Shown: positions 1-64,000 of the stretch, one piece after another
How the letters are laid out: each line of letters starts with the position of its first letter
Position numbering within the stretch: position 1 is the first letter of the stretch
From: Streptomyces sp. CA-278952
GTDB lineage: Bacteria; Actinomycetota; Actinomycetes; Streptomycetales; Streptomycetaceae
DNA: 64,000 nt
Direction of reading: 5' to 3'
NCBI RefSeq assembly: GCF_028747205.1
Contig: NZ_CP112880.1
Coordinates: 7,475,501 to 7,539,500, forward strand
The notes under the pieces: generated by a model
The model's input: the letters and a program-made list of their open reading frames with translations, nothing else
Databases searched by the model: none
What the model was told of the DNA's origin: nothing
Position numbers and translations under genes: made by a program

Positions 1-656
1 CTGTCGACCGCCACGACGAGGGCCCCGGCGGCGGTGGCCGCCATGACCGCGGCCAGGCCCACCGCCCCGGCGCCGAAGACCGCGACGGTGTCACCGGGGC
101 CGACGCCGAAGGAGTTGAGGACGGCCCCGGCGCCGGTGAGGAAGCCGCAGCCGAGCGGGCCGAGCAGTTCGAGGGGGAGGGAGGCGTCGACGGGCACGGC
201 GTTGCGGGCCTGGACCATCGCGTACTCGGCGAACGCGGACTGGCCGAACCACCGGGGCGCCAGCGCCTCCCCGGCCCCGTCGGTGAACCGGGCCGCGCTC
301 TCGGCGCGTCCCCCGAAGAGGTTGAGCGCGGCGAACCGGTCGCAGTAGGCGGGGGCCCCGCCCAGGCAGCTCCGGCACCGCCCGCAGGAGTCGAAGCTCA
401 GCACCACATGGTCACCGGGGATCAGGCCGGTGTCCGGGCCGCCCGTCTCCACCACCACCCCGGCCCCCTCGTGGCCGAGCACCGCGGGCAGCGGCGAGCG
501 GCCCGCCGAGCGGCGGACGGAGAGATCGGTCCGGCACAGTCCGCAGCCCGCGATCCGGACCAGGACCTCGCCGTCGGCCGGCCCCGCGTCCAGGATCACC
601 TCCTCGACGGCGAACGGGGCCTCGTAATCGCGCAGTACCGCCGCGCCGAACCTCAT
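1..656 (-). CDS. Zinc-dependent alcohol dehydrogenase (MDR family), 3' end outside window
   Basis: This gene encodes the N-terminal part, about 218 residues, of a medium-chain zinc alcohol dehydrogenase, probably of the aryl/benzyl-alcohol type. Visible features are a GCGLCRTD catalytic-cysteine region, the GHEGAG zinc-ligand motif, a structural-zinc cysteine series (DSCGRCRSCLGG followed by YC), and a Rossmann GAGAVG near the window edge. The ATG at 656 lies two bases after the stop of the aldehyde dehydrogenase gene, so the two are translationally linked. Family members interconvert primary alcohols and aldehydes with NAD. The pairing with an aldehyde dehydrogenase and an MfnB-like gene suggests an aromatic or furanic aldehyde substrate, which is inference. 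The C-terminus is not in the window. Confidence 0.9.
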   Translation of the reverse strand, partial: MRFGAAVLRDYEAPFAVEEVILDAGPADGEVLVRIAGCGLCRTDLSVRRSAGRSPLPAVLGHEGAGVVVETGGPDTGLIPGDHVVLSFDSCGRCRSCLGGAPAYCDRFAALNLFGGRAESAARFTDGAGEALAPRWFGQSAFAEYAMVQARNAVPVDASLPLELLGPLGCGFLTGAGAVLNSFGVGPGDTVAVFGAGAVGLAAVMAATAAGALVVAVD

Positions 657-658
657 CG

Positions 659-2062
659 TCAGACCTCCCGGGGGCGGTGGACGACGAACGGTCTCAGGTT
701 CCCGTACAGACCCCACGGGCCGCCCGCGACGCCGACGCCGCTCTCCTTGACACCGGCGAAGGGCTGGGCGAGGGAGAGCTCGGCGTGGTGGTTGATCCAC
801 GCCGTCCCGCACTCCAACCGGTCGGCGACCGCCTCGGCCCGGTCCAGGTCGGTCCCCCATACGGAGCCGCCGAGTCCGAAGCGGGTGGCGTTGGCCGCCT
901 CCACGGCTTCGTCGAGGCTTCCGTACGGCAGGACCGGCAGGACCGGGCCGAACTGCTCCTCCGTCACCACCGGGCTGTCGGGCCGGACATCGGCCAGGAC
1001 GGTCGGGGCGTAGAAGTAGCCCGGCCGGTCCAGCCGGTGGCCACCGGCCACGGCCCGGGCGCCGTCCGCCAGGGCCCTGGCCGTGTAGCGCTCCACCCGG
1101 GCCAGTTGGGCGGCGTTGTTGAGCGGCCCCAGCTCCGTGGCCCGGTCGAGACCGGCTCCGACGACCACGCTCTTCGCCCGCTCCGCGAGGGCCTCTACCA
1201 CCCGCGAGTGGAGCCGGGCGGGGGCGTAGACGCGCTTGACCGCCATGCAGACCTGCCCGCAGTTGCGGAACGCCGCCCAGAACAGCCGGTCCGCGATCCG
1301 CTCCACGTCCACGTCGTCCAGCAGGACGGCGGCGTCGTTGCCGCCCAGCTCCAGGGTGACCCGGGCGAGGCCGGACGCCGCCCCCGCCGCGACGGACCGC
1401 CCGGCGGTGACCGAACCGGTGAAGGTCACATGGCGGATACCCGGGTGCGACGCGAGGCAGGCGCCGAGCGGTTCACGCCCGGTGACGATCGTCAGCACGC
1501 CCCTGGGGAGGGCGGCGGACAGGACGGATCCCAGCAGCCGGGTGGCCAGCGGCGTGAACGGGGAGGGCTTGAGCACCACCGTGTTGCCCGCCGCGAGCGC
1601 GGGCGCGAACTTCGCGGAGGCGAGCTGGAGCGGGAAGTTCCACGGGACGATGGCGGCGACGGGCCCGAGGGACCGCCAGCGGACCTCGCTGTGCACCGCC
1701 CGGCCGTCGGTGATCGTACGGGGCTCGGGGACGCACTCGGCGAAGTAGCGCAGGCGGGCCGCCGTGCGGGCGACCTCCGCGTACGACTCGGCCAGTGGTT
1801 TGCCCTGCTCACGGGTGAGCAGGGGAACGAGGTCCGCCCCGGCCGCCTCCACGGCGTCGGCCGACGCGAGCAGGGCGGCGGTGCGGCCGGCAGGGTCGGC
1901 CCGCCACCCCGGCCAGGCCTCGTGGGCGCGGCCGACCACCGCGTCCAGCTCCTTCGCCTGCTGGTCGGGAACCTCGTCGAAAGGCTCGCCCGTCGCCGGG
2001 TCGAAGACCGTGAAACGCTCACCGCGGGGTGCGGGACGGGGGCGGTGCGGCTGCGGCTCCAC
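659..2062 (-). CDS. NAD(P)-dependent aldehyde dehydrogenase
   Basis: This is a 467-residue aldehyde dehydrogenase of normal length that should oxidise an aldehyde to a carboxylate. The full catalytic set is present: PWNFP around residue 141, the glutamate in LELGGN (Glu238), and the nucleophile in FRNCGQVC (Cys272). The frame stays open far upstream over the preceding gene, but the conserved domain begins near the GTG at 2062, seven bases after the stop of the MfnB-like gene, so that start was chosen. It ends two bases before the ATG of the alcohol dehydrogenase, making a three-gene leftward operon. The family acts on many aldehydes. A product of the upstream synthase is the contextual guess, not something the sequence proves. 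Confidence 0.92.
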   Translation of the reverse strand: MEPQPHRPRPAPRGERFTVFDPATGEPFDEVPDQQAKELDAVVGRAHEAWPGWRADPAGRTAALLASADAVEAAGADLVPLLTREQGKPLAESYAEVARTAARLRYFAECVPEPRTITDGRAVHSEVRWRSLGPVAAIVPWNFPLQLASAKFAPALAAGNTVVLKPSPFTPLATRLLGSVLSAALPRGVLTIVTGREPLGACLASHPGIRHVTFTGSVTAGRSVAAGAASGLARVTLELGGNDAAVLLDDVDVERIADRLFWAAFRNCGQVCMAVKRVYAPARLHSRVVEALAERAKSVVVGAGLDRATELGPLNNAAQLARVERYTARALADGARAVAGGHRLDRPGYFYAPTVLADVRPDSPVVTEEQFGPVLPVLPYGSLDEAVEAANATRFGLGGSVWGTDLDRAEAVADRLECGTAWINHHAELSLAQPFAGVKESGVGVAGGPWGLYGNLRPFVVHRPREV

Positions 2063-2070
2063 TCCGGCGG

Positions 2071-2823
2071 TCAGCTCGCGGCCGAGGTGGCCGCGAACTC
2101 CCGGGCATGCCGGTCCATCTCCGCCCGGAAGGCGGCCACCAGCCGCGGCTGGATCCTCCCGGTGTCGCGGTCGCCCCCTTCGCAGACCGCCCCGCGCACG
2201 CCCACGATGTCCGTTCCGATACGGGTCAGTGTGGCGAGGTCCGCCGCCTTGACGCTGCCCGCGAGTGCGGCGAGCAGACCGGCCTCGTGTGCCAGCCGCA
2301 CGAACTCCGCGCAGGCCTCGGGCGGCACATGGTCGAAGAGCCGGGTCCCGTCCTTGATCGCGGTGTCGAGCATGGCCGCGTCGGATCCTGAGCGGCGGGC
2401 GATGTCGGGCAGCGCGAGCGGGTTGACGCAGCCGATCCGGTGGGCGTCCGCGTACCCCGAGGCGACGACGAACGCGTCGGGCCGGAAGTCCTTCACGGCC
2501 CGGACGACTCCCCGCATGACGTCGATGGCCTGGTCGGGCGTCGTGCATCCGTAGAGGCCGACCTTGATGTAGGTGGCGCCGGAGACAGCCGCGCCGAGCG
2601 CCGCCTGGGCCACCGTGCCGGGCTTGTACGGCACGTCTCCGACGGTGGCGGACACCGGCTTGTCCGCGGGGACCACTCCGCGGATCTCCCTGATGACCCA
2701 CGGGAAGTTCGCGCCGAGTGACCCCTCGTCGGGCTTCTTGACATCGACGATGTCGAGGTGTTCCGCCGCCTTCGCACACGCGAGAGCTTCCTCGACGCCG
2801 TCAGGGGAGATGAGAAGCAGCAA
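2071..2823 (-). CDS. MfnB-like (5-formylfuran-3-yl)methyl phosphate synthase family protein
   Basis: This 250-residue protein belongs to the DUF556/MfnB family. Archaeal MfnB condenses two glyceraldehyde-3-phosphates into a furan aldehyde phosphate used for methanofuran. The start of the family domain ([12 protein letters not shown]), the Schiff-base lysine region [15 protein letters not shown], a second lysine in YIKVGLYG and an acidic/lysine pair in MLDTAIKDG are all visible. A TTG at 2823 is chosen because GGAAGGA stands seven bases before it and the domain begins there. An upstream GTG at 2850 would add nine residues but has a weaker ribosome site. It is the first gene of a leftward operon with aldehyde and alcohol dehydrogenases. 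No other methanofuran gene is in the window, so the final product is unknown. Confidence 0.85.
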
Positions 2824-2944
2824 CGTGGATTCCTTCCACCGCGTGTTCACCCGCCGGACGGCGGGTGCGCGGAGCAGCCGGGATCTGGTGCGGTCGGCTC
2901 ATCCTCGCGGTGCCACACGGGCCCCGGCAGGGCGCGAGGAATGG

Positions 2945-2983
2945 CACAGGGGGCACTGAGCCGACGCGCTCACGCCCCCTGTG
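2945..2983. repeat. 10-bp inverted repeat upstream of the MfnB-like operon
   Basis: CACAGGGGGC at 2945-2954 and GCCCCCTGTG at 2974-2983 are perfect inverted arms separated by 19 bases. They lie in the 314-base divergent gap (2824-3137) between the leftward MfnB-like operon and the rightward DUF3592 gene. The repeat could be an operator or a leader hairpin. Nothing else in the gap was recognised with confidence. Confidence 0.45.
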
Positions 2984-3137
2984 GCGCGCCGTTCACCGTG
3001 TTCCCCCCTTGACCCGGCCCGCCGGGAGCGCATCCAGGAGCCGGACGGGCGCCCGCGAACAGGAGATCCGCCCGCTCTGTCCGCGGGCTCCTCCTCTGTA
3101 GGGTGACGCCCCTCTACGAACCGATCCTGGAGCTTCC

Positions 3138-3539
3138 GTGCTTGCGGTCAGAATGATCCTGTCTGTGCTGTTCTGTGCCTCCTCTCTGGTCCTGCTCACC
3201 CAACTCCATGCCCTGCGAAAGGCCAGGGCACTGGAGTCGGGAGGCGTCGGAGTCACAGGGGAGTGCGTCAACCACTACTGGCCCCAGGGCGGTTACGTGG
3301 GAGCGATCTGCGTGTACGCGGCGGGGTCCGACGAGGAGATGACGGTCCGCTCCTCCAGATACCCGACCGCCCCGGTGGAGATAGGCGACGCGGTCGAGGT
3401 GCTGTACCGCCCCGGAGACCCGAAGCGTTCCATGCTGGCTTTCGAGGTGAGGAGTCGCGTGGGTTTCGATGCCGCCCTGACCTCGGTCATGGGGGTGTTG
3501 TCGACGGGTGCGATCGTGGGACTCGTCCTCTCCGTCTGA
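3138..3539 (+). CDS. DUF3592-type small membrane protein
   Basis: This is a 133-residue protein with a hydrophobic N-terminal segment (about residues 3-22) and a hydrophobic C-terminal segment (about 114-133). A soluble beta-rich stretch lies between them, in which a short YRPGDPKRS motif follows a DAVEVL segment. That layout, two membrane spans around an extracytoplasmic domain, matches DUF3592 proteins, whose function is unknown. The GTG start at 3138 follows a GGAGC ribosome site by about five bases. It stands alone on the plus strand, divergent from the MfnB-like operon. The 256 bases after it (3540-3795) hold no gene that can be supported. Confidence 0.75.
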   Translation: MLAVRMILSVLFCASSLVLLTQLHALRKARALESGGVGVTGECVNHYWPQGGYVGAICVYAAGSDEEMTVRSSRYPTAPVEIGDAVEVLYRPGDPKRSMLAFEVRSRVGFDAALTSVMGVLSTGAIVGLVLSV

Positions 3540-3795
3540 CCCCGAACGCGTGCTCCCGCGCGTGTGCCGGGGCCCGCGCGTGTGCCGGGGTGCGGCGCCC
3601 GCACTGCCCCCAGCGAGAGCGTGTGCAGCGCCGTCTCGGCGACGGCGACCACTGTTCGGGGCTGAGCGGCTCGGTGACCGGCACCCGGCCGTCCCCCCGC
3701 CGGCCCGAGCGGGGATGCCAGGGGGTCCCCGGGGCATCGGTGGGGCATACGCCGACCGACTGCTTGATCGTCCCCGGGCCGGGTAGCGAAGCGGT

Positions 3796-5766
3796 ATGAC
3801 CACTGACAAAACATCCACCGCCCCCGGCGGATACGTGCGGCCGGAGCTCGACGTCCGGGCCCTGACCGAGGTGCTCGACGGCGAGTACGCCGAGGTCCGC
3901 GACCTGGTCCGGGCCAACCTGGTGACGCACGCCCCGGTGCTCGCCGAGGCCGACGAGCTCGACATCGACACCTTCCGCGAGCGGGTACGCGAACGCGTCG
4001 TCGCGATGGCGGCCACGGGCCAGACCGGCATGGGGTTCCCGGGACGGTACGGCGGAGGCGGCGACATCGGGGCCTCCGTCGCCGCGTTCGAGACGCTCGC
4101 CTTCGGGGACCTTTCGGTGCTGGTGAAGGTCGGCGTGCAGTTCGGGCTCTTCGGGGGAGCGATCCTGCACCTGGGCACCGAACGACACCACGACGCCTAC
4201 GTGCCCGACCTGATCACCGGGAAGCTGATGGGCTGCTTCGCGATGACCGAGACCGGGCACGGCTCCAACGTGCAGGCGCTCGGCACCGTCGCACGGTACG
4301 ACGTCGATGCCCAGGAGTTCGTCATCACCACCGAGGGCGACCAGGCGCGCAAGGACTACATCGGCAACGCGGCCCGCCACGGGGAACTGGCGGTCGTCTT
4401 CGCCCAGCTGGAGGTGGGCGGGACCTCCGAGGGCGTGCACGCGTTCGTCGTGCCGATCCGGACCGGCGGCGAGGTGGCGCCCGGCGTCCGCATCGAGGAC
4501 GACGGCCGCAAGATGGGCCTCAACGGCGTGGACAACGGGCGCATCCGGTTCGACGGTGTGCGGGTTCCTCGCGAAGCACTGCTCAACCGCTTCGCCGACG
4601 TCACCCCGGAGGGCGTCTACCGGAGCACGATCGACAACCCCGACCGCCGCTTCTTCACCATGCTCGGCACCCTGGTGCAGGGCCGGGTCAGCGTCGGCGG
4701 CGCGGGAGTCTCCACCGCCAAGGTCGCCCTCGCGGTCGCCACGAAGTACGCCCTGCGGCGCAGGCAGTTCCCGGCGGGCTCGCAGGGATCCCGGGGCGAG
4801 GAGCAGCTGCTCCTCGACTACGGACTGCACCAGCGTCGTCTGCTGCCGCTCATCGCGCGTACGTACGCGCTGCACTTCGCGCAGGACGTCGTACGCACGC
4901 AGCTGCACGAGGTCTTCTCCGGCATCGAGGACGACCCGGGGGCACGGCGTCGGCTGGAGTCACGGGCCGCCGGGACCAAGGCGCTCGGCACCTGGCACGC
5001 CACGCGGGTGATCCAGGAGTGCCGGGAGGCCTGCGGCGGCGCCGGCTATCTCAGCGTCAACCGGTTCGCCGCCCTGAAGAGCGACAGCGACGTCTTCACC
5101 ACCTTCGAGGGCGACAACCACGTCCTGCTGCAACTCGTCGCCAAGGGCCTGCTCACCGACTACGCGAGCGAGTTCGAGGACCTGGACCAGCTCGGCATGG
5201 TCCGCTACGTCACCGGCCTCGCCGTCGAGACGGTCATCGAGAAGACGTCGGCCCACAAACTGCTGGAGCGCGTCCGCGACCTGCTGCCCGGGGGAGACGA
5301 GTGGGACCAGGAGGCCGGACTGCTCGACTCGGAGTACCAGCTCGCCATGGTCCGCTACCGCGAGGAGCACATGCTCGCCGGGGCCGCCCGCAGGCTCAAG
5401 CGCGGCATCGACCAGAAGCGCGACCCCGGCACCGTCTTCTCGCAGGTGCAGGACCACGTCATCGCCGTCGCCCGCGCACACGTGGAGCGGCTGGTGCTGG
5501 AGGCGTTCGTCGACCAGGTGCGCGCGCTGCCCGCGAGCGGCAACAAGGTCGCCCTGGGCCTGCTGTGCGACCTGTTCGCCCTCTCGACGATCGAGGCGGA
5601 CCGCGCGTGGTTCATGGAGCACGGCCGGCTGACCGTCCAGCGGTCCAAGGCGATCACCCGTGAGGTGAACGATCTCTGCCGCAAGGTCCGGCCCCTGGCG
5701 GCCGGCCTCGTCGACGCCTGGGGCATCCCGCCCGAGATGCTGCGCGCCCCGGACCTGGTGGGGTGA
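3796..5766 (+). CDS. Acyl-CoA oxidase / acyl-CoA dehydrogenase family flavoprotein
   Basis: The protein has 656 residues, the length of acyl-CoA oxidases rather than the roughly 380 of short acyl-CoA dehydrogenases. The middle domain has the flavin and substrate signature CFAMTETGHGSNVQ. The C-terminal half carries the acyl-CoA oxidase-type catalytic glutamate in TFEGDNHVLLQ (Glu438). The enzyme should desaturate an acyl-CoA at the alpha-beta bond with FAD, passing electrons to oxygen or a flavoprotein. It is monocistronic and convergent with the OFA transporter pair, whose small-subunit stop lies only 18 bases away. Substrate chain length cannot be read from the sequence. Confidence 0.88.
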   Translation: MTTDKTSTAPGGYVRPELDVRALTEVLDGEYAEVRDLVRANLVTHAPVLAEADELDIDTFRERVRERVVAMAATGQTGMGFPGRYGGGGDIGASVAAFETLAFGDLSVLVKVGVQFGLFGGAILHLGTERHHDAYVPDLITGKLMGCFAMTETGHGSNVQALGTVARYDVDAQEFVITTEGDQARKDYIGNAARHGELAVVFAQLEVGGTSEGVHAFVVPIRTGGEVAPGVRIEDDGRKMGLNGVDNGRIRFDGVRVPREALLNRFADVTPEGVYRSTIDNPDRRFFTMLGTLVQGRVSVGGAGVSTAKVALAVATKYALRRRQFPAGSQGSRGEEQLLLDYGLHQRRLLPLIARTYALHFAQDVVRTQLHEVFSGIEDDPGARRRLESRAAGTKALGTWHATRVIQECREACGGAGYLSVNRFAALKSDSDVFTTFEGDNHVLLQLVAKGLLTDYASEFEDLDQLGMVRYVTGLAVETVIEKTSAHKLLERVRDLLPGGDEWDQEAGLLDSEYQLAMVRYREEHMLAGAARRLKRGIDQKRDPGTVFSQVQDHVIAVARAHVERLVLEAFVDQVRALPASGNKVALGLLCDLFALSTIEADRAWFMEHGRLTVQRSKAITREVNDLCRKVRPLAAGLVDAWGIPPEMLRAPDLVG

Positions 5767-5784
5767 CCCGGGGTGCCACCGGGG

Positions 5785-5928
5785 TCAGCCGGTGAACAAC
5801 TGGGAGGCTTTGCGGACCAGTTCGTACAGCCCGTAGGCGAGTGGAGCGCCCACCCACAGCCAGGTGAGGACGATCAGCGGTCGCCGGTCCCTCACCTCAG
5901 GCGGACTCTGCCCGCTGTCGTCGTGCAC
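5785..5928 (-). CDS. MFS transporter small subunit (single-span)
   Basis: This 47-residue protein has one membrane span (IVLTWLWVGAPLAYGLYELV) after a short charged N-terminus. It matches the small protein that accompanies OFA-type MFS transporters in actinomycetes. The GTG at 5928 overlaps the end of the MFS gene by 32 bases in another frame and is preceded by AAGGGAG at a good distance, which fixes the start. Its role is unproven; it presumably associates with or stabilises the transporter. Annotation pipelines easily miss it because of its size and the overlap. Confidence 0.8.
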   Translation of the reverse strand: MHDDSGQSPPEVRDRRPLIVLTWLWVGAPLAYGLYELVRKASQLFTG

Positions 5929-7252
5929 GGGGCGCTCCCTTCTCCGCCGGCTGCGCCGGCGCGGCGTCGAGGTGGTGGGACGGGTGTACCGGGCGGACCA
6001 GCTCATTGGCCACGAAGCCGACGGCGAGCAGGGCCATCATGATGAAGAGGGACGTCCCGTACAGATCCGCGCCGTGCTTCCCCGCCTCCTCCTGGCGGTC
6101 GGCGATCCAGTTCACGATCAGCGGCCCGAGGACACCGGCGGTGGACCAGGCGGTGAGCAGACGCCCGTGGATCGCGCCGACCTGATAGGTCCCGAACAGA
6201 TCCTTGAGGTAGGCGGGAATCGTGGCGAAGCCGCCACCGTAGAAGGAGAGGATGACCAGCGCGCACAGGACGAACAGGGGCTTGGAGGAGCTTCCCACCA
6301 GTGCGATCAGCGCGTACATGAGGGTGCCCGCGCCGAGGTAGACGCGGTAGATGTTCTTCCGCCCGATCAGGTCGGAGGCGGAGGACCAGCCGATACGGCC
6401 GGCCATGTTGGCCGCGGACAGCAGGGCGACGAACCCGGCGGCGGCCGTCACCGACACGGGGGTGGAGGTGTCCGCGAAGAAGTCCGTGATCATCGGCGCG
6501 GCCTTCTCCAGGATGCCGATGCCGGCGGTGACGTTCATGCAGAGCACGACCCACAGCAGCCAGAACTGCGGGGTGCGCAGGGCCTGGCGTGCCGACACCT
6601 GCGGTCCGGCCGGCGTCGCGGGGCGACCGTCCGTCCGCTCCTCGACGCGCGGGCGCGGCACCCGCACCAGCGCCACGCCGAGCAGCATGAAGACGGCATA
6701 GACCAGTCCGTGGACGAGGAAGGCGAGCGCGATGCCGGAGTTGTCGCCGCCGAAGGACTCCAGCATCTGTGCCGACCAGGGCGAGGCGATCAGCGCGCCG
6801 CCGCCGAACCCCATGATGGCGATACCGGTGGCCATGCCGGGACGGTCGGGGAACCACTTGATGAGCGTCGACACGGGCGAGATGTAGCCGATGCCGAGGC
6901 CGATGCCTCCGACGAAGCCGTACCCGAGGACGATCAGCCAGAACTGGCCGGTCGCGGCGCCGAGCGCGGAGAGCAGGAAGCCGGAGGAGAAGCAGACGAG
7001 GGCGACGGTCATGGCCCATCGAGGTCCGCGGCGCTCGACGAGCGTGCCGCCGAAGGCGGCGGAGAGCCCGAGCATGACGATGCCGAGCTGGAAGGGCAGT
7101 GCGCTCTGCGTGCCGCTCAGGCCGAGCGCGTCCTCCAGCGGCGGCTTGAACACGGACCAGGCGTAGGCCTGGCCGATGGAGAGGTGGATCGAGAGGGCGG
7201 CGGGCGGCACCAGCCAGCGACTCCAGCCCACGGGGGCGATGGGGGGACTCAT
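5897..7252 (-). CDS. OFA-family MFS transporter (oxalate/formate antiporter type)
   Basis: The protein has 451 residues and about twelve membrane helices. The first half contains the OFA feature LSIGQAYAWSVFKPPLEDALGLS, followed by the MFS-type LVERRGPRW loop between early helices. The second half has a matching SASDLIGRKNIYRVY loop. Members move small carboxylates such as oxalate, formate or malonate; the substrate here is not decidable. The gene starts with ATG at 7252 and its end overlaps the small-subunit gene, so the two form a unit. The TetR gene lies 111 bases upstream on the same strand. Confidence 0.9.
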   Translation of the reverse strand: MSPPIAPVGWSRWLVPPAALSIHLSIGQAYAWSVFKPPLEDALGLSGTQSALPFQLGIVMLGLSAAFGGTLVERRGPRWAMTVALVCFSSGFLLSALGAATGQFWLIVLGYGFVGGIGLGIGYISPVSTLIKWFPDRPGMATGIAIMGFGGGALIASPWSAQMLESFGGDNSGIALAFLVHGLVYAVFMLLGVALVRVPRPRVEERTDGRPATPAGPQVSARQALRTPQFWLLWVVLCMNVTAGIGILEKAAPMITDFFADTSTPVSVTAAAGFVALLSAANMAGRIGWSSASDLIGRKNIYRVYLGAGTLMYALIALVGSSSKPLFVLCALVILSFYGGGFATIPAYLKDLFGTYQVGAIHGRLLTAWSTAGVLGPLIVNWIADRQEEAGKHGADLYGTSLFIMMALLAVGFVANELVRPVHPSHHLDAAPAQPAEKGAPRARRQRAESA

Positions 7253-7363
7253 GGGTCCCTCACCGTAGTGAGCGGGAAACCTTTTGAGAAGGTCGTTGAC
7301 AAATCCTCTCCGTGTTCGGTTCGCGCGGCGGCGAGTGCTTTTGCCGCTCGCCGGGAGGGGCGG

Positions 7364-7963
7364 CTACTCCCGCGACGTCGCCGCGAGCACCAGTTCCACG
7401 CAGTGCGACTCCAGCCGCTCGCGCGGCACGTCGAGCGTGCCGTGCAGCCACCCCGCGAAGAGGTTCGCCAGGCCGCCGACCAGGGCGTGCGCGGCCATGC
7501 GGCGGTCGATGTCGTCCCCGGCCCCGGAGAGCTGGCCGCCGACGAGGTCGGTGAACACGGGCATGAGCCGGTGGCTGTGGGCCCCGAGAGCCGGGTCGGC
7601 GAAGGGTTCCAGGAGCAGCAGGCGGCCTTTGCGCGGCGCGTCCAGGACCAGGGCGACGAAGGCGGACACCACGGCCCGGGCCCGGATGTCGCGCCGCGGG
7701 TCGCTGAGCGCCACGGCATCCTCCAGGGCGCCCCTGGCCTCATCGGCGACCCGCTCGAAGGCGGCGAGGAGCAGATCGTCGCGGCCGGTGAAGCTCTCGT
7801 AGAAGTAGCGGTCCGTCAGGCGCGCCTCCCGGCAGACGGATCGGACCGTGACGGCCGCGCACCCCTCCTCGCCGGCCAGGCGCTCGGCGACGTCCAGGAG
7901 GACCTGCCGTCGGGCGGCGCGACGATCGGCGAGCTTGGTCCCGCCCCAGCTCCGTTCCGCCAA
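7364..7963 (-). CDS. TetR-family transcriptional regulator
   Basis: This is a 199-residue TetR regulator. The N-terminal DNA-binding domain (about residues 12-58) contains the helix-turn-helix VTVRSVCREARLTDRYFYESF, and the rest is an all-helical ligand domain. The frame is open to 8119, but the TTG at 7963 has GGAGG eight bases upstream and gives the usual short N-terminus MAERSWGGTKLADRRAARR. That start also leaves both operator-like repeats outside the gene. It is divergent from an MpaB-like oxygenase gene, which it probably represses together with itself. Confidence 0.88.
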   Translation of the reverse strand: MAERSWGGTKLADRRAARRQVLLDVAERLAGEEGCAAVTVRSVCREARLTDRYFYESFTGRDDLLLAAFERVADEARGALEDAVALSDPRRDIRARAVVSAFVALVLDAPRKGRLLLLEPFADPALGAHSHRLMPVFTDLVGGQLSGAGDDIDRRMAAHALVGGLANLFAGWLHGTLDVPRERLESHCVELVLAATSRE

Positions 7964-7993
7964 CTCCGGTGCCTCCGCTTCTCGTTGACCAAT

Positions 7994-8036
7994 TGACGAC
8001 AGGTGTCCGCACATTCTAACCTGACGACAGATGTCC
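7994..8036. promoter_or_regulatory. Twin direct-repeat TetR operator
   Basis: TGACGACAGGTGTCC at 7994-8008 recurs as TGACGACAGATGTCC at 8022-8036, 14 of 15 bases identical, at a 28-bp step. Each copy contains a dyad GACA-2-TGTC. The pair lies in the 180-base gap between the TetR gene and the MpaB-like gene, the normal place for autoregulated TetR operators. Confidence 0.7.
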
Positions 8037-8143
8037 TCAGATTGCCCTCGGTGCAACTGCCAGGACGAACCCATCCGCACACCGTCACGAACAGCGCCCT
8101 GAACAGCGCGGCCCCGCACCGGAATCCCTCAGCGGAGGTACAC

Positions 8144-9106
8144 GTGACACCGTCAGCCCACGGCCCGGACCCCACCGACCCGCGAACGGCCGAACCTCTC
8201 GGCCCCGACACCCTCACCTGGCGCTGGTTCGGCGACTGGAGAGGCCTCCTCCTGGCCCCCTGGGCCGGATCGATGCAGAACATGCACCCCGAGCTGGGCG
8301 CGGGCGTCGCCGAGCACTCGCGCTTCTTCGAGGAGCGCTGGGAGCGACTCTTCCGCTCGCTGTATCCGATCGGGGGCGTGGTCTACGACGGCCCGCTCGC
8401 CGTCCGGACAGCGCGCGAGGTACGCGGCTACCACGCCTCGATCAGCGGGGTGGACGAGCAGGGCCGGCCGTACCACGCGCTCAACCCGGGCACGTTCTAC
8501 TGGGCGCACGCCACGTTCTTCATGCTGACCGTGCAGGTGGCCGAGCGGTTCGGCGGCGGCCTCACCGAAGCGCAGCGGCGCACGCTCTTCGACGAGCACG
8601 TCCGCTGGTACGCGCTGTACGGCCTCTCGATGAAGCCCGTTCCCCGCACCTGGGAGGACTTCCAGCGGTACTGGGACCACATGTGCGCCGACGTCCTGGA
8701 GGACAACCGGCCCACACGGGACGTGCTGAACATGCGCCGCATCGCCAAGCCGCCCGTCCTGCGGCTGCTGCCGTCCCCGCTGTGGGCCTTCGCCCGTATC
8801 CCGATCGTCCGGGTGACTCTGTGGATCACGGTCGGCATGTATCCGCAGGCCGTGCGTGAACGGCTCGGACTTCGCTGGACACCCCACGACGAACGGCTGC
8901 TCGGTCTCCTGGGCCGGCTGGTTCACCACGCCTGGCAACGCGTTCCCGAGCGCCGCCGCTTCCACCCGCGCGCCCGGGCCGGCTGGGACCGCGAGCGGGG
9001 CCGCCCGGCGTCGGGCCCGGTGGAGACACCGGCCCGGAACCTGCCGCCCGAGGAGCGGCGCGGACTTCCCCAGCACTATGCGCCGAAAGCCGGCCGCCCC
9101 GGGTGA
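8144..9106 (+). CDS. Oxygenase MpaB family protein (DUF2236)
   Basis: This 320-residue protein matches the DUF2236/MpaB-like family, histidine-rich helical proteins that bind heme b; the best studied member, latex-clearing protein, cleaves polyisoprene. The N-terminal WRWFGDWRGLLLAPWAGSMQNMHP segment and the central helices with LNPGTFYWAHATFF and RTWEDFQRYWDHM are family hallmarks. The GTG at 8144 has GGAGG five bases ahead. The frame is open further upstream, but that part lies over the operator region. It is divergent from the TetR gene. The reaction catalysed by these short bacterial members is unknown. Confidence 0.85.
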   Translation: MTPSAHGPDPTDPRTAEPLGPDTLTWRWFGDWRGLLLAPWAGSMQNMHPELGAGVAEHSRFFEERWERLFRSLYPIGGVVYDGPLAVRTAREVRGYHASISGVDEQGRPYHALNPGTFYWAHATFFMLTVQVAERFGGGLTEAQRRTLFDEHVRWYALYGLSMKPVPRTWEDFQRYWDHMCADVLEDNRPTRDVLNMRRIAKPPVLRLLPSPLWAFARIPIVRVTLWITVGMYPQAVRERLGLRWTPHDERLLGLLGRLVHHAWQRVPERRRFHPRARAGWDRERGRPASGPVETPARNLPPEERRGLPQHYAPKAGRPG

Positions 9107-9323
9107 GCTGCGGCACTGCCGGCGGCAGCAGCCGTCCTGTCAGCAGTGGAGGCCGATGGGTGAGCGCCGGGGCGGACGGCTTCCCCGTGGGGCGGGTACG
9201 GCCGGGCTCCCTGATCGTCACCCGCTCTGCTCTGCCGAACCGGCCTGCGGCTAGTTTGGGTGCAGCACAGGTGAGCGGGCCCGTGGTGACAGAGAACGCA
9301 CGGGGGACGGGAGGTCGGGAAGA

Positions 9324-11582
9324 GTGTCGCTGCGCGGAGGTGATCCGGTCGAGATCGGCGGTTATCCGCTGGAGGCGCGGCTCGGTTCGGGTGGCATGGG
9401 CACGGTCTTCCTGTCCCGTACGAGCTCGGGGCGGCCGGTCGCGATCAAGCTGATCCACCAGCAGTTCGCGGGGGACGAGGAGTTCCGCATCCGCTTCCGG
9501 CAGGAGGTGGCCGCTGCGCGACGGGTGAGCGGTGCGTTCACCGCCGCCGTGGTCGACGCCGCCCCCGAGGCCGAGCAGCCGTGGATGGCGACGACCTACA
9601 TCGAGGGGCCCACGCTCACGCAGCGCATCGCCGAGGGGGGACCGCTGGACGGAGCGGAGCTGAGGCGGCTCGCCATCGGACTGGCGGAGGCGCTGCGCGA
9701 CATCCACCGGGTGGGAGTCGTCCACCGCGATCTGAAGCCCTCGAACGTCGTGCTCTCGCCCGAGGGCCCACGCGTCATCGACTTCGGCATCTCGCGCGCG
9801 GTGGACCAGCAGACGCTGACCATGACCGGCCGGGTCATCGGTACGCCGCCCTTCATGTCGCCCGAGCAGTTGCAGGCGCCGCGTGGTGTGGGACCGCGGT
9901 CCGACGTCTTCTCCCTGGGGACGCTCCTGGTGTACGCGGCGACCGGCCACGGCCCCTTCGACGCGGACAGCCCCTATATGACCGCCTACCAGGTGGTGCA
10001 CGAGGAACCGTCGTTGGACGCCGTTCCGGAGGCTCTGCGGGCGGTCGTGGAGCCGTGTCTGGGCAAGGAGCCCGAGGGTCGCCCCTCGGCGGACGAACTC
10101 CTCGTGCTGCTGCGGGACCTGCCCGCCGAACTCGGCGGGACCAGGGCCGGCGGTCCGGGCGAGGGCCGCACCCGCGACATGAACACGCAAGCTCACCTCG
10201 CGACGGGGGGCACCCCGGCGCGGACCGCCCCGACGGACCCCGGCACCGGAAGCACCGGTGCCCCGGTCGGCGGCCGTCTGCGCCGCCGCCTGCGGCCCGT
10301 GCTCGCGGCGGCTGTCGCGGTGGCGGCGATCGGCGGCGGAGTCGCCGCGTTGACGACGGGCGGCTTCGACGCGAGCGCAGGCGGCACGAGCCCCGGTGGC
10401 GCGGGCACGGGCCGGAGCACCGCGAGCACCGCGGTACCGGCGGGCGCGCTTCCGGACGGCTTCGAGCCGTGGCGCGCCACCGTGCCGGGCGGCCGCGAGG
10501 ACATTCCCGACGAACTGCGGTGCGTCGCGCGGGGCGACGCGCTGTTCTGCGGGGGCGGCGGCGTCGTCGCGACCCGTATCAGTGCCCACGACGGGTCCCG
10601 GGTGTGGACCGCGAAGAGCCCCGGAGTCCCCGTCCAGGGCATGCACATGGTGGGCGCCACCGACGACACGGTGCTCGGCTACCGCTTCGCCGCCGAGGAC
10701 GCCCCCGAGGGCCCTCGCAGCGAGGTGGTGGCCCTCGACGCCGACAGCGGCCGGGAGCTCTGGTCCGTACCGTCCGGCGCCCAGTCGACGGCCGTCACGG
10801 GCCGGACCATGGACGCCGTCGTGGTCGGTTCCGCCGTGGTGACGGTCGACGCCTCCAACTCCCGCTTCGAGGCCCGGGACGCCCACAGCGGTGAGGCGCT
10901 CTGGACGACACCGTTCCCCACCGGCACCCAGTGCGCCCCCGTCCCGCTCCGGCCGCGGCTCCTCGCGATGTGCGCGGCCGACACGGAGGTGGACGACCTC
11001 CAGGTGCGCCGTCCCACCCTGCGTACGCTCGCCCTCCCCTCCGGGACTCCGGGCAGGCCCGTCACGGTCGACGGCCCCGTCGTGCCGGTGGGCGCGGCCC
11101 GCGGCGACCTCGTCCTCCTCTCGAAGCGCTACGAGGGAACGGCGTCGGCGGGGTACGACGGAGTGGCGCGGTTCGACCCGGCCTCGCGGAAGGTCACGTA
11201 CGCACGGTTCGACAAGGTGTACGCGGGCACGGCCGGCATGGCGGACGGCACCGTCTACGTGAGCGGACAGGCCGGTCTCGTGACGGCGTTCGACTCCGCG
11301 ACAGGGCGTAGGAAGTGGTCGCGGCAGACGGGCGTGGAGGGTGCGTCGGGCCCCGCGGCGGGAGCCGGCGCGCTGTACTTCAGCTCGGCCACCGGCCGGG
11401 TGGTCGCCCTGTCACCGAACGGCGGCAAGCCGCTGTGGACGACGGATCCCCGGGTCGACGGTCTGACGGGCGAGCAGGACGCCAGCCCCCGCGTGACCGT
11501 CGCGGGGCGCGCGGTGTTCGTGGCCGCCGCCACGAACACCCTCTTCGCCTTCGACGGGCAGAGGCCGCCGAGGTCGGGCTGA
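9324..11582 (+). CDS. Transmembrane Ser/Thr protein kinase with PQQ-type beta-propeller sensor
   Basis: The protein has 752 residues. Residues 12-270 form a eukaryotic-type kinase: glycine loop GSGGMGTVFL, ATP-binding Lys42, catalytic HRDLKPSN with Asp136, and DFG at 153-155. A proline/threonine-rich linker leads to one membrane helix (about 325-345). The outer part (about 375-752) contains repeated PQQ/WD-type blades such as GRELWSV, GEALWTT, RKWSRQTG and GKPLWTT. The kinase therefore sits inside the cell and the propeller outside, where it may sense a ligand or cell-wall state. The GTG start at 9324 follows a 217-base gap. It is convergent with the SIP fusion gene across a strong hairpin. 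Confidence 0.93.
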   Translation: MSLRGGDPVEIGGYPLEARLGSGGMGTVFLSRTSSGRPVAIKLIHQQFAGDEEFRIRFRQEVAAARRVSGAFTAAVVDAAPEAEQPWMATTYIEGPTLTQRIAEGGPLDGAELRRLAIGLAEALRDIHRVGVVHRDLKPSNVVLSPEGPRVIDFGISRAVDQQTLTMTGRVIGTPPFMSPEQLQAPRGVGPRSDVFSLGTLLVYAATGHGPFDADSPYMTAYQVVHEEPSLDAVPEALRAVVEPCLGKEPEGRPSADELLVLLRDLPAELGGTRAGGPGEGRTRDMNTQAHLATGGTPARTAPTDPGTGSTGAPVGGRLRRRLRPVLAAAVAVAAIGGGVAALTTGGFDASAGGTSPGGAGTGRSTASTAVPAGALPDGFEPWRATVPGGREDIPDELRCVARGDALFCGGGGVVATRISAHDGSRVWTAKSPGVPVQGMHMVGATDDTVLGYRFAAEDAPEGPRSEVVALDADSGRELWSVPSGAQSTAVTGRTMDAVVVGSAVVTVDASNSRFEARDAHSGEALWTTPFPTGTQCAPVPLRPRLLAMCAADTEVDDLQVRRPTLRTLALPSGTPGRPVTVDGPVVPVGAARGDLVLLSKRYEGTASAGYDGVARFDPASRKVTYARFDKVYAGTAGMADGTVYVSGQAGLVTAFDSATGRRKWSRQTGVEGASGPAAGAGALYFSSATGRVVALSPNGGKPLWTTDPRVDGLTGEQDASPRVTVAGRAVFVAAATNTLFAFDGQRPPRSG

Positions 11583-11596
11583 CCCCGGCGGCCTCC

Positions 11597-11625
11597 CGCC
11601 CGCCCCTCCCCTGTGGGGGCGGGCG
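11597..11625. terminator. Bidirectional hairpin terminator
   Basis: A perfect 10-bp stem, CGCCCGCCCC at 11597-11606 and GGGGCGGGCG at 11616-11625 with a nine-base loop, fills the gap between the convergent kinase and SIP genes. There is no U-tract, which is usual for Streptomyces. Confidence 0.75.
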
Positions 11626-13401
11626 TCAGGCCCGGCGCAGGACCGTGGCCTCCGTGCCCCAGCCGAGCGCGATCGTCCGGTCGACGATCCAGCCCGACCG
11701 CTGCGCGAGAGCGGCGATCGCGGCGGAGTCGCGCAGCGGGCTGCCGGTCGCGGTGTACGCGTGCAGGGCCGCCTCGGCCGCGTGCGGGCTCAGGCCGTCG
11801 GGGCGGGAGGCCTCGACGAGGACCGCCGTCCCGGTCCATCCGGCCAGCCGCGTGAGGAGCTGGACGCCCTCCTCGTCGGTGCGGTGGGCGAGGGCCTTCG
11901 CGGCGACGGCGACATCGGCGGGGCCGGCCGTCCAGTCGATGCGGTCCGGTCCGGTGACGTGTCCGCGCAGCACCCCGGCCGGGGTGGCCTCCTCCGCGAT
12001 CCGCAGCCGGGGCCGCCGCCCGGCGTCGTCCAGAGCGGCGATCACGGAGGCGCTGCCCGGCCCGGTCAGGAGACAGGTCCCGACGTCCTCCCAGAGGGGG
12101 TCGGCCGTCAGACCGGTCAGCAGGAAGACCAACTGCTCGCACTCCTCGACCAGTTCGCCGTAGCGGTCCGCGTCGTGGGTCACCGTGTCGTGCAGGGTGG
12201 CGCCCGCTGCGAGCCGCCAGGGGGACGTGCCGTCCCGGAGCGCGGGAGCCAGGTGCGCGAGGGCGAGCAGCAGCTCGGCCTCCCGGCCGGTGTACTCCTC
12301 GCGCTCGTGGTCGTCCAGGAGCTCCTCGCCCGCCGGGCCCAGACGCAGCCCGGCCCCGCCGTCCGCGCCGACGACCACGTCGTACGCGGCGAGCAGCGGA
12401 AGCAGTACGCCGATCCCCGGCCCGGACACGCTCAGGCGGGTCGCGAGCGCGTCGGCGGAGAGCCCCGGCGCGTCGGCCACCGCGTCGACGACGCCGAGCT
12501 GCAACGCGGCCCGCGCCACCAGCCACGGCAGCGGCGACGGGATCCCGGCAGGGCCCTGCGCGGCGGCGGCGTCGGCCGGGCCCTGTGCCTCCGGTGCGGC
12601 GGCGGCCTCCTCGCGGTGCCAGTAACCCGTGATGTTCACGCGGTCCTTGGGGAGCTTCCGCTCCCGCTGGAGATACCGGCGTACCGGAAGCAACGCCCGG
12701 CTCTCCGCGGCGGCCCAGGCGAATCCCTCGCCCGCCGGGGCCGGCAGGGCGCGGACGGCGGCGTCCAGCGCCGCCGCGTCGCCCGGCTCGGCGACCACCC
12801 ACCTGATCGTGTCGCCGTCGCGCAGCGCCAGCTCCTGGCGTGCCGCGTCGTCCGAGACGGTGACCACGATGTGCGCAGGGGCGTCGAGGGGACGTTCGTC
12901 GAGGAAGCGGCCGATCGCGGGCAGCGCGGTCTCGTCCCCGACGAGGAGGATCCAGTCCAGCCGTTCCGGCAGCCGGAGCGACGACTTGGGCCCGACGAAC
13001 CACAGCTCGTCGCCCTCCCGCGCGGAGGCGGACCAGGCCTCCGCGGGGCCTTCGCCGTGCACCACGAAGTCGAGGTGGAGCTCTCCCGCCCGGTGGTCCA
13101 CCCGCCGGGGCGTGTAGTCGCGGGTCAGCCGGTGTTCGGCCGGCGTCCACTCGATGCCGTGCGGCAACTGGGCGGGGAGCGCGTCCCGGACCTTCCCGTC
13201 TGCGGCCAGGATCAGCTTGATGTGGTCGTCGAACCCGGGTGCGGCGAAGGCCGGGTGAGCGGTCCCGTCGCGGGTGAACGCGGCGAGGTCCTCGCCGCCG
13301 AGGACCACTCGGCGCATCCTGGGGGTCACCTCATGGACGCGGCGGACGGTGACCCGGCGCAGGACGAGGGGGTGCGTCGTGTACGCACGCTGGGCGGCCA
13401 T
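11626..13401 (-). CDS. Siderophore-interacting FAD reductase fused to a methyltransferase-like domain
   Basis: This is a 591-residue fusion. Residues 1 to about 275 are a siderophore-interacting protein: a flavin-binding barrel with RDYTPRRVD, then an NAD(P)H-binding half with LVGDETALPAIGRFL and the family end GYWHR. It should release iron from ferric siderophores by reduction. Residues from about 290 resemble the dimerisation winged helix and core of acetylserotonin-type O-methyltransferases (WLVARAALQLGVVDAV, LATRLSVSGPGIGVLLPLL), but no clean SAM glycine motif is seen, so this half may be non-catalytic. The start overlaps the stop of the binding-protein gene as ATGA, so iron control from that promoter should cover it. 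Confidence 0.88.
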   Translation of the reverse strand: MAAQRAYTTHPLVLRRVTVRRVHEVTPRMRRVVLGGEDLAAFTRDGTAHPAFAAPGFDDHIKLILAADGKVRDALPAQLPHGIEWTPAEHRLTRDYTPRRVDHRAGELHLDFVVHGEGPAEAWSASAREGDELWFVGPKSSLRLPERLDWILLVGDETALPAIGRFLDERPLDAPAHIVVTVSDDAARQELALRDGDTIRWVVAEPGDAAALDAAVRALPAPAGEGFAWAAAESRALLPVRRYLQRERKLPKDRVNITGYWHREEAAAAPEAQGPADAAAAQGPAGIPSPLPWLVARAALQLGVVDAVADAPGLSADALATRLSVSGPGIGVLLPLLAAYDVVVGADGGAGLRLGPAGEELLDDHEREEYTGREAELLLALAHLAPALRDGTSPWRLAAGATLHDTVTHDADRYGELVEECEQLVFLLTGLTADPLWEDVGTCLLTGPGSASVIAALDDAGRRPRLRIAEEATPAGVLRGHVTGPDRIDWTAGPADVAVAAKALAHRTDEEGVQLLTRLAGWTGTAVLVEASRPDGLSPHAAEAALHAYTATGSPLRDSAAIAALAQRSGWIVDRTIALGWGTEATVLRRA

Positions 13402-14387
13402 CAGGAGAACTTCTTCTCGATGAGGTCGAGCAGGGCCATCGACTCGTCGTAGTCGCCGCGCAGTACCCAGTGCGGCAGGTCATAGGCCTGGTTCGCCTTG
13501 AAGGCGGGCAGCGCGCCGTAGACGGGGTTCTTCTCGAGGGTGGCGACGTCGGTCGTGTCGGCGTTGAAGCCCATCACGAACACGGACGGCTGGGTGATCG
13601 TCTGGCCCACCTTCTCGGTCGACAGCTCGAACATGTCGCCGCCCTGCCCGTACACCTTGAAACCGCCGTCCGCGAAGACCGGCGCCGGCTCGATGCCGAC
13701 CTTCTTCAGCTCGGGGGGCAGGCCCACGCTCTCCACCAGGCCATAGGCGGTGCCGTCGCCGGTGAAGGCGAGGAAGGACACGGGGCCGGCCGGCGGCTTG
13801 ATCGCCTTCTTCACCTCGCCGATCCGCTGGTCGTACGCGGCCAGGTGCTCGTCGTAGACGTGGGCCTTGCCGAACACGTCACCCGCGAGGAAGGAGAACT
13901 GGCTCCGCCAGTCGCCGAGCTTCTTGCCCACGAGCACGGTGGGAGCGATGTCGGTGAGGTCGTCGTACACCTTCTCCGCCTGGAACAGCGGGAAGCCGAT
14001 GCCGCCGCCGACGATGAGGTCGGGCTCCAGGGCCAGGATCGCCTCCAGGTCGAAGCCGTCGACGCTCCACGGCAGGAACGTCGTGCCGTCCTCCTCCGCC
14101 TCCTTCGCCCAGTTCGGGGAGAACTCGCCCTTGCCGTCGGCGTCCTCGGGGATCGTGGCCCGCACCGGCACGTCGAGGTCGTAGAGGTACCCGGCCAGGG
14201 CGTGGTTCAGCACGACCACCTTCTTGGGCTCGGCCGGCACCTTCACCTTGCCGTAGTCGGTCGTGACGGTTCGGGTCGTCGCGGCGGAGGCCTTGTCCCC
14301 GTCGCCCGACGGGTCGGCGGCCGAGCAGCCGGTGAGGGCCAGTGCGGCGACGGCCGCGACGGCGAGAAGGCGGGCAGGAGCAAACAT
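13401..14387 (-). CDS. Iron-siderophore ABC transporter substrate-binding lipoprotein
   Basis: This is a 328-residue binding protein of the FepB/FecB type. It has a lipoprotein signal peptide ending in the lipobox LTGC (Cys21) and a charged linker. The core contains NHALAGYLYDLDVPVRATIP near the start, LEPDLIVGGG in the first lobe, and GPVSFLAFTGDGTAYGL in the second. It should capture a ferric siderophore outside the membrane for the two permeases at 15.4-17.5 kb. Its promoter region carries an iron box. It is the first gene of a two-gene leftward unit with the SIP fusion, divergent from the AraC gene. Confidence 0.92.
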   Translation of the reverse strand: MFAPARLLAVAAVAALALTGCSAADPSGDGDKASAATTRTVTTDYGKVKVPAEPKKVVVLNHALAGYLYDLDVPVRATIPEDADGKGEFSPNWAKEAEEDGTTFLPWSVDGFDLEAILALEPDLIVGGGIGFPLFQAEKVYDDLTDIAPTVLVGKKLGDWRSQFSFLAGDVFGKAHVYDEHLAAYDQRIGEVKKAIKPPAGPVSFLAFTGDGTAYGLVESVGLPPELKKVGIEPAPVFADGGFKVYGQGGDMFELSTEKVGQTITQPSVFVMGFNADTTDVATLEKNPVYGALPAFKANQAYDLPHWVLRGDYDESMALLDLIEKKFS

Positions 14388-14409
14388 GGGACCTCATGTG
14401 GCTGGGTAG

Positions 14410-14425
14410 GCTCGAACGTTCGAGC
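14410..14425. promoter_or_regulatory. Perfect 16-bp palindrome beside the iron box
   Basis: GCTCGAACGTTCGAGC is a perfect 16-bp palindrome located 22 bases upstream of the binding-protein start codon and six bases from the iron box. It may be an operator for the divergent AraC regulator or another repressor. It is not a LexA box, because the CGAAC and GTTCG halves abut without the needed spacer. Confidence 0.55.
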
Positions 14426-14431
14426 TGTTGG

Positions 14432-14450
14432 TAAGGTGAGGCTAACCTCG
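14432..14450. promoter_or_regulatory. Iron box (DmdR/IdeR operator)
   Basis: TAAGGTGAGGCTAACCTCG matches the 19-bp DmdR1/IdeR consensus TTAGGTTAGGCTAACCTAA at 15 positions. It lies between the divergent siderophore-binding gene (start 14387) and the AraC gene (start 14525). Repression of the uptake genes by an iron-loaded DmdR regulator is the expected result. Confidence 0.88.
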
Positions 14451-14524
14451 CTGGTTCCGCCGCGTCGATCCGCGTACGACATCGCCAGTGACGGACACGA
14501 CGCGTCGCACAACGGGAGGCACGC

Positions 14525-15271
14525 TTGCCGACGACATCCCTCGGCACCGTGGTCGCCGAGAACGCCATTCGCTTTCTGGGGCACGACACGCATCGGCACG
14601 ACGCGCCGCACCTCATCTACCTGGTGACCGGCCGCGCCCGCCTGTCCGCCGACGGCGAGGAGTGGCGGCTCGGGCGGCACGAGGCCCTCTGGCTCGCTCC
14701 GCGCGTGCCGCACGCGCTGCGGATCGAACCGGGCGGCATGGCACTCGGCCCCCTCCTCGACCCCGCTGACCAGCCACGATGCCGGGTTCAGCCACTCGGG
14801 GCAGTACCCGCGATCGTCGAGGTCATGACCACCACACTCGGTGCGGCGCCGACCACGCCGGAGCAGGTCGAGCCGTTCCGTCAGGAGTTGGGCCGCGTGC
14901 TGAGAGGCATCTCCCGGCAGTACTTCCCGGTCGTGCTGCCCGTCCATCCCGCGGTGCGCGCACTCGCCCGCGAGGCCCTGCGCGCTCCCTCCGTGACCCT
15001 GGAACGGCTCGCCGAGCGACACCGGATGAGCCCCCGCCAGGTGCAGCGCGTCTTCCTCGACGAGACCGGACTGCCCTTCACACGGTGGCGCAACCGGGCC
15101 AGGATGAACGCCGCCGTCGAACACCTCCGCGGCGGAGGCGAGCTGACGGCGGCGGCCAGGGCGGCCGGCTACGCGACCCGGGCCGGACTGCTGCGCGCGC
15201 TGAGCCGCGAGTCCGGGGTGCCCGTGAGCGCGCTCACCACGGACGCGGTGGAGGCGCTCGGCGGTCGCTGA
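14525..15271 (+). CDS. AraC-family transcriptional regulator
   Basis: This is a 248-residue regulator. The N-terminal cupin-like sensor includes HLIYLVTGRARLSADGEEWRL and LWLAPRVPHALRIEPGG. The C-terminal AraC DNA-binding domain (about residues 150-240) has a first helix-turn-helix VTLERLAERHRMSPRQVQRVF and a second one around AARAAGYATRAGLLRALSRE. The start is TTG at 14525. The gene is divergent from the siderophore-binding gene and lies just before the permease genes, so it probably activates siderophore uptake when a ligand is bound, as AraC regulators of this type do elsewhere. Confidence 0.88.
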   Translation: MPTTSLGTVVAENAIRFLGHDTHRHDAPHLIYLVTGRARLSADGEEWRLGRHEALWLAPRVPHALRIEPGGMALGPLLDPADQPRCRVQPLGAVPAIVEVMTTTLGAAPTTPEQVEPFRQELGRVLRGISRQYFPVVLPVHPAVRALAREALRAPSVTLERLAERHRMSPRQVQRVFLDETGLPFTRWRNRARMNAAVEHLRGGGELTAAARAAGYATRAGLLRALSRESGVPVSALTTDAVEALGGR

Positions 15272-15364
15272 ACCGGGAGCCGGGCCGTTTCCAGCAGTTC
15301 ATGTACGTCGATCACGCACGGCACTTCGGCCTGTCCGGGTGGCGGGTTGCCCAGGGAGAAACAG

Positions 15365-16423
15365 ATGGCACAGGCGCTCGCGCCGACGACCGCGCCACCA
15401 CCGGCCACGCCGTCGAGGTCGTCGCGTCGCAGGACCCGCCGGCTCCTCGGCCTGGGCGCCGCCGTCTCCACGCTCCTCGTGGCAGTGGTGCTCAGCGTCG
15501 CGATCGGCTCGGCGCTGCTCCCCCTCGACGTGGTGTGGCAGGCGCTGACCGCGCCCGACGGCTCGGCCTCGCACGCCACGATCAGCGGCGCCCGCGTGGA
15601 CCGCACGCTGCTCGGCATCGTCGTCGGCGCGTCCCTGGGCGTGGCGGGGGCGCTCATCCAGGCGCTCACCCGTAACCCGCTCGCCGACCCCGGTGTCCTC
15701 GGCGTCAACGCCGGCGCGAGTTTCGCCGTCACCCTGGCCGTGGCCGTCTTCGGCGTCACGCGCATCGACCAGTACCTGCCCTTCGCCTTCGTCGGCGCCA
15801 TCGTCGGCTCGGCGGTGGTCTACCTCGCCGCGAGCGGCGGCCGGGGCGGGCCCACACCGCTGCGCCTCACCCTCGTCGGGGTCGCCTTCACGGCGGTCCT
15901 GCTCGGCATCTCCCAGACCCTCGCCCTGATCGACACGGAGACCTTCGACCGGATGCGGTTCTGGGGAGCGGGCACCATCACCGACCGCCCGACGGGCACC
16001 GCCGCCGACATCGCGCCCTTCGTCCTGGCCGGACTGCTGGCCGCCGCCTTCTGCGCGCGCCCGCTCAACGCGATCGCGCTCGGCGACGACGCGGGGCGGG
16101 CCGTCGGGCTGCGGGTCGGCGCGACCCGGTGCGGTGTGGTGATCGCGGTGGCGCTGCTGTGCGGTTCGGCGACGGCCGCGGCGGGCCCGCTGATGTTCGT
16201 CGGCCTCATGGTGCCGCACGCCGTGCGCTGGCTCACCGGTCCCGACTGGCGCTGGATCCTCGTCTACTCCGCCGTCCTCGCCCCGGCGATCGTGCTGTTC
16301 GCCGACGTACTGGGCCGGCTGATTGTGATCCCGTCCGAACTGCAGGTCGGCGTCATGATGCCGCTCATCGGCGCGCCCGTACTGATCCTGCTGGTGCGCG
16401 GAAGCCGGGTGAGGGAGCTGTGA
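15365..16423 (+). CDS. FecCD-type iron-siderophore ABC permease, first subunit
   Basis: This 352-residue permease has about nine to ten membrane helices. The family signature GALIQALTRNPLADPGVLGVNAGASFAV lies in the first third, and GPLMFVGLMVPHAVRWLTGPDWRW, the region contacting the ATPase, lies near the end. The ATG at 15365 is preceded by GGGAG. A TTG further upstream is less likely. Its stop overlaps the GTG of the second permease gene. The two should form a heterodimeric channel for a ferric siderophore. Confidence 0.93.
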   Translation: MAQALAPTTAPPPATPSRSSRRRTRRLLGLGAAVSTLLVAVVLSVAIGSALLPLDVVWQALTAPDGSASHATISGARVDRTLLGIVVGASLGVAGALIQALTRNPLADPGVLGVNAGASFAVTLAVAVFGVTRIDQYLPFAFVGAIVGSAVVYLAASGGRGGPTPLRLTLVGVAFTAVLLGISQTLALIDTETFDRMRFWGAGTITDRPTGTAADIAPFVLAGLLAAAFCARPLNAIALGDDAGRAVGLRVGATRCGVVIAVALLCGSATAAAGPLMFVGLMVPHAVRWLTGPDWRWILVYSAVLAPAIVLFADVLGRLIVIPSELQVGVMMPLIGAPVLILLVRGSRVREL

Positions 16424-17451
16424 GCGGGGCATTCGTCCTCAGGGCGGGGTCCCTGAGCCTGCGGGCGACCCGCCGCGGGGTCGCGGTGTGCGGGCTGCTG
16501 TCGGCCGCGCTGCTCGCCCTGGCCCTGTGGGCCTTCACCCTCGGCAGCTACTCGCTGAGCCTCGGCGACCTGGCCTCGGTCATGTCCGGCACCGCCGGGA
16601 ACAGTGTCCGCACCGTCGTCCTGGAGTGGCGGGCGCCGCGCATCGTCGCCGCCGTACTGTTCGGGGCCGCCCTCGCGATGGGCGGCGCGGTCTTCCAGTC
16701 CCTGACCCGCAACCCGCTCGGCAGCCCCGACGTCATCGGCTTCACCACCGGCTCCTACACCGGAGTCGTCGTCACACTGCTCGCGGGTGCGAGCAGTTAC
16801 TCGGCGCTCGCGGCGGGCGCGCTCGCCGGCGGGCTCGTCACCGCCCTCGCCGTGTATCTGCTGGCGTTCCGGCGCGGTGTGCGGGGCTTCCGGCTCATCA
16901 TCGTGGGGATCGCGGTCGGCGCGCTGCTGACCTCGGTCAACACATGGTTCTCGGTGAAGGCCGACGTGGACACCGCGCTGAGGGCCGCGGTGTGGGGCGC
17001 CGGCTCGCTCAGTGCCATCGGCTGGCCCGCCGTGCTGATGGCCTCCGCTCTGATGGCGGTGGTCGCCCTGGCGGCCCCGGTGGCGCAGCGCCGGATGCGC
17101 TGGCTCGAACTGGGCGACGACACGGCGGCGATGCTGGGCGTACGCGTCGAGCGTACGAAGCTGCTGCTCGTCGTCCTCGGCGTGGCCGCGACCGCCGCGG
17201 TGACCGCCGCGGCGGGACCCATCGCCTTCGTGGCACTGGCGGCGCCCCAGATCGCCCGCCGCCTCACCGGCCGCGGAACCTCCGTCGACCTCACCGGTTC
17301 GGCACTCGTCGGCGCGCTGCTGCTGCTCGGCGCCGACATCGCGGCGCAGCACGCGATCGAGGGCGTGGTGCTGCCGACCGGCGCGGTCACCGTGTGCGTC
17401 GGCGGGGCGTACCTCCTGGTGCTGCTGGTGCGGGAGTCCCGCCGGGGGTGA
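16420..17451 (+). CDS. FecCD-type iron-siderophore ABC permease, second subunit
   Basis: This 343-residue permease has the family signature GGAVFQSLTRNPLGSPDVIGFTTGSYTGV and the C-terminal GPIAFVALAAPQIARRLTG. The GTG at 16420 overlaps the previous stop (GTGA), so the pair is co-translated. The next gene is a BlaI regulator 285 bases away. No ATP-binding subunit follows, although FecCD permeases need one, so the ATPase must be encoded elsewhere or shared. Confidence 0.93.
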   Translation: MSGAFVLRAGSLSLRATRRGVAVCGLLSAALLALALWAFTLGSYSLSLGDLASVMSGTAGNSVRTVVLEWRAPRIVAAVLFGAALAMGGAVFQSLTRNPLGSPDVIGFTTGSYTGVVVTLLAGASSYSALAAGALAGGLVTALAVYLLAFRRGVRGFRLIIVGIAVGALLTSVNTWFSVKADVDTALRAAVWGAGSLSAIGWPAVLMASALMAVVALAAPVAQRRMRWLELGDDTAAMLGVRVERTKLLLVVLGVAATAAVTAAAGPIAFVALAAPQIARRLTGRGTSVDLTGSALVGALLLLGADIAAQHAIEGVVLPTGAVTVCVGGAYLLVLLVRESRRG

Positions 17452-17736
17452 TAGGGCTCCGGCCCGCGCGGAGGGCGGAGAAGGGCGGCGGCAAGAACCC
17501 GTCGCCCGCGGATCCGCGCGGCGTCGTCCTCGCGCGCGTGCCGGTCACGCCGGGGGACGGCCCGGCCGTGCGCATCCGTGGTCAGCACGGGGGTACTCCC
17601 TGAGATTCGGGGGTTGGTCGATGCCCCGCGCCGCCTGTCGGCCGCCGCGGTCCGTCGCGGCCGTCGGAGAACGGCGGAGCGTCGACCTACTATGGTTCCC
17701 GGGGGCGCGACGGCGCACGGAAGCAGGGGACGGGGA

Positions 17737-18105
17737 ATGCGACGGCTCGGAGAGCTCGAAGCCGAAATCATGGACTGCCTGTGGAAGTGGGACAGGCCGG
17801 CGACGGTCCGTGAGGTTGTCGACGACATCAACCTCCGCCGCCCGGCCGCCTACACGACGGTGATGACCGTGGCCACCATCCTCTACAACAAGGGCTGGCT
17901 GACCCGGCAGAAGCGGGGGGTGGCGTGGCTCTACACTCCGGTCCGCAGCCGCGAGGCCTACTCCGCCGCCCTGATGGAGGACGCCCTGGGAACGAGCCGG
18001 GACCGCTCCGCGGCGCTCGTGCACTTCGTGGAGCGGATGACGGAGGAGGAAGTCGCCGCGCTCCGCGAGGCGCTGCGTGCGACGGGCCGCGGCGGCGCGC
18101 TGTGA
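17737..18105 (+). CDS. BlaI/MecI-family transcriptional repressor
   Basis: This 122-residue winged-helix repressor begins MRRLGELEAEIMDCLWKWDRPATVREV, continues through the recognition region AYTTVMTVATILYNKGWL and the wing RQKRGVAWLYTP, and ends in a short helical dimerisation domain. The ATG at 17737 has an AGGGGACGGGGA ribosome site; the longer open frame upstream lacks domain content. A TACTAT hexamer at 17688-17693 could be its -10 box. It overlaps an M56-like protease gene as GTGA, the standard pairing in which proteolysis relieves repression. The regulated targets are unknown and no beta-lactamase gene is adjacent. Confidence 0.9.
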   Translation: MRRLGELEAEIMDCLWKWDRPATVREVVDDINLRRPAAYTTVMTVATILYNKGWLTRQKRGVAWLYTPVRSREAYSAALMEDALGTSRDRSAALVHFVERMTEEEVAALREALRATGRGGAL

Positions 18106-19001
18106 ACGCCGCCCCCTTCTTCCTCGGTTACGCCGCCGCTGTCGGCGTCCTGGCCCCGCGCGCGCTGCTCCGCAGCGGCTGGCCCCAGCGGTCACCGCTG
18201 CTGGCGGTTGCCGTCTGGTTCGCGCTGGCCGCGTCCTTCTCCGTCTGCGTCGCCCTGGCCGCCCTGCACCTCACCACCCCGGGCGCACACCTGCACGGAA
18301 TCCTCTACTCCTGCCGCTCGGCCCTGGGCCTCGGCCCGTCCGGCGGCGGCCTTCTGCCGGGCCTGGGGCTCGCCGCGGTCGCCGTTCTGGCCGTCGCCCA
18401 CCTTGCCGGTTTCGCCGACCACACCGGGCGGGCGTACGCCGCCCGCGCCCGGCACCGGGAGATCCTGGACAAGGTCGGCCGCCGATCGGCCTGTTCGCGG
18501 GCCACCGTGGTGGAACACGCCGAGCCCGCCGCCTACTGCCTGCCCGGCCGCCACCCGAGGATCGTCCTCAGCAGCGGGGCCGTCGGCCTCCTGTCCGGCG
18601 GCGAAATCGACGCCGTCGTCGAACACGAGCGGGCCCACATCCGCGGCCGCCACCACCTCGTCCTCGCGGCAGCCCACGCCTTCGCCCGGGTCTTCCCCGG
18701 TGTGCCGCTCGGCCGCCATCTCCAGCAGCAGGTGCCCCTGCTGCTGGAGATGGCGGCCGACGACCACGCGCTGCGCCGCTGCCCGCGCGGCGCGCTGGCC
18801 GCCGCCATGTTCAGCCTGGCTGCGGGAGAGGCGCCGAACGGAGCCCTGGCGGCGGGCGGCCGGACGGTGCTGGTCCGCCTCCGGCGCGTGCTGGCCCCGG
18901 CGCGCCGCACGCACCCCGCCCTGCGCTGTGCGGTCGGCACGGGCGCCCTGATCACGCCCGTGCTCCCCGTACTGCTGACCTGCCACGCCGGACTGGGGTG
19001 A
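18102..19001 (+). CDS. M56/M48-like membrane zinc metalloprotease
   Basis: This 299-residue protein has several N-terminal membrane segments (about residues 1-20, 33-57, 84-103) and a zinc-protease core with HEXXH as HERAH at 175-179. A further membrane segment lies at the C-terminus (about 280-295). It is shorter than BlaR1/MecR1 and has no penicillin-binding sensor domain. It overlaps the BlaI gene and probably cleaves or controls it in response to an unknown cell-envelope signal. It is convergent with the NlpC/P60 gene, a cell-wall hydrolase, which fits an envelope theme but proves nothing. Confidence 0.9.
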   Translation: MNAAPFFLGYAAAVGVLAPRALLRSGWPQRSPLLAVAVWFALAASFSVCVALAALHLTTPGAHLHGILYSCRSALGLGPSGGGLLPGLGLAAVAVLAVAHLAGFADHTGRAYAARARHREILDKVGRRSACSRATVVEHAEPAAYCLPGRHPRIVLSSGAVGLLSGGEIDAVVEHERAHIRGRHHLVLAAAHAFARVFPGVPLGRHLQQQVPLLLEMAADDHALRRCPRGALAAAMFSLAAGEAPNGALAAGGRTVLVRLRRVLAPARRTHPALRCAVGTGALITPVLPVLLTCHAGLG

Positions 19002-19034
19002 CCTCCGTCGGCCGCTGCGGACCGGCCGACGGCC

Positions 19035-20093
19035 TCAGATCCGTACGCCCCACATGAACGGCATCCCGCTGCGGGCCATCGACTCGTACCGCACCTGAGC
19101 GCCGGGCTTCGGCGCGTGGAGTATCTGCCCGTTCCCGGCGTAGAAGCCCACATGGCTCAGGTCGGTGCGCATGATGACGAGGTCGCCGGGCTTGAGCGCA
19201 CCGATCGAATTGATCCGGGTGCCGGCACCTGCCTGGGCCTGCGACGTACGGGGCAGCGAGACGTCGGCCTGCTGGAACGCCCAGGAGGTCAGGCCGGAGC
19301 AGTCGAAGGACCCAGGACCGGTGGCGCCCCACACGTACGGCATGCCGACCCTGCTCTTCGCCGCGTCGAACGCCGCGGCCGTACGACCGGACGCGCTGGG
19401 CTCGTTGCCCAGTTCGCCCTGCCGGCTCGCCAGTTCGGTCCGTTCGCTCGCCCGGTTGGCCCGCTCCTCCGTGGCGGCCCGCTCGGCCCGCTCCTCGGCC
19501 GTGAGGGTGTTGAGGAGCCGCTGCGCCTCCGCCAGCTTGCCCTGGATCTCCTTCTTCTTGCTGCCCAGCTCCTTGCGGGTCTCCTGGAGGCTGCCGAGCT
19601 TCTTCGCGGCCTGAGTGCGCTGCTGCTGCAGAGCACGCTGCTGCGAGAGGAACCGCTGGAGCGTGTCCGACTGCCGGGCGCTGAGCCGGTCGAGGCCCGA
19701 CGCCTGGTCCAGGTAGGCGTCGGGGTCGGCGGAGAGCAGCAGCTGGAGGGAGGGGTCGAGACCACCGCTGCGGTACTGGGCCGTGGCCGCCGAACCGAGC
19801 TGCTGCCGCAGCTCGTTGAGCGCCGCCTGCTTGCGGACGACCTCCTCGTGGAGGTTGTCGGCCTCCTTCTGCAGCTTCCCGGCCGATTCCTTGGCCCCGT
19901 TGTACTTCTCGGTGGCCTGGGTGGCCTGCTCGTACAGCCGGTCGATCTGCGCCTGGACACCCTTCTTGTTCGGGTCCGGCAGCGGATCGGCGGAGGCCGA
20001 CTGCGCCGACAGCGCGACCGTCACCGCCGCGGTCGCGGTGAGCACGGACGTGTATCCGTGACGGGGCTGCTTGGGACGACGGTGGGACGCCAC
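19035..20093 (-). CDS. Secreted NlpC/P60 peptidoglycan hydrolase with coiled-coil N-terminus
   Basis: This 352-residue secreted protein has a signal peptide (residues 1-36, cleavage near SASA-DP), a long coiled-coil region (about 40-230) like RipA-type proteins, and an NlpC/P60 domain (about 238-352). The catalytic residues are Cys265 in DCSGL, His314 in HVGFY, and a third polar residue at His326 in ILHAP. It should cut the D-Glu to diamino acid bond of peptidoglycan stems during growth or division. The coiled coil probably autoinhibits or recruits it. The ATG at 20093 follows GGAGGAGCC-like purine-rich sequence on the minus strand. Confidence 0.93.
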   Translation of the reverse strand: MASHRRPKQPRHGYTSVLTATAAVTVALSAQSASADPLPDPNKKGVQAQIDRLYEQATQATEKYNGAKESAGKLQKEADNLHEEVVRKQAALNELRQQLGSAATAQYRSGGLDPSLQLLLSADPDAYLDQASGLDRLSARQSDTLQRFLSQQRALQQQRTQAAKKLGSLQETRKELGSKKKEIQGKLAEAQRLLNTLTAEERAERAATEERANRASERTELASRQGELGNEPSASGRTAAAFDAAKSRVGMPYVWGATGPGSFDCSGLTSWAFQQADVSLPRTSQAQAGAGTRINSIGALKPGDLVIMRTDLSHVGFYAGNGQILHAPKPGAQVRYESMARSGMPFMWGVRI

Positions 20094-20229
20094 TGAGGCG
20101 GGCTCCTTCTTCCTCGGCCGCTGTCCGACGGTCCATGGGCCGTCAAGTGCCGCTGGGGGAGCGCGGCTTCAGCGACACCTCCACCGGTGACCCGGGCGGG
20201 CGACCGGCTGTTCGGAGGCCGAGCCACGC

Positions 20230-20246
20230 ATACTAATCAACTTAGT
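20230..20246 (-). promoter_or_regulatory. AT-rich inverted repeat and putative -10 box of the NlpC/P60 gene
   Basis: ACTAA at 20232-20236 and TTAGT at 20242-20246 form an inverted repeat with a five-base centre. On the minus strand it merges with TAGTAT (20235-20230), a good -10 candidate 137 bases from the start codon. It is one of the few AT-rich patches nearby. The 214-base gap (20094-20307) is too short for the c-di-AMP riboswitch found before some related genes. Confidence 0.4.
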
Positions 20247-20307
20247 GGCCCACATCCAAGCGCGGTCCCAGGAGCGCCCCTCTCCGCCCGATCACGCTGT
20301 GACCTGG

Positions 20308-20835
20308 TCAGTCGCCGAGGATCCGCTCCCACAGCAGTCCGTCCCGCCAGCTCCCGTCGAGAAGGATCGCCGAGTGCGCGACGCCGTACGGGGTGAACCC
20401 GTTGCGGCGCAGCACCCGCTGGGACGGCAGGTTCTCCAGGTTGGTGGACGCCTCGGCACGGTGCAGGCCGAGTCCGTCCGTCATCACCCGGAGCACGAGC
20501 CCGACGGCGTTTCCGGCATGCCCCTGATTCTGGGCGACGGAGGCGATCCAGTAGCCGACGGAGCCGCGGCGCAGATGCGGCTGCGGCAGGATGCCGCCCA
20601 CGGTGACCTGCCCGATCACCCGGTCGTCGGCGAGCACCACGCCCGGCCAGACGGTGCCGGCCCGGTATCCGGCCAGCAGGCCCTCGATCCGCTCCACCTG
20701 GCCCTCCGGGGTGAAGTAGTCGGCCGGCTGGGCCGGTTCCCACGGCCGGAAGGCCTCGGCGTCCCGCACCCGGTGTGCGGCGATCGCGGCGGCGTCGGTG
20801 GGCTCTATCAGGCGGATCCTCGTACTGCTGCGCAT
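20308..20835 (-). CDS. GNAT acetyltransferase, RimJ/RimL type
   Basis: This 175-residue acetyltransferase has the RimJ/RimL fold: IRLIEPTDAAAIAAHR at the N-terminus, the central GSVGYWIASVAQNQGHAGNAV acetyl-CoA loop (a Q/GxxG-type variant), and the C-terminal ENLPSQRVLRRNGFTPYGV. Related proteins acetylate N-terminal amino groups of proteins or small amines; the substrate here is unknown. The gene lies between glpK and the NlpC/P60 gene on the same strand, with 115 bases to glpK that contain a short tandem repeat. Confidence 0.88.
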   Translation of the reverse strand: MRSSTRIRLIEPTDAAAIAAHRVRDAEAFRPWEPAQPADYFTPEGQVERIEGLLAGYRAGTVWPGVVLADDRVIGQVTVGGILPQPHLRRGSVGYWIASVAQNQGHAGNAVGLVLRVMTDGLGLHRAEASTNLENLPSQRVLRRNGFTPYGVAHSAILLDGSWRDGLLWERILGD

Positions 20836-20880
20836 GGGGGCGGTCCTCGTCGCGGTGCGTCGGATGGGACGGCCAACCTA

Positions 20881-20923
20881 TGGGAGGGCGCCCGGTCCGC
20901 GGCTGGGAGGGCGCCCGGTCCGC
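20881..20923. repeat. 20-bp tandem direct repeat
   Basis: TGGGAGGGCGCCCGGTCCGC occurs identically at 20881-20900 and 20904-20923, a 23-bp step. It fills the gap between glpK and the acetyltransferase gene and looks like a recent local duplication. The inner GGGCGCCC is self-complementary, so each copy could form a small hairpin. Confidence 0.8.
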
Positions 20924-20950
20924 AGCCCGGCGGTCCGGGACCGCTGGTGG

Positions 20951-22468
20951 TCAGGGGACCTTCACCCAGTCGAGGGTGCGCTCCACCGCCCTCTTCCAGC
21001 CGACGTACCCCTCCGCGCGCTGCTCCTCGGACCACTGGGGCGACCAGCGCTTCGACTCGTGCCACTGGGTGCGCAGCTCGTCGGTGTCCTGCCAGAAGCC
21101 GGTGGCGAGCCCCGCCGCGTAGGCGGCGCCGAGAGCGGTCGTCTCGGCGACGACGGGACGGCTGACCGGAACGCCGAGGACGTCGGACTGGATCTGCATG
21201 CAGAGGTCGTTGGCGGTGACCCCGCCGTCGACCTTGAGCACGTCGAGATGGACCCCGGAGTCCTGTTCCATGGCCTCGACCACGTCGCGGCTCTGGTAGC
21301 AGATGGCTTCCAGCGTGGCCCGTGCCAGGTGGGCGCTGTCGTTGTACCTGGCCAGGCCGACGATCGCGCCGCGGGCGTCGGACCGCCAGTACGGAGCGAA
21401 CAGGCCGGAGAACGCGGGCACGAAGTACACGCCGCCGTTGTCCTCGACGCTCCGGGCCAGCTCCTCGCTCTCGGGCGCCGACTTGATGATCTTCATCTGG
21501 TCGCGCAGCCACTGCACCGCCGACCCGGTGACGGCGATGGATCCCTCCAGCGCGTAGACCACCGGACTGTCGCCGAACTGGTAGGCCACCGTGGTGAGCA
21601 GCCCGTGCTCCGAGCGGACCAGCTCGGAGCCGGTGTTGAGCAGCAGGAAGTTGCCCGTCCCGTAGGTGTTCTTGGCCTCGCCCGGGGCGAAGCAGACCTG
21701 GCCGACGGTGGCCGCCTGCTGGTCGCCGAGGACGCCCCCGATGGGAATGGCGGCGCTCAGCGGCCGGGAGGTGCGGGTGGAGCCGTAGGCCTCCGGGTGC
21801 GACGAGGGGTTGATCTTCGGGAGCATCGCGCGGGGGATGCCGAAGAAGCCCAGGAGTTCTTCGTCCCAGTCGAGGGTCTCCAGGTCCATCAGCATGGTGC
21901 GGCTCGCGTTGGTCACGTCGGTGGCGTGGATACCGCCGTTCGGGCCGCCGGTCAGGTTCCACAGGACCCAGGCGTCCGTGTTGCCGAAGATCGCGTGACC
22001 GGCCTCGGCCGCTTCCCGTACGCCGTCGACGTTCTCCAGGATCCACTGGATCTTGCCGCCGGAGAAGTACGTCGCCGGCGGCAGCCCGGCCTTGCGGCGG
22101 ATGACCTCGCCCCGCCCCGAGCGCTCGAGGTTCGCCGCGATGGCGTCGGTACGGGTGTCCTGCCACACGATGGCGTTGTAGTAGGGCCGCCCGTTGCGCG
22201 GGTCCCAGACCACCGTGGTCTCGCGCTGGTTGGTGATCCCGATGGCCACCAGGTCGGTCGACGACAGGCCGCCGTGCCGCAGGGCGTTCTGCATCACCGA
22301 GTTGGTGCGTTCCCAGATCTCCACGGGATCGTGCTCCACCCAGCCGGAGCGGGGCAGGATCTGCTCGTGTTCCAGCTGGTGCTTGGCGACCTCGTTGCCG
22401 CCGTGATCGAAGATCATGAACCGGGTGCTGGTGGTCCCCTGGTCCACCGCGCCGATGAAGTCCGCCAT
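20951..22468 (-). CDS. glpK: Glycerol kinase
   Basis: This 505-residue FGGY kinase has the usual length and motifs: phosphate loop [16 protein letters not shown] at the start, [21 protein letters not shown], and [13 protein letters not shown]. The C-terminal signature [21 protein letters not shown] is also present. It phosphorylates glycerol to sn-glycerol-3-phosphate in the cytoplasm. It lies 46 bases downstream of glpF on the same strand, forming a glpFK unit. No glycerol-3-phosphate dehydrogenase gene follows, unlike the classical gyl operon, so this may be a second glycerol locus. Confidence 0.96.
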
Positions 22469-22514
22469 GATGTGTGTCGCCTCTCCGGCCGGTGTGGTCG
22501 GTCCTTGGAAGTCG

Positions 22515-23363
22515 TCAGTCCTTGGAAGGCGCCGGGACGCGTCCCGGCGGTTCGGGTGCGGCGGACGGCAGGAAGCGTCCGATGAAGGCCTTGTAGAGGC
22601 CCGCGCCGAGCAGGCCGCCGATCAGCGGGCCGAGGATGGGCACCCAGAAGTAGAGATTCCCGTACTGGTCCCGCCACGCGCCCCCGTAGCCGGTGAGGAA
22701 GCTCGCCAGCCGGGGGCCGAAGTCACGGGCCGGGTTGATCGCGTAACCCGCGTTGGTACCCCAGGCCATGCCGATGGCGACCACGATCAGGCCGATGATG
22801 AACGGGCCCATGTTCGAGCCGGGCGGGGTGTTCAGCAGGTCCGTGACGGCCATGATCAGCAGCAGGAGGAGGGCGGTGCCGATGATCTGGTCGCGGAACG
22901 CGCCCCACTCGTGGACCGGCAGAGCAGGGTTGCCGTTGGCCGGCAGGGTGGAGAACACGCCCTGCGTCTTGATGGTGTGCCCGGGGTCCGCCTTCGCCAG
23001 CGCCTCGCTGTAGTTCCACCGGACGAGGAGCGCGGCGACGAACGCACCGGCCGTCTGCGCCAGCGCGTACGGAGCCACCTTGCTCCACGGGAACCCCTTG
23101 AACGCGGCCAGGGAGAGCGTCACCGCGGGATTGAGATGGGCCCCGCTCAGTCGCGCCGCCACATAGACGCCGAGCGTGACGCCCAGCCCCCACGCCCAGG
23201 CGATGCTGTCGTGGTCCCCGAGCCCGCCGGCCGGATCCGTGAGGGCTCCGCCCGCCGTCACCTGGGCGACCACTCCGCACCCGAAGAGGATGAGGATCAT
23301 CGTGCCCGCGAACTCGGCGGACAACTCACCGAGCAGTCCGGACTTCCTGCGTAGTTCAGCCAT
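22515..23363 (-). CDS. glpF: Glycerol uptake facilitator (aquaglyceroporin)
   Basis: This 282-residue MIP channel has six membrane helices and both pore half-helices: HLNPAVT in the first half and [12 protein letters not shown] in the second. An aspartate after the second NPA box (NPARD) marks glycerol-type channels. It lets glycerol diffuse in, to be trapped by the downstream kinase. The ATG at 23363 follows a GGGCGAGC stretch. Upstream lie three TCGGG iterons that may bind the operon regulator. Confidence 0.95.
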
Positions 23364-23439
23364 GGGAGCTCGCCCTCCGCCGACGGCGCCGGCTGTCGAC
23401 TATCCGAGCAGTGTCAGCAGGCTAAGGCGGTGTGCGAGA

Positions 23440-23462
23440 TCGGGCATATCGGGATGTTCGGG
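23440..23462. promoter_or_regulatory. Three TCGGG iterons at 9-bp spacing upstream of glpF
   Basis: TCGGG recurs at 23440, 23449 and 23458 with an exact nine-base period, 77-99 bases before the glpF start. It may be a regulator site, for example for a GylR-type IclR regulator, though no known operator consensus was matched. It lies within the 357-base gap 23364-23720, which otherwise holds only the terminator below. Confidence 0.35.
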
Positions 23463-23535
23463 GCGCCTGGGTGGGCTCGCGGGGCTCATCGTGATGTGCA
23501 GGGCCGAGGGCGCAGGGCGTCGAGCGGTTGGCGGA

Positions 23536-23568
23536 CCGCTCCCGGCGGGGTGAATCCGCCGGGAGCGG
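23536..23568. terminator. Strong hairpin downstream of the NanA-like/ABC operon
   Basis: CCGCTCCCGGCGG (23536-23548) and CCGCCGGGAGCGG (23556-23568) form a perfect 13-bp stem with a seven-base loop. It is about 150 bases beyond the stop of the leftward NanA-like gene and would separate that operon from glpFK. Confidence 0.75.
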
Positions 23569-23720
23569 ACGGCGGTGACGCTCACCCGATCGGGTGGGAA
23601 GGGCTGAAGCGCGGGCCGGTCAGGACCCCCGCCTCGTCGGCGCGCCCCCGGGGAGCGGTGCGGGCGGACGCGCCCCGGGCCGACGGGGTCGCTGCGGCCC
23701 GCACCTGCTTGCCCCCGGTG

Positions 23721-24659
23721 CTACCGGGCCAGGGAGAGCCCCGCCAGCTCCAGGCAGGCCGCGATCGACGCCGTCTCCGCCTCGTCCAGGCGGCGCATCG
23801 GCGAGCTCATCACATTGGTGTCGATGACGCCGCGCAGCATCAGGGCCGTCTTGAAGGCCCCCAGCCCCGCGGCCGTCGCCGAAGCCGTGCCGGGACGGGC
23901 CGCCCGGACGATGTCGAACAGGCCGACGAGCCGGTCCTGTTCGGCCCTGGCGGTGGCCCAGTCGCCCTTCACCGCAGCCTCGTACAGCCGCACATAGCCG
24001 TGCGGGTCCACATTGCCCAGCCCGGGTACGCAGCCGTCGGCGCCGCTCAGCATCATCGCGTCGACCACCAGCTCGTGGCCCGTGAGCACCGAGAACCCCG
24101 GAAGGTCGCGGGCTCCGATGACCAGGCGCCGGAACGAACCGTCGTCCCCGCTGGAGTCCTTCACCCCGGCGAGTACCCCGTCCGCCGCGAGCGGCAGCAG
24201 GAGTTCCGGGTCCAGCTTGCTGTGCACGCAGACCGGCACGTCGTACGCCAGGAGCGGCAGGTCCACGGCCGCCGCGAGCTCCCTGAAGTGACGGTCGATC
24301 TCGGTGACATGGGTGCGCGTGTAGAAGGGGGCGGTGGCCACGACGGCGTCCGCCCCCAGGGCGGCCGCGGCGCGGGCCCGCTCGGCGGCCCGGTCGGTGG
24401 TGGTCTCGATGGCTCCGACGAGGACCGGTACCTGGCCGGCGGCCGTCGCGGTGATCACCTCGATGACCTCGTCCTGCCGACCGGGCGTCAGGTAGGCCGT
24501 CTCGCCGGAACTGCCCAGGGCAAAGAGGCCGTTGACGCCGCCGTCGATGAGGTGGCCGACGACCCGTTCCAGGGAGGCGCGGTCGAGCTCGCCGTCGGCG
24601 GTGAGCGGGGTCACGACGGGCGGGATCACTCCGGAGTACACGGGGGAGGGGGCGGTCAT
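23721..24659 (-). CDS. DapA/NanA-family aldolase (probable N-acetylneuraminate lyase), copy 1
   Basis: This 312-residue barrel aldolase belongs to the dihydrodipicolinate synthase/N-acetylneuraminate lyase superfamily. The phosphate/carboxylate loop reads GSSGE (residues 50-53 region), the catalytic tyrosine is Tyr139 in YDVP, and the Schiff-base lysine is Lys167 in GVKDSSG. The ATG at 24659 overlaps the stop of the ABC ATPase gene (ATGA), so it is the last gene of the importer operon. With sialidase, NanK and NanE nearby it probably splits sialic acid into ManNAc and pyruvate. A different 2-keto-3-deoxy sugar acid remains possible because the superfamily is broad. Confidence 0.88.
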   Translation of the reverse strand: MTAPSPVYSGVIPPVVTPLTADGELDRASLERVVGHLIDGGVNGLFALGSSGETAYLTPGRQDEVIEVITATAAGQVPVLVGAIETTTDRAAERARAAAALGADAVVATAPFYTRTHVTEIDRHFRELAAAVDLPLLAYDVPVCVHSKLDPELLLPLAADGVLAGVKDSSGDDGSFRRLVIGARDLPGFSVLTGHELVVDAMMLSGADGCVPGLGNVDPHGYVRLYEAAVKGDWATARAEQDRLVGLFDIVRAARPGTASATAAGLGAFKTALMLRGVIDTNVMSSPMRRLDEAETASIAACLELAGLSLAR

Positions 24660-25663
24660 GCGGTGCTCCTTGCGGGCGGTACGGAGGTCCGGGTCCCCGA
24701 GGGGGACACGGAGTTCTGGGGATGGACGCAGTGCCAGCGGTGTTCGGCGGGGCCGAACGTCGCCACCGGGAAGACCTCGGCGCACGCGTCGTCGGCCTTC
24801 CAGCAGCGGGTGCGGAACGGGCAGCCGGACGGCGGGTTGGTGGCGGAGGGCACCGGGCCCGTGAGCACGATGCGTTCCGTCGCCTCCAGCAGGCTGGGCG
24901 TGGCGGAGAGCAGCGCCTCGGTGTACGGGTGCCCGGGGGAGCCCGCCACGTCGGCGGCCCGGCCCTCCTCGACGATGCGGCCGAGGTAGAGGACGGCGAT
25001 GCGGTCGGCGAGGTAGCGCACGGTCTGGATGTCGTGACTGATGAACACCATGCCCAGGCCGAGGCGTTCGCGCAGGTCGACCAGGAGGTTGAGCACCTGG
25101 GCGCGTACGGAGACGTCGAGCGCGGAGGTCGGTTCGTCGGCGACGATCAGCTCCGGTTCGAGTGCCAGGGCGCGGGCGATGGCGACGCGCTGGCGCTGGC
25201 CCCCGGAGAGCTGCCCGGGCAGGGCGGCGAGGGTGTGGCCGGGCAGCCCGACGAGGTCGAGCAGCTCCTCGACCCTGGCCTCGCGCGCCTCCCGCGTACC
25301 CCGCCGGTGCACGTCCAGCGGATCGCGGAGGATCTGCCGGACCGTGAGGCGGGGATTGAGCGCGGTGGAAGGGTCCTGGAAGACGACGCCGACGGCCGAG
25401 CCGAAGTCGTCGCGCCGCTCCGCGCCCGACATCTTCCACAGGTCGCGCCCGTGGAAGAGGACCTCGCCCTCGGTGGGCTTCTGGAGTCCGGTCAGCACAC
25501 GGGCGAGCGTGGACTTTCCGCAGCCGGACTCCCCGACCAGGCCCACGATCTCGCCGCGCTCGACCTTCAGCGTGGCGTCGGTGAGCGCGTGGACGGCATC
25601 GCGGGAGAAGATCCCGCCGCTGCGTGCCTTGTGGCGTACGTGGACGCCGTCGAGCCTGATCAC
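24656..25663 (-). CDS. Oligopeptide-type ABC importer ATPase (OppF/DppF-like)
   Basis: This 335-residue ATPase has Walker A GESGCGKST, signature LSGGQRQR, Walker B LIVADEP and the switch histidine in ISHD. The C-terminus has the oligopeptide-transporter extension with the conserved cysteine cluster CPFRTRCWKADDAC and CVHP, which binds an iron-sulfur cluster in DppD/OppD-type proteins. The GTG at 25663 overlaps the stop of the fused permease-ATPase gene. By context it powers import of sialic acid. Peptide/nickel-family importers for sialic acid are known in Haemophilus ducreyi (SatABCD) and Corynebacterium glutamicum (Sia system). Confidence 0.93.
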   Translation of the reverse strand: MIRLDGVHVRHKARSGGIFSRDAVHALTDATLKVERGEIVGLVGESGCGKSTLARVLTGLQKPTEGEVLFHGRDLWKMSGAERRDDFGSAVGVVFQDPSTALNPRLTVRQILRDPLDVHRRGTREAREARVEELLDLVGLPGHTLAALPGQLSGGQRQRVAIARALALEPELIVADEPTSALDVSVRAQVLNLLVDLRERLGLGMVFISHDIQTVRYLADRIAVLYLGRIVEEGRAADVAGSPGHPYTEALLSATPSLLEATERIVLTGPVPSATNPPSGCPFRTRCWKADDACAEVFPVATFGPAEHRWHCVHPQNSVSPSGTRTSVPPARSTA

Positions 25664-27633
25664 CGGGCGCTCCTTTCCAGTTCCTCGGCGGTCGTCCTGG
25701 CCGGGTGGTGGCAGGCGAAGCCGTGGTCGTCCGTGGTGCCGCGCGGGGTGAGCGCGGGGGCCGTGGTGCGGCAGAGGTCGGTGGCGGCCCCGCAGCGTCC
25801 GGCGAAGCGGCACCCCTCGCCGAAGCCCTGGGGCGCGGGCACGACGCCCCGGATCTGGTGGAGCCGGTCCGCGCCGGCCTCCAGGGAGACGACCGAGCCG
25901 AGGAGGCCGCGGCTGTAGTGGTGGGCGGGCCCGGTGAGGACGGACCGGGTGTCGCCGACCTCGGCGAGCCGGCCCGCGTACATCACGGCGACCCGGTGGG
26001 AGAGGTCGCCGACCAGGGCGAGGTCGTGGGAGACCAGCACCATGGCGAAGCCGAGCTCGTCGCGCAGCCGGATGAGGAGTTCGACGACCTGGGCCTGGAC
26101 GGTGACGTCGAGGGCGGTGGTCGGCTCGTCCGCGATCAGCAGGCGCGGGCTGCGGGAGAGGGCCATGGCGATGAGGACCCGCTGGCGCTGTCCGCCGGAG
26201 AGTTCGTGCGGGTAGCTGCGCAGGGTGCGTTCGGGGGAGAGGCCGACGAGGTCGAGGAGCTCGGCGGGGGTCTTCGTGGAGCCGCGCGAGGTCAGCTGCT
26301 TCAGCTGGGTGCCGACGAGCACGGAGGGGTTGAGGGAGGAGAGCGCGTCCTGGTAGACCATCGCGATCTCGGGGCCCATCAGGGCGCGGCGCTCCTTGGG
26401 CGGGAGCTTCAGCAGGTCCCGGCCCCGGTAGAGGATCTCGCCGCTGACCTCGGCGTTGCGGGCGAGGAGGCCCATGACGGCGAGGCTGGTGATGGACTTG
26501 CCGCAGCCGGACTCGCCGACCAGGCCGAGGGTCTCGCCTTCGTGGACGGTGAAGTTCAGCCGGTCGACGACGGGGATGTCGCCGTAGCGGTCGGGGAAGC
26601 GGATCGCCAGGTCGCGGACGACGAGGAGCTCCTCGGCGTCCTCGCGGACCGGGGTGATGGTGGGCTCGGTGGCGTTGATGTGCCGGGCGAGCTTGGCGAG
26701 GGCGGCGTCGATGTCGACGGTGGCGGCGGCCTCGACCGGGTCGGGCGCCGTGGTGGCGGCGGGCGCGGGGGAGGTGCGGGCGCTCCTGGGCGCGGCGGAG
26801 GCGTCGGTGAGCCCCTCGGAGAGGATGTTGAGCGCGAGGACGGTAATCAGGAGGGCCAGGCCCGGGAAGAAGGTGGCCCACCAGCCGCCGGCCAGGAGGA
26901 TCTGCCGGCCGTAGGCGAGGACGCTGCCCCAGCTGGGGTCGGGGTCCTGCACGCCGGCCCCGATGAAGGAGAGGCTGGCCTCGAAGATGATCGCCTCGGC
27001 GACCATGACGGTGGCGAACACCATGACCGGCGCCATGCAGTTGACGGCGACGTGGCGCAGCACGATGTACCCGCGCCGGGCGCCGATGACCTTCTCGGCC
27101 GCGACGTAGTCCTCGCCGTACTGCGCGAGCACGTTGGCCCGGACGACGCGGGCGAGCGAGGGGGTGTAGACGAAGGCGATGGTGAAGATGATCACCGGGA
27201 CGCTGGTGCCGAACACGGCGACCAGGACGGCCGCGAGGGCGATCGGCGGGAACGACATCACCACGTCGAGCGTCCGCATGACGGACTCGTCGCCGAGCTT
27301 GCGCGAGGTGGCGGCGAGCGAGCCGAGCACAGCGCCGGCGACCAGGGCGACGGCGGTCGCGCCGAGGCCGATGACCAGGGAGTAGCGCGATCCGTGCACC
27401 ACGCGGGCGAAGACGTCACGACCGGCCCGGTCGGTGCCGAACCAGTGGTCGGCGCTGGGGGCCTGGACAGGGGTGCCGGTGGTCAGCGGGTCCTGGGTGA
27501 GGAGAGGGGCGAACACGGCGCCGAGGATGACGACGAGCAGGACGCCGAGGGCGACGCGGGAGGTGACCGGCAGGGCGCGGAACGCGATGCCCGGTCGGGA
27601 GAGCTTCTTGGCCAGACGGCCCGTGGCGAACAT
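25660..27633 (-). CDS. Fused ABC permease-ATPase subunit (DppC-DppD type)
   Basis: The protein has 657 residues and is a natural fusion. Residues 1 to about 290 are a DppC-like permease with six membrane helices; FGTDRAGRDVFARVVHGSR and the GARRGYIVLRHVAVNCM coupling loop are visible. After a proline/alanine linker, residues from about 330 form a DppD-like ATPase with Walker A GESGCGKS, signature LSGGQRQR, Walker B LLIADEP, and a C-terminal cysteine cluster CRFAGRCGAATDLC. Fusion keeps the permease and ATPase at one-to-one ratio. The same arrangement is known for the Corynebacterium sialic-acid importer. It overlaps the next ATPase and follows the partner permease by one base. Confidence 0.93.
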   Translation of the reverse strand: MFATGRLAKKLSRPGIAFRALPVTSRVALGVLLVVILGAVFAPLLTQDPLTTGTPVQAPSADHWFGTDRAGRDVFARVVHGSRYSLVIGLGATAVALVAGAVLGSLAATSRKLGDESVMRTLDVVMSFPPIALAAVLVAVFGTSVPVIIFTIAFVYTPSLARVVRANVLAQYGEDYVAAEKVIGARRGYIVLRHVAVNCMAPVMVFATVMVAEAIIFEASLSFIGAGVQDPDPSWGSVLAYGRQILLAGGWWATFFPGLALLITVLALNILSEGLTDASAAPRSARTSPAPAATTAPDPVEAAATVDIDAALAKLARHINATEPTITPVREDAEELLVVRDLAIRFPDRYGDIPVVDRLNFTVHEGETLGLVGESGCGKSITSLAVMGLLARNAEVSGEILYRGRDLLKLPPKERRALMGPEIAMVYQDALSSLNPSVLVGTQLKQLTSRGSTKTPAELLDLVGLSPERTLRSYPHELSGGQRQRVLIAMALSRSPRLLIADEPTTALDVTVQAQVVELLIRLRDELGFAMVLVSHDLALVGDLSHRVAVMYAGRLAEVGDTRSVLTGPAHHYSRGLLGSVVSLEAGADRLHQIRGVVPAPQGFGEGCRFAGRCGAATDLCRTTAPALTPRGTTDDHGFACHHPARTTAEELERSAR

Positions 27634-27634
27634 G

Positions 27635-28585
27635 TCACACCGTCCTGATGCGCGGATTGACCAGCAGGTAGAGCAGGTCGACGATGACGTTGACCACCAG
27701 GAAGGCGATGGCGATGGTCAGCACGGTGCCCTGGACCAGGGCGACGTCGCCGCCGGTGACACCTTCGAGGATGAGTTTGCCCATGCCGGGCAGGTCGAAG
27801 ATCGCTTCGATGACGACGGCGCCGCTGAGCAGATATCCGACCTTGACGCCGAGCACGGTGAGCGGGGTGACCAGCGCGTTGCGCAGCACCGAGCGGATCA
27901 CCAGGAAGACCGGCAGGCCGTTGCCCTGGGCCGTACGCACGTAGTCGCGGTCGAGTTCGGCGACCATCGAGGTGCGTACGAGCCGGGCGAGCGACGCCGC
28001 GACCGGAACGGCGAGCGACACGGCGGGCAGGGCCATGGTGGTGAGCCAGCCGCTGAAGGAGTCGGCGGGGTTGGTGTAGCCGCCGGTCGGGAAGATCCGG
28101 GTGTTCAGCGCGAACTGCTGGATGAGCAGGACGCCGAGCCAGAACGAGGGGATGGCGACCCCGGCCATGGACAGCAGGCGGAAGAGCTGGTCGGGCCACC
28201 GGTCGCGGTACATCGCGCCCAGGACACCGCCGATCACGGCGAGCGTGACCGCGAGGAACAGCCCGAGGAAGGTCAGTTGGAGGGTGAGCGGGAACGCCGC
28301 GGTGATCCGGTCGATCACGGGCTGGCTCGGCGGGACGGTCATACCGAGGTCGAAGTGGAGCAGTTGGCCGAGGAAGTCGAAGTAGCGGATCGGCAAGGGG
28401 TCGTTGAGCCCGTTGGCCTCCGCGAAGGCCTCCCTGGCCTCAGGACTGGCGCTCTCCCCGAGCGCGTTGTAGGCCGGGTCGGCCGGCGAGAACTGCAGCA
28501 CCACGAAGACCAGCAGTGCGATGCCGAGAATCATCACCGGCATCATCGCGACGCGGCGCAGCGCGAGCCGGAGAAAAGCAACCAT
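27635..28585 (-). CDS. Oligopeptide-type ABC permease (DppB-like)
   Basis: This 316-residue permease has six membrane helices, a large loop after helix 1 (FSPADPAYNALGESASPEAREAF shortened by family standards), and the coupling motif RTAQGNGLPVFLVIRSVLRNAL. The C-terminal VIEAIFDLPGMGKLILEGV is typical of DppB. The ATG at 28585 has AAGGAA seven bases before it; a longer open frame upstream is not supported. It is separated from the binding-protein gene by 130 bases holding a strong hairpin, and its stop is one base before the fused subunit gene. Confidence 0.93.
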   Translation of the reverse strand: MVAFLRLALRRVAMMPVMILGIALLVFVVLQFSPADPAYNALGESASPEAREAFAEANGLNDPLPIRYFDFLGQLLHFDLGMTVPPSQPVIDRITAAFPLTLQLTFLGLFLAVTLAVIGGVLGAMYRDRWPDQLFRLLSMAGVAIPSFWLGVLLIQQFALNTRIFPTGGYTNPADSFSGWLTTMALPAVSLAVPVAASLARLVRTSMVAELDRDYVRTAQGNGLPVFLVIRSVLRNALVTPLTVLGVKVGYLLSGAVVIEAIFDLPGMGKLILEGVTGGDVALVQGTVLTIAIAFLVVNVIVDLLYLLVNPRIRTV

Positions 28586-28634
28586 CGTCGGGTTCCTTGC
28601 GATCGGGCGGAAGGCGGGTCCGGGCCGCCCAGGT

Positions 28635-28682
28635 CCTGTCGTCACACTGCCGCCGCGGGGCAGGCGGCACGGTGACGGCAGG
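28635..28682. terminator. Intra-operon hairpin between binding-protein and permease genes
   Basis: CCTGTCGTCACACTGCCGC (28635-28653) and GCGGCACGGTGACGGCAGG (28664-28682) pair at 16 of 19 positions. Located just after the leftward binding-protein gene, it could protect that mRNA or lower downstream expression. The left side also resembles the terminal repeat of the MITE-like element at 31237. Confidence 0.65.
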
Positions 28683-28715
28683 GCTCAGGAGGTGGCGGCC
28701 CGGACCGGGCGGACG

Positions 28716-30311
28716 TCAGGCGCGGCCGACGCCCACGAAGGACAGGCCCGTGGTGGGCAGGGGCTTGAAGCCGGGCAGGGCCTTGTCGTTCCAGGCCGTG
28801 GGCAGCTTGCGGTGCAGGATCGGGTAGAGCGCGGCCTCATCGGCGACCAGGTCGGTGATCTCGCCCCACAGCTGCCTCCGCGTCGCCTCGTCGGCGGCCT
28901 GGGCGGCCTTGTCGAGGAGCTGCTTGACGTTCTTGTACGCGGGGGAGCCGGACCAGCCGTAGCGCTTCTCCGGCCAGAAGCCGTAGTAGAACCAGCGCAT
29001 CAGGAGGTCGACGTCGTTGCCGAAGACCGAGGGGTCGCCCGGGGCCACCATGACGTCAAAGTCCCCGCCGTCGACCTTGGCGTACTGGGCGGCGGACTGG
29101 GCGATGTTCAAGGTGGCCTCGATGCCGGCCGCCGCCCAGCTCTCCTTGAGCAGCGGGGCGATGTCCTTGACCCAGCCGGTGTCCGTGGTCAGCACGGTGA
29201 ACTTCAGCTCGCCCACGCCCGCGTCGGCCAGCAGCTTCTTCGCCTTCGCCACGTCGTGGGTGTAGGCGGTGGCGGCCTGGTGGTAGTCGGGGTGGGTGGT
29301 GGGGACATAGCCGGTGGCGGCCGTCGCGTTGCCGACCATCGCGGTCTTGATGATCTTCTCGGTGTCCAGGGCGTAGTGCAGGGCCTGGCGCACCCGCTTG
29401 TCGGCGAAGCGCTTGTCGGCCGTGTTGAACATCAGGAAGAGAAGGCCGAAGGACTGCACGGACTCGGTCTTCGTGGTGGCGGAGAGCCGTTGGACGTCGA
29501 TGTACGGGACGTCCTCGATCGCCTGGACGCGACCGGACTCCATGGCGCTGACGCGGGCCGACTGGTCCGACATCAGGCGCCAGACCATCTTCTGGGCCTT
29601 GGCCGGGTGCGGGCCGTTGTACTTCGCGTACTTCTCGAAGACGATCTTGTCCTCGCGGGTCGCCTCGACGAACCGGTACGGCCCCGAGCCGACGGGCTTG
29701 GCGTCGAAGCCCTTGACGTCCGCCTCGACGACCTTCTTGGGCACGATCCGTGCCACGGCTATCCGGGAGGGGAAGAGCGCGAAGGCGTAACGGAGCTTGA
29801 ACTCGACCGTCTTCGCGTCGACCGCCGTGACCGTGTCGACGAACGGCACGAACTGCGCCATCAGCGACGCGTTCTTCTCGTCCAGGATGCGTTCGAAGCT
29901 GAACACGACGTCCTCGGCGGTGACCGGTGAGCCGTCGTGGAAGGTCGCGCCGTCGCGCAGGGTGGCGCGGTAGGTGGTGGCGTTGATCTTCTTCGGCATC
30001 TCGGTGGCGAGCGCGGGGCGCGCCACGAGTGTTGCGGGATCGAGATCCACGAGTCCCTCGAAGATGTGCATATTGGCGGCGTACGGGGTGGCGCCCGACG
30101 TGATCATCGGATCGAATCCGGTCGAGAGGGGGTACGACAGACCCGCCTCGATGGTGCCGTTGCCGTCGCCCTTCGCGGCCGCTCCGTCGGCGGTCGAGGA
30201 GGGCCCGCCGCAAGCCGAGAGGCCTGCCGTGATGGCGGCTGCCGCGCCGAGGGCACTGGTGTAACGCAGAAAGGTGCGGCGCTCGACGCCGGCTGGCCTC
30301 AGCTCGGGCAC
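28716..30311 (-). CDS. Extracellular solute-binding lipoprotein, family 5 (peptide/sialic-acid type)
   Basis: This 531-residue binding protein is of SBP family 5. Its signal sequence has a twin-arginine-like ERRTFLRY and a lipobox LSAC (Cys34), so it may be a Tat-exported lipoprotein. The mature part has the family hallmarks YRATLRDGATFHDGSPVTAEDVVFSFER and RVRQALHYALDTEKII. Family 5 mostly binds peptides or nickel, but members serve sialic acid in H. ducreyi and C. glutamicum, and the gene neighbourhood points that way. It is the first gene of the importer operon and starts 80 bases from operator A. The unusually long gap to the permease contains a hairpin. Confidence 0.92.
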   Translation of the reverse strand: MPELRPAGVERRTFLRYTSALGAAAAITAGLSACGGPSSTADGAAAKGDGNGTIEAGLSYPLSTGFDPMITSGATPYAANMHIFEGLVDLDPATLVARPALATEMPKKINATTYRATLRDGATFHDGSPVTAEDVVFSFERILDEKNASLMAQFVPFVDTVTAVDAKTVEFKLRYAFALFPSRIAVARIVPKKVVEADVKGFDAKPVGSGPYRFVEATREDKIVFEKYAKYNGPHPAKAQKMVWRLMSDQSARVSAMESGRVQAIEDVPYIDVQRLSATTKTESVQSFGLLFLMFNTADKRFADKRVRQALHYALDTEKIIKTAMVGNATAATGYVPTTHPDYHQAATAYTHDVAKAKKLLADAGVGELKFTVLTTDTGWVKDIAPLLKESWAAAGIEATLNIAQSAAQYAKVDGGDFDVMVAPGDPSVFGNDVDLLMRWFYYGFWPEKRYGWSGSPAYKNVKQLLDKAAQAADEATRRQLWGEITDLVADEAALYPILHRKLPTAWNDKALPGFKPLPTTGLSFVGVGRA

Positions 30312-30390
30312 GGGTCCTCCAAGGGACGTTGGTGAGGAATGGGTGGAGAACGGATTTTCGAAGGCTATCGGGACGCCTGTGCGGCGGGAG

Positions 30391-30413
30391 CATCAGACGT
30401 CAGATGTCTGATG
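30391..30413. promoter_or_regulatory. GntR-type operator A (sialic-acid regulon motif)
   Basis: CATCAGAC at 30391-30398 and GTCTGATG at 30406-30413 are perfect 8-bp inverted arms. The core AGACGTCAGATGTC (30395-30408) recurs in two other promoter regions of the cluster. The site lies between the divergent binding-protein gene and the first GntR gene. The rest of the 164-base gap (30312-30475) holds the two promoters, which were not resolved further. Confidence 0.8.
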
Positions 30414-30475
30414 CCTTGATAGCGTGGGAACGTAGCTTGACAATCGAGAGGGGTCAAGAGGTGGGGAGTTCACCT

Positions 30476-31207
30476 ATGTCCGGCGCGAGACCCGGTCGCA
30501 CCCTGCTGCGGCAGGAGGTCGTCGAGGGCATCAAGCGGTACATCCTCGACGAACGGCTGCGCCCGGGGGACCCGTTGCCGACGGAACCGGCCCTGTGCGA
30601 GGCGCTCGGCGCCAGCCGCTCCAGCGTCCGGGAGGCCGTCAAGATCCTCGCCGCCCTCGACATCGTCGAGGTCCGTCACGGCCACGGGACGTACGTCGGA
30701 CGGCTGAGCCTGTCGGCGCTGGTGGAGAGCCTCACCTTCCGGGGCCTGCTCTCGCCCGACGACGACTTCCAGGTGATGGCCGACCTCGTCGACGTGCGCG
30801 AGCTCTTCGAGCGGGGCATGGCCGACCGGATCATCTCCTCGCTGGACGCCGGGGAGCTGGACCGGCTGGACGGCCTGGTGGCGACCATGCGCGAGACCGG
30901 TGTGGGCGACGGGCACGGCTTCGTCGCGGCGGACCGGGCCTTCCACGCGCTGCTCGTGGCGCCGCTCGGCAACGACCTGATCGGTCAGCTCTCGATGGCC
31001 TTCTGGGACGTCTACACGATCGTCGCGCCGCATCTGCAGGGGTTCACGCACGCCGACGAGGCGGAGACCGTCGCCGCCCACCAGAACATCGTGGACGCGG
31101 CCCGCGCGGGCGACGTCACCGCGTTCCTGAAGGCCCTCGGCGAGCACTACGCCCCGGTCAGACGCCGGATCGCCGAGGCCAGGGCGCGAGGTGGGGGCGA
31201 GGGCTGA
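30476..31207 (+). CDS. FadR-subfamily GntR transcriptional regulator, first copy
   Basis: This 243-residue regulator has a GntR winged helix (residues 10-75: LLRQEVVEGIKRYIL, LPTEPALCEALGASRSSVREAVKIL, VEVRHGHGTYVG) and an all-helical FCD/FadR ligand domain. The FCD metal-ligand pattern includes an aspartate/histidine set around FVAADRAFHALLV and ETVAAHQNIVDAA. The ATG at 30476 has GGGGAG seven bases upstream. It is divergent from the importer operon across operator A and is the likely NanR-like controller, sensing sialic acid or an intermediate. A second related regulator at 34.1 kb raises the question of which one binds the shared motif. Confidence 0.9.
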   Translation: MSGARPGRTLLRQEVVEGIKRYILDERLRPGDPLPTEPALCEALGASRSSVREAVKILAALDIVEVRHGHGTYVGRLSLSALVESLTFRGLLSPDDDFQVMADLVDVRELFERGMADRIISSLDAGELDRLDGLVATMRETGVGDGHGFVAADRAFHALLVAPLGNDLIGQLSMAFWDVYTIVAPHLQGFTHADEAETVAAHQNIVDAARAGDVTAFLKALGEHYAPVRRRIAEARARGGGEG

Positions 31208-31236
31208 TCGCGGCCGCCGCCCTCCTGCCCGGCCCT

Positions 31237-31415
31237 CTAGGTCCTGTCGTCAAACTCCCGTCGTCGCCCGGAGGGCGGCCCTGCGGGGTCAGGTGCGTGC
31301 TCTCGGTGTGCCGGGCGCACGTCCGCGTACTGGACGTACTCGGGCGTGGGCCCGGTGCGGCGAGAGTGCGTGCATGGCGCCGCGGGGCAGATGGGAGTTT
31401 GACGACAGGGCCTAG
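31237..31415. mobile_element. MITE-like element with 23-bp terminal inverted repeats
   Basis: The ends CTAGGTCC... (31237-31259) and ...GGCCTAG (31393-31415) are inverted repeats matching at 22 of 23 positions, with common core CCTGTCGTCAAACTCCC. Both ends finish in CTAG, which fits insertion into a CTAG/TA target. The 133-base interior has no open reading frame of note, so it is a non-autonomous remnant, probably of an IS5-like element. It sits between the first GntR gene and the esterase promoter. Confidence 0.8.
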
Positions 31416-31485
31416 GCGAGGGCGTGGGGCGGCCCGGCTCTTGACGGGCGGCCCCACGGCTCCCTACGGTCTGGTTTGCCATCAG

Positions 31486-31499
31486 GACATCTGACGTCT
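31486..31499. promoter_or_regulatory. GntR-type operator B upstream of esterase-sialidase genes
   Basis: GACATCTGACGTCT is the exact reverse complement of the 14-bp core of operator A. It stands 44 bases before the esterase start codon, within a larger imperfect dyad CAGGACA (31483-31489) to TGTCCTG. It should place the esterase and sialidase genes under the same regulator as the importer. Confidence 0.8.
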
Positions 31500-31542
31500 T
31501 CTGTCCTGTCGCTTTCCTCGTCCCCTCCAGGAGGGCACCGCC

Positions 31543-32541
31543 ATGCCGTCGGCCGATCTCACGCTCGCGGAATGCCGCGCCTACCGGCCCGAACTGCCGC
31601 TTCCCGACGGGTTCGACGCCTTCTGGTCCGACACCCTGGACGAGAAGGGCCCCGGCGGCGCACCGGACCGGCGACCCCGGTTCGACGAGGTCGACAGCGG
31701 CCTGGTCCAGGTCCGCTGTTACGACGTGAGCGTCCCGGGCTACGACGGCCGTCCCGTACGGGGGTGGCTGCGGATGCCGGCCGGTGCCACCGGGCCGCTC
31801 GGCTGCGTCGTGGAGTTCCTCGGGTACGGGCGCGGCCGGGGCCTGGCCCACGAGCAGCTCATGTGGGCCTGCGCCGGATACGCGCACCTGGTCATGGACA
31901 CCCGCGGCCAGGGCTGGTCCTCGGCGACCGGCTCGACCCCCGACACGGACCCGGGATCGGCCGGCGCCGTGCCGGGCTTCCTGACGCGGGGCGTCGAGAG
32001 CCCCGGAACGCACTACTACCGGCGGGTGTTCACCGACGCGGTCCGCTGCGTGCAGGCGATGCGCGAGCACCCCGAGGTCGACCCCGCCCGCATCGTGGTG
32101 ACCGGGGTCAGCCAGGGCGGAGGCATCGCGCTGGCCGTGGCCGGGCTCGTGCCGGGGCTCGCCGGAGTGATGCCGGACGTGCCGTTCCTGTGCAACATCC
32201 CCCGGGCCGCACGGATCGCCGCGACACCCCCGTACACCGAGATCGCCGCCTACCTCCGGCTCCACCGCGACCGCGTCGAGCCGGTGTTCCGCACCCTGGC
32301 GTACTTCGACGGGGCCCACCACGCCACCCGGGCCACCGCCCCGGCGCTGTTCTCCATCGCGATGGCGGACGACATCTGTCCGCCCTCCACCTGCTTCACG
32401 GCCTACAACCGGTACACGGGCCCCAAGGAGGTGCGCGTCTACGAGTTCAACGGGCACGAGGGCGGCGCCGAACACCACCGGGCCGAACAACTGGCCTGGG
32501 TGCGCGCCCTGTTCGCCGGCCTCCCGGCCGAAAGCTCCTGA
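31543..32541 (+). CDS. CE7-family (acetylxylan/cephalosporin-C-type) esterase
   Basis: This 332-residue alpha/beta-hydrolase has the CE7 signature RGQGWS (residues 121-126) and nucleophile elbow GVSQGGG (Ser190). The acid is Asp276 in ADDICPPS and the base His305 in GHEGG. CE7 enzymes remove acetyl groups from sugars. In this cluster, removal of O-acetyl groups from sialic acids before cleavage or uptake is an attractive inference. No secretion signal is seen, so it would act inside the cell. The ATG at 31543 has AGGAGG eight bases upstream. The sialidase gene starts 51 bases after its stop. Confidence 0.9.
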   Translation: MPSADLTLAECRAYRPELPLPDGFDAFWSDTLDEKGPGGAPDRRPRFDEVDSGLVQVRCYDVSVPGYDGRPVRGWLRMPAGATGPLGCVVEFLGYGRGRGLAHEQLMWACAGYAHLVMDTRGQGWSSATGSTPDTDPGSAGAVPGFLTRGVESPGTHYYRRVFTDAVRCVQAMREHPEVDPARIVVTGVSQGGGIALAVAGLVPGLAGVMPDVPFLCNIPRAARIAATPPYTEIAAYLRLHRDRVEPVFRTLAYFDGAHHATRATAPALFSIAMADDICPPSTCFTAYNRYTGPKEVRVYEFNGHEGGAEHHRAEQLAWVRALFAGLPAESS

Positions 32542-32592
32542 ACTCCGACCGCTTGGTCCGCACGTCTCCCCTCACGAGAAGAGAGATCGTCC

Positions 32593-34032
32593 ATGCAGCG
32601 CAGAGTCACCGTCGCCATGCTGTCCGCCGCCCTCCTGGTGGCCACCACCGCCGGCACCGCCCACGGCGCACCGGCCGCCGCCCCCGGCGAACTGACCTCG
32701 AAGGACATAGCGACCCAGGGCGTCGGATCCCCCCACTACCGCATCCCCGCGCTCACCACCTCCGTCAAGGGCACGGTGATCGCCGCCTACGACACCCGCC
32801 CCACGCTCGGCGACCTCCCCGGCAATCTCGGCGTCGTCGTACGCCGCAGCACCGACGGCGGCACCACCTGGGGGGGCCAGCAGGTCGTCCGCAAGGAGGC
32901 GGCCCCCAAGGGCTTCGGCGACCCCAGCCTCCTCGTGCACCGCACGACCGGCCGGATCTTCGTCTTCTACGCGGGCTCCGTCAACCAGGGCTTCTTCGGC
33001 TCGGCCACCGGCAACGACGAGAGCGACCCGGACATCCTCCAGGCCGACTACAGCTACTCGGACGACGACGGCGTCACCTGGACCCACCGCCGCATCACCC
33101 AGCAGATCAAGAACCCCGCCTGGGCCGGTATGTTCGCGGCCTCCGGCGAAGGCATCCAGGTGCGCCACGGCGCGTACAAGGGCCGGCTGATCCAGCAGTA
33201 CGCCATCCGGAACAACGGCGCCAACTACGCCGTCAGCGCCTACAGCGACGACCACGGCGCTACCTGGGAGATGGGCACCCCGGTCGGCCCGGGCGGCGAC
33301 GAGAACAAGACCGTCGAGCTCAGCGACGGCCGGATCATGCTCAACAACCGCTCCGCGCCCTACCGGACCGTCGCGTACTCCAGCGACGGCGGTGTCACCT
33401 ACACGCCGTTCACCCAGGACACCAACCTGCGCGACCCGGCGAACAACGGCTCGATCATCCGGTACGCACCGGACGTGCCGGCCTCCCATCCCCAGGCGTC
33501 GTGGCTGCTGTTCAGCAACACGGACAGCACCTCGCGGAAGAACCTCACCGTGAAGATGTCCTGCGACAACGGGAAGACCTGGCCGATCAAGAAGGTCGTC
33601 AACCCCGACAGCGCCGCCTACTCGACGCTGACCCGGCTGCCGGACGGCCGGCTCGGACTGCTCTACGAGCGCGCCGACTACCGGCACATCACCTACTCCT
33701 CGTTCGACCTGAAGTGGCTCGGCGGCACCTGCGCGGACATCACCATCACGCCCCCGGCCACGCTGAAGGCGGGGACGGCCACCGAGGTGACCGTGCGGGT
33801 GGTCAACCGGATGGACGTCACCCGCAACGCGGGCACGCTCGACCTGACCGTGCCCGGCGGCTGGACGACCCGCCAGGTGGCGTTCCCGGCGCTCAGGCCC
33901 GGGGAGGGGGCGAACATCAAGGTCCCGGTCACGATCCCGGCGGGCGCGTCCGGCACCGCCGGACTGACGGCCACCTACAGGGCCGACGGCAAGCAGGCGT
34001 CCGGAACCCGGTCGGTGACCGTGACCCCGTAA
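32593..34032 (+). CDS. Secreted exo-alpha-sialidase (GH33)
   Basis: This 479-residue secreted sialidase has a signal peptide (about 1-25, ending AHG-AP). The six-bladed propeller carries YRIP with Arg50 and five Asp-box sequences (STDGGTTW, SDDDGVTW, SDDHGATW, SSDGGVTY, CDNGKTW). By spacing with Micromonospora NedA, the catalytic set is Asp74 acid/base, Glu242 and Tyr343 nucleophile pair, with Arg50, Arg258 and probably Arg315 binding the carboxylate. A C-terminal Ig-like domain (about 385-479) may bind galactose-rich glycans or the cell wall. It releases terminal sialic acid outside the cell for the importer. It is convergent with the second GntR gene. Confidence 0.95.
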   Translation: MQRRVTVAMLSAALLVATTAGTAHGAPAAAPGELTSKDIATQGVGSPHYRIPALTTSVKGTVIAAYDTRPTLGDLPGNLGVVVRRSTDGGTTWGGQQVVRKEAAPKGFGDPSLLVHRTTGRIFVFYAGSVNQGFFGSATGNDESDPDILQADYSYSDDDGVTWTHRRITQQIKNPAWAGMFAASGEGIQVRHGAYKGRLIQQYAIRNNGANYAVSAYSDDHGATWEMGTPVGPGGDENKTVELSDGRIMLNNRSAPYRTVAYSSDGGVTYTPFTQDTNLRDPANNGSIIRYAPDVPASHPQASWLLFSNTDSTSRKNLTVKMSCDNGKTWPIKKVVNPDSAAYSTLTRLPDGRLGLLYERADYRHITYSSFDLKWLGGTCADITITPPATLKAGTATEVTVRVVNRMDVTRNAGTLDLTVPGGWTTRQVAFPALRPGEGANIKVPVTIPAGASGTAGLTATYRADGKQASGTRSVTVTP

Positions 34033-34042
34033 CCGCCCCGGG

Positions 34043-34082
34043 CCTGAGGGCTGTCCGCCGGAAAGTGCGGGCAGCCCTCAGG
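34043..34082. terminator. Bidirectional terminator between sialidase and GntR genes
   Basis: A 16-bp stem with one G-U pair, CCTGAGGGCTG... at 34043-34058 and its complement at 34067-34082, lies between the convergent stops. Its right arm covers the stop codon of the leftward GntR gene. Confidence 0.75.
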
Positions 34083-34767
34083 GCCGCTCCAGACGGGAGC
34101 GGATGCCGTCGAAGTGGGCGCGCATCGCCGACGCCGCCCGGGCCCCGTCGCCCGCCGCCACCGCCGCGACGATCGCGTGGTGCTGGGCGCACGTGACGCC
34201 GGGGTCCTGGTGGCCGTCGTCCGTGCTGGCGCGCACCCCGTCCATCGCCGCCCAGAACGCGTCCAGCACCTCGCTGAGCAGGTGGTTGTCGAGCGAGGCG
34301 TAGAGCGCCAGATGGAAGGCGCGGTCGGTCGCCCGGGCGACCCGGCCGTCCCGGGCGGCCTCGGCCTCCATCGTGGCGACCAGCCTCCGCAGCACCGCCA
34401 GGTCCTCGGCGGGAATGCCCGCGCTGACGGCGCCGACCAGCCCGGTCTCCAACGCCTCGCGCACCTTCATCAACTCCAGCAGCCCCGGCTCGCCCCGGCC
34501 GTGCCGCACGACCGCCCGGAAGGCCAGGCCCTCGGCGAAGGGTGTCAGCGAGAGCGAGCCGACGAAGGTGCCGAAGCCCCGTCGGATCTCCACGACGTTC
34601 ATGGCCTGCAGCGCCTTGAGCGCCTCGCGCACCGAGACCCGCCCGGCGGCGAACAGCTCCATCAACTCGGGCTCGGTGGGCAGCGGATCTCCCGGGCCGA
34701 GCGCCCGGGCGAGGATGAGTTCCCTGATCCTCCGTTCGATGTCCTGCGCCATGGTGGGGCGGGCCAC
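34078..34767 (-). CDS. FadR-subfamily GntR transcriptional regulator, second copy
   Basis: This 229-residue regulator has an N-terminal winged helix (MAQDIERRIRELILA, LPTEPELMELFAAGRVSVREALKAL, VEIRRGFGTFVG) and an FCD ligand domain with DRAFHLALYASLDN and AQHHAIVAAVAAGD. The GTG at 34767 has AGGAGG six bases ahead; the open frame extends further but over the promoter. It is divergent from the aldolase-kinase-epimerase operon across operator C. It resembles the first GntR protein in layout, so the two may share the operator motif or recognise variants of it. Confidence 0.9.
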   Translation of the reverse strand: MARPTMAQDIERRIRELILARALGPGDPLPTEPELMELFAAGRVSVREALKALQAMNVVEIRRGFGTFVGSLSLTPFAEGLAFRAVVRHGRGEPGLLELMKVREALETGLVGAVSAGIPAEDLAVLRRLVATMEAEAARDGRVARATDRAFHLALYASLDNHLLSEVLDAFWAAMDGVRASTDDGHQDPGVTCAQHHAIVAAVAAGDGARAASAMRAHFDGIRSRLERP

Positions 34768-34842
34768 AACCGTCCTCCTGAGGTGTCGTCGGCCGCCGCG
34801 ACCTCTTGACCGGCCGCCGGGGCATCGGCTTAAGCTAAGCCG

Positions 34843-34863
34843 GACGTAAGACATCTTACGTCT
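34843..34863. promoter_or_regulatory. GntR-type operator C upstream of the aldolase-kinase-epimerase operon
   Basis: GACGTAAGACATCTTACGTC (34843-34862) has perfect 9-bp arms with a two-base centre. Read on the minus strand, 34863-34850 is AGACGTAAGATGTC, one mismatch from the operator A and B core. It lies between the second GntR gene and the second NanA-like gene. Confidence 0.82.
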
Positions 34864-34939
34864 CATGTCCTGGTCTCGTCCTCACCTTCGGGCGAACGGC
34901 GAAAGACCGGCGTTCCGAGCGAGCTGGAGCTCTTCCACC

Positions 34940-35899
34940 ATGTCCCTGACCGCACCGCTGCGCGGCGTCGTACCGCCGGTCTGCACTCCGCTCGACGACC
35001 GGGGCGAGGTCGACACGGCCTCCCTCACCCGGCTCGTCGGTCACCTCGTCGACGGCGGCGTACACGGCCTCTTCGCCCTCGGTTCGACCAGCGAGGTCGC
35101 CTACCTGACCGACGCCCAGCGCGCCACCGCCCTGAGGACCGTCGTCACCGCCGCCGCCGGACGGGTCCCCGTACTGGCCGGGGTCATCGACACCACGACC
35201 CCCCGGGTGCTCGCCCACGCCAGGACCGCCGCGGAACTGGGCGCCGACGCCCTCGTCGCGACGGCGCCCTTCTACACCCGCACCCACCCCACCGAGATCG
35301 CGCGGCACTTCCGGGGGCTGCGCGCGGGCGTCGACCTGCCGCTGTTCGCCTACGACATCCCGGTCGCCGTGCACTGCAAGCTCTCCGCCGCCCTGGTCCG
35401 CGAACTGGCCGGGGACGGCACTCTGGCCGGCCTCAAGGACAGCAGCGGCGACGAGGGCGGTCTGCGCGGACTCGTCGTCGCGCTCGGCGGACGCGAGGGC
35501 CGGGCACGGGGCCCCGCGCCGCACTTCAGCGTGCTGACCGGATCCGAACTCACCGTGGACGCGGCCCTGCTGGCCGGAGCCGACGGCGTCGTCCCCGGGC
35601 TCGGCAACGTCGATCCGGCCGGCTACGTACGGCTGTACGACGCCGCGCGAGCGGGGGACTGGGCGCTCGCCGCCCGCGAACAGGAGCGGCTCGTCGAGCT
35701 GTTCGCCATGGTCGACGTCGGCCCCGAGCAGGAGATGGGCCGCAGCTCGTCGGCGCTCGGAGCCTTCAAGGAGGCGCTGCGGCTGCTCGGCGTCATCGAC
35801 CGAGGCGCCACCGCCTTCCCGCAGATCCCGCTGTCCGCCGCGGCCGTCGCATCCGTCGCGGAGCGGCTGCGCGGCGCCGGTCTGCCGCCGGTCCGATGA
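34940..35899 (+). CDS. DapA/NanA-family aldolase (probable N-acetylneuraminate lyase), copy 2
   Basis: This 319-residue barrel aldolase is paralogous to the one at 23.7 kb. The catalytic tyrosine is Tyr138 in YDIP and the Schiff-base lysine Lys166 in GLKDSSG. The carboxylate loop reads GSTSE where most lyases have GSTGE or GTTGE, a change that could alter substrate choice. The ATG at 34940 has GGAGC upstream; an earlier in-frame ATG at 34865 would run through the operator. It overlaps the ROK kinase gene (ATGA) and leads the aldolase-kinase-epimerase operon, so cleavage of sialic acid to ManNAc and pyruvate is the likely job. Confidence 0.88.
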   Translation: MSLTAPLRGVVPPVCTPLDDRGEVDTASLTRLVGHLVDGGVHGLFALGSTSEVAYLTDAQRATALRTVVTAAAGRVPVLAGVIDTTTPRVLAHARTAAELGADALVATAPFYTRTHPTEIARHFRGLRAGVDLPLFAYDIPVAVHCKLSAALVRELAGDGTLAGLKDSSGDEGGLRGLVVALGGREGRARGPAPHFSVLTGSELTVDAALLAGADGVVPGLGNVDPAGYVRLYDAARAGDWALAAREQERLVELFAMVDVGPEQEMGRSSSALGAFKEALRLLGVIDRGATAFPQIPLSAAAVASVAERLRGAGLPPVR

Positions 35900-36852
35900 A
35901 CGGGCTGACGACCGGGCCGACGACCGGAGTTGTGGTCATCGGCCTCGACCTCGGGGGCACGAAGATCGCGGCGGCCCTCTTCGCCCCCGACGGCGAGGCG
36001 CTGGCCCGGCACACCCGGGCCACCCCCGCCCGGGACGGCGCCGCCGCCGTGCTCGACGCGCTCGCCGCTGCGGCGGCCGAGGTCGACCCCGACGGCCTGG
36101 CCTCCCTGGTCGGCATCGCCGCCGCCGGGGTCGTCGACCCCCGCAGCGGCATGGTCACCAGCGCCACCGACTCCATCCGGGGCTGGGCCGGCACCGCCCT
36201 CGGCACCGGCCTCGCGAACCGTACGGGCCTGCCGGTGGCCTGCGACAACGACGTGCGCGCCACAGCGGGACCCGAACTCGCCGCCCTGGCCGGCAGCCAC
36301 GGTTCGCTGCTGTACGCGGCCGTCGGCACGGGGGTGGGCGGCGCCCTCGCCGTCGACGGGCGGATGCTGCACGGCGCCGCCGGAATCGCCGGCCACCTCG
36401 GCCATCTGCCCAGCGCCGAGGCGGCCGGACTGCCCTGCACCTGCGGCGCCACCGGACACCTGGAGGTCATCGCCTCCGGCCCGGGCATCGCCGCCCACTA
36501 CGCACGGCTCACCGGCACCCGGCCCGACCGGCTCGAAACGGTCGCCGCCCGGGCCGCCGCAGGCGAGCAGGCTGCCGTACGGGCCATCACCACCGGTGCG
36601 ACGGCGGCCGGCCGGGTCCTCGGCGGCCTGGCCAACGCCCTCGGCCCCGACCGGGTCGTCGTCGGCGGCGGGGTCCCCCGTATCGGCGCGCTGTACCGCT
36701 CCGCGCTGGCCACGGCCTTCGCCGCCGAACTGATGCCGCCCCTGCGGGGACTCCTCCCCGAACCCCCGCTCCACGGCGCGGACGCCGCCGTACGGGGCGC
36801 GGCGGCCCTGACCGCCACCCTTCCCCTCCACCGTCCGGGAGCTCACCGATGA
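35896..36852 (+). CDS. nanK: ROK-family sugar kinase (probable N-acetylmannosamine kinase)
   Basis: This 318-residue ROK kinase has the phosphate loop GLDLGGTK (16-23), catalytic aspartate in CDNDVRA (Asp119) and the second phosphate region GTGVGGALAVDG. The ROK zinc motif is present in altered form: histidine in GHLGH, then PCTCGATGH, where the usual third cysteine (GC) is replaced by histidine. Position between a NanA-like lyase and NanE, with four-base overlaps on both sides, identifies ManNAc as the probable substrate. Glucokinase-type activity cannot be ruled out from sequence alone. Confidence 0.88.
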   Translation: MNGLTTGPTTGVVVIGLDLGGTKIAAALFAPDGEALARHTRATPARDGAAAVLDALAAAAAEVDPDGLASLVGIAAAGVVDPRSGMVTSATDSIRGWAGTALGTGLANRTGLPVACDNDVRATAGPELAALAGSHGSLLYAAVGTGVGGALAVDGRMLHGAAGIAGHLGHLPSAEAAGLPCTCGATGHLEVIASGPGIAAHYARLTGTRPDRLETVAARAAAGEQAAVRAITTGATAAGRVLGGLANALGPDRVVVGGGVPRIGALYRSALATAFAAELMPPLRGLLPEPPLHGADAAVRGAAALTATLPLHRPGAHR

Positions 36853-37562
36853 ACGCACAGGATCTGGCCACCGCACTCCGGGGCCGTCTGATCGTCTCCT
36901 GCCAGGCGCCCCCCGGGGACCCGATGCGGGAGACCGCCACCCTCGTCCGCCTCGCGCTCGCGGCGGCCGCCGGCGGCGGCGCCGCGATCCGCGCCAACGA
37001 ACCGGAGGTCGTCGCCGCGATCGTGGCGGCGGTGGACCTGCCGGTCATCGGCCTGTGGAAGGACGGAGACACCGGGGTGTACATCACCCCGACCGTCCGG
37101 CACGCCCTGGCCGTCGCCGCGTCGGGCGCCGCCGTGGTCGCCGCCGACGCCACCGACCGGCCGCGTCCGGACGGTTCCACCTTCGCCGAGCTCGTCGCCG
37201 CCGTCCACGCGGCGGGGGCCCTCGTCATGGCCGACGTCGCCACCCTCGCGGAGGGGATCGCCGCCGCCGGACAGGGCGCGGATTTCGTCTCCACCACCCT
37301 GTCCGGCTACGTGCCGGGGACCTCGAAGCAGACCGGGCCGGATCTGGACCTCGTGGCGTCCCTGTCGGCCGCGGTCTCCGTACCCGTCGTCGCCGAAGGG
37401 CGCGTCAACACCCCCGAGGAGGCCGCCGAGGCGCTCGCCCTGGGGGCCCACAGCGTCGTGGTCGGCACCGCCATCACCGCACCCACCGCCCTGACCGCCC
37501 GCTTCGCCGCCGCACTGGCATCCGAACCGGGCGGCGGCGCGGGCGAAACCGCTCGGGGCTGA
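36849..37562 (+). CDS. nanE: N-acetylmannosamine-6-phosphate 2-epimerase
   Basis: This 237-residue TIM-barrel protein of the NanE family converts ManNAc-6-phosphate to GlcNAc-6-phosphate. Family features are LIVSCQAPPGDPMRET at the start, AAIRANEPEVV, VIGLWKDGDTGVYITPT, VMADVATLAEG and VVAEGRVNTPEEA, which supplies the conserved lysine and glutamates. The ATG at 36849 overlaps the kinase stop. Product entry into central metabolism needs NagA and NagB, which are not in the window. It is the last gene of the operon. Confidence 0.93.
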   Translation: MNAQDLATALRGRLIVSCQAPPGDPMRETATLVRLALAAAAGGGAAIRANEPEVVAAIVAAVDLPVIGLWKDGDTGVYITPTVRHALAVAASGAAVVAADATDRPRPDGSTFAELVAAVHAAGALVMADVATLAEGIAAAGQGADFVSTTLSGYVPGTSKQTGPDLDLVASLSAAVSVPVVAEGRVNTPEEAAEALALGAHSVVVGTAITAPTALTARFAAALASEPGGGAGETARG

Positions 37563-37640
37563 ACCGGCAGGCGGCTGCCCACCGGTCGCGCCCCACCCCG
37601 CCTCGGGGGCGCGACCACCGGTCTGAGACGCTGTCCGGCA

Positions 37641-37713
37641 CCTGACCAGGTGTTCCGTCCGTCGGCCGCCCACCGAAACCTGACCAGGTGTTCCGTCCGT
37701 CCGGCGCCCACCG
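37641..37713. repeat. Two 35-bp direct repeats upstream of the AEC permease
   Basis: The unit starting CCTGACCAGGTGTTCCGTCC occurs at 37641-37675 and 37679-37713, a 38-bp step, with two differences near GGCCGCC/CGGCGCC. A short third start, CACCTGATCC, follows. Each unit with its preceding base contains a near-palindrome ACCTG-AC-CAGGT. Placement directly before the AEC gene suggests operator copies. Confidence 0.75.
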
Positions 37714-37738
37714 CACCTGATCCACCCGCAAGGAAGAC

Positions 37739-38665
37739 ATGCAGGGAGTCCTCACCGGCTTCACGGTGATCGCCACCGTCATCGCCGTCGGGTACGTCAT
37801 AGGCCGCCGCGGATATCTGGGACAGGACGGCCGCACCGTGCTGACCCGGCTGGCCTTCAACGTGGCGACCCCGGCCCTGCTCTTCACCATGCTCGCGGGC
37901 GCGGACCTGTCCGTCGTCCTGTCGACACGCCTCCTGGTCACGGCGACGGCCACGGCCGCCGCGGCCGGAGTCTTCGTCGTGGTGGCCGGGCTCTTCCTGC
38001 GCTGGGACGCCGGACGGGTCACCATCGGCGCCCTGTGCTCCAGTTACGTCAACGCCGGGAATCTGGGCATCCCCATCGCCGTCTACGTCCTCGGGGACGC
38101 CTCGCTCGTCGCCCCGGTGCTGCTCCTCCAGCAGATCGTGGTGACCCCGCTGGCCCTGACCGTCCTCGACCTCGGCCGCCCCGGAGAACCGGTCTCGGTC
38201 CTCCGGCGGCTGACCACCCCGCTGCGCAACCCGATGGCGATCGGATCGCTGGCCGGTGTCGCCGTGGCCGCGTCCGGCCTGACCCTGCCCGGACCCCTGC
38301 TGGAGCCGCTCGTCCTCATCGGCAACATGTCGGTCCCCGCGGTCCTCCTCGCCTTCGGGATATCCCTGTACGGCGGCGAGCGTCCGGGCCGGGGGGAGGA
38401 CCGGGTCGCGCTGTACCTGTCCGCCCTCCTGAAGACGGTCGCCCAGCCGGTCGTCGCCTGGGCCGTCGGCGCCGGGCTGTTCGGGCTGCGGGGCGAGGCC
38501 CTGCTGGCCGTCGTCGTGATCGCGGCTCTGCCGGCCGCCCAGAACCTCTTCACGTACGCCTCGCACTACGGGGTCGCCGAGCGGTTCGCCAGGGAGTCGA
38601 TCCTGCTGTCCACCCTGCTCTCGGTCCCGGTGCTGATCGCCGTCGCCGCGCTGCTCGGGCCGTAG
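37739..38665 (+). CDS. AEC-family permease
   Basis: This 308-residue membrane protein has ten predicted helices. It is of the auxin-efflux-carrier family, with LTRLAFNVATPALLFTMLAGADL in the first half and the repeated-half feature LLEPLVLIGNMSVPAVLLAFGISLYG in the second. Bacterial members export or import organic acids such as malate or malonate. The ATG at 37739 has GGAAG before it. It lies 176 bases after nanE behind a pair of direct repeats, so it may be separately controlled. A role with the sialic-acid genes, for example pyruvate movement, is only speculation. Confidence 0.88.
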   Translation: MQGVLTGFTVIATVIAVGYVIGRRGYLGQDGRTVLTRLAFNVATPALLFTMLAGADLSVVLSTRLLVTATATAAAAGVFVVVAGLFLRWDAGRVTIGALCSSYVNAGNLGIPIAVYVLGDASLVAPVLLLQQIVVTPLALTVLDLGRPGEPVSVLRRLTTPLRNPMAIGSLAGVAVAASGLTLPGPLLEPLVLIGNMSVPAVLLAFGISLYGGERPGRGEDRVALYLSALLKTVAQPVVAWAVGAGLFGLRGEALLAVVVIAALPAAQNLFTYASHYGVAERFARESILLSTLLSVPVLIAVAALLGP

Positions 38666-38733
38666 CCCCCGACCCGGTACCGGGTGTGGCGCAGACCACT
38701 CCCGGATGAGAACCCGGGGGCCCCGCCCCGTGA

Positions 38734-38763
38734 CGGCGGCGTTCCTGCTCCGGAACGCCGCCG
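38734..38763. terminator. Bidirectional hairpin terminator
   Basis: A perfect 12-bp stem, CGGCGGCGTTCC at 38734-38745 and GGAACGCCGCCG at 38752-38763 with a six-base loop, lies between the convergent AEC and betaine-binding-protein genes. Confidence 0.8.
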
Positions 38764-38826
38764 GGCTGGCCGGTCTCGCCGCGCCCGGGGCCGTCGCCGG
38801 GAGCGTCCCGGCCCCGCCGGTCGCGG

Positions 38827-39759
38827 CTACTTCGTGATGCCGTGCTCCGCCGCCCAGTCGTTCGCGACGTCCTCGGGGTCCTGCCGGTCCTTGTCCACCA
38901 GGCGGTTGAGCTCGGTGAGGTCCTTGGTCGTCAGTACGGCCCCGAGGCGGGCGAGCGCCTTGCGGACCGTCGAGTCGGCCTTGCGGTCGGCGATGAGCGG
39001 AACGACGTGCTGGCCGGGGATCAGGTTCTTGGGGTCGGTGAGGACGACCCAGCCCTCGGCGGCGATGTCGGTGTCGGTGGTGAAGAGGTTCGCCACGTCC
39101 ACGTCGCCCTTCTTGAGGGCTCCCTTGACCAACGGGCCCGAGGAGTCGAGGGACTTGAACTCCTTGAACTCCACGCCGTACACGTCCTTGAGGCCCACCG
39201 AGCCCACCGTGCGCTTCTTGACCTCGGGGGCCGCGCCGATGACGAGCTTGCCGTTGTGCCGCGCGAGGTCGGCCAGGGACTTCAGACCGTACTCCTCGGC
39301 GGTCTCCTTGGTCACCGCGAAGGCGTCGGCGTTCTCCGCCTCGCCGTACGGGAGGATCTGGAGGCCGCGCGGCAGGAGCATCGCCAGGGCGTTCTGCATC
39401 GTGCCCTCCTCGGTGGCCGTGGCCTCGGCGTCGAGGTAGTGCAGCAGCGCGCCCTGGTACTCGGGCAGCAGATCGATGTCCCCGCCCTTCAGCGCGGGGA
39501 TGAGGATCTCGCGGGTGCCCAGGTTGGGGCGGACCTTCGTCTTCACCCCGGAGGCTTCGAGCGTCGCGGCGTAGAGGTACCCGAGGACCTGGTTCTCGGT
39601 GAAGTTGGCGGTGCCGATGGTGACGCCGCCCTCGCTGGAGCCCCCGCCCCCGCCGCCGGCCCCCTCCCCGTCGAGGGAGGTGATGCCGCCGCCGCACGAG
39701 GCGAGCGCGGGGACGGTGGCGGCGGCGAGGAGTCCGCCGAGGAGGTTTCTGCGGTTCAT
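38827..39759 (-). CDS. Glycine betaine/carnitine/choline ABC binding lipoprotein (OpuCC/OsmF type)
   Basis: This 310-residue binding protein has a lipobox LASC (Cys22) and a glycine/serine linker. The quaternary-amine fold follows: VTIGTANFTENQVLGYLYAATLEASG, DIDLLPEYQGALLHYL and DVDVANLFTTDTDIAAEGWVVL. It should capture betaine-like osmolytes for the two permeases. The gene is last in a leftward ATPase-permease-permease-binding protein operon; the upstream permease ends nine bases before it. Confidence 0.92.
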   Translation of the reverse strand: MNRRNLLGGLLAAATVPALASCGGGITSLDGEGAGGGGGGSSEGGVTIGTANFTENQVLGYLYAATLEASGVKTKVRPNLGTREILIPALKGGDIDLLPEYQGALLHYLDAEATATEEGTMQNALAMLLPRGLQILPYGEAENADAFAVTKETAEEYGLKSLADLARHNGKLVIGAAPEVKKRTVGSVGLKDVYGVEFKEFKSLDSSGPLVKGALKKGDVDVANLFTTDTDIAAEGWVVLTDPKNLIPGQHVVPLIADRKADSTVRKALARLGAVLTTKDLTELNRLVDKDRQDPEDVANDWAAEHGITK

Positions 39760-39768
39760 GGGGGGCTC

Positions 39769-40446
39769 CTAGGCCTGGGTCCGCGGGGCGGGGCGGTGGC
39801 GGAAAAGGACGCGTTGGAGGGCGGAGAGCGCGAGATCGAGGACGACGGCGACGAGCGCCACGAGCACGGCGCCGCCGAGCACCTGCACGAGGTCGCGCTG
39901 GGCGAGCCCGTCGAAGACGTACCGGCCGAGCCCGCCGAAGGAGACGTACGCGGCGATGGTCGCCGTCGCGACGACCTGGATGAGCGCGAGCCGGAGCCCG
40001 GTCATGATCAGGGGCAGCGCGAGGGGCAGTTCGACCTGGAGGAGAACCTGGTACCAGCGCATTCCCTGGCCGCGCGCCGCGTCCCGCACCTCCGGGTCGA
40101 CCGCCGTCATCCCGGCGTAGGTGTTGGTGACGATGGACGGCACCGCGAGCGCCACGAGGGCGATGTAGACCGGCCACATCGACAGGCCGCTGGCGAGGAA
40201 GACGAGGACCACGAGACCGACCGTGGGCAGCGCCCGCCCGAAACTGGACAGATTGATGGCGATGAACGCGCCGCGCCCGGTGTGGCCAATGAGCAAACCG
40301 ATCGGCAGGGCGATGGCGGCGGCGACGAGCGTGGCGAGCAGCGAGTACTGGAGGTGCTCGGCGAGGCGGTGCCCGATGCCGTCGGAGCCGGTCCACTGCT
40401 CGGCGCCGACCAGCCAGTCGCCGAGGCCCTTGAGGAGTTCGTACAT
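39769..40446 (-). CDS. Betaine-type ABC permease, second subunit
   Basis: This 225-residue permease has about six membrane helices and the OpuCB/CD coupling region VRDAARGQGMRWYQVLLQVELPLALPLIMTG followed by ATIAAYVSFGGLGRYVFDGL. It forms the channel with the neighbouring permease, whose stop is four bases upstream. The start is the ATG at 40446. Confidence 0.92.
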   Translation of the reverse strand: MYELLKGLGDWLVGAEQWTGSDGIGHRLAEHLQYSLLATLVAAAIALPIGLLIGHTGRGAFIAINLSSFGRALPTVGLVVLVFLASGLSMWPVYIALVALAVPSIVTNTYAGMTAVDPEVRDAARGQGMRWYQVLLQVELPLALPLIMTGLRLALIQVVATATIAAYVSFGGLGRYVFDGLAQRDLVQVLGGAVLVALVAVVLDLALSALQRVLFRHRPAPRTQA

Positions 40447-40450
40447 GAGG

Positions 40451-41101
40451 TCAGGCCTCCTGCTTCTGCCGGCGGGTCCACGGCGTCAGGACGTACTGGA
40501 GGGTGACGAGCAGGGCGTCCGCGACGAGTGCGAGGAGCAGGGTCAGGACGACGCCGACGATGACGGGGGTGGGGAAGTTGCGCTGGAACCCGTCGGTGAA
40601 GAGCTGCCCGAGCCCGCCGTCGCCGATGTACGTGGCCACGGAGACGAGGGAGATCGCCATCACCGTCGCGATCCGTACACCCGCCATGATCACGGGGAGC
40701 GCGAGGGGCAGTTCGACGGTGAGCAGGGTGCGCAGCGGCCGGGAGCCCATCGCCTTCGCGGCTTCCTTCGTCCGGGCGGGGACGGAGTCCAGGCCCTCGA
40801 CGGTGTTCCGCAGGAGCACGACGAGCGTGTAGATCGTCAGTCCGACGACGGTGGTGGTGCGGGTGAGCCCGCTGACCGGCAGGAGCAGCACGAACACGGC
40901 GATGGACGGGATCGTGAACAGGACGTTCGACAGCCCGAGGAGCAGCCCGCGCAGCCTGCGCACCCGGTGGGCCACCACGGCCAGGGGGAGCGAGACGATC
41001 AGCCCGAGGAGCACGGCGGTCAGGGCGGCCTGGAGGTGGGAGAGCGTGAGGGCGGTGAGATCGTCGGTGTGGTCGCCTATCCACGACCAGTCGACACTCA
41101 C
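40451..41101 (-). CDS. Betaine-type ABC permease, first subunit
   Basis: This 216-residue permease has the coupling loop TKEAAKAMGSRPLRTLLTVELPLALPVIMAG and the family end SVATYIGDGGLGQLFTDGF. The GTG at 41101 overlaps the ATPase stop (GTGA). The open frame continues upstream, but only over the ATPase gene. It is a close relative of the second permease and pairs with it. Confidence 0.92.
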   Translation of the reverse strand: MSVDWSWIGDHTDDLTALTLSHLQAALTAVLLGLIVSLPLAVVAHRVRRLRGLLLGLSNVLFTIPSIAVFVLLLPVSGLTRTTTVVGLTIYTLVVLLRNTVEGLDSVPARTKEAAKAMGSRPLRTLLTVELPLALPVIMAGVRIATVMAISLVSVATYIGDGGLGQLFTDGFQRNFPTPVIVGVVLTLLLALVADALLVTLQYVLTPWTRRQKQEA

Positions 41102-42141
41102 GCCGCCACCGTGCTCGCCGCGCCGTGCACCTGGCCCGCACGCTCGTGGATGTCCTCGCGGGACGTCACGCCGGTGAGGACGCCGTCCGCGTCGACCCGG
41201 GCGACCAGGCCGCTCGGCGCGGCGATCGACTCGTTGAGCGCGGAGAGGAGCGAGTCGGCGTCCCGCAGGGGCCGGACCGGCGTCTCCGTGTCCGTCTCCT
41301 CGTCGCGCCAGGCCAGCGGCTTGCGGGCCGCGTCGAGGGTGAGCTGCCAGCGGCCGCCTTCGGGGGCGGGGCCCTGGGCGACCTCTTCGAGCGTCGTCAG
41401 GGAGAGCAGCTTCAGGCCGCGCTCCGCGCCGAGGAAGTCCGCGACGAACGCGTCCGCAGGGCGGGCCAGGAGCTCGGCGGGGGAGGCGCACTGGACGAGG
41501 TGGCCGCCGGTGCGGAAGACGGCTATGCGGTCCCCGAGCCGTACGGCCTCGTCGATGTCGTGCGTGACGAAGACGATCGTCTTGTTCAAATCGCGCTGAA
41601 GTCGGAGCAGTTCGTCCTGGAGCTGTGTGCGGACCACCGGGTCGACGGCGCCGAAGGGCTCGTCCATCAGGAGGACCGGCGGGTCCGCCGCGAGTGCGCG
41701 CGCCACGCCGACGCGCTGCTGCTGGCCGCCGGAGAGCTGGTGCGGGTAGCGCTTCCCCGCATCGGCGGCGAGGCCGACGGTCTCCAGGAGTTCCGCCGCC
41801 CGGGCCCGCGCCTTTCTGCGGCCCCAGCCGAGCAGCAGCGGTACGGTCGCGATGTTGTCCAGGACGGTGCGGTGCGGGAAGAGTCCGGACTGCTGGATGA
41901 CGTAGCCGATGGAGCGGCGCAGCTCGGCGGCGTCCTGCTCCAGGACGTCCTTGCCGCCCACGCTGATCGTTCCGGAGGTCGGCTCGACCATCCGGTTGAT
42001 CATGCGGAGCGTGGTCGTCTTGCCGCAACCGGAAGATCCGACGAGGACGGTCACGCCCCCTTCCGGCAGGTCGAGCGTGAGGTCGTGCACTGCGGTCGTG
42101 CCGTTCGGGAAGCGCTTGTGGGCCTTGTCGAATTGGATCAT
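41098..42141 (-). CDS. Betaine-type ABC importer ATPase (OpuCA/ProV type)
   Basis: This 347-residue ATPase has Walker [10 protein letters not shown], signature LSGGQQQR, Walker B VLLMDEP and the switch VTHD. The region from about 240 to 345 is CBS-like but diverged ([40 protein letters not shown]), so ionic-strength sensing as in OpuA is uncertain. The ATG at 42141 has a GGGA ribosome site. It is the first gene of the importer operon, divergent from the lyase-like gene. Confidence 0.92.
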
Positions 42142-42159
42142 GAGGAGTCCCTTGCCCGG

Positions 42160-42177
42160 CTGCATATCATCATGCAG
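42160..42177. promoter_or_regulatory. Inverted repeat close to the betaine importer start
   Basis: CTGCAT at 42160-42165 and ATGCAG at 42172-42177 are perfect arms with a six-base centre, about 20 bases before the ATPase start codon. They lie in the 151-base divergent gap and could be a repressor site. Confidence 0.5.
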
Positions 42178-42192
42178 AGTTCTCGGTGACTG

Positions 42193-42214
42193 AATAGGTT
42201 GTCAATAGGTCGTC
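42193..42214. repeat. 11-bp tandem direct repeat in the divergent gap
   Basis: AATAGGTTGTC (42193-42203) is followed directly by AATAGGTCGTC (42204-42214), one mismatch. One-helical-turn direct repeats of this kind often bind MerR, response-regulator or similar proteins. It could control the lyase-like gene, the importer, or both. Confidence 0.5.
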
Positions 42215-42292
42215 GCCGTGCGGGTGTAAATCCCCGGTCACCAGTGGCCGCAGGACAAGACGGAGCGCCCGACAGAGGAGGAATTACTACGG

Positions 42293-43810
42293 ATGTCGTC
42301 TCATATCTCGGGCAGGGCGGTAGACGGCAATGGTGCGATCGTCATCCTGGACGGCCGCCGCATGAGGGTCGCAGATGTCGTACGATTGGCCGAATCCGCC
42401 GCCCGGCCCGTTCCGGGGACCGAGGGCCTGAAGCGCGTGGAAGCCTCCTGGAACGCCGCGCGGGAAATAGCTTCGTGGGGCCGCGTCTACGGTCGTTCCA
42501 CCGGCGTGGGGGCGAACCGGAATGAGACCGTGCCCACGGAGGCGGCTTCCGGACACGGACTGCGCCTGCTGCGCAGCCACGCCGGGGCGATCGGCGAGGA
42601 GCTCCCCGCGCGGCAGGTCCGCGCCATGCTCGCCGTCCGCGCCAACCAGCTCCTCGCCGGCGGCGCCGGGCTTCGCCCGACCGTCGTCACCGCGCTCTGC
42701 GAGGCCCTGGAGACGGGCGCCTACCCGAAGGTCAACGAGTTCGGCTCGGTCGGCACCGGCGACATCGCCGCGCTCGCGCAGCTGGGCCTGGCGCTGGCGG
42801 GCGAACACCCCTGGCAGGGCGCCGGGACCGCCCCCGCACCGCAGCCCCTCGACAACAACGACGCCCTCGCCCTGATCAGCAGCAACGCGCTCACCCTCGG
42901 CCAGTCCGCCCTCGCCCTGCACGAGCTGCGCACCCTGATCGCGGCCACGCAGGTGGTGGCGGCCCTGTCGCTGATGGCGATCGACGGGAGTTACGAGGCC
43001 TACGCGCTGCCCGTGCACGAGGCGCGGCGGCACCCCGGCTCGTACGCGGTCGCGGAGCGGATGCGGCTGCTGCTCGGCGCCCCCGACCGCCCCACACCAC
43101 CGCTCGGCCGGATCCAGGACCCGTACGGCTTCCGCTGCGTGCCCCAGATCCATGGACCCGCGCACGATGCGGCGGACGCGCTCGACGAGGTCCTCGCGGT
43201 CGAGATCAACGCGGCGGCCGAGAACCCGCTGATCTCGGCCGACGATATGGCCGCCTACCACCACGGCGGCTTCTACCTCGCCCAACTCGCCCTCTCCCTG
43301 GACCACTTCAGGCTCGCGGTGACCCAGGTGGCCCGGCTGTCCACCTCACGGCTCTCGACGCTGAACGAGCCGGGCTTCACCCGCCTGCGCCCGTTCCTCA
43401 CGGACGGCGAGCCGGCGTCGTCGGGCGTGATGATCCTCGAATACGCGGCCGGGGCTGCGCTCGGCGATCTGCGGGCCTTCTCCGCGCCCGCCTCGCTCGG
43501 CCACGCGGTGCTCTCACGGGGAGTCGAGGAGCAGGCGAGCTTCGCTTCGCTGGCGGCACGGCAGACCCTGCGGGCGTGCCAGGCGTTCCGGCTCGTCGTG
43601 GGCTGTGAACTCGTCGCTGCCGTCAGGGCGTTGCGCCAGCGCGAGCTGCGCCTCGACCCGGAGCTGCCGGTCGGCCGGGCCCTCGAACTCGCGGCCTCGG
43701 TGCTCGACGCGGAGCCGGCCGACCGGCCGCTGACCGACGATGTGGCCGCGGCGGCCGGGCTGCTCGACCGGTTCGCCGAGCTGGGTCCAGGGGCGCTCAC
43801 CCGAAGGTGA
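42293..43810 (+). CDS. Aromatic amino acid ammonia-lyase homologue lacking the MIO triad
   Basis: This 505-residue protein has the histidine/phenylalanine ammonia-lyase fold at full length. YGRSTGVG (Tyr66) matches the catalytic loop, QDPYGFRCVPQIHG matches the second catalytic tyrosine region, and EINAAAENPLIS the conserved asparagine region. The segment that normally reads GSVGASGDL, whose Ala-Ser-Gly forms the electrophilic MIO group, reads GSVGTGDI here (residues 151-158), one residue short and with no serine. MIO cannot form in the known way. It may be a pseudoenzyme or may use another chemistry. The ATG at 42293 has GGAGG 11 bases upstream. It is divergent from the betaine importer. Confidence 0.85.
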   Translation: MSSHISGRAVDGNGAIVILDGRRMRVADVVRLAESAARPVPGTEGLKRVEASWNAAREIASWGRVYGRSTGVGANRNETVPTEAASGHGLRLLRSHAGAIGEELPARQVRAMLAVRANQLLAGGAGLRPTVVTALCEALETGAYPKVNEFGSVGTGDIAALAQLGLALAGEHPWQGAGTAPAPQPLDNNDALALISSNALTLGQSALALHELRTLIAATQVVAALSLMAIDGSYEAYALPVHEARRHPGSYAVAERMRLLLGAPDRPTPPLGRIQDPYGFRCVPQIHGPAHDAADALDEVLAVEINAAAENPLISADDMAAYHHGGFYLAQLALSLDHFRLAVTQVARLSTSRLSTLNEPGFTRLRPFLTDGEPASSGVMILEYAAGAALGDLRAFSAPASLGHAVLSRGVEEQASFASLAARQTLRACQAFRLVVGCELVAAVRALRQRELRLDPELPVGRALELAASVLDAEPADRPLTDDVAAAAGLLDRFAELGPGALTRR

Positions 43811-43972
43811 AGGCATAGGCCTGGAGGCCCTCGTCCACGCGGAGTTCGAGGCGTGCGGTGCGCGGGTCCCAGTCGTCGGTGAGCCGGTGGAGTGTCGGCG
43901 AGCCGGACACCCGGAGGGTCTTGGTGACCTCGCCGTTCACGAGAACGGTGACCTTGCCGGTGCCGTCCCTCC
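43797..43972 (-). pseudogene. C-terminal remnant resembling DipZ-type cytochrome biogenesis/thioredoxin protein
   Basis: Read leftward in one frame, this stretch gives GTGKVTVLVNGEVTKTLRVS followed by a beta-rich tail that ends AYAFTFG and a stop at 43799-43797. That pattern is like the C-terminal carbohydrate-binding-like tail of DipZ proteins. Only about 55 residues remain: there is no start codon in place, no membrane part and no thioredoxin CxxC. It lies squeezed between the lyase stop and the next leftward gene. I infer a deletion remnant; a homology search would settle the identity. Confidence 0.5.
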
Positions 43973-45073
43973 TCAGGAGCGGGTGGCGGTCCCGCAGCCC
44001 TCCTCGTCACCCTCCCGCATACGCTCCGCCATCGACGTGCTCCGGTCGTACGGGTCGACCTCGGCACCGTCGCGCGCTTCGGCGTCGGTGCGCTCGGCGA
44101 GGAACGCGGGGGTCAGATAGCCGGTGTGGGTGTCGCAACCGCCGTTGGTGGTGTCCACCTTGTAGGAGACGAGGGAGAACGTCCCCGGCTCGATCACGAT
44201 CTTCGCCGGGTCGTCCCAGCTCATCACCACCTCGCGGCGCACGATGGTGCGTGCGACCTCGTCGCTGTCCCCCTCGGCGCGCACGACCGGGTAGACGTAG
44301 GTGACGTCGGTGGAGACCTGCACCGCACCGCGCTCGCCCTCCCGGAAGGTGACCCGGCCGCGGGTCTTGACCACGTCCCCGGCCGGCCGCACCTCGGAGG
44401 ACCGGAAGCGGCTGAACAGCAGGAGCGGGTCGTTCTCGCGATCGGGCGCTCGGAGCGCCTTCCCGAGGAAGCCCCGCACATCCGCCTGGTGCGGGTTGAT
44501 CAGAGCGATGGCCTCGGTCGGCCGCTCGCCGCGCAGCACGGCGGGGTCGAGGCTGGACGCGGCGAGGAAGTCCCGGGTCTTCGCGAGCGCGTCCGCGACC
44601 TCCGCCCTGCTCATCCAGCCGGTCGCCCGTGGTTCGGGAAGGTGGATGCCCGCCGTTCCGTCGCTCCACCGCGCGGCCGGAGATCCCCTGAACGGCTCGT
44701 TCAGGGTGGGCGGCCGGTCCGCGGCCTCCTGCGCGGGCGCACCGGTCGGACGCTCCGACTCCGCGGCCAGGGGCGCGGCGCTCGCACCGTCGTCGCCGTC
44801 GAACCAGCTGCCGATCCCCCAGGGGCCGACGGCCACGACCACCACGGCGACGGCGGCCGCCAGACCGAGCGCGGCCCAGCCCTTGCCCCTGCGCCGCCGG
44901 GCCGGCGTGTACGTCCGCCACCCCTCCGGCGGGCCGGACTCCTCCTGGAGCCGCTGCGCCACCATCCGGGCCCGGGCCGACGGCTCCTCGGGCGCTCCCC
45001 CGCCCCCGGCCTCGGCCTCCCTCAGGAAACGCTCCCACTCCTCGTCCGGTATGGATGCCCCACCCTTGCTCAA
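43973..45073 (-). CDS. Single-span membrane protein of unknown function
   Basis: This 366-residue protein was not assigned to a family. It has an acidic N-terminus (IPDEEWERFLREAEAG), a basic stop-transfer stretch RRRRGKG and one membrane helix (about residues 66-88). The extracytoplasmic domain is about 270 residues long, with two cysteines near the end (GGCDTHTG and EEGCGT) that could form a disulphide. The layout, a cytoplasmic acidic helix, one span and an outer domain, resembles conserved Streptomyces membrane proteins of unknown role. The TTG at 45073 is preceded by GGGAG at a suitable distance. It is downstream of, and on the same strand as, the TetR gene. Confidence 0.75.
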   Translation of the reverse strand: MSKGGASIPDEEWERFLREAEAGGGGAPEEPSARARMVAQRLQEESGPPEGWRTYTPARRRRGKGWAALGLAAAVAVVVVAVGPWGIGSWFDGDDGASAAPLAAESERPTGAPAQEAADRPPTLNEPFRGSPAARWSDGTAGIHLPEPRATGWMSRAEVADALAKTRDFLAASSLDPAVLRGERPTEAIALINPHQADVRGFLGKALRAPDRENDPLLLFSRFRSSEVRPAGDVVKTRGRVTFREGERGAVQVSTDVTYVYPVVRAEGDSDEVARTIVRREVVMSWDDPAKIVIEPGTFSLVSYKVDTTNGGCDTHTGYLTPAFLAERTDAEARDGAEVDPYDRSTSMAERMREGDEEGCGTATRS

Positions 45074-45177
45074 CTCACCGCTCCCGTCGCGTGTGTTGCA
45101 CTCGGCCCCTCCCAGGCCCGAGCGCTGTCCGGGGCATCATCACACGGCCCGCCGACACCCGGCGGCGGGCGGTCCGG

Positions 45178-45759
45178 TCACCGGCCGGGCGCCCCGACGC
45201 GCAGTCCGTCCATGACGAAATCCAGCAGCCGGCCGGCCCTCGGCTCCCAGTCCTCGTGGGGATCGATCTGCCAGAGACCGGCGATGGCGAGGAAGAAGTC
45301 GTCCGGGGTCACCCCGGGGCGGACGACACCGGCGCCCTCGCAGGCGCGGAGCAGGGTCCCGGCCGCTTCCATGACCGGGGTGGGGCCGGGCTTGGCGGGT
45401 CCGCCCGGTGCGCTGGTGACCAGCCGGATCGCGTCCGCCAGACCGGCCTTGGTCAGGGCGAAGCGGGCGAGACGGTCCATCCACTCGCGAAGGGCCCGTT
45501 CGGGCGGGAGTGCCTGGAGCAACTGGTCCGCGGCATCGGCGACCTGCTGCATCTCGTAGCGGTAGACCTCCAGGACGAGGGCCTCCCGGTGCGGGAAGTT
45601 CCGGTAGAACGTGCCCTGCCCGACACCCGCCTTCTTGGCGATCGCGCTCAACGGGGCGTCCGCGCACAGCGTCAGCTCGACCATGGCCACGCGCAGGATG
45701 CGCTCGCGGTTGCGCTGCGCGTCGAGACGCAGGGGGGCGTCCTTCTTCGGCTGGGACAC
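45178..45759 (-). CDS. TetR-family transcriptional regulator of the molybdenum hydroxylase operon
   Basis: This 193-residue regulator has a DNA-binding domain (about residues 14-60) with APLSAIAKKAGVGQGTFYRNFPHREALVLEVY and a helical ligand domain with the common C-terminal form seen in actinomycete TetR proteins. The GTG at 45759 follows GAGGAGG. It is divergent from the oxidoreductase operon at 45951, with two palindromes between, so it very probably represses that operon until an aldehyde or heterocycle substrate binds. Confidence 0.9.
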   Translation of the reverse strand: MSQPKKDAPLRLDAQRNRERILRVAMVELTLCADAPLSAIAKKAGVGQGTFYRNFPHREALVLEVYRYEMQQVADAADQLLQALPPERALREWMDRLARFALTKAGLADAIRLVTSAPGGPAKPGPTPVMEAAGTLLRACEGAGVVRPGVTPDDFFLAIAGLWQIDPHEDWEPRAGRLLDFVMDGLRVGAPGR

Positions 45760-45803
45760 GGATCCTCCTCGCGGGTTCGTGGCCGAAACCCGTCCTTGTT
45801 AAC

Positions 45804-45849
45804 CGGACAGCTGTCCGTTACGTTTTTTCCGTGAGCGGACAGCAGTCCG
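45804..45849. promoter_or_regulatory. Two TetR operators
   Basis: CGGACAGCTGTCCG (45804-45817) is a perfect 14-bp palindrome. CGGACAGCAGTCCG (45836-45849) is the same site with one change. They are spaced 32 bp apart in the 191-base gap between the TetR gene and the hydroxylase operon. Confidence 0.85.
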
Positions 45850-45950
45850 GTTAGAGCACCTTAGCGCCGGTCGCGTACGCCGTTCGCCGGATCGACCGGT
45901 CCCGGCCGGCGGTCCGGTTCCTCGTCACCAGAGACCAGAGAAGGCTGATT

Positions 45951-46529
45951 ATGGCCCCAGCGACCTCGTCGACGTCCAGTGCGATCACCCTGAACATCAA
46001 CGGCGAGAAGCACCGCCTGCCCATCGACCACCGCACCACCCTGCTCGACGCCCTGCGCGAGCGTCTCGACCTCACCGGCACCAAGAAGGGCTGCGACCAA
46101 GGACAGTGCGGCGCCTGCACCGTCCTGGTCGACCGGCGACGCGTCGTCTCCTGCCTCAGTCTCGCGGTGGCGGCCGAGGGACGCGAGATCACCACCATCG
46201 AAGGCGTGGCCGAGGGCGACGAACTGCACCCCGTCCAGCAGGCCTTCCTCGACCTCGACGGCTACCAGTGCGGCTACTGCACACCCGGCCAGATCTGCTC
46301 GGCCATCGCCGTCATCGAGGAACACGCGGCCGGCTGGCCGAGCGCCGCCACCGACGACCCGGGACCCGAGGCGGGACCGCCACCGCTGACGCCCGACGAG
46401 ATCCGCGAGCGCATGAGCGGCAACCTGTGCCGCTGCGGCGCCTACGTCTCGATCGTCCAGGCCGTCGCCCGCGCCGCCGCGTCCCACGCCGAGGACCGGA
46501 CGGCAACCACGAAGGAGACCGCCGCGTGA
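45951..46529 (+). CDS. Molybdenum hydroxylase 2Fe-2S subunit (PaoA/YagT-like)
   Basis: This 192-residue subunit has a plant-ferredoxin-type cluster (GCDQGQCGACTVL and a fourth cysteine in VVSCLSL). A second all-helical cluster domain carries CGYCTPGQ and NLCRCGAYV. It passes electrons from the molybdenum centre to the FAD subunit. The N-terminus lacks a Tat motif, so the complex should be cytoplasmic, unlike E. coli PaoABC. The start is ATG at 45951. It overlaps the next gene as GTGA. Confidence 0.93.
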   Translation: MAPATSSTSSAITLNINGEKHRLPIDHRTTLLDALRERLDLTGTKKGCDQGQCGACTVLVDRRRVVSCLSLAVAAEGREITTIEGVAEGDELHPVQQAFLDLDGYQCGYCTPGQICSAIAVIEEHAAGWPSAATDDPGPEAGPPPLTPDEIRERMSGNLCRCGAYVSIVQAVARAAASHAEDRTATTKETAA

Positions 46530-47518
46530 GGGAGTTCGACTACCAGCGCGCCCACGACGTCACCGGTGCCCTCGCCCTCCTCGCCGCCGACCCGGACGCG
46601 CGGTACCTCGGCGGCGGCACCAACCTCGTCGACCTGATGAAGTCCGGCGTGGAGCGCCCCGACCGCCTCGTCGACATCCGTGAACTCCCCCTGGACCGGA
46701 TCGAACCCGCGGCGGACGGCGGTCTGCGCATCGGAGCGACCGTCACCAACAGCGATCTCGCCGCCCACCCCGAAGTCCGCCGCCACTACCCGGCGTTGTC
46801 CCAGGCCGTGCTGGCCGGAGCCTCCGGGCAGCTGCGCAACATGGCGACCGTCGGCGGCAACCTCCTCCAGCGCACCCGCTGCGGCTACTTCACCGACGTC
46901 TCGAGGCCCTGCAACAAGCGTGTCCCGGGCAGCGGTTGCCCCGCCGTCGCCGGCGAACACCACAACCACGCCGTGCTCGGCGCCTCCGACCACTGCGTGG
47001 CCGTGCACCCCTCAGACATGGGCGTGGCGCTGACGGCGTTCGACGCGGTGATCTCCTACGAGAGCGCCGACGGGCCCGGCGAGACGCCGTTCACCGACTT
47101 CTACCTCCCCGTCAAAGACACCCCGCACCGGGAGACCGCCCTGCCGCCCGGCGCTCTGATCACCCACGTCAGCCTCCCCGCCGCCCCCGTCGCCGCCCAC
47201 TCCCGCTACCGCAAGGTGCGCGAACGCGCCTCGTACGCCTTCGCCATCGGCTCCGTCGCCGCGGCGCTCGACATCGAGGACGGCCTCGTACGCGAAGCAC
47301 GGCTCGCCCTCGGAGCCGTCGCCTCCCGGCCCTGGCGCGCCCGTGCGGCGGAAGCCGTGCTGACCGGCGCACCGGCCGACGGCGCGACCTTCGCCGCCGC
47401 GGCGGACGCCGAACTGGCCGCCGCCCGGCCGCTGCCCGACAACGGATACAAGGTGACCCTCATGCGCAACCTCATGGTCTCCGTACTCACCGAACTCGCC
47501 GAAGGGGACGCCCGATGA
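46526..47518 (+). CDS. Molybdenum hydroxylase FAD subunit (PaoB/YagS-like)
   Basis: This 330-residue FAD-binding subunit has YLGGGTNLVDLMKSGV and the flavin region ATVGGNLLQRTRC. It also has a cysteine cluster (RTRCGYF, RPCNKRVPGSGC) like the one holding the extra 4Fe-4S cluster of E. coli PaoB. That places the enzyme in the PaoABC branch, which oxidises aldehydes to acids, rather than classical xanthine dehydrogenase. The GTG at 46526 overlaps the previous stop, and its own stop overlaps the next ATG. Confidence 0.93.
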   Translation: MREFDYQRAHDVTGALALLAADPDARYLGGGTNLVDLMKSGVERPDRLVDIRELPLDRIEPAADGGLRIGATVTNSDLAAHPEVRRHYPALSQAVLAGASGQLRNMATVGGNLLQRTRCGYFTDVSRPCNKRVPGSGCPAVAGEHHNHAVLGASDHCVAVHPSDMGVALTAFDAVISYESADGPGETPFTDFYLPVKDTPHRETALPPGALITHVSLPAAPVAAHSRYRKVRERASYAFAIGSVAAALDIEDGLVREARLALGAVASRPWRARAAEAVLTGAPADGATFAAAADAELAAARPLPDNGYKVTLMRNLMVSVLTELAEGDAR

Positions 47519-49668
47519 CGACCACCACGCCGGGACCCCGGACCGTGCGCGGAGCCGTCGGCGTCGCCCACACCCGCGTCGAGGGCCGGGACAAGGTCAC
47601 CGGCGCGGCCCGCTACGCTGGCGAGATCCCGCATCCGGACCTGGCCCACGGCTGGCTCGTGCTGTCCACCGTCACCCGCGGCCGGATCCTCGATGTGGAG
47701 ACCGCCCCGGTCCTCGACATGCCGGGCGTGCTCACCGTGCTGCACCACGGCAACGCCCCGCGCCTGAACCTCGACTACGTCGGCATGCTCGGCACCCCGC
47801 CGGACCCGACCTGCGCCGTCTTCCAGAACGACCGGGTGCCGTTCGCCGGCTGGCCGGTCGCGCTCGTCGTCGCCGAGACCTCCGAGGAGGCCCGGGAGGC
47901 CGCCGAAGCGCTCGTGGTGACGTACGAGCGGGAGCCCCACGACACCGCGCTCGTCGCCGGCCACCCGGACGCCTACCCCGCCGCGAGCCACATGCCCGCC
48001 GAGACGGAGAAGGGCGACCTGGAGGACCGGCTGGCCGCGTCCACCCATGTGGTGGACGCGCGGTACACCACCCCCGAAGAGCAGCACAGCATGATGGAGC
48101 CGCACGCGGCGACCGCCCACTGGGACGGCGGCCGGCTGGAGGTCGTCGACTCCAATCAGGGCGCCGTCTGGGTCCAGAGCGAGCTGGCCATGATGTTCTC
48201 GCTCGACGCCTCCTCGGTGCGGGTCCGCTCCGAGCACATAGGCGGCGGCTTCGGCAGCAAGGGCCTGCGCGCCCACCAGGTGTCCGCCGTGATGGCCGCC
48301 ACCGCCCTGCGCCGCCCGGTGCGCGTGGTGCTGACCCGGCGGCAGACGTTCACCCTGGGCGGCTACCGCAGTCCCACCACCCAGCGGATCAGGCTCGGCG
48401 CGGCCCCCGACGGCCGGCTGCTGGCCCTGGAGCACCTCTCGCTGAACCAGACGTCGACGGTGTACGAGTTCGTCGAGCCCAGCGCGGGCGTCGCCCGGGT
48501 GATGTACGACGCCGAGGCGCACCGCACCGGCAACCACGTCGTACGGCTCGACGTGCCGTCCCCGACCTGGATGCGCGCACCGGGGGAGGCCCCGGGGTCG
48601 TTCGCCATCGAGGCGGCCCTCGACGAGCTCGCCGTACGCGCCGGTATCGACCCGATCGAACTGCGCCTGCGCAACGAGCCGGAGGTGGGCCCCGTCTCCG
48701 GGCTGCCGTTCGGCAGCCGCAATCTGGCCGCATGCTTCCGCGAGGGCGCGCGCAGGTTCGGCTGGGCGGACCGCGATCCGCGTCCCGGCACCCGCCGCGA
48801 CGGACGCTGGCTGCTGGGCACCGGCACGGCGGCGGCCTCCTTCGGCGCGGGCGCCGCCCCGTCCACCGCCCTGGTCACGGCGGAGGCGGACGACTCGTTC
48901 ACCGTACGGATCACCGCCGCCGACATCGGCACCGGAGCCCGCACCGCGCTCACCCTGATCGCCGCCGACGCGCTGGAGACAACACCCGGACGGGTCCGGG
49001 TCCGCATCGGCGACAGCGACTTCGGACCCGCGATGATCGCCGGCGGTTCCATGGGCACCCGCTCCTGGGCCTGGGCGGTCACGGCCGCCGCCGCCGAGCT
49101 GCGGGAGCGGCTCGCGGTGACCACGAGCATCCCCCCGGAAGGGATCACGGTGCGGTCCGACACCACCGAAGCGCTCGCGAGCCTCGCGCGGAAGGAACGG
49201 CACTCCTACGGGGCGCAGTTCGCCGAAGTCGCCGTCGACACCGCCACCGGTGAGGTCCGGGTGCGCCGTATGCTGGGCGTCTTCGCCGCCGGCCGCATCG
49301 TCAATCCGCTCACGGCCCGCAACCAGCTCGTCGGCGGGATGACCTGGGGCATCTCCATGGCCCTGCACGAGGAGGCGGTCCGCGACCGCAACAGCGGCGG
49401 TCACTACGCCCCCGATCTCGCCGGCTACCACGTGGCCACGCACGCCGACGTCCCGGACATCGAGGCGCACTGGGTGGACGACCACGACCCGGACGACCCG
49501 GTCGGCATCAAGGGCATCGGGGAGATCGGCATCGTGGGCGCGGCGGCGGCCGTCGCCAACGCGGTCTGGCACGCCACCGGCGCCCGCCACCGGGACCTGC
49601 CGATCCGCCCCGACCGGATCCTCGCGGCGACGGTGCCGGACCCCGCCGGGGGAGCGGCGGATGCTTGA
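47515..49668 (+). CDS. Molybdenum hydroxylase catalytic subunit (PaoC/YagR-like)
   Basis: This 717-residue subunit carries the molybdopterin cofactor. Family motifs are GGGFGSKG, MRAPGEAPGSFAIE and GSMGTRSW. Near the C-terminus KGIGEIGIVGAA supplies the catalytic glutamate. It hydroxylates an aldehyde or N-heterocycle using water. The ATG at 47515 overlaps the FAD-subunit stop. The substrate is unknown, although PaoC relatives prefer aromatic aldehydes. Confidence 0.93.
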   Translation: MTTTTPGPRTVRGAVGVAHTRVEGRDKVTGAARYAGEIPHPDLAHGWLVLSTVTRGRILDVETAPVLDMPGVLTVLHHGNAPRLNLDYVGMLGTPPDPTCAVFQNDRVPFAGWPVALVVAETSEEAREAAEALVVTYEREPHDTALVAGHPDAYPAASHMPAETEKGDLEDRLAASTHVVDARYTTPEEQHSMMEPHAATAHWDGGRLEVVDSNQGAVWVQSELAMMFSLDASSVRVRSEHIGGGFGSKGLRAHQVSAVMAATALRRPVRVVLTRRQTFTLGGYRSPTTQRIRLGAAPDGRLLALEHLSLNQTSTVYEFVEPSAGVARVMYDAEAHRTGNHVVRLDVPSPTWMRAPGEAPGSFAIEAALDELAVRAGIDPIELRLRNEPEVGPVSGLPFGSRNLAACFREGARRFGWADRDPRPGTRRDGRWLLGTGTAAASFGAGAAPSTALVTAEADDSFTVRITAADIGTGARTALTLIAADALETTPGRVRVRIGDSDFGPAMIAGGSMGTRSWAWAVTAAAAELRERLAVTTSIPPEGITVRSDTTEALASLARKERHSYGAQFAEVAVDTATGEVRVRRMLGVFAAGRIVNPLTARNQLVGGMTWGISMALHEEAVRDRNSGGHYAPDLAGYHVATHADVPDIEAHWVDDHDPDDPVGIKGIGEIGIVGAAAAVANAVWHATGARHRDLPIRPDRILAATVPDPAGGAADA

Positions 49669-50818
49669 CATCGCCGGTGAGCTGCACCAATGGATGGCGG
49701 AGGGCCGGGAGTTCGCCGTCGGCACCGTCGTCTCCGTCGCGGGCAGCGCGCCGCGCGGGCCCGGCGCGGCCCTCGCCGTCGACAGCGAGGGGACGGCGAT
49801 CGGCTCCGTCTCCGGCGGCTGCGTGGAGGGCGCGGTCTACGAACTGTGCGCCCAGGCCCTCCAGGACGGCCGGACCGTGCGCGAGCAGTTCGGCTACAGC
49901 GACGAGGACGCCTTCGCTGCCGGGCTGACCTGCGGCGGGGTCATCGACATCATGGTCACGCCGGTCCGCGCCGACTCGCCGGAACGCGCGGTCCTCAAAA
50001 CCGCGCTGTCCGCCGCGGTCTCCGGCACGGGGGCCGCCCTCGCCCGGGTGGTGAGCGGCCCGGACGGGTTCCCGGGACGGGCGCTGCTCGTCCTCGCCGA
50101 CGGTGGTCACGAGGGCGGGCTCGGCGGGAGCCCGGAGCTGGACCGTACGGCGGCGGCCGAGGCCTCGGCCCTGCTGGACGTCGGCCGCACCGGCGCCGTC
50201 ACCCTCTCCGAGGACGGGACGCACTGCCCCGGCGGGCTCACCCTGCTCGTCGAGAGCAGCGTGCCACCGCCCCGCATGATCGTCTTCGGCGCGGTGGACT
50301 TCGCGGCGGCGCTGGTACGGGCCGGAAAGTTCCTGGGCCACCACGTGACGGTGTGCGACGCCCGTCCCGTCTTCGCCACCCGGGCCCGGTTCCCCGAGGC
50401 CGACGAGGTCGTCGTCGACTGGCCCCACCGCTATCTCCGGCGCACCCCCACCGACGGGCGCACGGTGCTGTGCGTGCTGACGCACGAGGCCCGGTTCGAC
50501 GTGCCGCTGCTCACGGAGGCCCTGCGGATGCCCTCCGCGTTCGTCGGGGCGATGGGCTCGCGCCGCATCCACGAGGAGCGCATGCGCCGACTGCGCGAGG
50601 CAGGACTGAGCGACCGGGAGCTGGACCGCCTGCGTTCGCCCATCGGCCTGGACCTCGGGGCCCGTACGCCCGAGGAGACGGCCCTGTCCATCGCCGCGGA
50701 GATCGTGGCGGCCCGGCGGGGCGGCACGGGCCTGCCCCTGACCGGAGGCGCGGACCCCATCCACCGGGAACCGCGCCAGGAGCCCCACCGGGACCTGCGG
50801 GCCGTCAGCCGGGGCTGA
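49661..50818 (+). CDS. XdhC/CoxI-family molybdenum cofactor maturation factor (PaoD-like)
   Basis: This 385-residue protein has the XdhC N-domain (VVSVAGSAPRGPGAALAV, GSVSGGCVEGAVYE, CGGVIDIMVTP) with conserved cysteines. A C-terminal Rossmann domain contains RMIVFGAVDFAAALVRAGKFLG and AFVGAMGSRR. Such proteins bind the molybdenum cofactor and insert it, often sulfurated, into the catalytic subunit. The ATG at 49661 overlaps the catalytic subunit gene by eight bases, completing the four-gene operon. Confidence 0.92.
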   Translation: MLDIAGELHQWMAEGREFAVGTVVSVAGSAPRGPGAALAVDSEGTAIGSVSGGCVEGAVYELCAQALQDGRTVREQFGYSDEDAFAAGLTCGGVIDIMVTPVRADSPERAVLKTALSAAVSGTGAALARVVSGPDGFPGRALLVLADGGHEGGLGGSPELDRTAAAEASALLDVGRTGAVTLSEDGTHCPGGLTLLVESSVPPPRMIVFGAVDFAAALVRAGKFLGHHVTVCDARPVFATRARFPEADEVVVDWPHRYLRRTPTDGRTVLCVLTHEARFDVPLLTEALRMPSAFVGAMGSRRIHEERMRRLREAGLSDRELDRLRSPIGLDLGARTPEETALSIAAEIVAARRGGTGLPLTGGADPIHREPRQEPHRDLRAVSRG

Positions 50819-50932
50819 GTCCGCCGCGGATCCGGTCGACGGCGGCGGCGACGTTGCCGATGCTCCGCCCCGGCGACGTACCCTGCCCGGGCCCGAGGAC
50901 CGCGGAGGCGTCGGCCAAGGAGTGGAGTGCCC

Positions 50933-51177
50933 TCAGGAGGCGTCCTGCCGGCGCACCATCTCGGCGATCCAGACGGGCGCGAACGGGGCGTGCAGCCCGG
51001 CGACGCGAGTGCCTGCCGCGTCCTCAGCCGCTTCGCGAGGGCGCGCGGCTTTCCGAGGTTCACCCCGTGATCGTCGCCGTGCTTCTCGTTCACCGCGCGC
51101 GCCCTCGGATCCTCCAGCGCGGCCAGTGCGGCCATCACCTCGGCCACCGTCGCGTCGGCCGGCGTCTCTGCGGCCAC
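50933..51177 (-). pseudogene. DNA alkylation repair (AlkD-like) gene remnant, internally deleted
   Basis: The leftward GTG at 51177 has a perfect AGGAGG and begins an AlkD-like N-terminus, continuing through VAEVMAALAALEDPRARAVN and HGDDHGVNLGK. After about 58 residues the match breaks and continues in another frame as LHAPFAPVWIAEMVRRQDAS before a stop at 50935-50933, the expected C-terminus. The central 150 or so residues of a normal 230-residue protein are missing, and the length is not a multiple of three. The start signals survive, which suggests recent loss. Confidence 0.7.
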
Positions 51178-51443
51178 CCCGGCCTCCTGTAGGTCCGCCC
51201 GTCCGTTGCCCTGCCGGTCCGAACGTCGGATGCAGCCTACGACGGACCTCCGGCGCACGGCCGGTGTCCCCGGTGCGACGGGCGGCGGATGTTTGGCAGG
51301 GCCGTTCGGGGTCACTCCACTACAGCGGCGCGAGCCACCGGGAACAGACACGCCCAGGTAGCCGACCCTGAGGTGCGCGCCGGGGACGAGGAGACATGAA
51401 CCGATCGACGGTGGAACCACCACCGACCGCACAGGAGGACTCG

Positions 51444-51620
51444 ATGCGTGACGTTCGCAGGATCTTGCGGGCCAAGGTACTGAAGGCCCGCGGACTGGCC
51501 ACGGAATCGGACGGCAAGGCGCTCGACGACCAGGACCGCAAGGAGGAGGGCCGACGCCGGCAGGCCGAGGCGCGCCGCCAGGAGCGGCAGGCCCGCCCCG
51601 ACGGGCGTCCCGGCCGTTGA
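51444..51620 (+). CDS. Small charged protein of unknown function
   Basis: This 58-residue protein is very rich in arginine, lysine, glutamate and glutamine (DQDRKEEGRRRQAEARRQER) and probably forms one long helix. I do not recognise the family. The ATG at 51444 has AGGAGG seven bases before it, so it looks translated; a longer in-frame start at 51396 has a poorer site. Its stop overlaps a TTG that may start the methyltransferase gene, so it leads the four-gene operon at 51.4-53.7 kb. Confidence 0.6.
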   Translation: MRDVRRILRAKVLKARGLATESDGKALDDQDRKEEGRRRQAEARRQERQARPDGRPGR

Positions 51621-52381
51621 ACGGGCCAGAGGTTCGGGTACCCGAGGGCGAGGACGGCCCCGTGGCGCGGCAGGCCCCGCCGTCCGCGCCCGGCAGGACC
51701 CGGCGGCCGGGCGCGGAAGCTCCGCGGCCGGGCCGGGTCGTACGGCTCCCCGGCGTCTACCGGCCACAGACCGACACACTTCTCCTCGCCCTGGCCATGC
51801 GCCGCGAGGGGATCGGCCCGGGCACGGACCTGCTGGACCTCTGCACCGGGAGCGGCGCGCTGGCCCTGCACGCCGCCCGGCTCGGCGCCCGCGTCACCGC
51901 CGTGGACATCAGCCGCCGGGCCGTCGCGTCCGCACGGCTGAACACCGCGCTCGCCCGCCTGCCGGTCACCGTACGCAGGGGTGACCTGCTCGGGGCCCTG
52001 CCCGGCCGCACGTTCGACGCCGTCGTCAGCAACCCCCCGTACGTTCCGGCCCCCGGCCCATCGGTGCCACGGCACGGGCCCGGCCGCTCCTGGGACGCGG
52101 GCCCCGAAGGGCGGGTGATTCTCGACCGCATCTGTGACGACGCCTTCGCCGCGCTGCGCCCCGGCGGGCTGCTCCTGCTGGTCCAGTCGGGGCTGAGCCG
52201 CCCCGAGGAGACGGTCGGCCGGCTTACCGCGGCCGGACTGGACGTCACCGTGACCGACCGGGTGACGATCCCGTTCGGGCCGGTCACCCGAGGCCGGGCC
52301 GCCTGGCTGCGGGACAAGGGACTGCTGCGGGACCGTCTGGACAGGGAAGAGCTGGTGGTGATCCGTGCCCGGAAGGAATGA
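51617..52381 (+). CDS. HemK-like class I SAM methyltransferase
   Basis: This 254-residue methyltransferase has the SAM loop LLDLCTGSGALAL (residues 72-84), the acidic AVDIS ribose-binding site and the N6/N5-glutamine-type catalytic motif NPPY (139-142). The HemK/PrmC helical N-domain is missing, so it may modify a small molecule or another protein. The start is uncertain: TTG at 51617 overlaps the previous gene, while GTG at 51662 is also possible because the first 40 residues carry no domain. It overlaps the CDGSH gene by 17 bases. Confidence 0.85.
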   Translation: MNGPEVRVPEGEDGPVARQAPPSAPGRTRRPGAEAPRPGRVVRLPGVYRPQTDTLLLALAMRREGIGPGTDLLDLCTGSGALALHAARLGARVTAVDISRRAVASARLNTALARLPVTVRRGDLLGALPGRTFDAVVSNPPYVPAPGPSVPRHGPGRSWDAGPEGRVILDRICDDAFAALRPGGLLLLVQSGLSRPEETVGRLTAAGLDVTVTDRVTIPFGPVTRGRAAWLRDKGLLRDRLDREELVVIRARKE

Positions 52382-52628
52382 GACGCCCCGCCGCGTGGTG
52401 GTGAACCGGGAAGGCCCGATCCTCGTGGAAGGGCCGGTCGAGGTCGTGGGCGACGACGGTACGACGACCCGGTCCGACCGCTTCACCGTCGCCATCTGCA
52501 CCTGCCGCCGCAGCCGCACCCAACCGTGGTGCGACACCAGCCACCGCCGCCGCAAGCCGGCCGGGCCCGCCGGGGCCCCGCCCGGCGGCCGACAGCCCCA
52601 GGAGGGCGAGGAGGAGTCCCGACCGTGA
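52365..52628 (+). CDS. CDGSH-type iron-sulfur protein
   Basis: This 87-residue protein has one CDGSH-type motif CTCRRSRTQPWCDTSH, giving the three cysteines (45, 47, 56) and one histidine (60) that hold a redox-active 2Fe-2S cluster. A basic, proline-rich tail follows. The GTG at 52365 lies inside the methyltransferase gene, and the stop overlaps the GTG of the di-iron protein gene. Tight coupling suggests it donates electrons to, or senses redox state for, the oxidase-like protein that follows. That is inference. Confidence 0.9.
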   Translation: MPGRNETPRRVVVNREGPILVEGPVEVVGDDGTTTRSDRFTVAICTCRRSRTQPWCDTSHRRRKPAGPAGAPPGGRQPQEGEEESRP

Positions 52629-53656
52629 CGACCCCGGACATCACCATCCACAGGAGCCCCGTGGCGCCTCCCGGACTTCCCCGGGCGCGCGGCCCCCTGA
52701 GCGAGAGCGTCCTCGCCGTGCTGGCGGGCGGCGGAGCCCCTCTGCCCGAAGCCGGTGCGGTCCGCCGCTCCGACCCGTACGGGGACGACCTCCAGCTGCT
52801 CCTCTACGTCCTGTACGAACTCCACTACCGGGGCTTCGCGGGCGTGGACGAGCGCCTGGAATGGGATCCCGCCCTGCTCGCGGTGCGCGCGGCGGCCGAG
52901 GACGTCTTCCTCGACGCGCTGCGCCGCGACAGCGGCCCCGGCGGGAAGGACGTGGCACAGGCGGTCGACGCGCTCCAGCTGGAACCCGTGAGGGACGACG
53001 GCCACAGCGTCAGCCACCACCTCCGCCGGGAGGGGGAGCTGTGGCAACTGCGCGAGTACGCCGCCGTGCGCTCCCTCTACCACCTCAAGGAAGCCGACCC
53101 GCACCTGTGGGTGGTGCCCAGGCTCCACGGCCGGGCGAAGGCGGCGATGGTCGCCATCGAGTTCGACGAATTCGGAGCGGGCCGGGCCGAGGACATCCAC
53201 GCCCAGCTCTTCGCCGACCTGATGACCGACCTCGGCCTCGACGCGCGGTACGGCCGCTACCTCGACGCCGCGCCCGCCCAGGCCCTGGCCACCGTCAACC
53301 TGATGTCCCTCTTCGGTCTGCACCGGCGGCTGCGCGGCGCGCTCGTCGGGCACTTCGCCACCGTGGAGATCACCTCGCCCCCCGGGTCGAGGAGACTGGC
53401 CGAGGCGCTGCGCCGCGCGGGCGCGGGCCCCGCCGCCCAGCGGTTCTACGACGAGCACGTGGAAGCCGACGCGGTCCACGAACAGGTGGTGCGCCACGAG
53501 GTGATCGGCGGCCTGCTGGAGGACGAGCCCGGCCTGGCGGCGGACGTCGTCCTGGGCATCGAGGCCACCGGCCACCTGGAAGACCTCCTCGGGGACCACC
53601 TGCTGGCGGCGTGGCGTGAGGGGCGGTCCGTGCTGCGCACACCCCTGGAGCCCTGA
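52625..53656 (+). CDS. Iron-containing redox enzyme, heme-oxygenase-like di-iron fold
   Basis: This 343-residue protein is of the Haem_oxygenas_2/HDO superfamily. Candidate metal ligands fall in the helices REYAAVRSLYHLKEADPH (Glu144, Glu156, His160), AIEFDEFGAGRAEDIHAQLF (Glu179, His192) and EHVEADAVHEQ (Asp282, His285). HDO enzymes such as UndA, BesC and SznF carry out oxygen-dependent oxidations, often in natural-product pathways. The GTG at 52625 overlaps the CDGSH stop. A short downstream hairpin lies before the convergent GAF-ANTAR gene. The substrate is unknown. Confidence 0.87.
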   Translation: MTTPDITIHRSPVAPPGLPRARGPLSESVLAVLAGGGAPLPEAGAVRRSDPYGDDLQLLLYVLYELHYRGFAGVDERLEWDPALLAVRAAAEDVFLDALRRDSGPGGKDVAQAVDALQLEPVRDDGHSVSHHLRREGELWQLREYAAVRSLYHLKEADPHLWVVPRLHGRAKAAMVAIEFDEFGAGRAEDIHAQLFADLMTDLGLDARYGRYLDAAPAQALATVNLMSLFGLHRRLRGALVGHFATVEITSPPGSRRLAEALRRAGAGPAAQRFYDEHVEADAVHEQVVRHEVIGGLLEDEPGLAADVVLGIEATGHLEDLLGDHLLAAWREGRSVLRTPLEP

Positions 53657-53938
53657 GAGCCCCATGTCGGGTGAAGCCCCGAGAGCCGTGTGTCAGCCGG
53701 GGCCCGCACTTCTTTCTCCGGGAGCGCGTCCACCGCGTTTCCCGCACGGATCCCACGGAACAACGCACACGGTCGCGCCGCCCGGGAGATGTCCTCAGGA
53801 GTGGCGACTCCGGAGCCGGCGGACGGCGCCGATGGCTGCTTTCCGAACCGTTCGGCGCCTGAGATCCGCGTACGCCGGATACCTGAGGGAGGAGTACCCC
53901 CGCAGCGAACGTCAAACATGCCGTGTGCCGTACCGCTG

Positions 53939-53958
53939 CCCCGCGGCTCCTCGCGGGG
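53939..53958. terminator. Hairpin between convergent di-iron and GAF-ANTAR genes
   Basis: CCCCGCG (53939-53945) and CGCGGGG (53952-53958) form a 7-bp stem with a six-base loop just after the leftward GAF-ANTAR stop. The rest of the 307-base gap (53657-53963) shows no credible gene. Confidence 0.45.
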
Positions 53959-53963
53959 CCGGA

Positions 53964-54701
53964 TCACGGACGCGGGCGCAGGCGGGAGCCACCGGGGGGA
54001 GGGCCGCCGGAGACGCTGCTGACCAGTCGCGCGCAGAGGTCGCGGAGCTTGACGTTGCGGTGCTGCGAGGCGGTGCGCAGGGTCTGGAGCGCTTCCTCGG
54101 AAGTGCAGCGGCGCTGGTGCATGACGATGCCGGCCGCCTGGTCGATCACCGTGCGGGACCGGAGCGCCGCCTCCAGATCGGCGGTGAAGGTCCGCGTGTC
54201 CGAGAGCCGCTGGGCCAGTGCGACGGCCCCGGTCGCCTGGGCGGCGAGCGCGCGCAGCCCGCTGAGGTCGGCGTCGGCGAAGCCGTTCTCCTTGGGCGCG
54301 TACAGATTCAGCGCGCCCGCCGTGTGGGAGTGCGCCGCGATCGGCAGCGACAGCGACGACAGGGTGCCGGCGGCGACGGCGAAGGCGGGGTAGCCGTTCC
54401 ACCGGCTCTCCTCGCGCATGTCCTCCACGCGGACCTCGTGTCCCTCGCGCAGGGCCTGCAGGCAGGGGCCGTCGTCCTGCCCGTACTGGGCCTCGTCCAG
54501 CAGCGGGGCGCTGGTGCCCGCGCTCGCCACGGTCAGGGGGCGGTTCTCACGCTCCAGCGTGACTCCGCAGCCCTCGGCCGTGGGCGACAGGTCCAGCGCC
54601 CCCCGGGCCAGGGCTCCGAGGAATTCGTCCAGGGTGTCGGTCTCCAGGAGGAGGGAGACAAGGTCCGGCGGCCTCGGAGTGAGCACTCCGTCGTCGCTCA
54701 T
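53964..54701 (-). CDS. GAF-ANTAR RNA-binding antiterminator regulator, first copy
   Basis: This 245-residue protein has an N-terminal GAF sensor (about residues 20-165, with DEAQYGQDDGPCLQAL and LSLPIAAHSHTAGALNLYAP). The C-terminal ANTAR domain (about 175-232) has AALRSRTVIDQAAGIVMHQRRCTSEEALQTL. ANTAR domains bind paired hairpins in nascent RNA and prevent termination. The ATG at 54701 has GGAAGGGAG upstream; the open frame beyond it is not coding. It is divergent from the STAS gene and clearly paralogous to the gene at 55.8 kb. Confidence 0.92.
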   Translation of the reverse strand: MSDDGVLTPRPPDLVSLLLETDTLDEFLGALARGALDLSPTAEGCGVTLERENRPLTVASAGTSAPLLDEAQYGQDDGPCLQALREGHEVRVEDMREESRWNGYPAFAVAAGTLSSLSLPIAAHSHTAGALNLYAPKENGFADADLSGLRALAAQATGAVALAQRLSDTRTFTADLEAALRSRTVIDQAAGIVMHQRRCTSEEALQTLRTASQHRNVKLRDLCARLVSSVSGGPPPGGSRLRPRP

Positions 54702-54896
54702 GGTCGCTCCCTTCCGGGCCTGAACCCTGTGACCAGCATCGCACTGTACCCGCCGCGCCGCGCCGCTTGCCGGGCGTGACCGCCCCTGTCGCAGCGGACC
54801 GCCGCGCACAACAGGTGTCGGTCGCCGCAGAGCGGGCAGGCGCGTACGGAGGTCAGGAAGCGGCCGCGCCCTCAGCCCTGCCTCCCTGGAGTGTTC

Positions 54897-55373
54897 ATGT
54901 TCCTGCTCAGCTATCACCTCGACGCCGCGCACCTGGTCGTAGAACTGGGCGCGGTGGTCGACCTCGACAACGAGGCGACGATCGAGCGCGAAATAGTCCG
55001 CCTGCTGCCGTGCTGCGGTCCCTGGGCCCTCATCGTGCACCTCCGCACCCCCCTGCTCACCCCCCGGGCCCTGGGACTGCTCCTGCGAGTACGCGGCCGG
55101 TCCGAGGAGCGCGGTGTGCCGATGGTGGTCGTGGCCGGGTACGACACGGCCCGCGAGGCGCTGAGCGCCGCCGGTCTCCACCGCGTACTGAGGGTCGCGC
55201 CGACCCTTCAGGGCGCGATGTCACGCAGCCGGGGCTGCCGGCCGGAGTCGGAGGCGTCCCCGGACGGGAAGTGTGGCGACCGGCACAGTGCGGCGTCTTC
55301 CGGCAGGCCCGCGCAGCGGCCGATCGGCCCGTACGCCGACACCTCCCGCCCCCGCTACCCGGGAGAGCGCTGA
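54897..55373 (+). CDS. STAS-domain (anti-sigma-factor antagonist-like) protein
   Basis: This 158-residue protein has a STAS-like fold over residues 1-105: LDAAHLVVELGAVVDLDNEATIEREI, ALIVHLRTPLLTPRALGLLLRV and VPMVVVAGYDTAREALSAAGLHRVLRV. The serine or threonine normally phosphorylated by an anti-sigma kinase is not obvious: the usual DSS/DST turn reads RTPLLT. It may therefore act without phosphorylation. A disordered tail follows. The ATG at 54897 has TGGAG before it. It lies between the two GAF-ANTAR genes. Confidence 0.8.
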   Translation: MFLLSYHLDAAHLVVELGAVVDLDNEATIEREIVRLLPCCGPWALIVHLRTPLLTPRALGLLLRVRGRSEERGVPMVVVAGYDTAREALSAAGLHRVLRVAPTLQGAMSRSRGCRPESEASPDGKCGDRHSAASSGRPAQRPIGPYADTSRPRYPGER

Positions 55374-55842
55374 CGGGGCGGACCCCGAGCGGGCTGATCC
55401 GGACGGACAGGCCGGGCCGGTCCGCACCGGGCGAGAGGGCATAATGAAGGGCTGGAGGTCAGGAAACGGCCCTTGAGAATTCTTCCTGCCTCCGTGGAGT
55501 GTCCCGTGAACCTCTGTCCTCGCGCCCGTGCCGCCCTTTCGGCTCCGGCCACCCGCGCTTTCGGCGCCCCGCACGCTTCTGTACGGGCGGCCCGCGGCCG
55601 GCCACCCGCGGCGAGGCCCCACTCCGCAGACGTCCCGCCAACAGCCGCTGTCCCGACGGCCGGCGCGCCCGCCACTCGGCGGCCGTCCCGCGACGACGTC
55701 TGACCCCCTCACCACCGCCCCACGCCCGGAGCCCGCTCGGCGCCTCGGTGCGTAGGTGGCGGCTGCCCCGTCCCGGCGGCCCGGACCGTGCCGCCCAGCT
55801 CTGCCCCGCCCTTTCGGAAGGCGGGTCACCGCCCAGAACGAG
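55374..55842. other. 469-base gap before the second GAF-ANTAR gene
   Basis: This long gap has no gene I can support. A GTG at 55506 with GGAG upstream opens a 65-codon frame, but the product is a low-complexity Ala/Pro/Arg chain. CATAAT at 55439-55444 might be a -10 box. Because the downstream gene encodes an ANTAR regulator, a structured leader RNA here is possible, but no convincing paired hairpins with the ANTAR hexaloop were found by eye. Confidence 0.4.
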
Positions 55843-56577
55843 ATGATCATGACTGACAGGCCCGTGGCCGAGGCGCCGGACACGACCGCGCTGCTCCTGG
55901 AGACGAAGTCGCTGGACGAATTCCTGCACGCACTCGCCCGCAGCGCCCTCGCCCTGGTGGAGGAGGCCGACGGCTGCGGTATCACGGTGGAGCGCAAGGG
56001 ACGTCCCGTCACCGTCTCCAGCGTGGGGGCCAGCGCCACGAAGCTGGACGAGGCCCAGTACGGGCAGGACGACGGCCCCTGCCTCCAGGCGATGCGCACC
56101 GGCCGCGAGGTCAGTGTGCCGGACACCCTGCGGGAGAGCCGCTGGGCCGACTACCCCGCCTACGCCGCGGTCTGCGGTGCCCGGTCGTCACTGTCCCTGC
56201 CCATCGCGCCCCACAGCCACACGGCCGGTGCCCTCAACCTGTACGCGCCCCTCCCGCACGCGTTCGACACGGCCGACCTGACGGCGCTGAGACTGCTCAC
56301 CGCGCAGGCCACCGGGGCCATCGCGCTGGCCCAGCGCATCGCGGACACCGAGGAGTTCGCCGCCGATCTGGAGGCCGCCCTGCGGTCGCGCACCGTCATC
56401 GACCAGGCGATCGGCGTGGTCGTCGGCCAGCAACGCTGCTCCCCGGAGAAGGCCTTCGACGTACTGCGCACGGCATCGCAGCATCGCAACATCAAGCTGC
56501 GCGAACTCTGCGCCGAGTTGATCGCCAGCATCACGGGCGAGGTCCCGCCCGAGGGCCGGATCCAGCCCCGGGGCTGA
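55843..56577 (+). CDS. GAF-ANTAR RNA-binding antiterminator regulator, second copy
   Basis: This 244-residue protein has a GAF domain (DEAQYGQDDGPCLQAM, LSLPIAPHSHTAGALNLYAP) and an ANTAR domain (AALRSRTVIDQAIGVVVGQQRCSPEKAFDVL). It is closely similar to the first copy along its whole length, including the ending TASQHRNIKLRELCAELIASI. The start is ATG at 55843 or, six bases later, 55849; both have weak ribosome sites. It lies 129 bases before the ATP-grasp gene. Its leader is unusually long, so it may also control its own mRNA. Confidence 0.9.
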   Translation: MIMTDRPVAEAPDTTALLLETKSLDEFLHALARSALALVEEADGCGITVERKGRPVTVSSVGASATKLDEAQYGQDDGPCLQAMRTGREVSVPDTLRESRWADYPAYAAVCGARSSLSLPIAPHSHTAGALNLYAPLPHAFDTADLTALRLLTAQATGAIALAQRIADTEEFAADLEAALRSRTVIDQAIGVVVGQQRCSPEKAFDVLRTASQHRNIKLRELCAELIASITGEVPPEGRIQPRG

Positions 56578-56706
56578 ATCCCCGGGGCTGCGGAATTCTC
56601 GAACCGAAGCGGACCATTTCGGCCCCCTGTTCGGTGCAGCGCGTTTGAACTCGCGCGCAGGGGTAGACGGCGCAGATCCCGGACGACCTGTACGAAAGGA
56701 GATCCT

Positions 56707-58023
56707 GTGCCCCGAGATCGCCGCAAGAACATCTTCGTCATCGGAATGGACGAGGCGAATCTGCGGACCCTGGAGGCTGTTCCGGACGCCGACGGCCACC
56801 GTCTCCATCCGCTGCTCAGCATCAAGGAGTTGCAGGAGGAGAGCCACACCGTCGACGAGCTGATGACCCGCGCACGTGCCGTGCTCGACGCGCATGAGGG
56901 GGACATCGACGCGATCGTCGGCTACTGGGACTTCCCCGTGAGCACCCTCGTACCCATGCTGAGCAGGGAGTACGGCACGACCAGTACCGGCCTGGAGTCC
57001 GTGGTCAAGTGTGAGCACAAGTACTGGAGCCGGCTGGAGCAGCAGAAGGTCATCGACGAACACCCCCGCTTCGGCCGGGTGGATCTGCAGAGCGACGATC
57101 CGCGACCACCGGACGGCGTGACCTTCCCCATGTGGCTCAAGCCCGCTCTGTCCTACTCCTCCGAGCTGGCGTTCGGCGTCTCGGACATGACGGAATTCCG
57201 GACGGCGGTCAAGGAGATACGCGGCGGGATAGCCCGGGTGGGGAAGCCCTTCGAAGCCGTACTCGATCTTCTGGAACTGCCGCCGGAGATGGCGGGAGTC
57301 GGCGGGCAGGTCTGTCTGGCCGAGGAGGCCATGACCGGTATCCAGGTGGCCGTCGAGGGATATGTGCACCAGGGCGAGGTCACCGTCTACGGCGTGCTCG
57401 ATTCGATCAACTACCCCGACTCCTCGTCGTTCCTGCGCCACCAGTACCCCAGCGCCCTCCCGGCCCCGGTGATCCAGCGGCTGCACGAGGTCAGCGAACG
57501 CACCATGCGACAGATCGGCATGGACGCGGCGACCTTCAGCATCGAGTACTTCTACGACCCGAAGACCGCCGACATCAGCCTGCTGGAGATCAACCCCCGG
57601 CACTCCCAGTCGCACGCGGAGTTGTTCGCGTTCGTCGACGGTGTGCCCAACCACCATCGGATGTTCCGGCTCGCCCTGGGCGGCGACCCGGCCCTGCCGC
57701 CCGGCGGAGGCCGCTACAGGGTGGCCGCCAAGTGGTACTACCGCTGGTTCGGCGAAGGGCGCGTCCACCAGGTACCCACCGCCGAGGAGATCGCCGCCAT
57801 CGAGCGGGAGATCCCGGGTGTCCACATCGACATGGTCCCCTCCGAGGGCCAGCGACTCTCCTCGGTCAAGGGCCAGGACAGCTACAGCTACGAGGTCGCC
57901 CACATCTTCACCGGCGGCGACGACGAGAACGACCTGCGCCGCAAGTTCGACGCGTGCGTCGCAGCCCTCGGTCTGAGTTTCGACGAGACGGAGCCGGGCG
58001 GGCGCGGCCGGAATTCTTCGTGA
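56707..58023 (+). CDS. ATP-grasp domain enzyme of unknown substrate
   Basis: This 438-residue ATP-grasp enzyme has an N-terminal pre-ATP-grasp domain (NIFVIGMDEANLRTLEAV) and the ATP-binding lysine in MWLKPALSYSSELAFGV (Lys145). The metal ligands are Glu280 in FSIEYF, and Glu294 and Asn296 in LLEINPRHSQSH. Such enzymes join a carboxylate to an amine or thiol through an acyl phosphate. I could not assign a known subfamily such as carbamoyl-phosphate or biotin enzymes. The GTG at 56707 has AAAGGAG seven bases upstream. The S15-type hydrolase gene follows after 56 bases. Confidence 0.88.
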   Translation: MPRDRRKNIFVIGMDEANLRTLEAVPDADGHRLHPLLSIKELQEESHTVDELMTRARAVLDAHEGDIDAIVGYWDFPVSTLVPMLSREYGTTSTGLESVVKCEHKYWSRLEQQKVIDEHPRFGRVDLQSDDPRPPDGVTFPMWLKPALSYSSELAFGVSDMTEFRTAVKEIRGGIARVGKPFEAVLDLLELPPEMAGVGGQVCLAEEAMTGIQVAVEGYVHQGEVTVYGVLDSINYPDSSSFLRHQYPSALPAPVIQRLHEVSERTMRQIGMDAATFSIEYFYDPKTADISLLEINPRHSQSHAELFAFVDGVPNHHRMFRLALGGDPALPPGGGRYRVAAKWYYRWFGEGRVHQVPTAEEIAAIEREIPGVHIDMVPSEGQRLSSVKGQDSYSYEVAHIFTGGDDENDLRRKFDACVAALGLSFDETEPGGRGRNSS

Positions 58024-58079
58024 CGCCCCGGGTACCCGCCCCCACCGGACCCGACGTCAGGAAGGAAGCCGCTGTCCGT

Positions 58080-60113
58080 ATGCGATACGTCGAGCAACTC
58101 CCGTACGAAACGGGGGAAGAGAAGCACGTCACCATCACCATGACGGACGGGGTGCGCCTGTCGGCCAGGATCTGGCGGCCCGCCTCGTCCGACGGGGAGC
58201 CGGTCCCCGCGGTCGTGGAGTGCATCCCCTACCGCAAGAACGACCTCACCTCGACCCGTGACGCGATCCATCACCCGTACATCGCGGGCCACGGCTACGC
58301 CTGTGTACGCGTGGACCTGCGGGGGACGGGCGAGTCGGAGGGCGTGCTCCTGGACGAGTACCTGGAGCGGGAGCAGCGCGACACCGAAGAGGTGCTGGCC
58401 TGGGTCGCCGCACAGCCCTGGTGCGACGGGAAGACCGGCATGATGGGCATCTCCTGGGGCGCCTTCGCCGCCCTCCAGACGGCGGCCCGGCGGCCCGAGA
58501 GCCTGAAGGCCATCGTCATCGCCTCGTTCACCGACAACCGGTACGCGGACGACATGCACTACCTCGGTGGCGCCATGCTCTCCGACAACCTGGCCGAGGC
58601 CGGCACGATGTTCGCGTACGCCACCTGCCCGCCCGACCCCGAAGTGGTCGGGGAGCGGTGGCGCGACATGTGGCGGGAACGGCTGGAAGCCGCCCGGCCC
58701 TGGGTCCTCGAATGGCTCCGCCACCCGCACCGCGACGCCTACTGGCAGCACGCCTCGCTCAACGAGGACTACGCCCGGCTGCGGTGCCCCGTCCTCGCCT
58801 CCAGCGGCTGGGCCGACGGGTACTCCAACGCCGTCACCCGGCTCCTGGCCAACGTGGACGTCCCCCGCAAGGGGCTGATCGGCCCCTGGTCCCACAAGCT
58901 GCCGCACCTCGGCGAGCCCGGCCCGGCCATCGGTTACCTCCAGGAAGTCGTCAAGTGGTGGGACCACTGGCTCAAGGGCGTCGACAACGGGGTCATGGAC
59001 GGGCCGATGCTCCGGACCTGGATGCAGGACAGCGTCCCGCCCTCCACGTCGTACGAGGAGCGCCCCGGCCGCTGGGTCGCCGAGCCCTCCTGGCCCTCAC
59101 CGCGGATCAAGGAAACGGCGTACCCGCTGCGGGGCTCCGCCATCGTGATGGCGGACGACCGGGAGCCACCGCCGAACGGTCGGACGCGTACGGTCCAGTC
59201 GCCGCTCTCCGTCGGCCAGTTCGCCGGCAAGTGGGCGTCCTACAACGCGCCCCCCGACCTGCCCTACGACCAGCGTGAGGAGGACGGCGGCTCCCTGGTC
59301 TTCGAGACCGAACCGCTCGCCGAGCGGATGGAGATCCTCGGCTCGCCGTCCGTCTGCCTGGAGGTGTCGGCCTCCGCCCCCGTCGCCCAGATCACCGCCA
59401 GGATCTCCGACGTCGCACCGGACGGCCGCGCCACCCGCGTCACGTACGGCGTACTGAACCTCACCCACCGCGAGAGCGACGAGCACCCCCGGCCGCTGGA
59501 ACCCGGCCGCCGCTGTCACGCCCGGATCCCGCTGAACGGGGTCGCGCAGGCGTTCCCGCCCGGCCACCGTGTCCGGCTCTCCCTCTCGACCTCGTACTGG
59601 CCCCTGGTGTGGCCGGCGCCGGAGCCCGCCCTGCTCACCGTCCACGAGGACGGCGGCGAGCTGGTTCTGCCCGTACGCCCCACCGAGGAGGCGGACGGCA
59701 TGCCCCAGGCGGACTTCGAGGAGCCGGAGGGGTGCCGACCGCCGCCCGTCACCCGGCTGACCGAACCCGAGCAGGCCTGGAACGTCTCCAGGAGCCTGGT
59801 GGACTACCACTCGGCCCTCGACATCGTGAAGGACCGAGGAACGCAGCGGTACGAGGAGAACGGCATCGAGGTGGGGCTGCGGGCGTGCGAGAGGTACACC
59901 TCCGTGGCCGACGACTTCACCTCCCCGAGCGGCCGGTCCGAGTGGACCATGCGGTTCTCCCGGCCCGGCTGGGATGTGCGGGTCGAGACGAGCACCGTCC
60001 TGACCGCGAACGCGGACGAGTTCATCGTCGACGCCACCCTGGACGGCTATGAAGACGGCCGCCGGGTCTTCTCCCGCACCTGGAACGAGACCGTTCCCCG
60101 CGATCTGGCCTGA
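58080..60113 (+). CDS. CocE/NonD-type hydrolase (X-Pro dipeptidyl-peptidase S15 family)
   Basis: This 677-residue alpha/beta-hydrolase is of the S15 family. The N-terminal catalytic domain has VDLRGTGESEG and nucleophile GISWGAF (Ser125); later come SSGWADGYSNA with the acid and GPWSHKLPH with the histidine. A C-terminal jelly-roll domain (about residues 330-560) has PPGHRVRLSLSTSYWPLVWP, and an extra beta-rich tail follows to the end. Relatives cleave X-Pro dipeptides, acyl esters or glutaryl-amides. No signal peptide is seen. The ATG at 58080 lies after a GGAAGGA at a rather long distance. Coupling with the ATP-grasp gene suggests an amide made and broken by the pair. Confidence 0.88.
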   Translation: MRYVEQLPYETGEEKHVTITMTDGVRLSARIWRPASSDGEPVPAVVECIPYRKNDLTSTRDAIHHPYIAGHGYACVRVDLRGTGESEGVLLDEYLEREQRDTEEVLAWVAAQPWCDGKTGMMGISWGAFAALQTAARRPESLKAIVIASFTDNRYADDMHYLGGAMLSDNLAEAGTMFAYATCPPDPEVVGERWRDMWRERLEAARPWVLEWLRHPHRDAYWQHASLNEDYARLRCPVLASSGWADGYSNAVTRLLANVDVPRKGLIGPWSHKLPHLGEPGPAIGYLQEVVKWWDHWLKGVDNGVMDGPMLRTWMQDSVPPSTSYEERPGRWVAEPSWPSPRIKETAYPLRGSAIVMADDREPPPNGRTRTVQSPLSVGQFAGKWASYNAPPDLPYDQREEDGGSLVFETEPLAERMEILGSPSVCLEVSASAPVAQITARISDVAPDGRATRVTYGVLNLTHRESDEHPRPLEPGRRCHARIPLNGVAQAFPPGHRVRLSLSTSYWPLVWPAPEPALLTVHEDGGELVLPVRPTEEADGMPQADFEEPEGCRPPPVTRLTEPEQAWNVSRSLVDYHSALDIVKDRGTQRYEENGIEVGLRACERYTSVADDFTSPSGRSEWTMRFSRPGWDVRVETSTVLTANADEFIVDATLDGYEDGRRVFSRTWNETVPRDLA

Positions 60114-60140
60114 CGACACGACAGGAGGGTGACACCGCAC

Positions 60141-61436
60141 GTGTCGATCACCACCGAAGGCGCGGTGTACGCCTGCCTCGGCATCGGAGCCTTCCTCGCC
60201 GCGGCGCTGCCCCGGCTGCTCTCCCGCCTGCCGGTCTCCGTGCCGATCGTCTTCCTCGCCGCCGGAGTGCTCCTCTACCTGACACCGCTGCCGCTGCCCG
60301 CGGTCGACCCGGTCGCCGACCGCGTCTGGGCGCACCACCTCACCGAGCTCTGCGTGATCGTCTCGCTGATGGGAGCGGGCCTGGCCATCAACCGTCCCTT
60401 CGGGTGGCGGCCCTGGGCCGCCACCTGGCGACTGCTCGGACTGGCGATGCCGCTGACGATCGGGGCGACCGCGCTGGCCGTCTGGGCGCTGCTCGGCTGG
60501 CCGGTGTCCGCGGCACTCCTGGTGGCCGCGGTCCTCGCGCCGACGGATCCCGTGCTCGCCTCCGAGGTGCGCGTGGGGGAGCCGTCCGCCGAGAAGGAGG
60601 ACGAGGACGAGGTCCGCTTCGCGCTGACGAGCGAGGCCGGACTCAACGACGGCCTCGCCTTCCCGTTCGTTCTCGCGGCCGTCGCCCTGGCCGCCGCCGG
60701 GGAGAGCTGGACCGGGGGCTGGCTGACGCACTGGCTCTGGAGCGACGTGCTCGTCCGGGTCTCCGTGGGCGTGGCCGTGGGCCTCGCCATCGGCCTCCTG
60801 CTGGGGCGGGTGCTCTTCCGGTCCCGCGCCAGATCGCTGCGGCTCGCCGAACAGGGGGAGGGGTTCGTGGCGCTGGCGGCGACCTTCCTGTCCTACGGCG
60901 CCGCCGAGGCTCTGCACGGGTACGGCTTCCTCGCCGTGTTCGCCACCGCGTGTGCCCTGCGCAGGTCGGAGCGCAGCCACGGCTACCACCAGGTGATGCA
61001 CGCGTTCGTGGAGCAGATCGAACGCCTGCTGATGGCCCTTCTTCTCTTCGGTGTGGGCGCTTTCGTCGCTTCCGGCGGCCTGGCCGCGCTCACCTGGAGG
61101 GGGGCGGCGGTCGGCGTGCTGCTGCACCTCCTCATTCGCCCGGCCGCCGGCCGGCTCGCCCTCCTGCGGGGCCCGGGCCGCCCGAACGAGCACGCGGCGG
61201 CCGCCTTCTTCGGGATCCGGGGCATCGGCTCGCTCTTCTATCTCGCCTACGCCCTCGGGGAGGGCGAGTTCGGGCCGTACGCGAGGGAGATGTGGGCGGT
61301 CGTCGTCTTCGCCGTCCTGATCTCCGTCGTGGTCCACGGGGTGGCGGCGGCCCCGGTGACCTCCTACCTCGACCGACGCTCGGCCGAGTCCTCCCGACGC
61401 GATGCCCGCACGGGCCCCGGCCCCGAGCCCGGGTGA
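60141..61436 (+). CDS. CPA1-type cation/proton antiporter
   Basis: This 431-residue membrane protein has about twelve helices. Antiporter features are VLAPTDPVLASEV and the acidic ion site TSEAGLNDGLAFPF. A further helix pair contains FFGIRGIGSLFYLAYAL. It should exchange sodium or potassium for protons across the cell membrane. GTG at 60141 is chosen because AGGAGG at 60123-60128 touches the earlier GTG at 60129 and could not serve it. It follows the S15 hydrolase gene by 27 bases and may be in the same transcript. Confidence 0.9.
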   Translation: MSITTEGAVYACLGIGAFLAAALPRLLSRLPVSVPIVFLAAGVLLYLTPLPLPAVDPVADRVWAHHLTELCVIVSLMGAGLAINRPFGWRPWAATWRLLGLAMPLTIGATALAVWALLGWPVSAALLVAAVLAPTDPVLASEVRVGEPSAEKEDEDEVRFALTSEAGLNDGLAFPFVLAAVALAAAGESWTGGWLTHWLWSDVLVRVSVGVAVGLAIGLLLGRVLFRSRARSLRLAEQGEGFVALAATFLSYGAAEALHGYGFLAVFATACALRRSERSHGYHQVMHAFVEQIERLLMALLLFGVGAFVASGGLAALTWRGAAVGVLLHLLIRPAAGRLALLRGPGRPNEHAAAAFFGIRGIGSLFYLAYALGEGEFGPYAREMWAVVVFAVLISVVVHGVAAAPVTSYLDRRSAESSRRDARTGPGPEPG

Positions 61437-61466
61437 GCCGTGTCTCACCGGGGGCCCACGACTTGT

Positions 61467-61486
61467 CTATGCAACGAGTTGCATAG
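61467..61486. promoter_or_regulatory. PadR operator
   Basis: CTATGCAACGAGTTGCATAG has perfect 9-bp arms with a two-base centre, 12 bases before the PadR start codon. The core ATGCAAC-2-GTTGCAT is very close to known PadR/AphA-type sites, so autoregulation is likely. Confidence 0.88.
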
Positions 61487-61498
61487 AAGGATCTCGGT

Positions 61499-62065
61499 AT
61501 GGCCCTCGACCACGCGATCCTCGTCTCCCTGCTGGAGAAGCCCGGCTCCGGCTATGAGCTTGCCCGGCGGTTCGAACGGTCCATCGGGTACTTCTGGACC
61601 GCCACCCACCAGCAGATCTACCGCGTGCTGGCGCGCATGGTGGCCGACGGCCTGCTCCTCGTCCGCGACGTGGAGCAGCAGGGCCGGCCGGACAAGAAGG
61701 AGTACTCCGTGACCGGGCCCGGCCGCGCGGCCCTCGCCGCGTGGCTGCACAAGCCGATCGAACCGGAGAGCCTCCGGCACGACCTCGCGGTGAAGATCCG
61801 GGGGGCGGCCTTCGACGACCCGGCCGCCCTGATCCGCGAGGTCGAGCGGCACCACCAGGTGCACCGGGACCGGCTCGCGCACTACCTCGCCGGGGAAGTG
61901 CGCGACTTCACCGGGCCCGACGCCCCCGCGCCCTTGGACGTGGGGCAGGAGCTCCAGCACGTCGTGCTGCGCGGCGGCGTCGCGTACGAGCGCATGACGA
62001 TCGCCTGGCTCGACGATGTACTCGACACCCTCAACCGGCTCGCGGCCTCGGAGCCGGACGCCTGA
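61499..62065 (+). CDS. PadR-family transcriptional regulator
   Basis: This 188-residue regulator has the PadR winged helix (residues 1-85: HAILVSLLEKPGSGYELARRFERSIGYFW, HQQIYRVLARMVADGLL, KKEYSVTGPGRAALAAWL) and the long C-terminal dimerisation helices of the Vir_act_alpha_C type. The ATG at 61499 has AAGGA upstream. It is cotranscribed with the acyl-CoA dehydrogenase 63 bases downstream, and its own operator overlaps the shared promoter. Confidence 0.92.
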   Translation: MALDHAILVSLLEKPGSGYELARRFERSIGYFWTATHQQIYRVLARMVADGLLLVRDVEQQGRPDKKEYSVTGPGRAALAAWLHKPIEPESLRHDLAVKIRGAAFDDPAALIREVERHHQVHRDRLAHYLAGEVRDFTGPDAPAPLDVGQELQHVVLRGGVAYERMTIAWLDDVLDTLNRLAASEPDA

Positions 62066-62128
62066 CCGGCGCCCGGGCCGCCACCTCCGTAACCACCACG
62101 ACCCCCACCCTCCCCGGAAGGCACCGCC

Positions 62129-63868
62129 ATGGCTGAGTCCGCGTCCTTGCTGTTCAACCCGCGTACCTACGACCCCCAGCACTTCGACCCGGAGACCCGC
62201 AGGCTGCTGCGCGCCACCGTCGACTGGTTCGAGGAGCGGGGCAAGCGCCGGCTGATCGAGGACTACCGCTCCCGCGCCTGGCTGGGCGACTTCCTCGCCT
62301 TCTCCGCGAAGGAGGGGCTGTTCGCCACCTTCCTGACCCACGCCTCCGCCGCGGTGGACGGGGCGGAGGCGGACCAGCGCTGGGACACCGCCCGGATCGC
62401 CGCACTCAACGAGATCTTCGGGTTCTACGGTCTGGACTACTGGTACGCCTGGCAGGTGACCATCCTCGGCCTCGGCCCGGTCTGGCAGAGCGACAACGCC
62501 GCCGCCCGCGACCGGGCGGCCCAACTCCTCTCCCGGGGCGAGGTGTTCGCCTTTGGTCTCTCCGAGAAGACCCACGGCGCCGACATCTACTCCACCGACA
62601 TGCTGCTGGAGCCGGACAGCGAGGTCGACGGCGGCTTCCGGGCCTCCGGCTCCAAGTACTACATCGGCAACGGCAACGCCGCCGGTCTCGTCTCCGTCTT
62701 CGGCCGGCGCACGGACGTCGAAGGTCCCGACGGTTACGTATTCTTCGCCGCCGACAGCCGCCACGAGGCATACCACCTGGTGAAGAACGTCGTCGACTCC
62801 TCCAAGTACGTCAGCGAGTTCCGCCTCGCCGGCTACCCGGTGGCCCCCGCCGACATCCTGCACACCGGCCGAGCCGCGTTCGACGCCGCGCTCAACACCG
62901 TCAACGTCGGCAAGTTCAACCTCTGCACCGCCTCCATCGGCATCTGCGAGCACGCGATGTACGAGGCCGTCACCCACGCGAGCAACCGCATCCTCTACGG
63001 CCGCCCCGTCACCGCCTTCCCGCACGTGCGCCGCGAGCTGACCGACGCCTACGTCCGGCTCGTCGGGATGAAGCTGTTCAGCGACCGCGCCGTCGACTAC
63101 TTCCGCTCCGCCGGGCCCGAGGACCGCCGCTACCTGCTCTTCAACCCGATGACGAAGATGAAGGTGACCACGGAGGGCGAGAAGGTCATCGACCTCATGT
63201 GGGACGTCATCGCCGCCAAGGGCTTCGAGAAGGACACCTACTTCGCCCAGGCCGCCGTAGAGATCCGGAGCCTGCCGAAGCTGGAGGGCACGGTCCACGT
63301 GAACCTCGCGCTGATCCTGAAGTTCCTGCGCAACCACCTGCTGGACCCGGTCGGCTTCCCGGCCGTCCCGACGCGCCTGGACGCCTCCGACGACGCGTTC
63401 CTCTTCCGGCAGGGTCCCGCGCGCGGCCTCGGCTCCGTACGCTTCCACGACTGGCGCCCCGCGTTCGACGCGTACGCCGAGGTGCCGAACGTGGTCCGCT
63501 TCCGCGAGCAGGCGGACGCCCTGTGCGCCTTCGTCGAGACGGCCGCCCCCGACGAGGAGCAGAGCCGCGACCTCGACCTCCTCCTCGCCGTCGGCCAGCT
63601 GTTCGCGCTCGTCGTCCACGGCCAGCTGATCCTGGAGCAGGCCCGCCTGACCGGCCTGGACGAGGAGCTGCTCGACGAACTGTTCGCCGTGCTCGTACGC
63701 GACTTCTCGGCACACGCCGTCGACCTGCACGGCAAGGACTCCGCCACCGAGGACCAGCAGCGCTGGGCTCTCGGAGCGGTACGCCGTCCCGTCGTCGACG
63801 CGGCCCGTTCGGCGCGGATCTGGGAGCGCGTCGAGGCGCTGTCGGGGGCGTACGAGATGGCGGAGTAG
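62129..63868 (+). CDS. Acyl-CoA dehydrogenase family protein under PadR control
   Basis: This 579-residue flavoprotein relates to acyl-CoA dehydrogenases. The middle-domain signature is FGLSEKTHGADIYSTDMLL, followed by ASGSKYYIGNGNAAGLVSVFGRR, and a helical C-terminal domain runs from about residue 260. A clear EGDN- or EA-type catalytic base is less obvious than in the oxidase at 3.8 kb; PKLEGTVHVNLALILKFL is the best candidate region. It is only distantly like that protein. The ATG at 62129 has GGAAGG nine bases upstream. Together with PadR it looks like a substrate-inducible degradation or modification step for an unknown acyl or aromatic compound. Confidence 0.85.
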   Translation: MAESASLLFNPRTYDPQHFDPETRRLLRATVDWFEERGKRRLIEDYRSRAWLGDFLAFSAKEGLFATFLTHASAAVDGAEADQRWDTARIAALNEIFGFYGLDYWYAWQVTILGLGPVWQSDNAAARDRAAQLLSRGEVFAFGLSEKTHGADIYSTDMLLEPDSEVDGGFRASGSKYYIGNGNAAGLVSVFGRRTDVEGPDGYVFFAADSRHEAYHLVKNVVDSSKYVSEFRLAGYPVAPADILHTGRAAFDAALNTVNVGKFNLCTASIGICEHAMYEAVTHASNRILYGRPVTAFPHVRRELTDAYVRLVGMKLFSDRAVDYFRSAGPEDRRYLLFNPMTKMKVTTEGEKVIDLMWDVIAAKGFEKDTYFAQAAVEIRSLPKLEGTVHVNLALILKFLRNHLLDPVGFPAVPTRLDASDDAFLFRQGPARGLGSVRFHDWRPAFDAYAEVPNVVRFREQADALCAFVETAAPDEEQSRDLDLLLAVGQLFALVVHGQLILEQARLTGLDEELLDELFAVLVRDFSAHAVDLHGKDSATEDQQRWALGAVRRPVVDAARSARIWERVEALSGAYEMAE

Positions 63869-63929
63869 CCCGGCGCGGACGACCGGGACGGGCATCGCCA
63901 CCGGCTCGGCCCCGCCCGGCGTGGGGCCG

Positions 63930-64000
63930 TCAGAACCCCGGAAGGGTCAGCCGCCGTGTGACGCGCAGCGCCGACTCCAGCAACCGCGCCCTGACCTCGG
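63930..64000 (-). CDS. C-terminal end of an unknown leftward gene
   Basis: The last bases read leftward as an open frame ending EVRARLLESALRVTRRLTLPG plus a final phenylalanine and stop at 63932-63930. Only about 22 residues are in the window, too few to name a family. Strand and frame are supported by the GC pattern and by the clean convergent spacing of about 60 bases to the acyl-CoA dehydrogenase gene. Confidence 0.45.
   Translation of the reverse strand, partial: EVRARLLESALRVTRRLTLPGF

Follow-up and report, generated by a model that had tools for sequence, protein, structure and literature searches.

The window analyzed here, a 64,000-nucleotide stretch of the Streptomyces sp. CA-278952 genome, contains a predicted sialic acid (nan) catabolic cluster, recognized as such by the joint presence of NanE, a ROK-family kinase, a NanA-type lyase, a sialidase and an importer (Table 1). 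The lyase and the kinase were assigned by family alone, with scores under their equivalog cut-offs. The two aldolases of the cluster are 58% identical, similar to the 55 to 57% identity given in the available part of PMC8754123 for a second nanA in seven Streptomyces species. The same source reports fadR in 226 of 234 nan clusters of Actinomycetia, and no description of an operator or promoter was found in the part available.

Table 1. Genes, operators and predicted promoters of the cluster (positions in the window)
Feature	Position	Strand	Remarks
Aldolase 1	23721–24656	-	DHDPS family
Importer, second ATPase	24656–25663	-	by reading and comparison
Importer, permease-ATPase fusion	25660–27633	-	by reading and comparison
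Importer, permease	27635–28645	-	by reading and comparison
Importer, binding protein	28716–30311	-	family 5, SatA-like; near 5z99
Operator A surroundings	30390–30414		25-nt palindrome between importer operon and GntR1
Operator A core dyad	30396–30408		GACGT-CAG-ATGTC
GntR1 -10	30420–30425	+	predicted; TAGCGT; its -35 would be covered by operator A
Importer promoter	30429–30457	-	predicted; TTGACC-N17-TACGTT; operator A begins 20 nt past -10
GntR1, FCD-GntR regulator	30476–31207	+	ATG at 30476 read from sequence; searches used 30479–31207
Esterase-sialidase promoter	31441–31470	+	predicted; TTGACG-N18-TACGGT; operator B begins 15 nt past -10
Operator B core dyad	31486–31498		GACAT-CTG-ACGTC; upstream of esterase-sialidase
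Esterase	31543–32541	+	AXE1 family
BNR sialidase	32593–34032	+	near 1eut
GntR2, FCD-GntR regulator	34078–34752	-	possible GTG start a few codons upstream
Aldolase 2 operon promoter	34806–34836	+	predicted; TTGACC-N19-TAAGCT; operator C core begins 13 nt past -10
Operator C, four boxes	34843–34869		GACGT-2-GACAT-3-ACGTC-2-ATGTC; between GntR2 and aldolase 2
Operator C core dyad	34850–34862		
Aldolase 2	34940–35899	+	DHDPS family
Kinase	35896–36852	+	ROK family
NanE, ManNAc-6-phosphate epimerase	36849–37562	+	above NCBIfam cut-off

GntR1 and GntR2 are assigned to the FadR subfamily of GntR regulators; in both, the Pfam GntR (N-terminal winged helix) and FCD (C-terminal) domains score above the curated cut-offs. 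The two proteins are 43% identical over 165 residues and differ at three positions that contact bases in FadR: across the compared loci, GntR1 has S (33 of 33), S (33 of 33) and H (32 of 33), whereas GntR2 has G (18 of 19), V (19 of 19) and R (19 of 19). Searching this genome with GntR2 at E 1e-25 matched no protein besides GntR1 and GntR2.

The sequence-only reading had placed one motif exactly in front of the importer/GntR pair and, inverted, before the esterase-sialidase genes, with a one-mismatch copy ahead of the aldolase-kinase-epimerase operon. All three sites were recovered, the exact copies at 30395–30408 (+) and 31486–31499 (-), and the variant, AGACGTAAGATGTC, at 34850–34863 (-). 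AGACGTMAGATGTC occurs exactly at three places in the whole 8.21-Mb genome, every one of them in this cluster, with 1 place at one mismatch and 15 at two, and a reversed control pattern has six places at up to two mismatches. Counting at up to three mismatches within the window is no better than chance (7 seen versus 5.4 expected, with at least 7 in 34 of 100 shuffles) and was dropped as evidence; the signal resides in the exact copies. The pattern GACRTCWKAYGTC has only four places in this genome, namely, A, B, C and a probable coding match. The one-mismatch place (G000:C1:2440002) was rejected as a fourth member of the regulon; it is probably a coding match, because it extends over what looks like the start codon of an unrelated gene, in a context found again in L107, L111, L114 and L115. 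No FCD-GntR gene lies within the 6 kb surrounding a dyad at 7271323 of the same genome.

Comparison with 36 related nan loci defines the core unit as the 13-bp dyad GACRT-NNN-AYGTC. When orthologous sites are aligned, A, B and C have a common axis at the center of this dyad, and alternative symmetry axes lie 3.5 bp off it, on one or both sides. The earlier description of A and C as strong palindromes holds (12-nt arms, 92% complementary, and 9-nt arms, 100% complementary, respectively), with strongest axes that differ; B is also an imperfect palindrome, with overlapping 16-nt arms (81%). The even-centered dyad TCAGAYRTCTGA was tried as the basic unit and rejected: A is the only place where the genome has it in exact form, the overlapping dyad at a distance of 7 bp in A departs from it by one mismatch, and neither B nor C appears when a single mismatch is allowed. 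Rfam models gave no match at the gathering score over positions 22000–40000.

The comparison within the genus comprised 36 loci from 39 other nanE-positive genomes, with G147, G116 and G050 excluded (gene at a contig end or a fragment). Of the 33 loci with GntR1, 29 have a perfect dyad at A; B is perfect in 27 of 28 loci, and C is perfect in 21 of 28, among them all 19 that have GntR2. Perfect dyads number 83 in the 704,890 bases compared, and 79 of them sit at A, B or C positions. The center is CAG or CTG in 55 of the 56 A and B dyads and CTT in 18 of the 21 C dyads; one GntR2 locus, L071, has CTG at C. Thus, the mismatch that the sequence-only reading saw at C is present but is not noise: the conserved center parallels the fixed differences between GntR1 and GntR2, which makes C an operator sub-type rather than a degenerate copy. 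Loci with GntR1 but without GntR2 retain A and B, indicating that the roles of the two regulators are not equivalent. Eight genomes have a C-type dyad without a GntR2 ortholog (CTT-centered in six), and three of these (G161, L206 and L210) encode a paralog with 54 to 58% identity. In a second set of 80 GntR1 loci, which overlaps the first set in species and so is not independent of it, the perfect dyad is missing at A in 14. Outside the genus, 20 loci from 36 nanE-positive genomes were compared, and in 10 of the 20 loci no FCD-GntR gene was found within reach. A perfect dyad lies upstream of six of the eight nan-linked FCD-GntR genes with the GntR1-type S,S,H residues; the best dyads in L168 and L170, both with S,S,H, have two mismatches and one mismatch, respectively. 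The GntR1-type operator, GACRTCWGAYGTC, also occurs in nan clusters from two or more further families of actinobacteria.

Promoter-like elements were located with a simple pattern devised for this analysis, TTGAC-N17..19-TAnnnT, which is found ahead of all 27 perfect B dyads and all 21 perfect C dyads; at randomly drawn positions it was seen in 180 of 40,000 cases, and upstream of genes other than these in 40 of 3,938. The B and C dyads follow these predicted promoters, as expected of repressor sites.

The conservation of the sites, their position at promoters and their linkage to FCD-GntR genes strongly support A, B and C as a common operator for the promoters of the cluster, very probably read by its GntR-type repressors. 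From these features, all read from sequence, together with the parallel differences between sites and regulators, we infer binding, repression, an inducer and the identity of the protein acting at C. The account considered likely is that GntR1 is the main regulator at A and B, and probably at C, with GntR2 as an extra local repressor at C. Bound at A, GntR1 would block the promoter of its own gene as well as the importer operon that runs divergently from it; at B, it would block the esterase-sialidase operon; and, probably, it would also act at C on the aldolase-kinase-epimerase operon. GntR2 would be an added repressor of that operon and of itself. With the protein sitting just past a -10 element, or on the -35 element of gntR1, RNA polymerase would be halted; binding of a sialic acid metabolite by the FCD domain would free the repressor. 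Consistent with this account are the conservation of the three sites, the promoter-like elements, the retention of A and B in loci with GntR1 only, the genomes with C but no GntR2 ortholog, the S,S,H-linked dyads outside the genus, and the apparent fit of the core, RTM-N-KAY, to the FadR-subfamily consensus NyGTM-N0-1-KACNy, for which the part of PMC4494728 that was available also gives additional half-sites 7 to 12 nt from the site center. Against it count the paralog in three genomes, which could act at C, the imperfect dyads of L168 and L170, and the GntR1 loci that lack a perfect A.

Also counting against this account, the conserved difference at C together with the three contact-position differences favors separate targets. 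A strict division, in which GntR1 acts on A and B only and GntR2 on C only, with the dyad center and the contact residues (S,S,H in one protein, G,V,R in the other) separating them, draws on this near-complete partition of centers and residues and on the presence of C in every GntR2 locus; it is nevertheless rather unlikely, given the C-type dyads, mostly CTT-centered, in genomes without a GntR2 ortholog and the CTG center in L071. The opposite extreme, full redundancy, has a precedent in Corynebacterium glutamicum, where GntR1 and GntR2, according to the accessible text of PMC2230225, are functionally redundant and share one binding site in gluconate metabolism. There, as here, two FCD-GntR proteins, one operator set and one catabolic pathway occur in an actinobacterium, and A, B and C do have a core dyad in common; however, the limited identity of the present pair, its fixed contact-position differences and the split of the operators into two sub-types, in which it differs from the C. 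glutamicum pair, make it improbable that each protein reads all three sites.

Beyond the nan clusters, GACRTCWKAYGTC is found in 35 of 40 nanE-positive genomes of the genus but also in 108 of 206 nanE-negative ones. The earlier claim that the motif defines a regulon from sequence alone therefore survives as a shared operator, on the grounds given above, but not as one specific to sialic acid. Among 38 non-nan places, chosen from the matches listed with CAT-centered ones skipped and hence not a random sample, 7 are directly upstream of another FCD-GntR gene, and the other 31 have no FCD-GntR gene in the stretch. That other FCD-GntR proteins act at A, B and C, or that the nan regulators act widely elsewhere, is nonetheless highly improbable, considering the few places of GACRTCWKAYGTC in this genome and the GntR2 search that matched only the two cluster regulators.

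A more far-reaching reading, a two-tier nan switch, is offered tentatively. An older GntR1 might run uptake and the sialidase, and GntR2, with altered contact residues, might have been added at the catabolic operon in one Streptomyces lineage, the two proteins competing or co-assembling at an operator with four boxes, whose half-sites are phased at 7 bp. If so, import and breakdown would respond to different metabolites.

The proposed system resembles that of Escherichia coli NanR, as described in the available part of PMC8012715, in the linkage of an FCD-GntR protein to sialic acid genes, the multiple half-site repeats per operator and the repression. In contrast to the (GGTATA)3 direct repeats bound by NanR, however, the operators here consist of the dyad with 7-bp phased boxes. 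The 32-residue N-terminal extension of NanR is also lacking: the GntR domain begins at residue 11 of GntR1, as searched, and at residue 2 of GntR2. At 96.9 and 104.7 bits, both proteins score far below the cut-off of the NCBIfam NanR model (NF003011; 260), which is nonetheless the best-scoring model for each. Compared with the FadR-subfamily operators in the same part of PMC4494728, the flanks are GAC/GTC rather than TKGT/ACMA, and AT often replaces AC in one half. HypR of Streptomyces coelicolor, a FadR-subfamily repressor whose operon includes a DHDPS-family enzyme, differs in its motif, CTNTGC(A/C)ATGTCAC, and in its pathway, as far as the accessible text of PMC6608401 indicates. Among the matches listed in the library of open papers searched, judged by title and the start of the abstract, no prior description of a Streptomyces nan operator was found, and searches with the operator strings returned unrelated papers only.

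The control system is of an ordinary kind. For sialic acid use in free-living Streptomyces, the analysis yields an operator that can be put to the test, along with predicted promoters and a pair of candidate repressors. The paired regulators and operator sub-types also provide a fitting case for the divergence of DNA recognition among related GntR proteins within one cluster. Finally, the operator hints at further members, such as a gene for a GDSL esterase with a lectin-like domain in the relative L057.

The sequence-only reading had claimed that one operator motif stands at three promoters of the sialic-acid (nan) region, and all three copies were borne out, the third with the single mismatch ascribed to it (see table). 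A scan of the 8.21-Mb genome found AGACGTMAGATGTC at exactly three places, namely A, B and C; inexact matches comprise one place with one mismatch and 15 with two, and a reversed control pattern gave 6 places at ≤2 mismatches. The one-mismatch place was taken as coding because an unrelated gene apparently has its start codon there, in a context repeated in four fetched relatives. A related dyad, GACATTCCACGTC or its complement, occurs at five places in this genome (G000:C1:1822914, 4270277, 4536429, 5004967, and 7046364).

Features of the nan cluster, with positions in the window
Feature	Position	Strand	Remarks
Operator A	30395-30408	+	AGACGTCAGATGTC
Operator B	31486-31499	-	AGACGTCAGATGTC
Operator C	34850-34863	-	AGACGTAAGATGTC
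Importer operon		-	from A; ends in DHDPS-family aldolase (aldolase 1)
GntR1		+	other side of A
AXE1-family esterase, BNR sialidase			downstream of B
GntR2		-	divergent from aldolase 2 around C
Aldolase 2, ROK kinase, NanE		+	divergent from GntR2 around C
Conserved stretch	~30409-30475		operator A to GntR1 start
175-bp element	31239-31413		between GntR1 and promoter B
17-bp exact inverted repeats	31243-31259, 31393-31409		ends of the 175-bp element

The assignment of the cluster to sialic acid is well supported by the similarity of the importer binding protein to PDB 5z99, which is the Neu5Ac-bound SatA of Haemophilus ducreyi (PMC11364026), and of the sialidase to PDB 1eut, with the caveat that neither the lyases nor the kinase reach the NanA and NanK equivalog cut-offs. 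Identity between the two aldolases is 58%, in agreement with the second nanA copy reported in seven Streptomyces species (PMC8754123).

The epimerase NanE was detected in 40 of the 246 sampled genomes of the genus, and the window was compared with 36 of the other 39 loci. The element common to these loci is the dyad GACRT-NNN-AYGTC, which is found in perfect form 5' of GntR1 (A) in 29/33 loci, of the esterase or sialidase (B) in 27/28, and of aldolase 2 (C) in 21/28. C is present wherever GntR2 is (19 of 19 loci); the seven loci that lack C carry GntR1 but not GntR2, with aldolase 2 in line behind the sialidase. Of the 83 perfect dyads in 704,890 bases, 79 occupy A, B or C positions and one falls within a mapped gene. 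The 80 named loci that have a GntR1 relative show a perfect dyad 66 times at A, 62 times at B and 17 times at C, a site often outside the 5-kb flank. The operator set of the sequence-only reading is real.

A TTGAC-like box and TAnnnT, 17 to 19 nt apart, precede all 27 B and all 21 C dyads, which start 12 to 15 nt past the -10 in 45 of the 48 sites and 3 or 8 nt past it in the remaining three. Over a wide search range, 180 of 40,000 random positions had such a promoter-like pair, as did 40 of 3,938 positions in front of other genes; over the 12- to 15-nt range, the counts fell to 8 and 4, respectively. The predicted importer promoter is TTGACC-N17-TACGTT, with dyad A 20 nt after it, and the -35 belonging to the predicted GntR1 -10, TAGCGT, would be covered by the same dyad. 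At these predicted promoters, the dyad placement is a repression geometry. From operator A to the GntR1 start, the sequence is almost unchanged in most species with both regulators, more so than a plain leader would need; it contains a pair of promoter-like elements in opposite orientations and gave no Rfam match.

Within the window, the best palindrome at each of A, B and C is centred on a different axis; the aligned orthologous sites agree on a central axis and have others 3.5 bp from it, the pattern that half-sites recurring at 7-bp intervals on the two strands should give. Site C is the fullest multi-box case, its outer two boxes matching GACRT at a mean of 4.55 and 4.85 of 5 positions (A, 3.0 and 3.7; B, 1.65 and 3.5). 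In its core, RTM-N-KAY, the dyad agrees with the FadR consensus GTM-N0-1-KAC; extra half-sites have also been described for the FadR subfamily (PMC4494728).

The dyad centre is CAG or CTG in 55 of 56 perfect dyads at A and B and CTT in 18 of 21 at C, so that C, correctly described as a one-mismatch copy, is a distinct sub-type and not a mere variant. Residues Thr44, Thr46, and His65 are among the DNA contacts of FadR (PMC4494728). At the equivalent positions in our alignment, GntR1 orthologues have S (33/33), S (33/33), and H (32/33), and GntR2 orthologues G (18/19), V (19/19), and R (19/19). Twelve paralogues from other loci (L138 to L149) have N at the middle position; the dyad 5' of them is perfect in four (centre AGG in L139 and L145, GGG in L141 and L149) and has one mismatch in four (AGG; L142 to L144 and L146), and none was found 5' of L138, L140, L147, and L148. 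A centre other than CAG/CTG thus accompanies other contact residues, although independent cases are few and FCD-GntR regulators with L at the middle position retain CAG. One group of the latter residue type (L099, L108, L110, L112, and L135) has tandem, 7-bp phased dyads just upstream.

A C-type dyad is present in eight genomes that lack a GntR2 orthologue of more than 58% identity (G066, G161, S. naganishii [L069/L245], L199, L206, L207, L210, and L250), with the centre CTT in six and CAG or CTG in two. This persistence suggests that GntR1 acts at C too. Conversely, a 54 to 58% identical paralogue in G161, L206, and L210 might act at C, and G066 appears to be a recent loss. In this close relative (locus L050), GntR2 and aldolase 2 are lost, ∼11 kb of other sequence lies in their place, and dyad C is kept upstream of the kinase gene. 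The best reading is that GntR1 would be the common regulator of the nan cluster and GntR2 a local addition.

In a class-wide sample, NanE was detected in 39 of 394 genomes, 36 of them outside the genus; 20 of the 36 were read. Ten of these 20 nan loci have an FCD-GntR gene within reach, with S, S, H at the contact positions in eight. A perfect CAG/CTG dyad lies upstream of six of the eight (five from one family and a sixth from another), the best dyads of L170 and L168 having one and two mismatches; upstream of L161 and L165, which lack S, S, H, a perfect dyad is absent. Within the genus, GACRTCWKAYGTC occurs in 143 of 246 genomes (35/40 with NanE and 108/206 without), and of 38 selected non-nan places, 7 have another FCD-GntR gene immediately downstream. 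Such occurrences mark the motif as a putative FCD-GntR operator type, which acts here as a candidate sialic-acid operator by its linkage within the cluster. The proposed regulon is mostly right once three points are amended, namely the specificity of the motif (not unique to sialic acid), the status of C (a separate sub-type), and the roles of the regulators (GntR1 probably shared, GntR2 added locally). The kind of control system is well known. A, B and C are putative operators predicted from sequence; no earlier description of a Streptomyces nan operator was found in a literature search of open papers, titles, and abstract starts.

In another nan locus (L057:8396), a second B-type dyad precedes a gene (8406-9848; comparable gene, L055:9672-10982) for a GDSL esterase with an N-terminal concanavalin/laminin-G-like domain weakly similar to chains 6er2 to 6er4, a possible further regulon member in relatives. 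Finally, the 175-bp element resembles a small non-autonomous transposable element, further copies of which, full or partial, occur in the genome (79% identity over 175 bp and 93% over 81 bp). The distance from GntR1 to the esterase gene is 339 bp in the window but 163 and 175 bp in L050 and L051, both close relatives.
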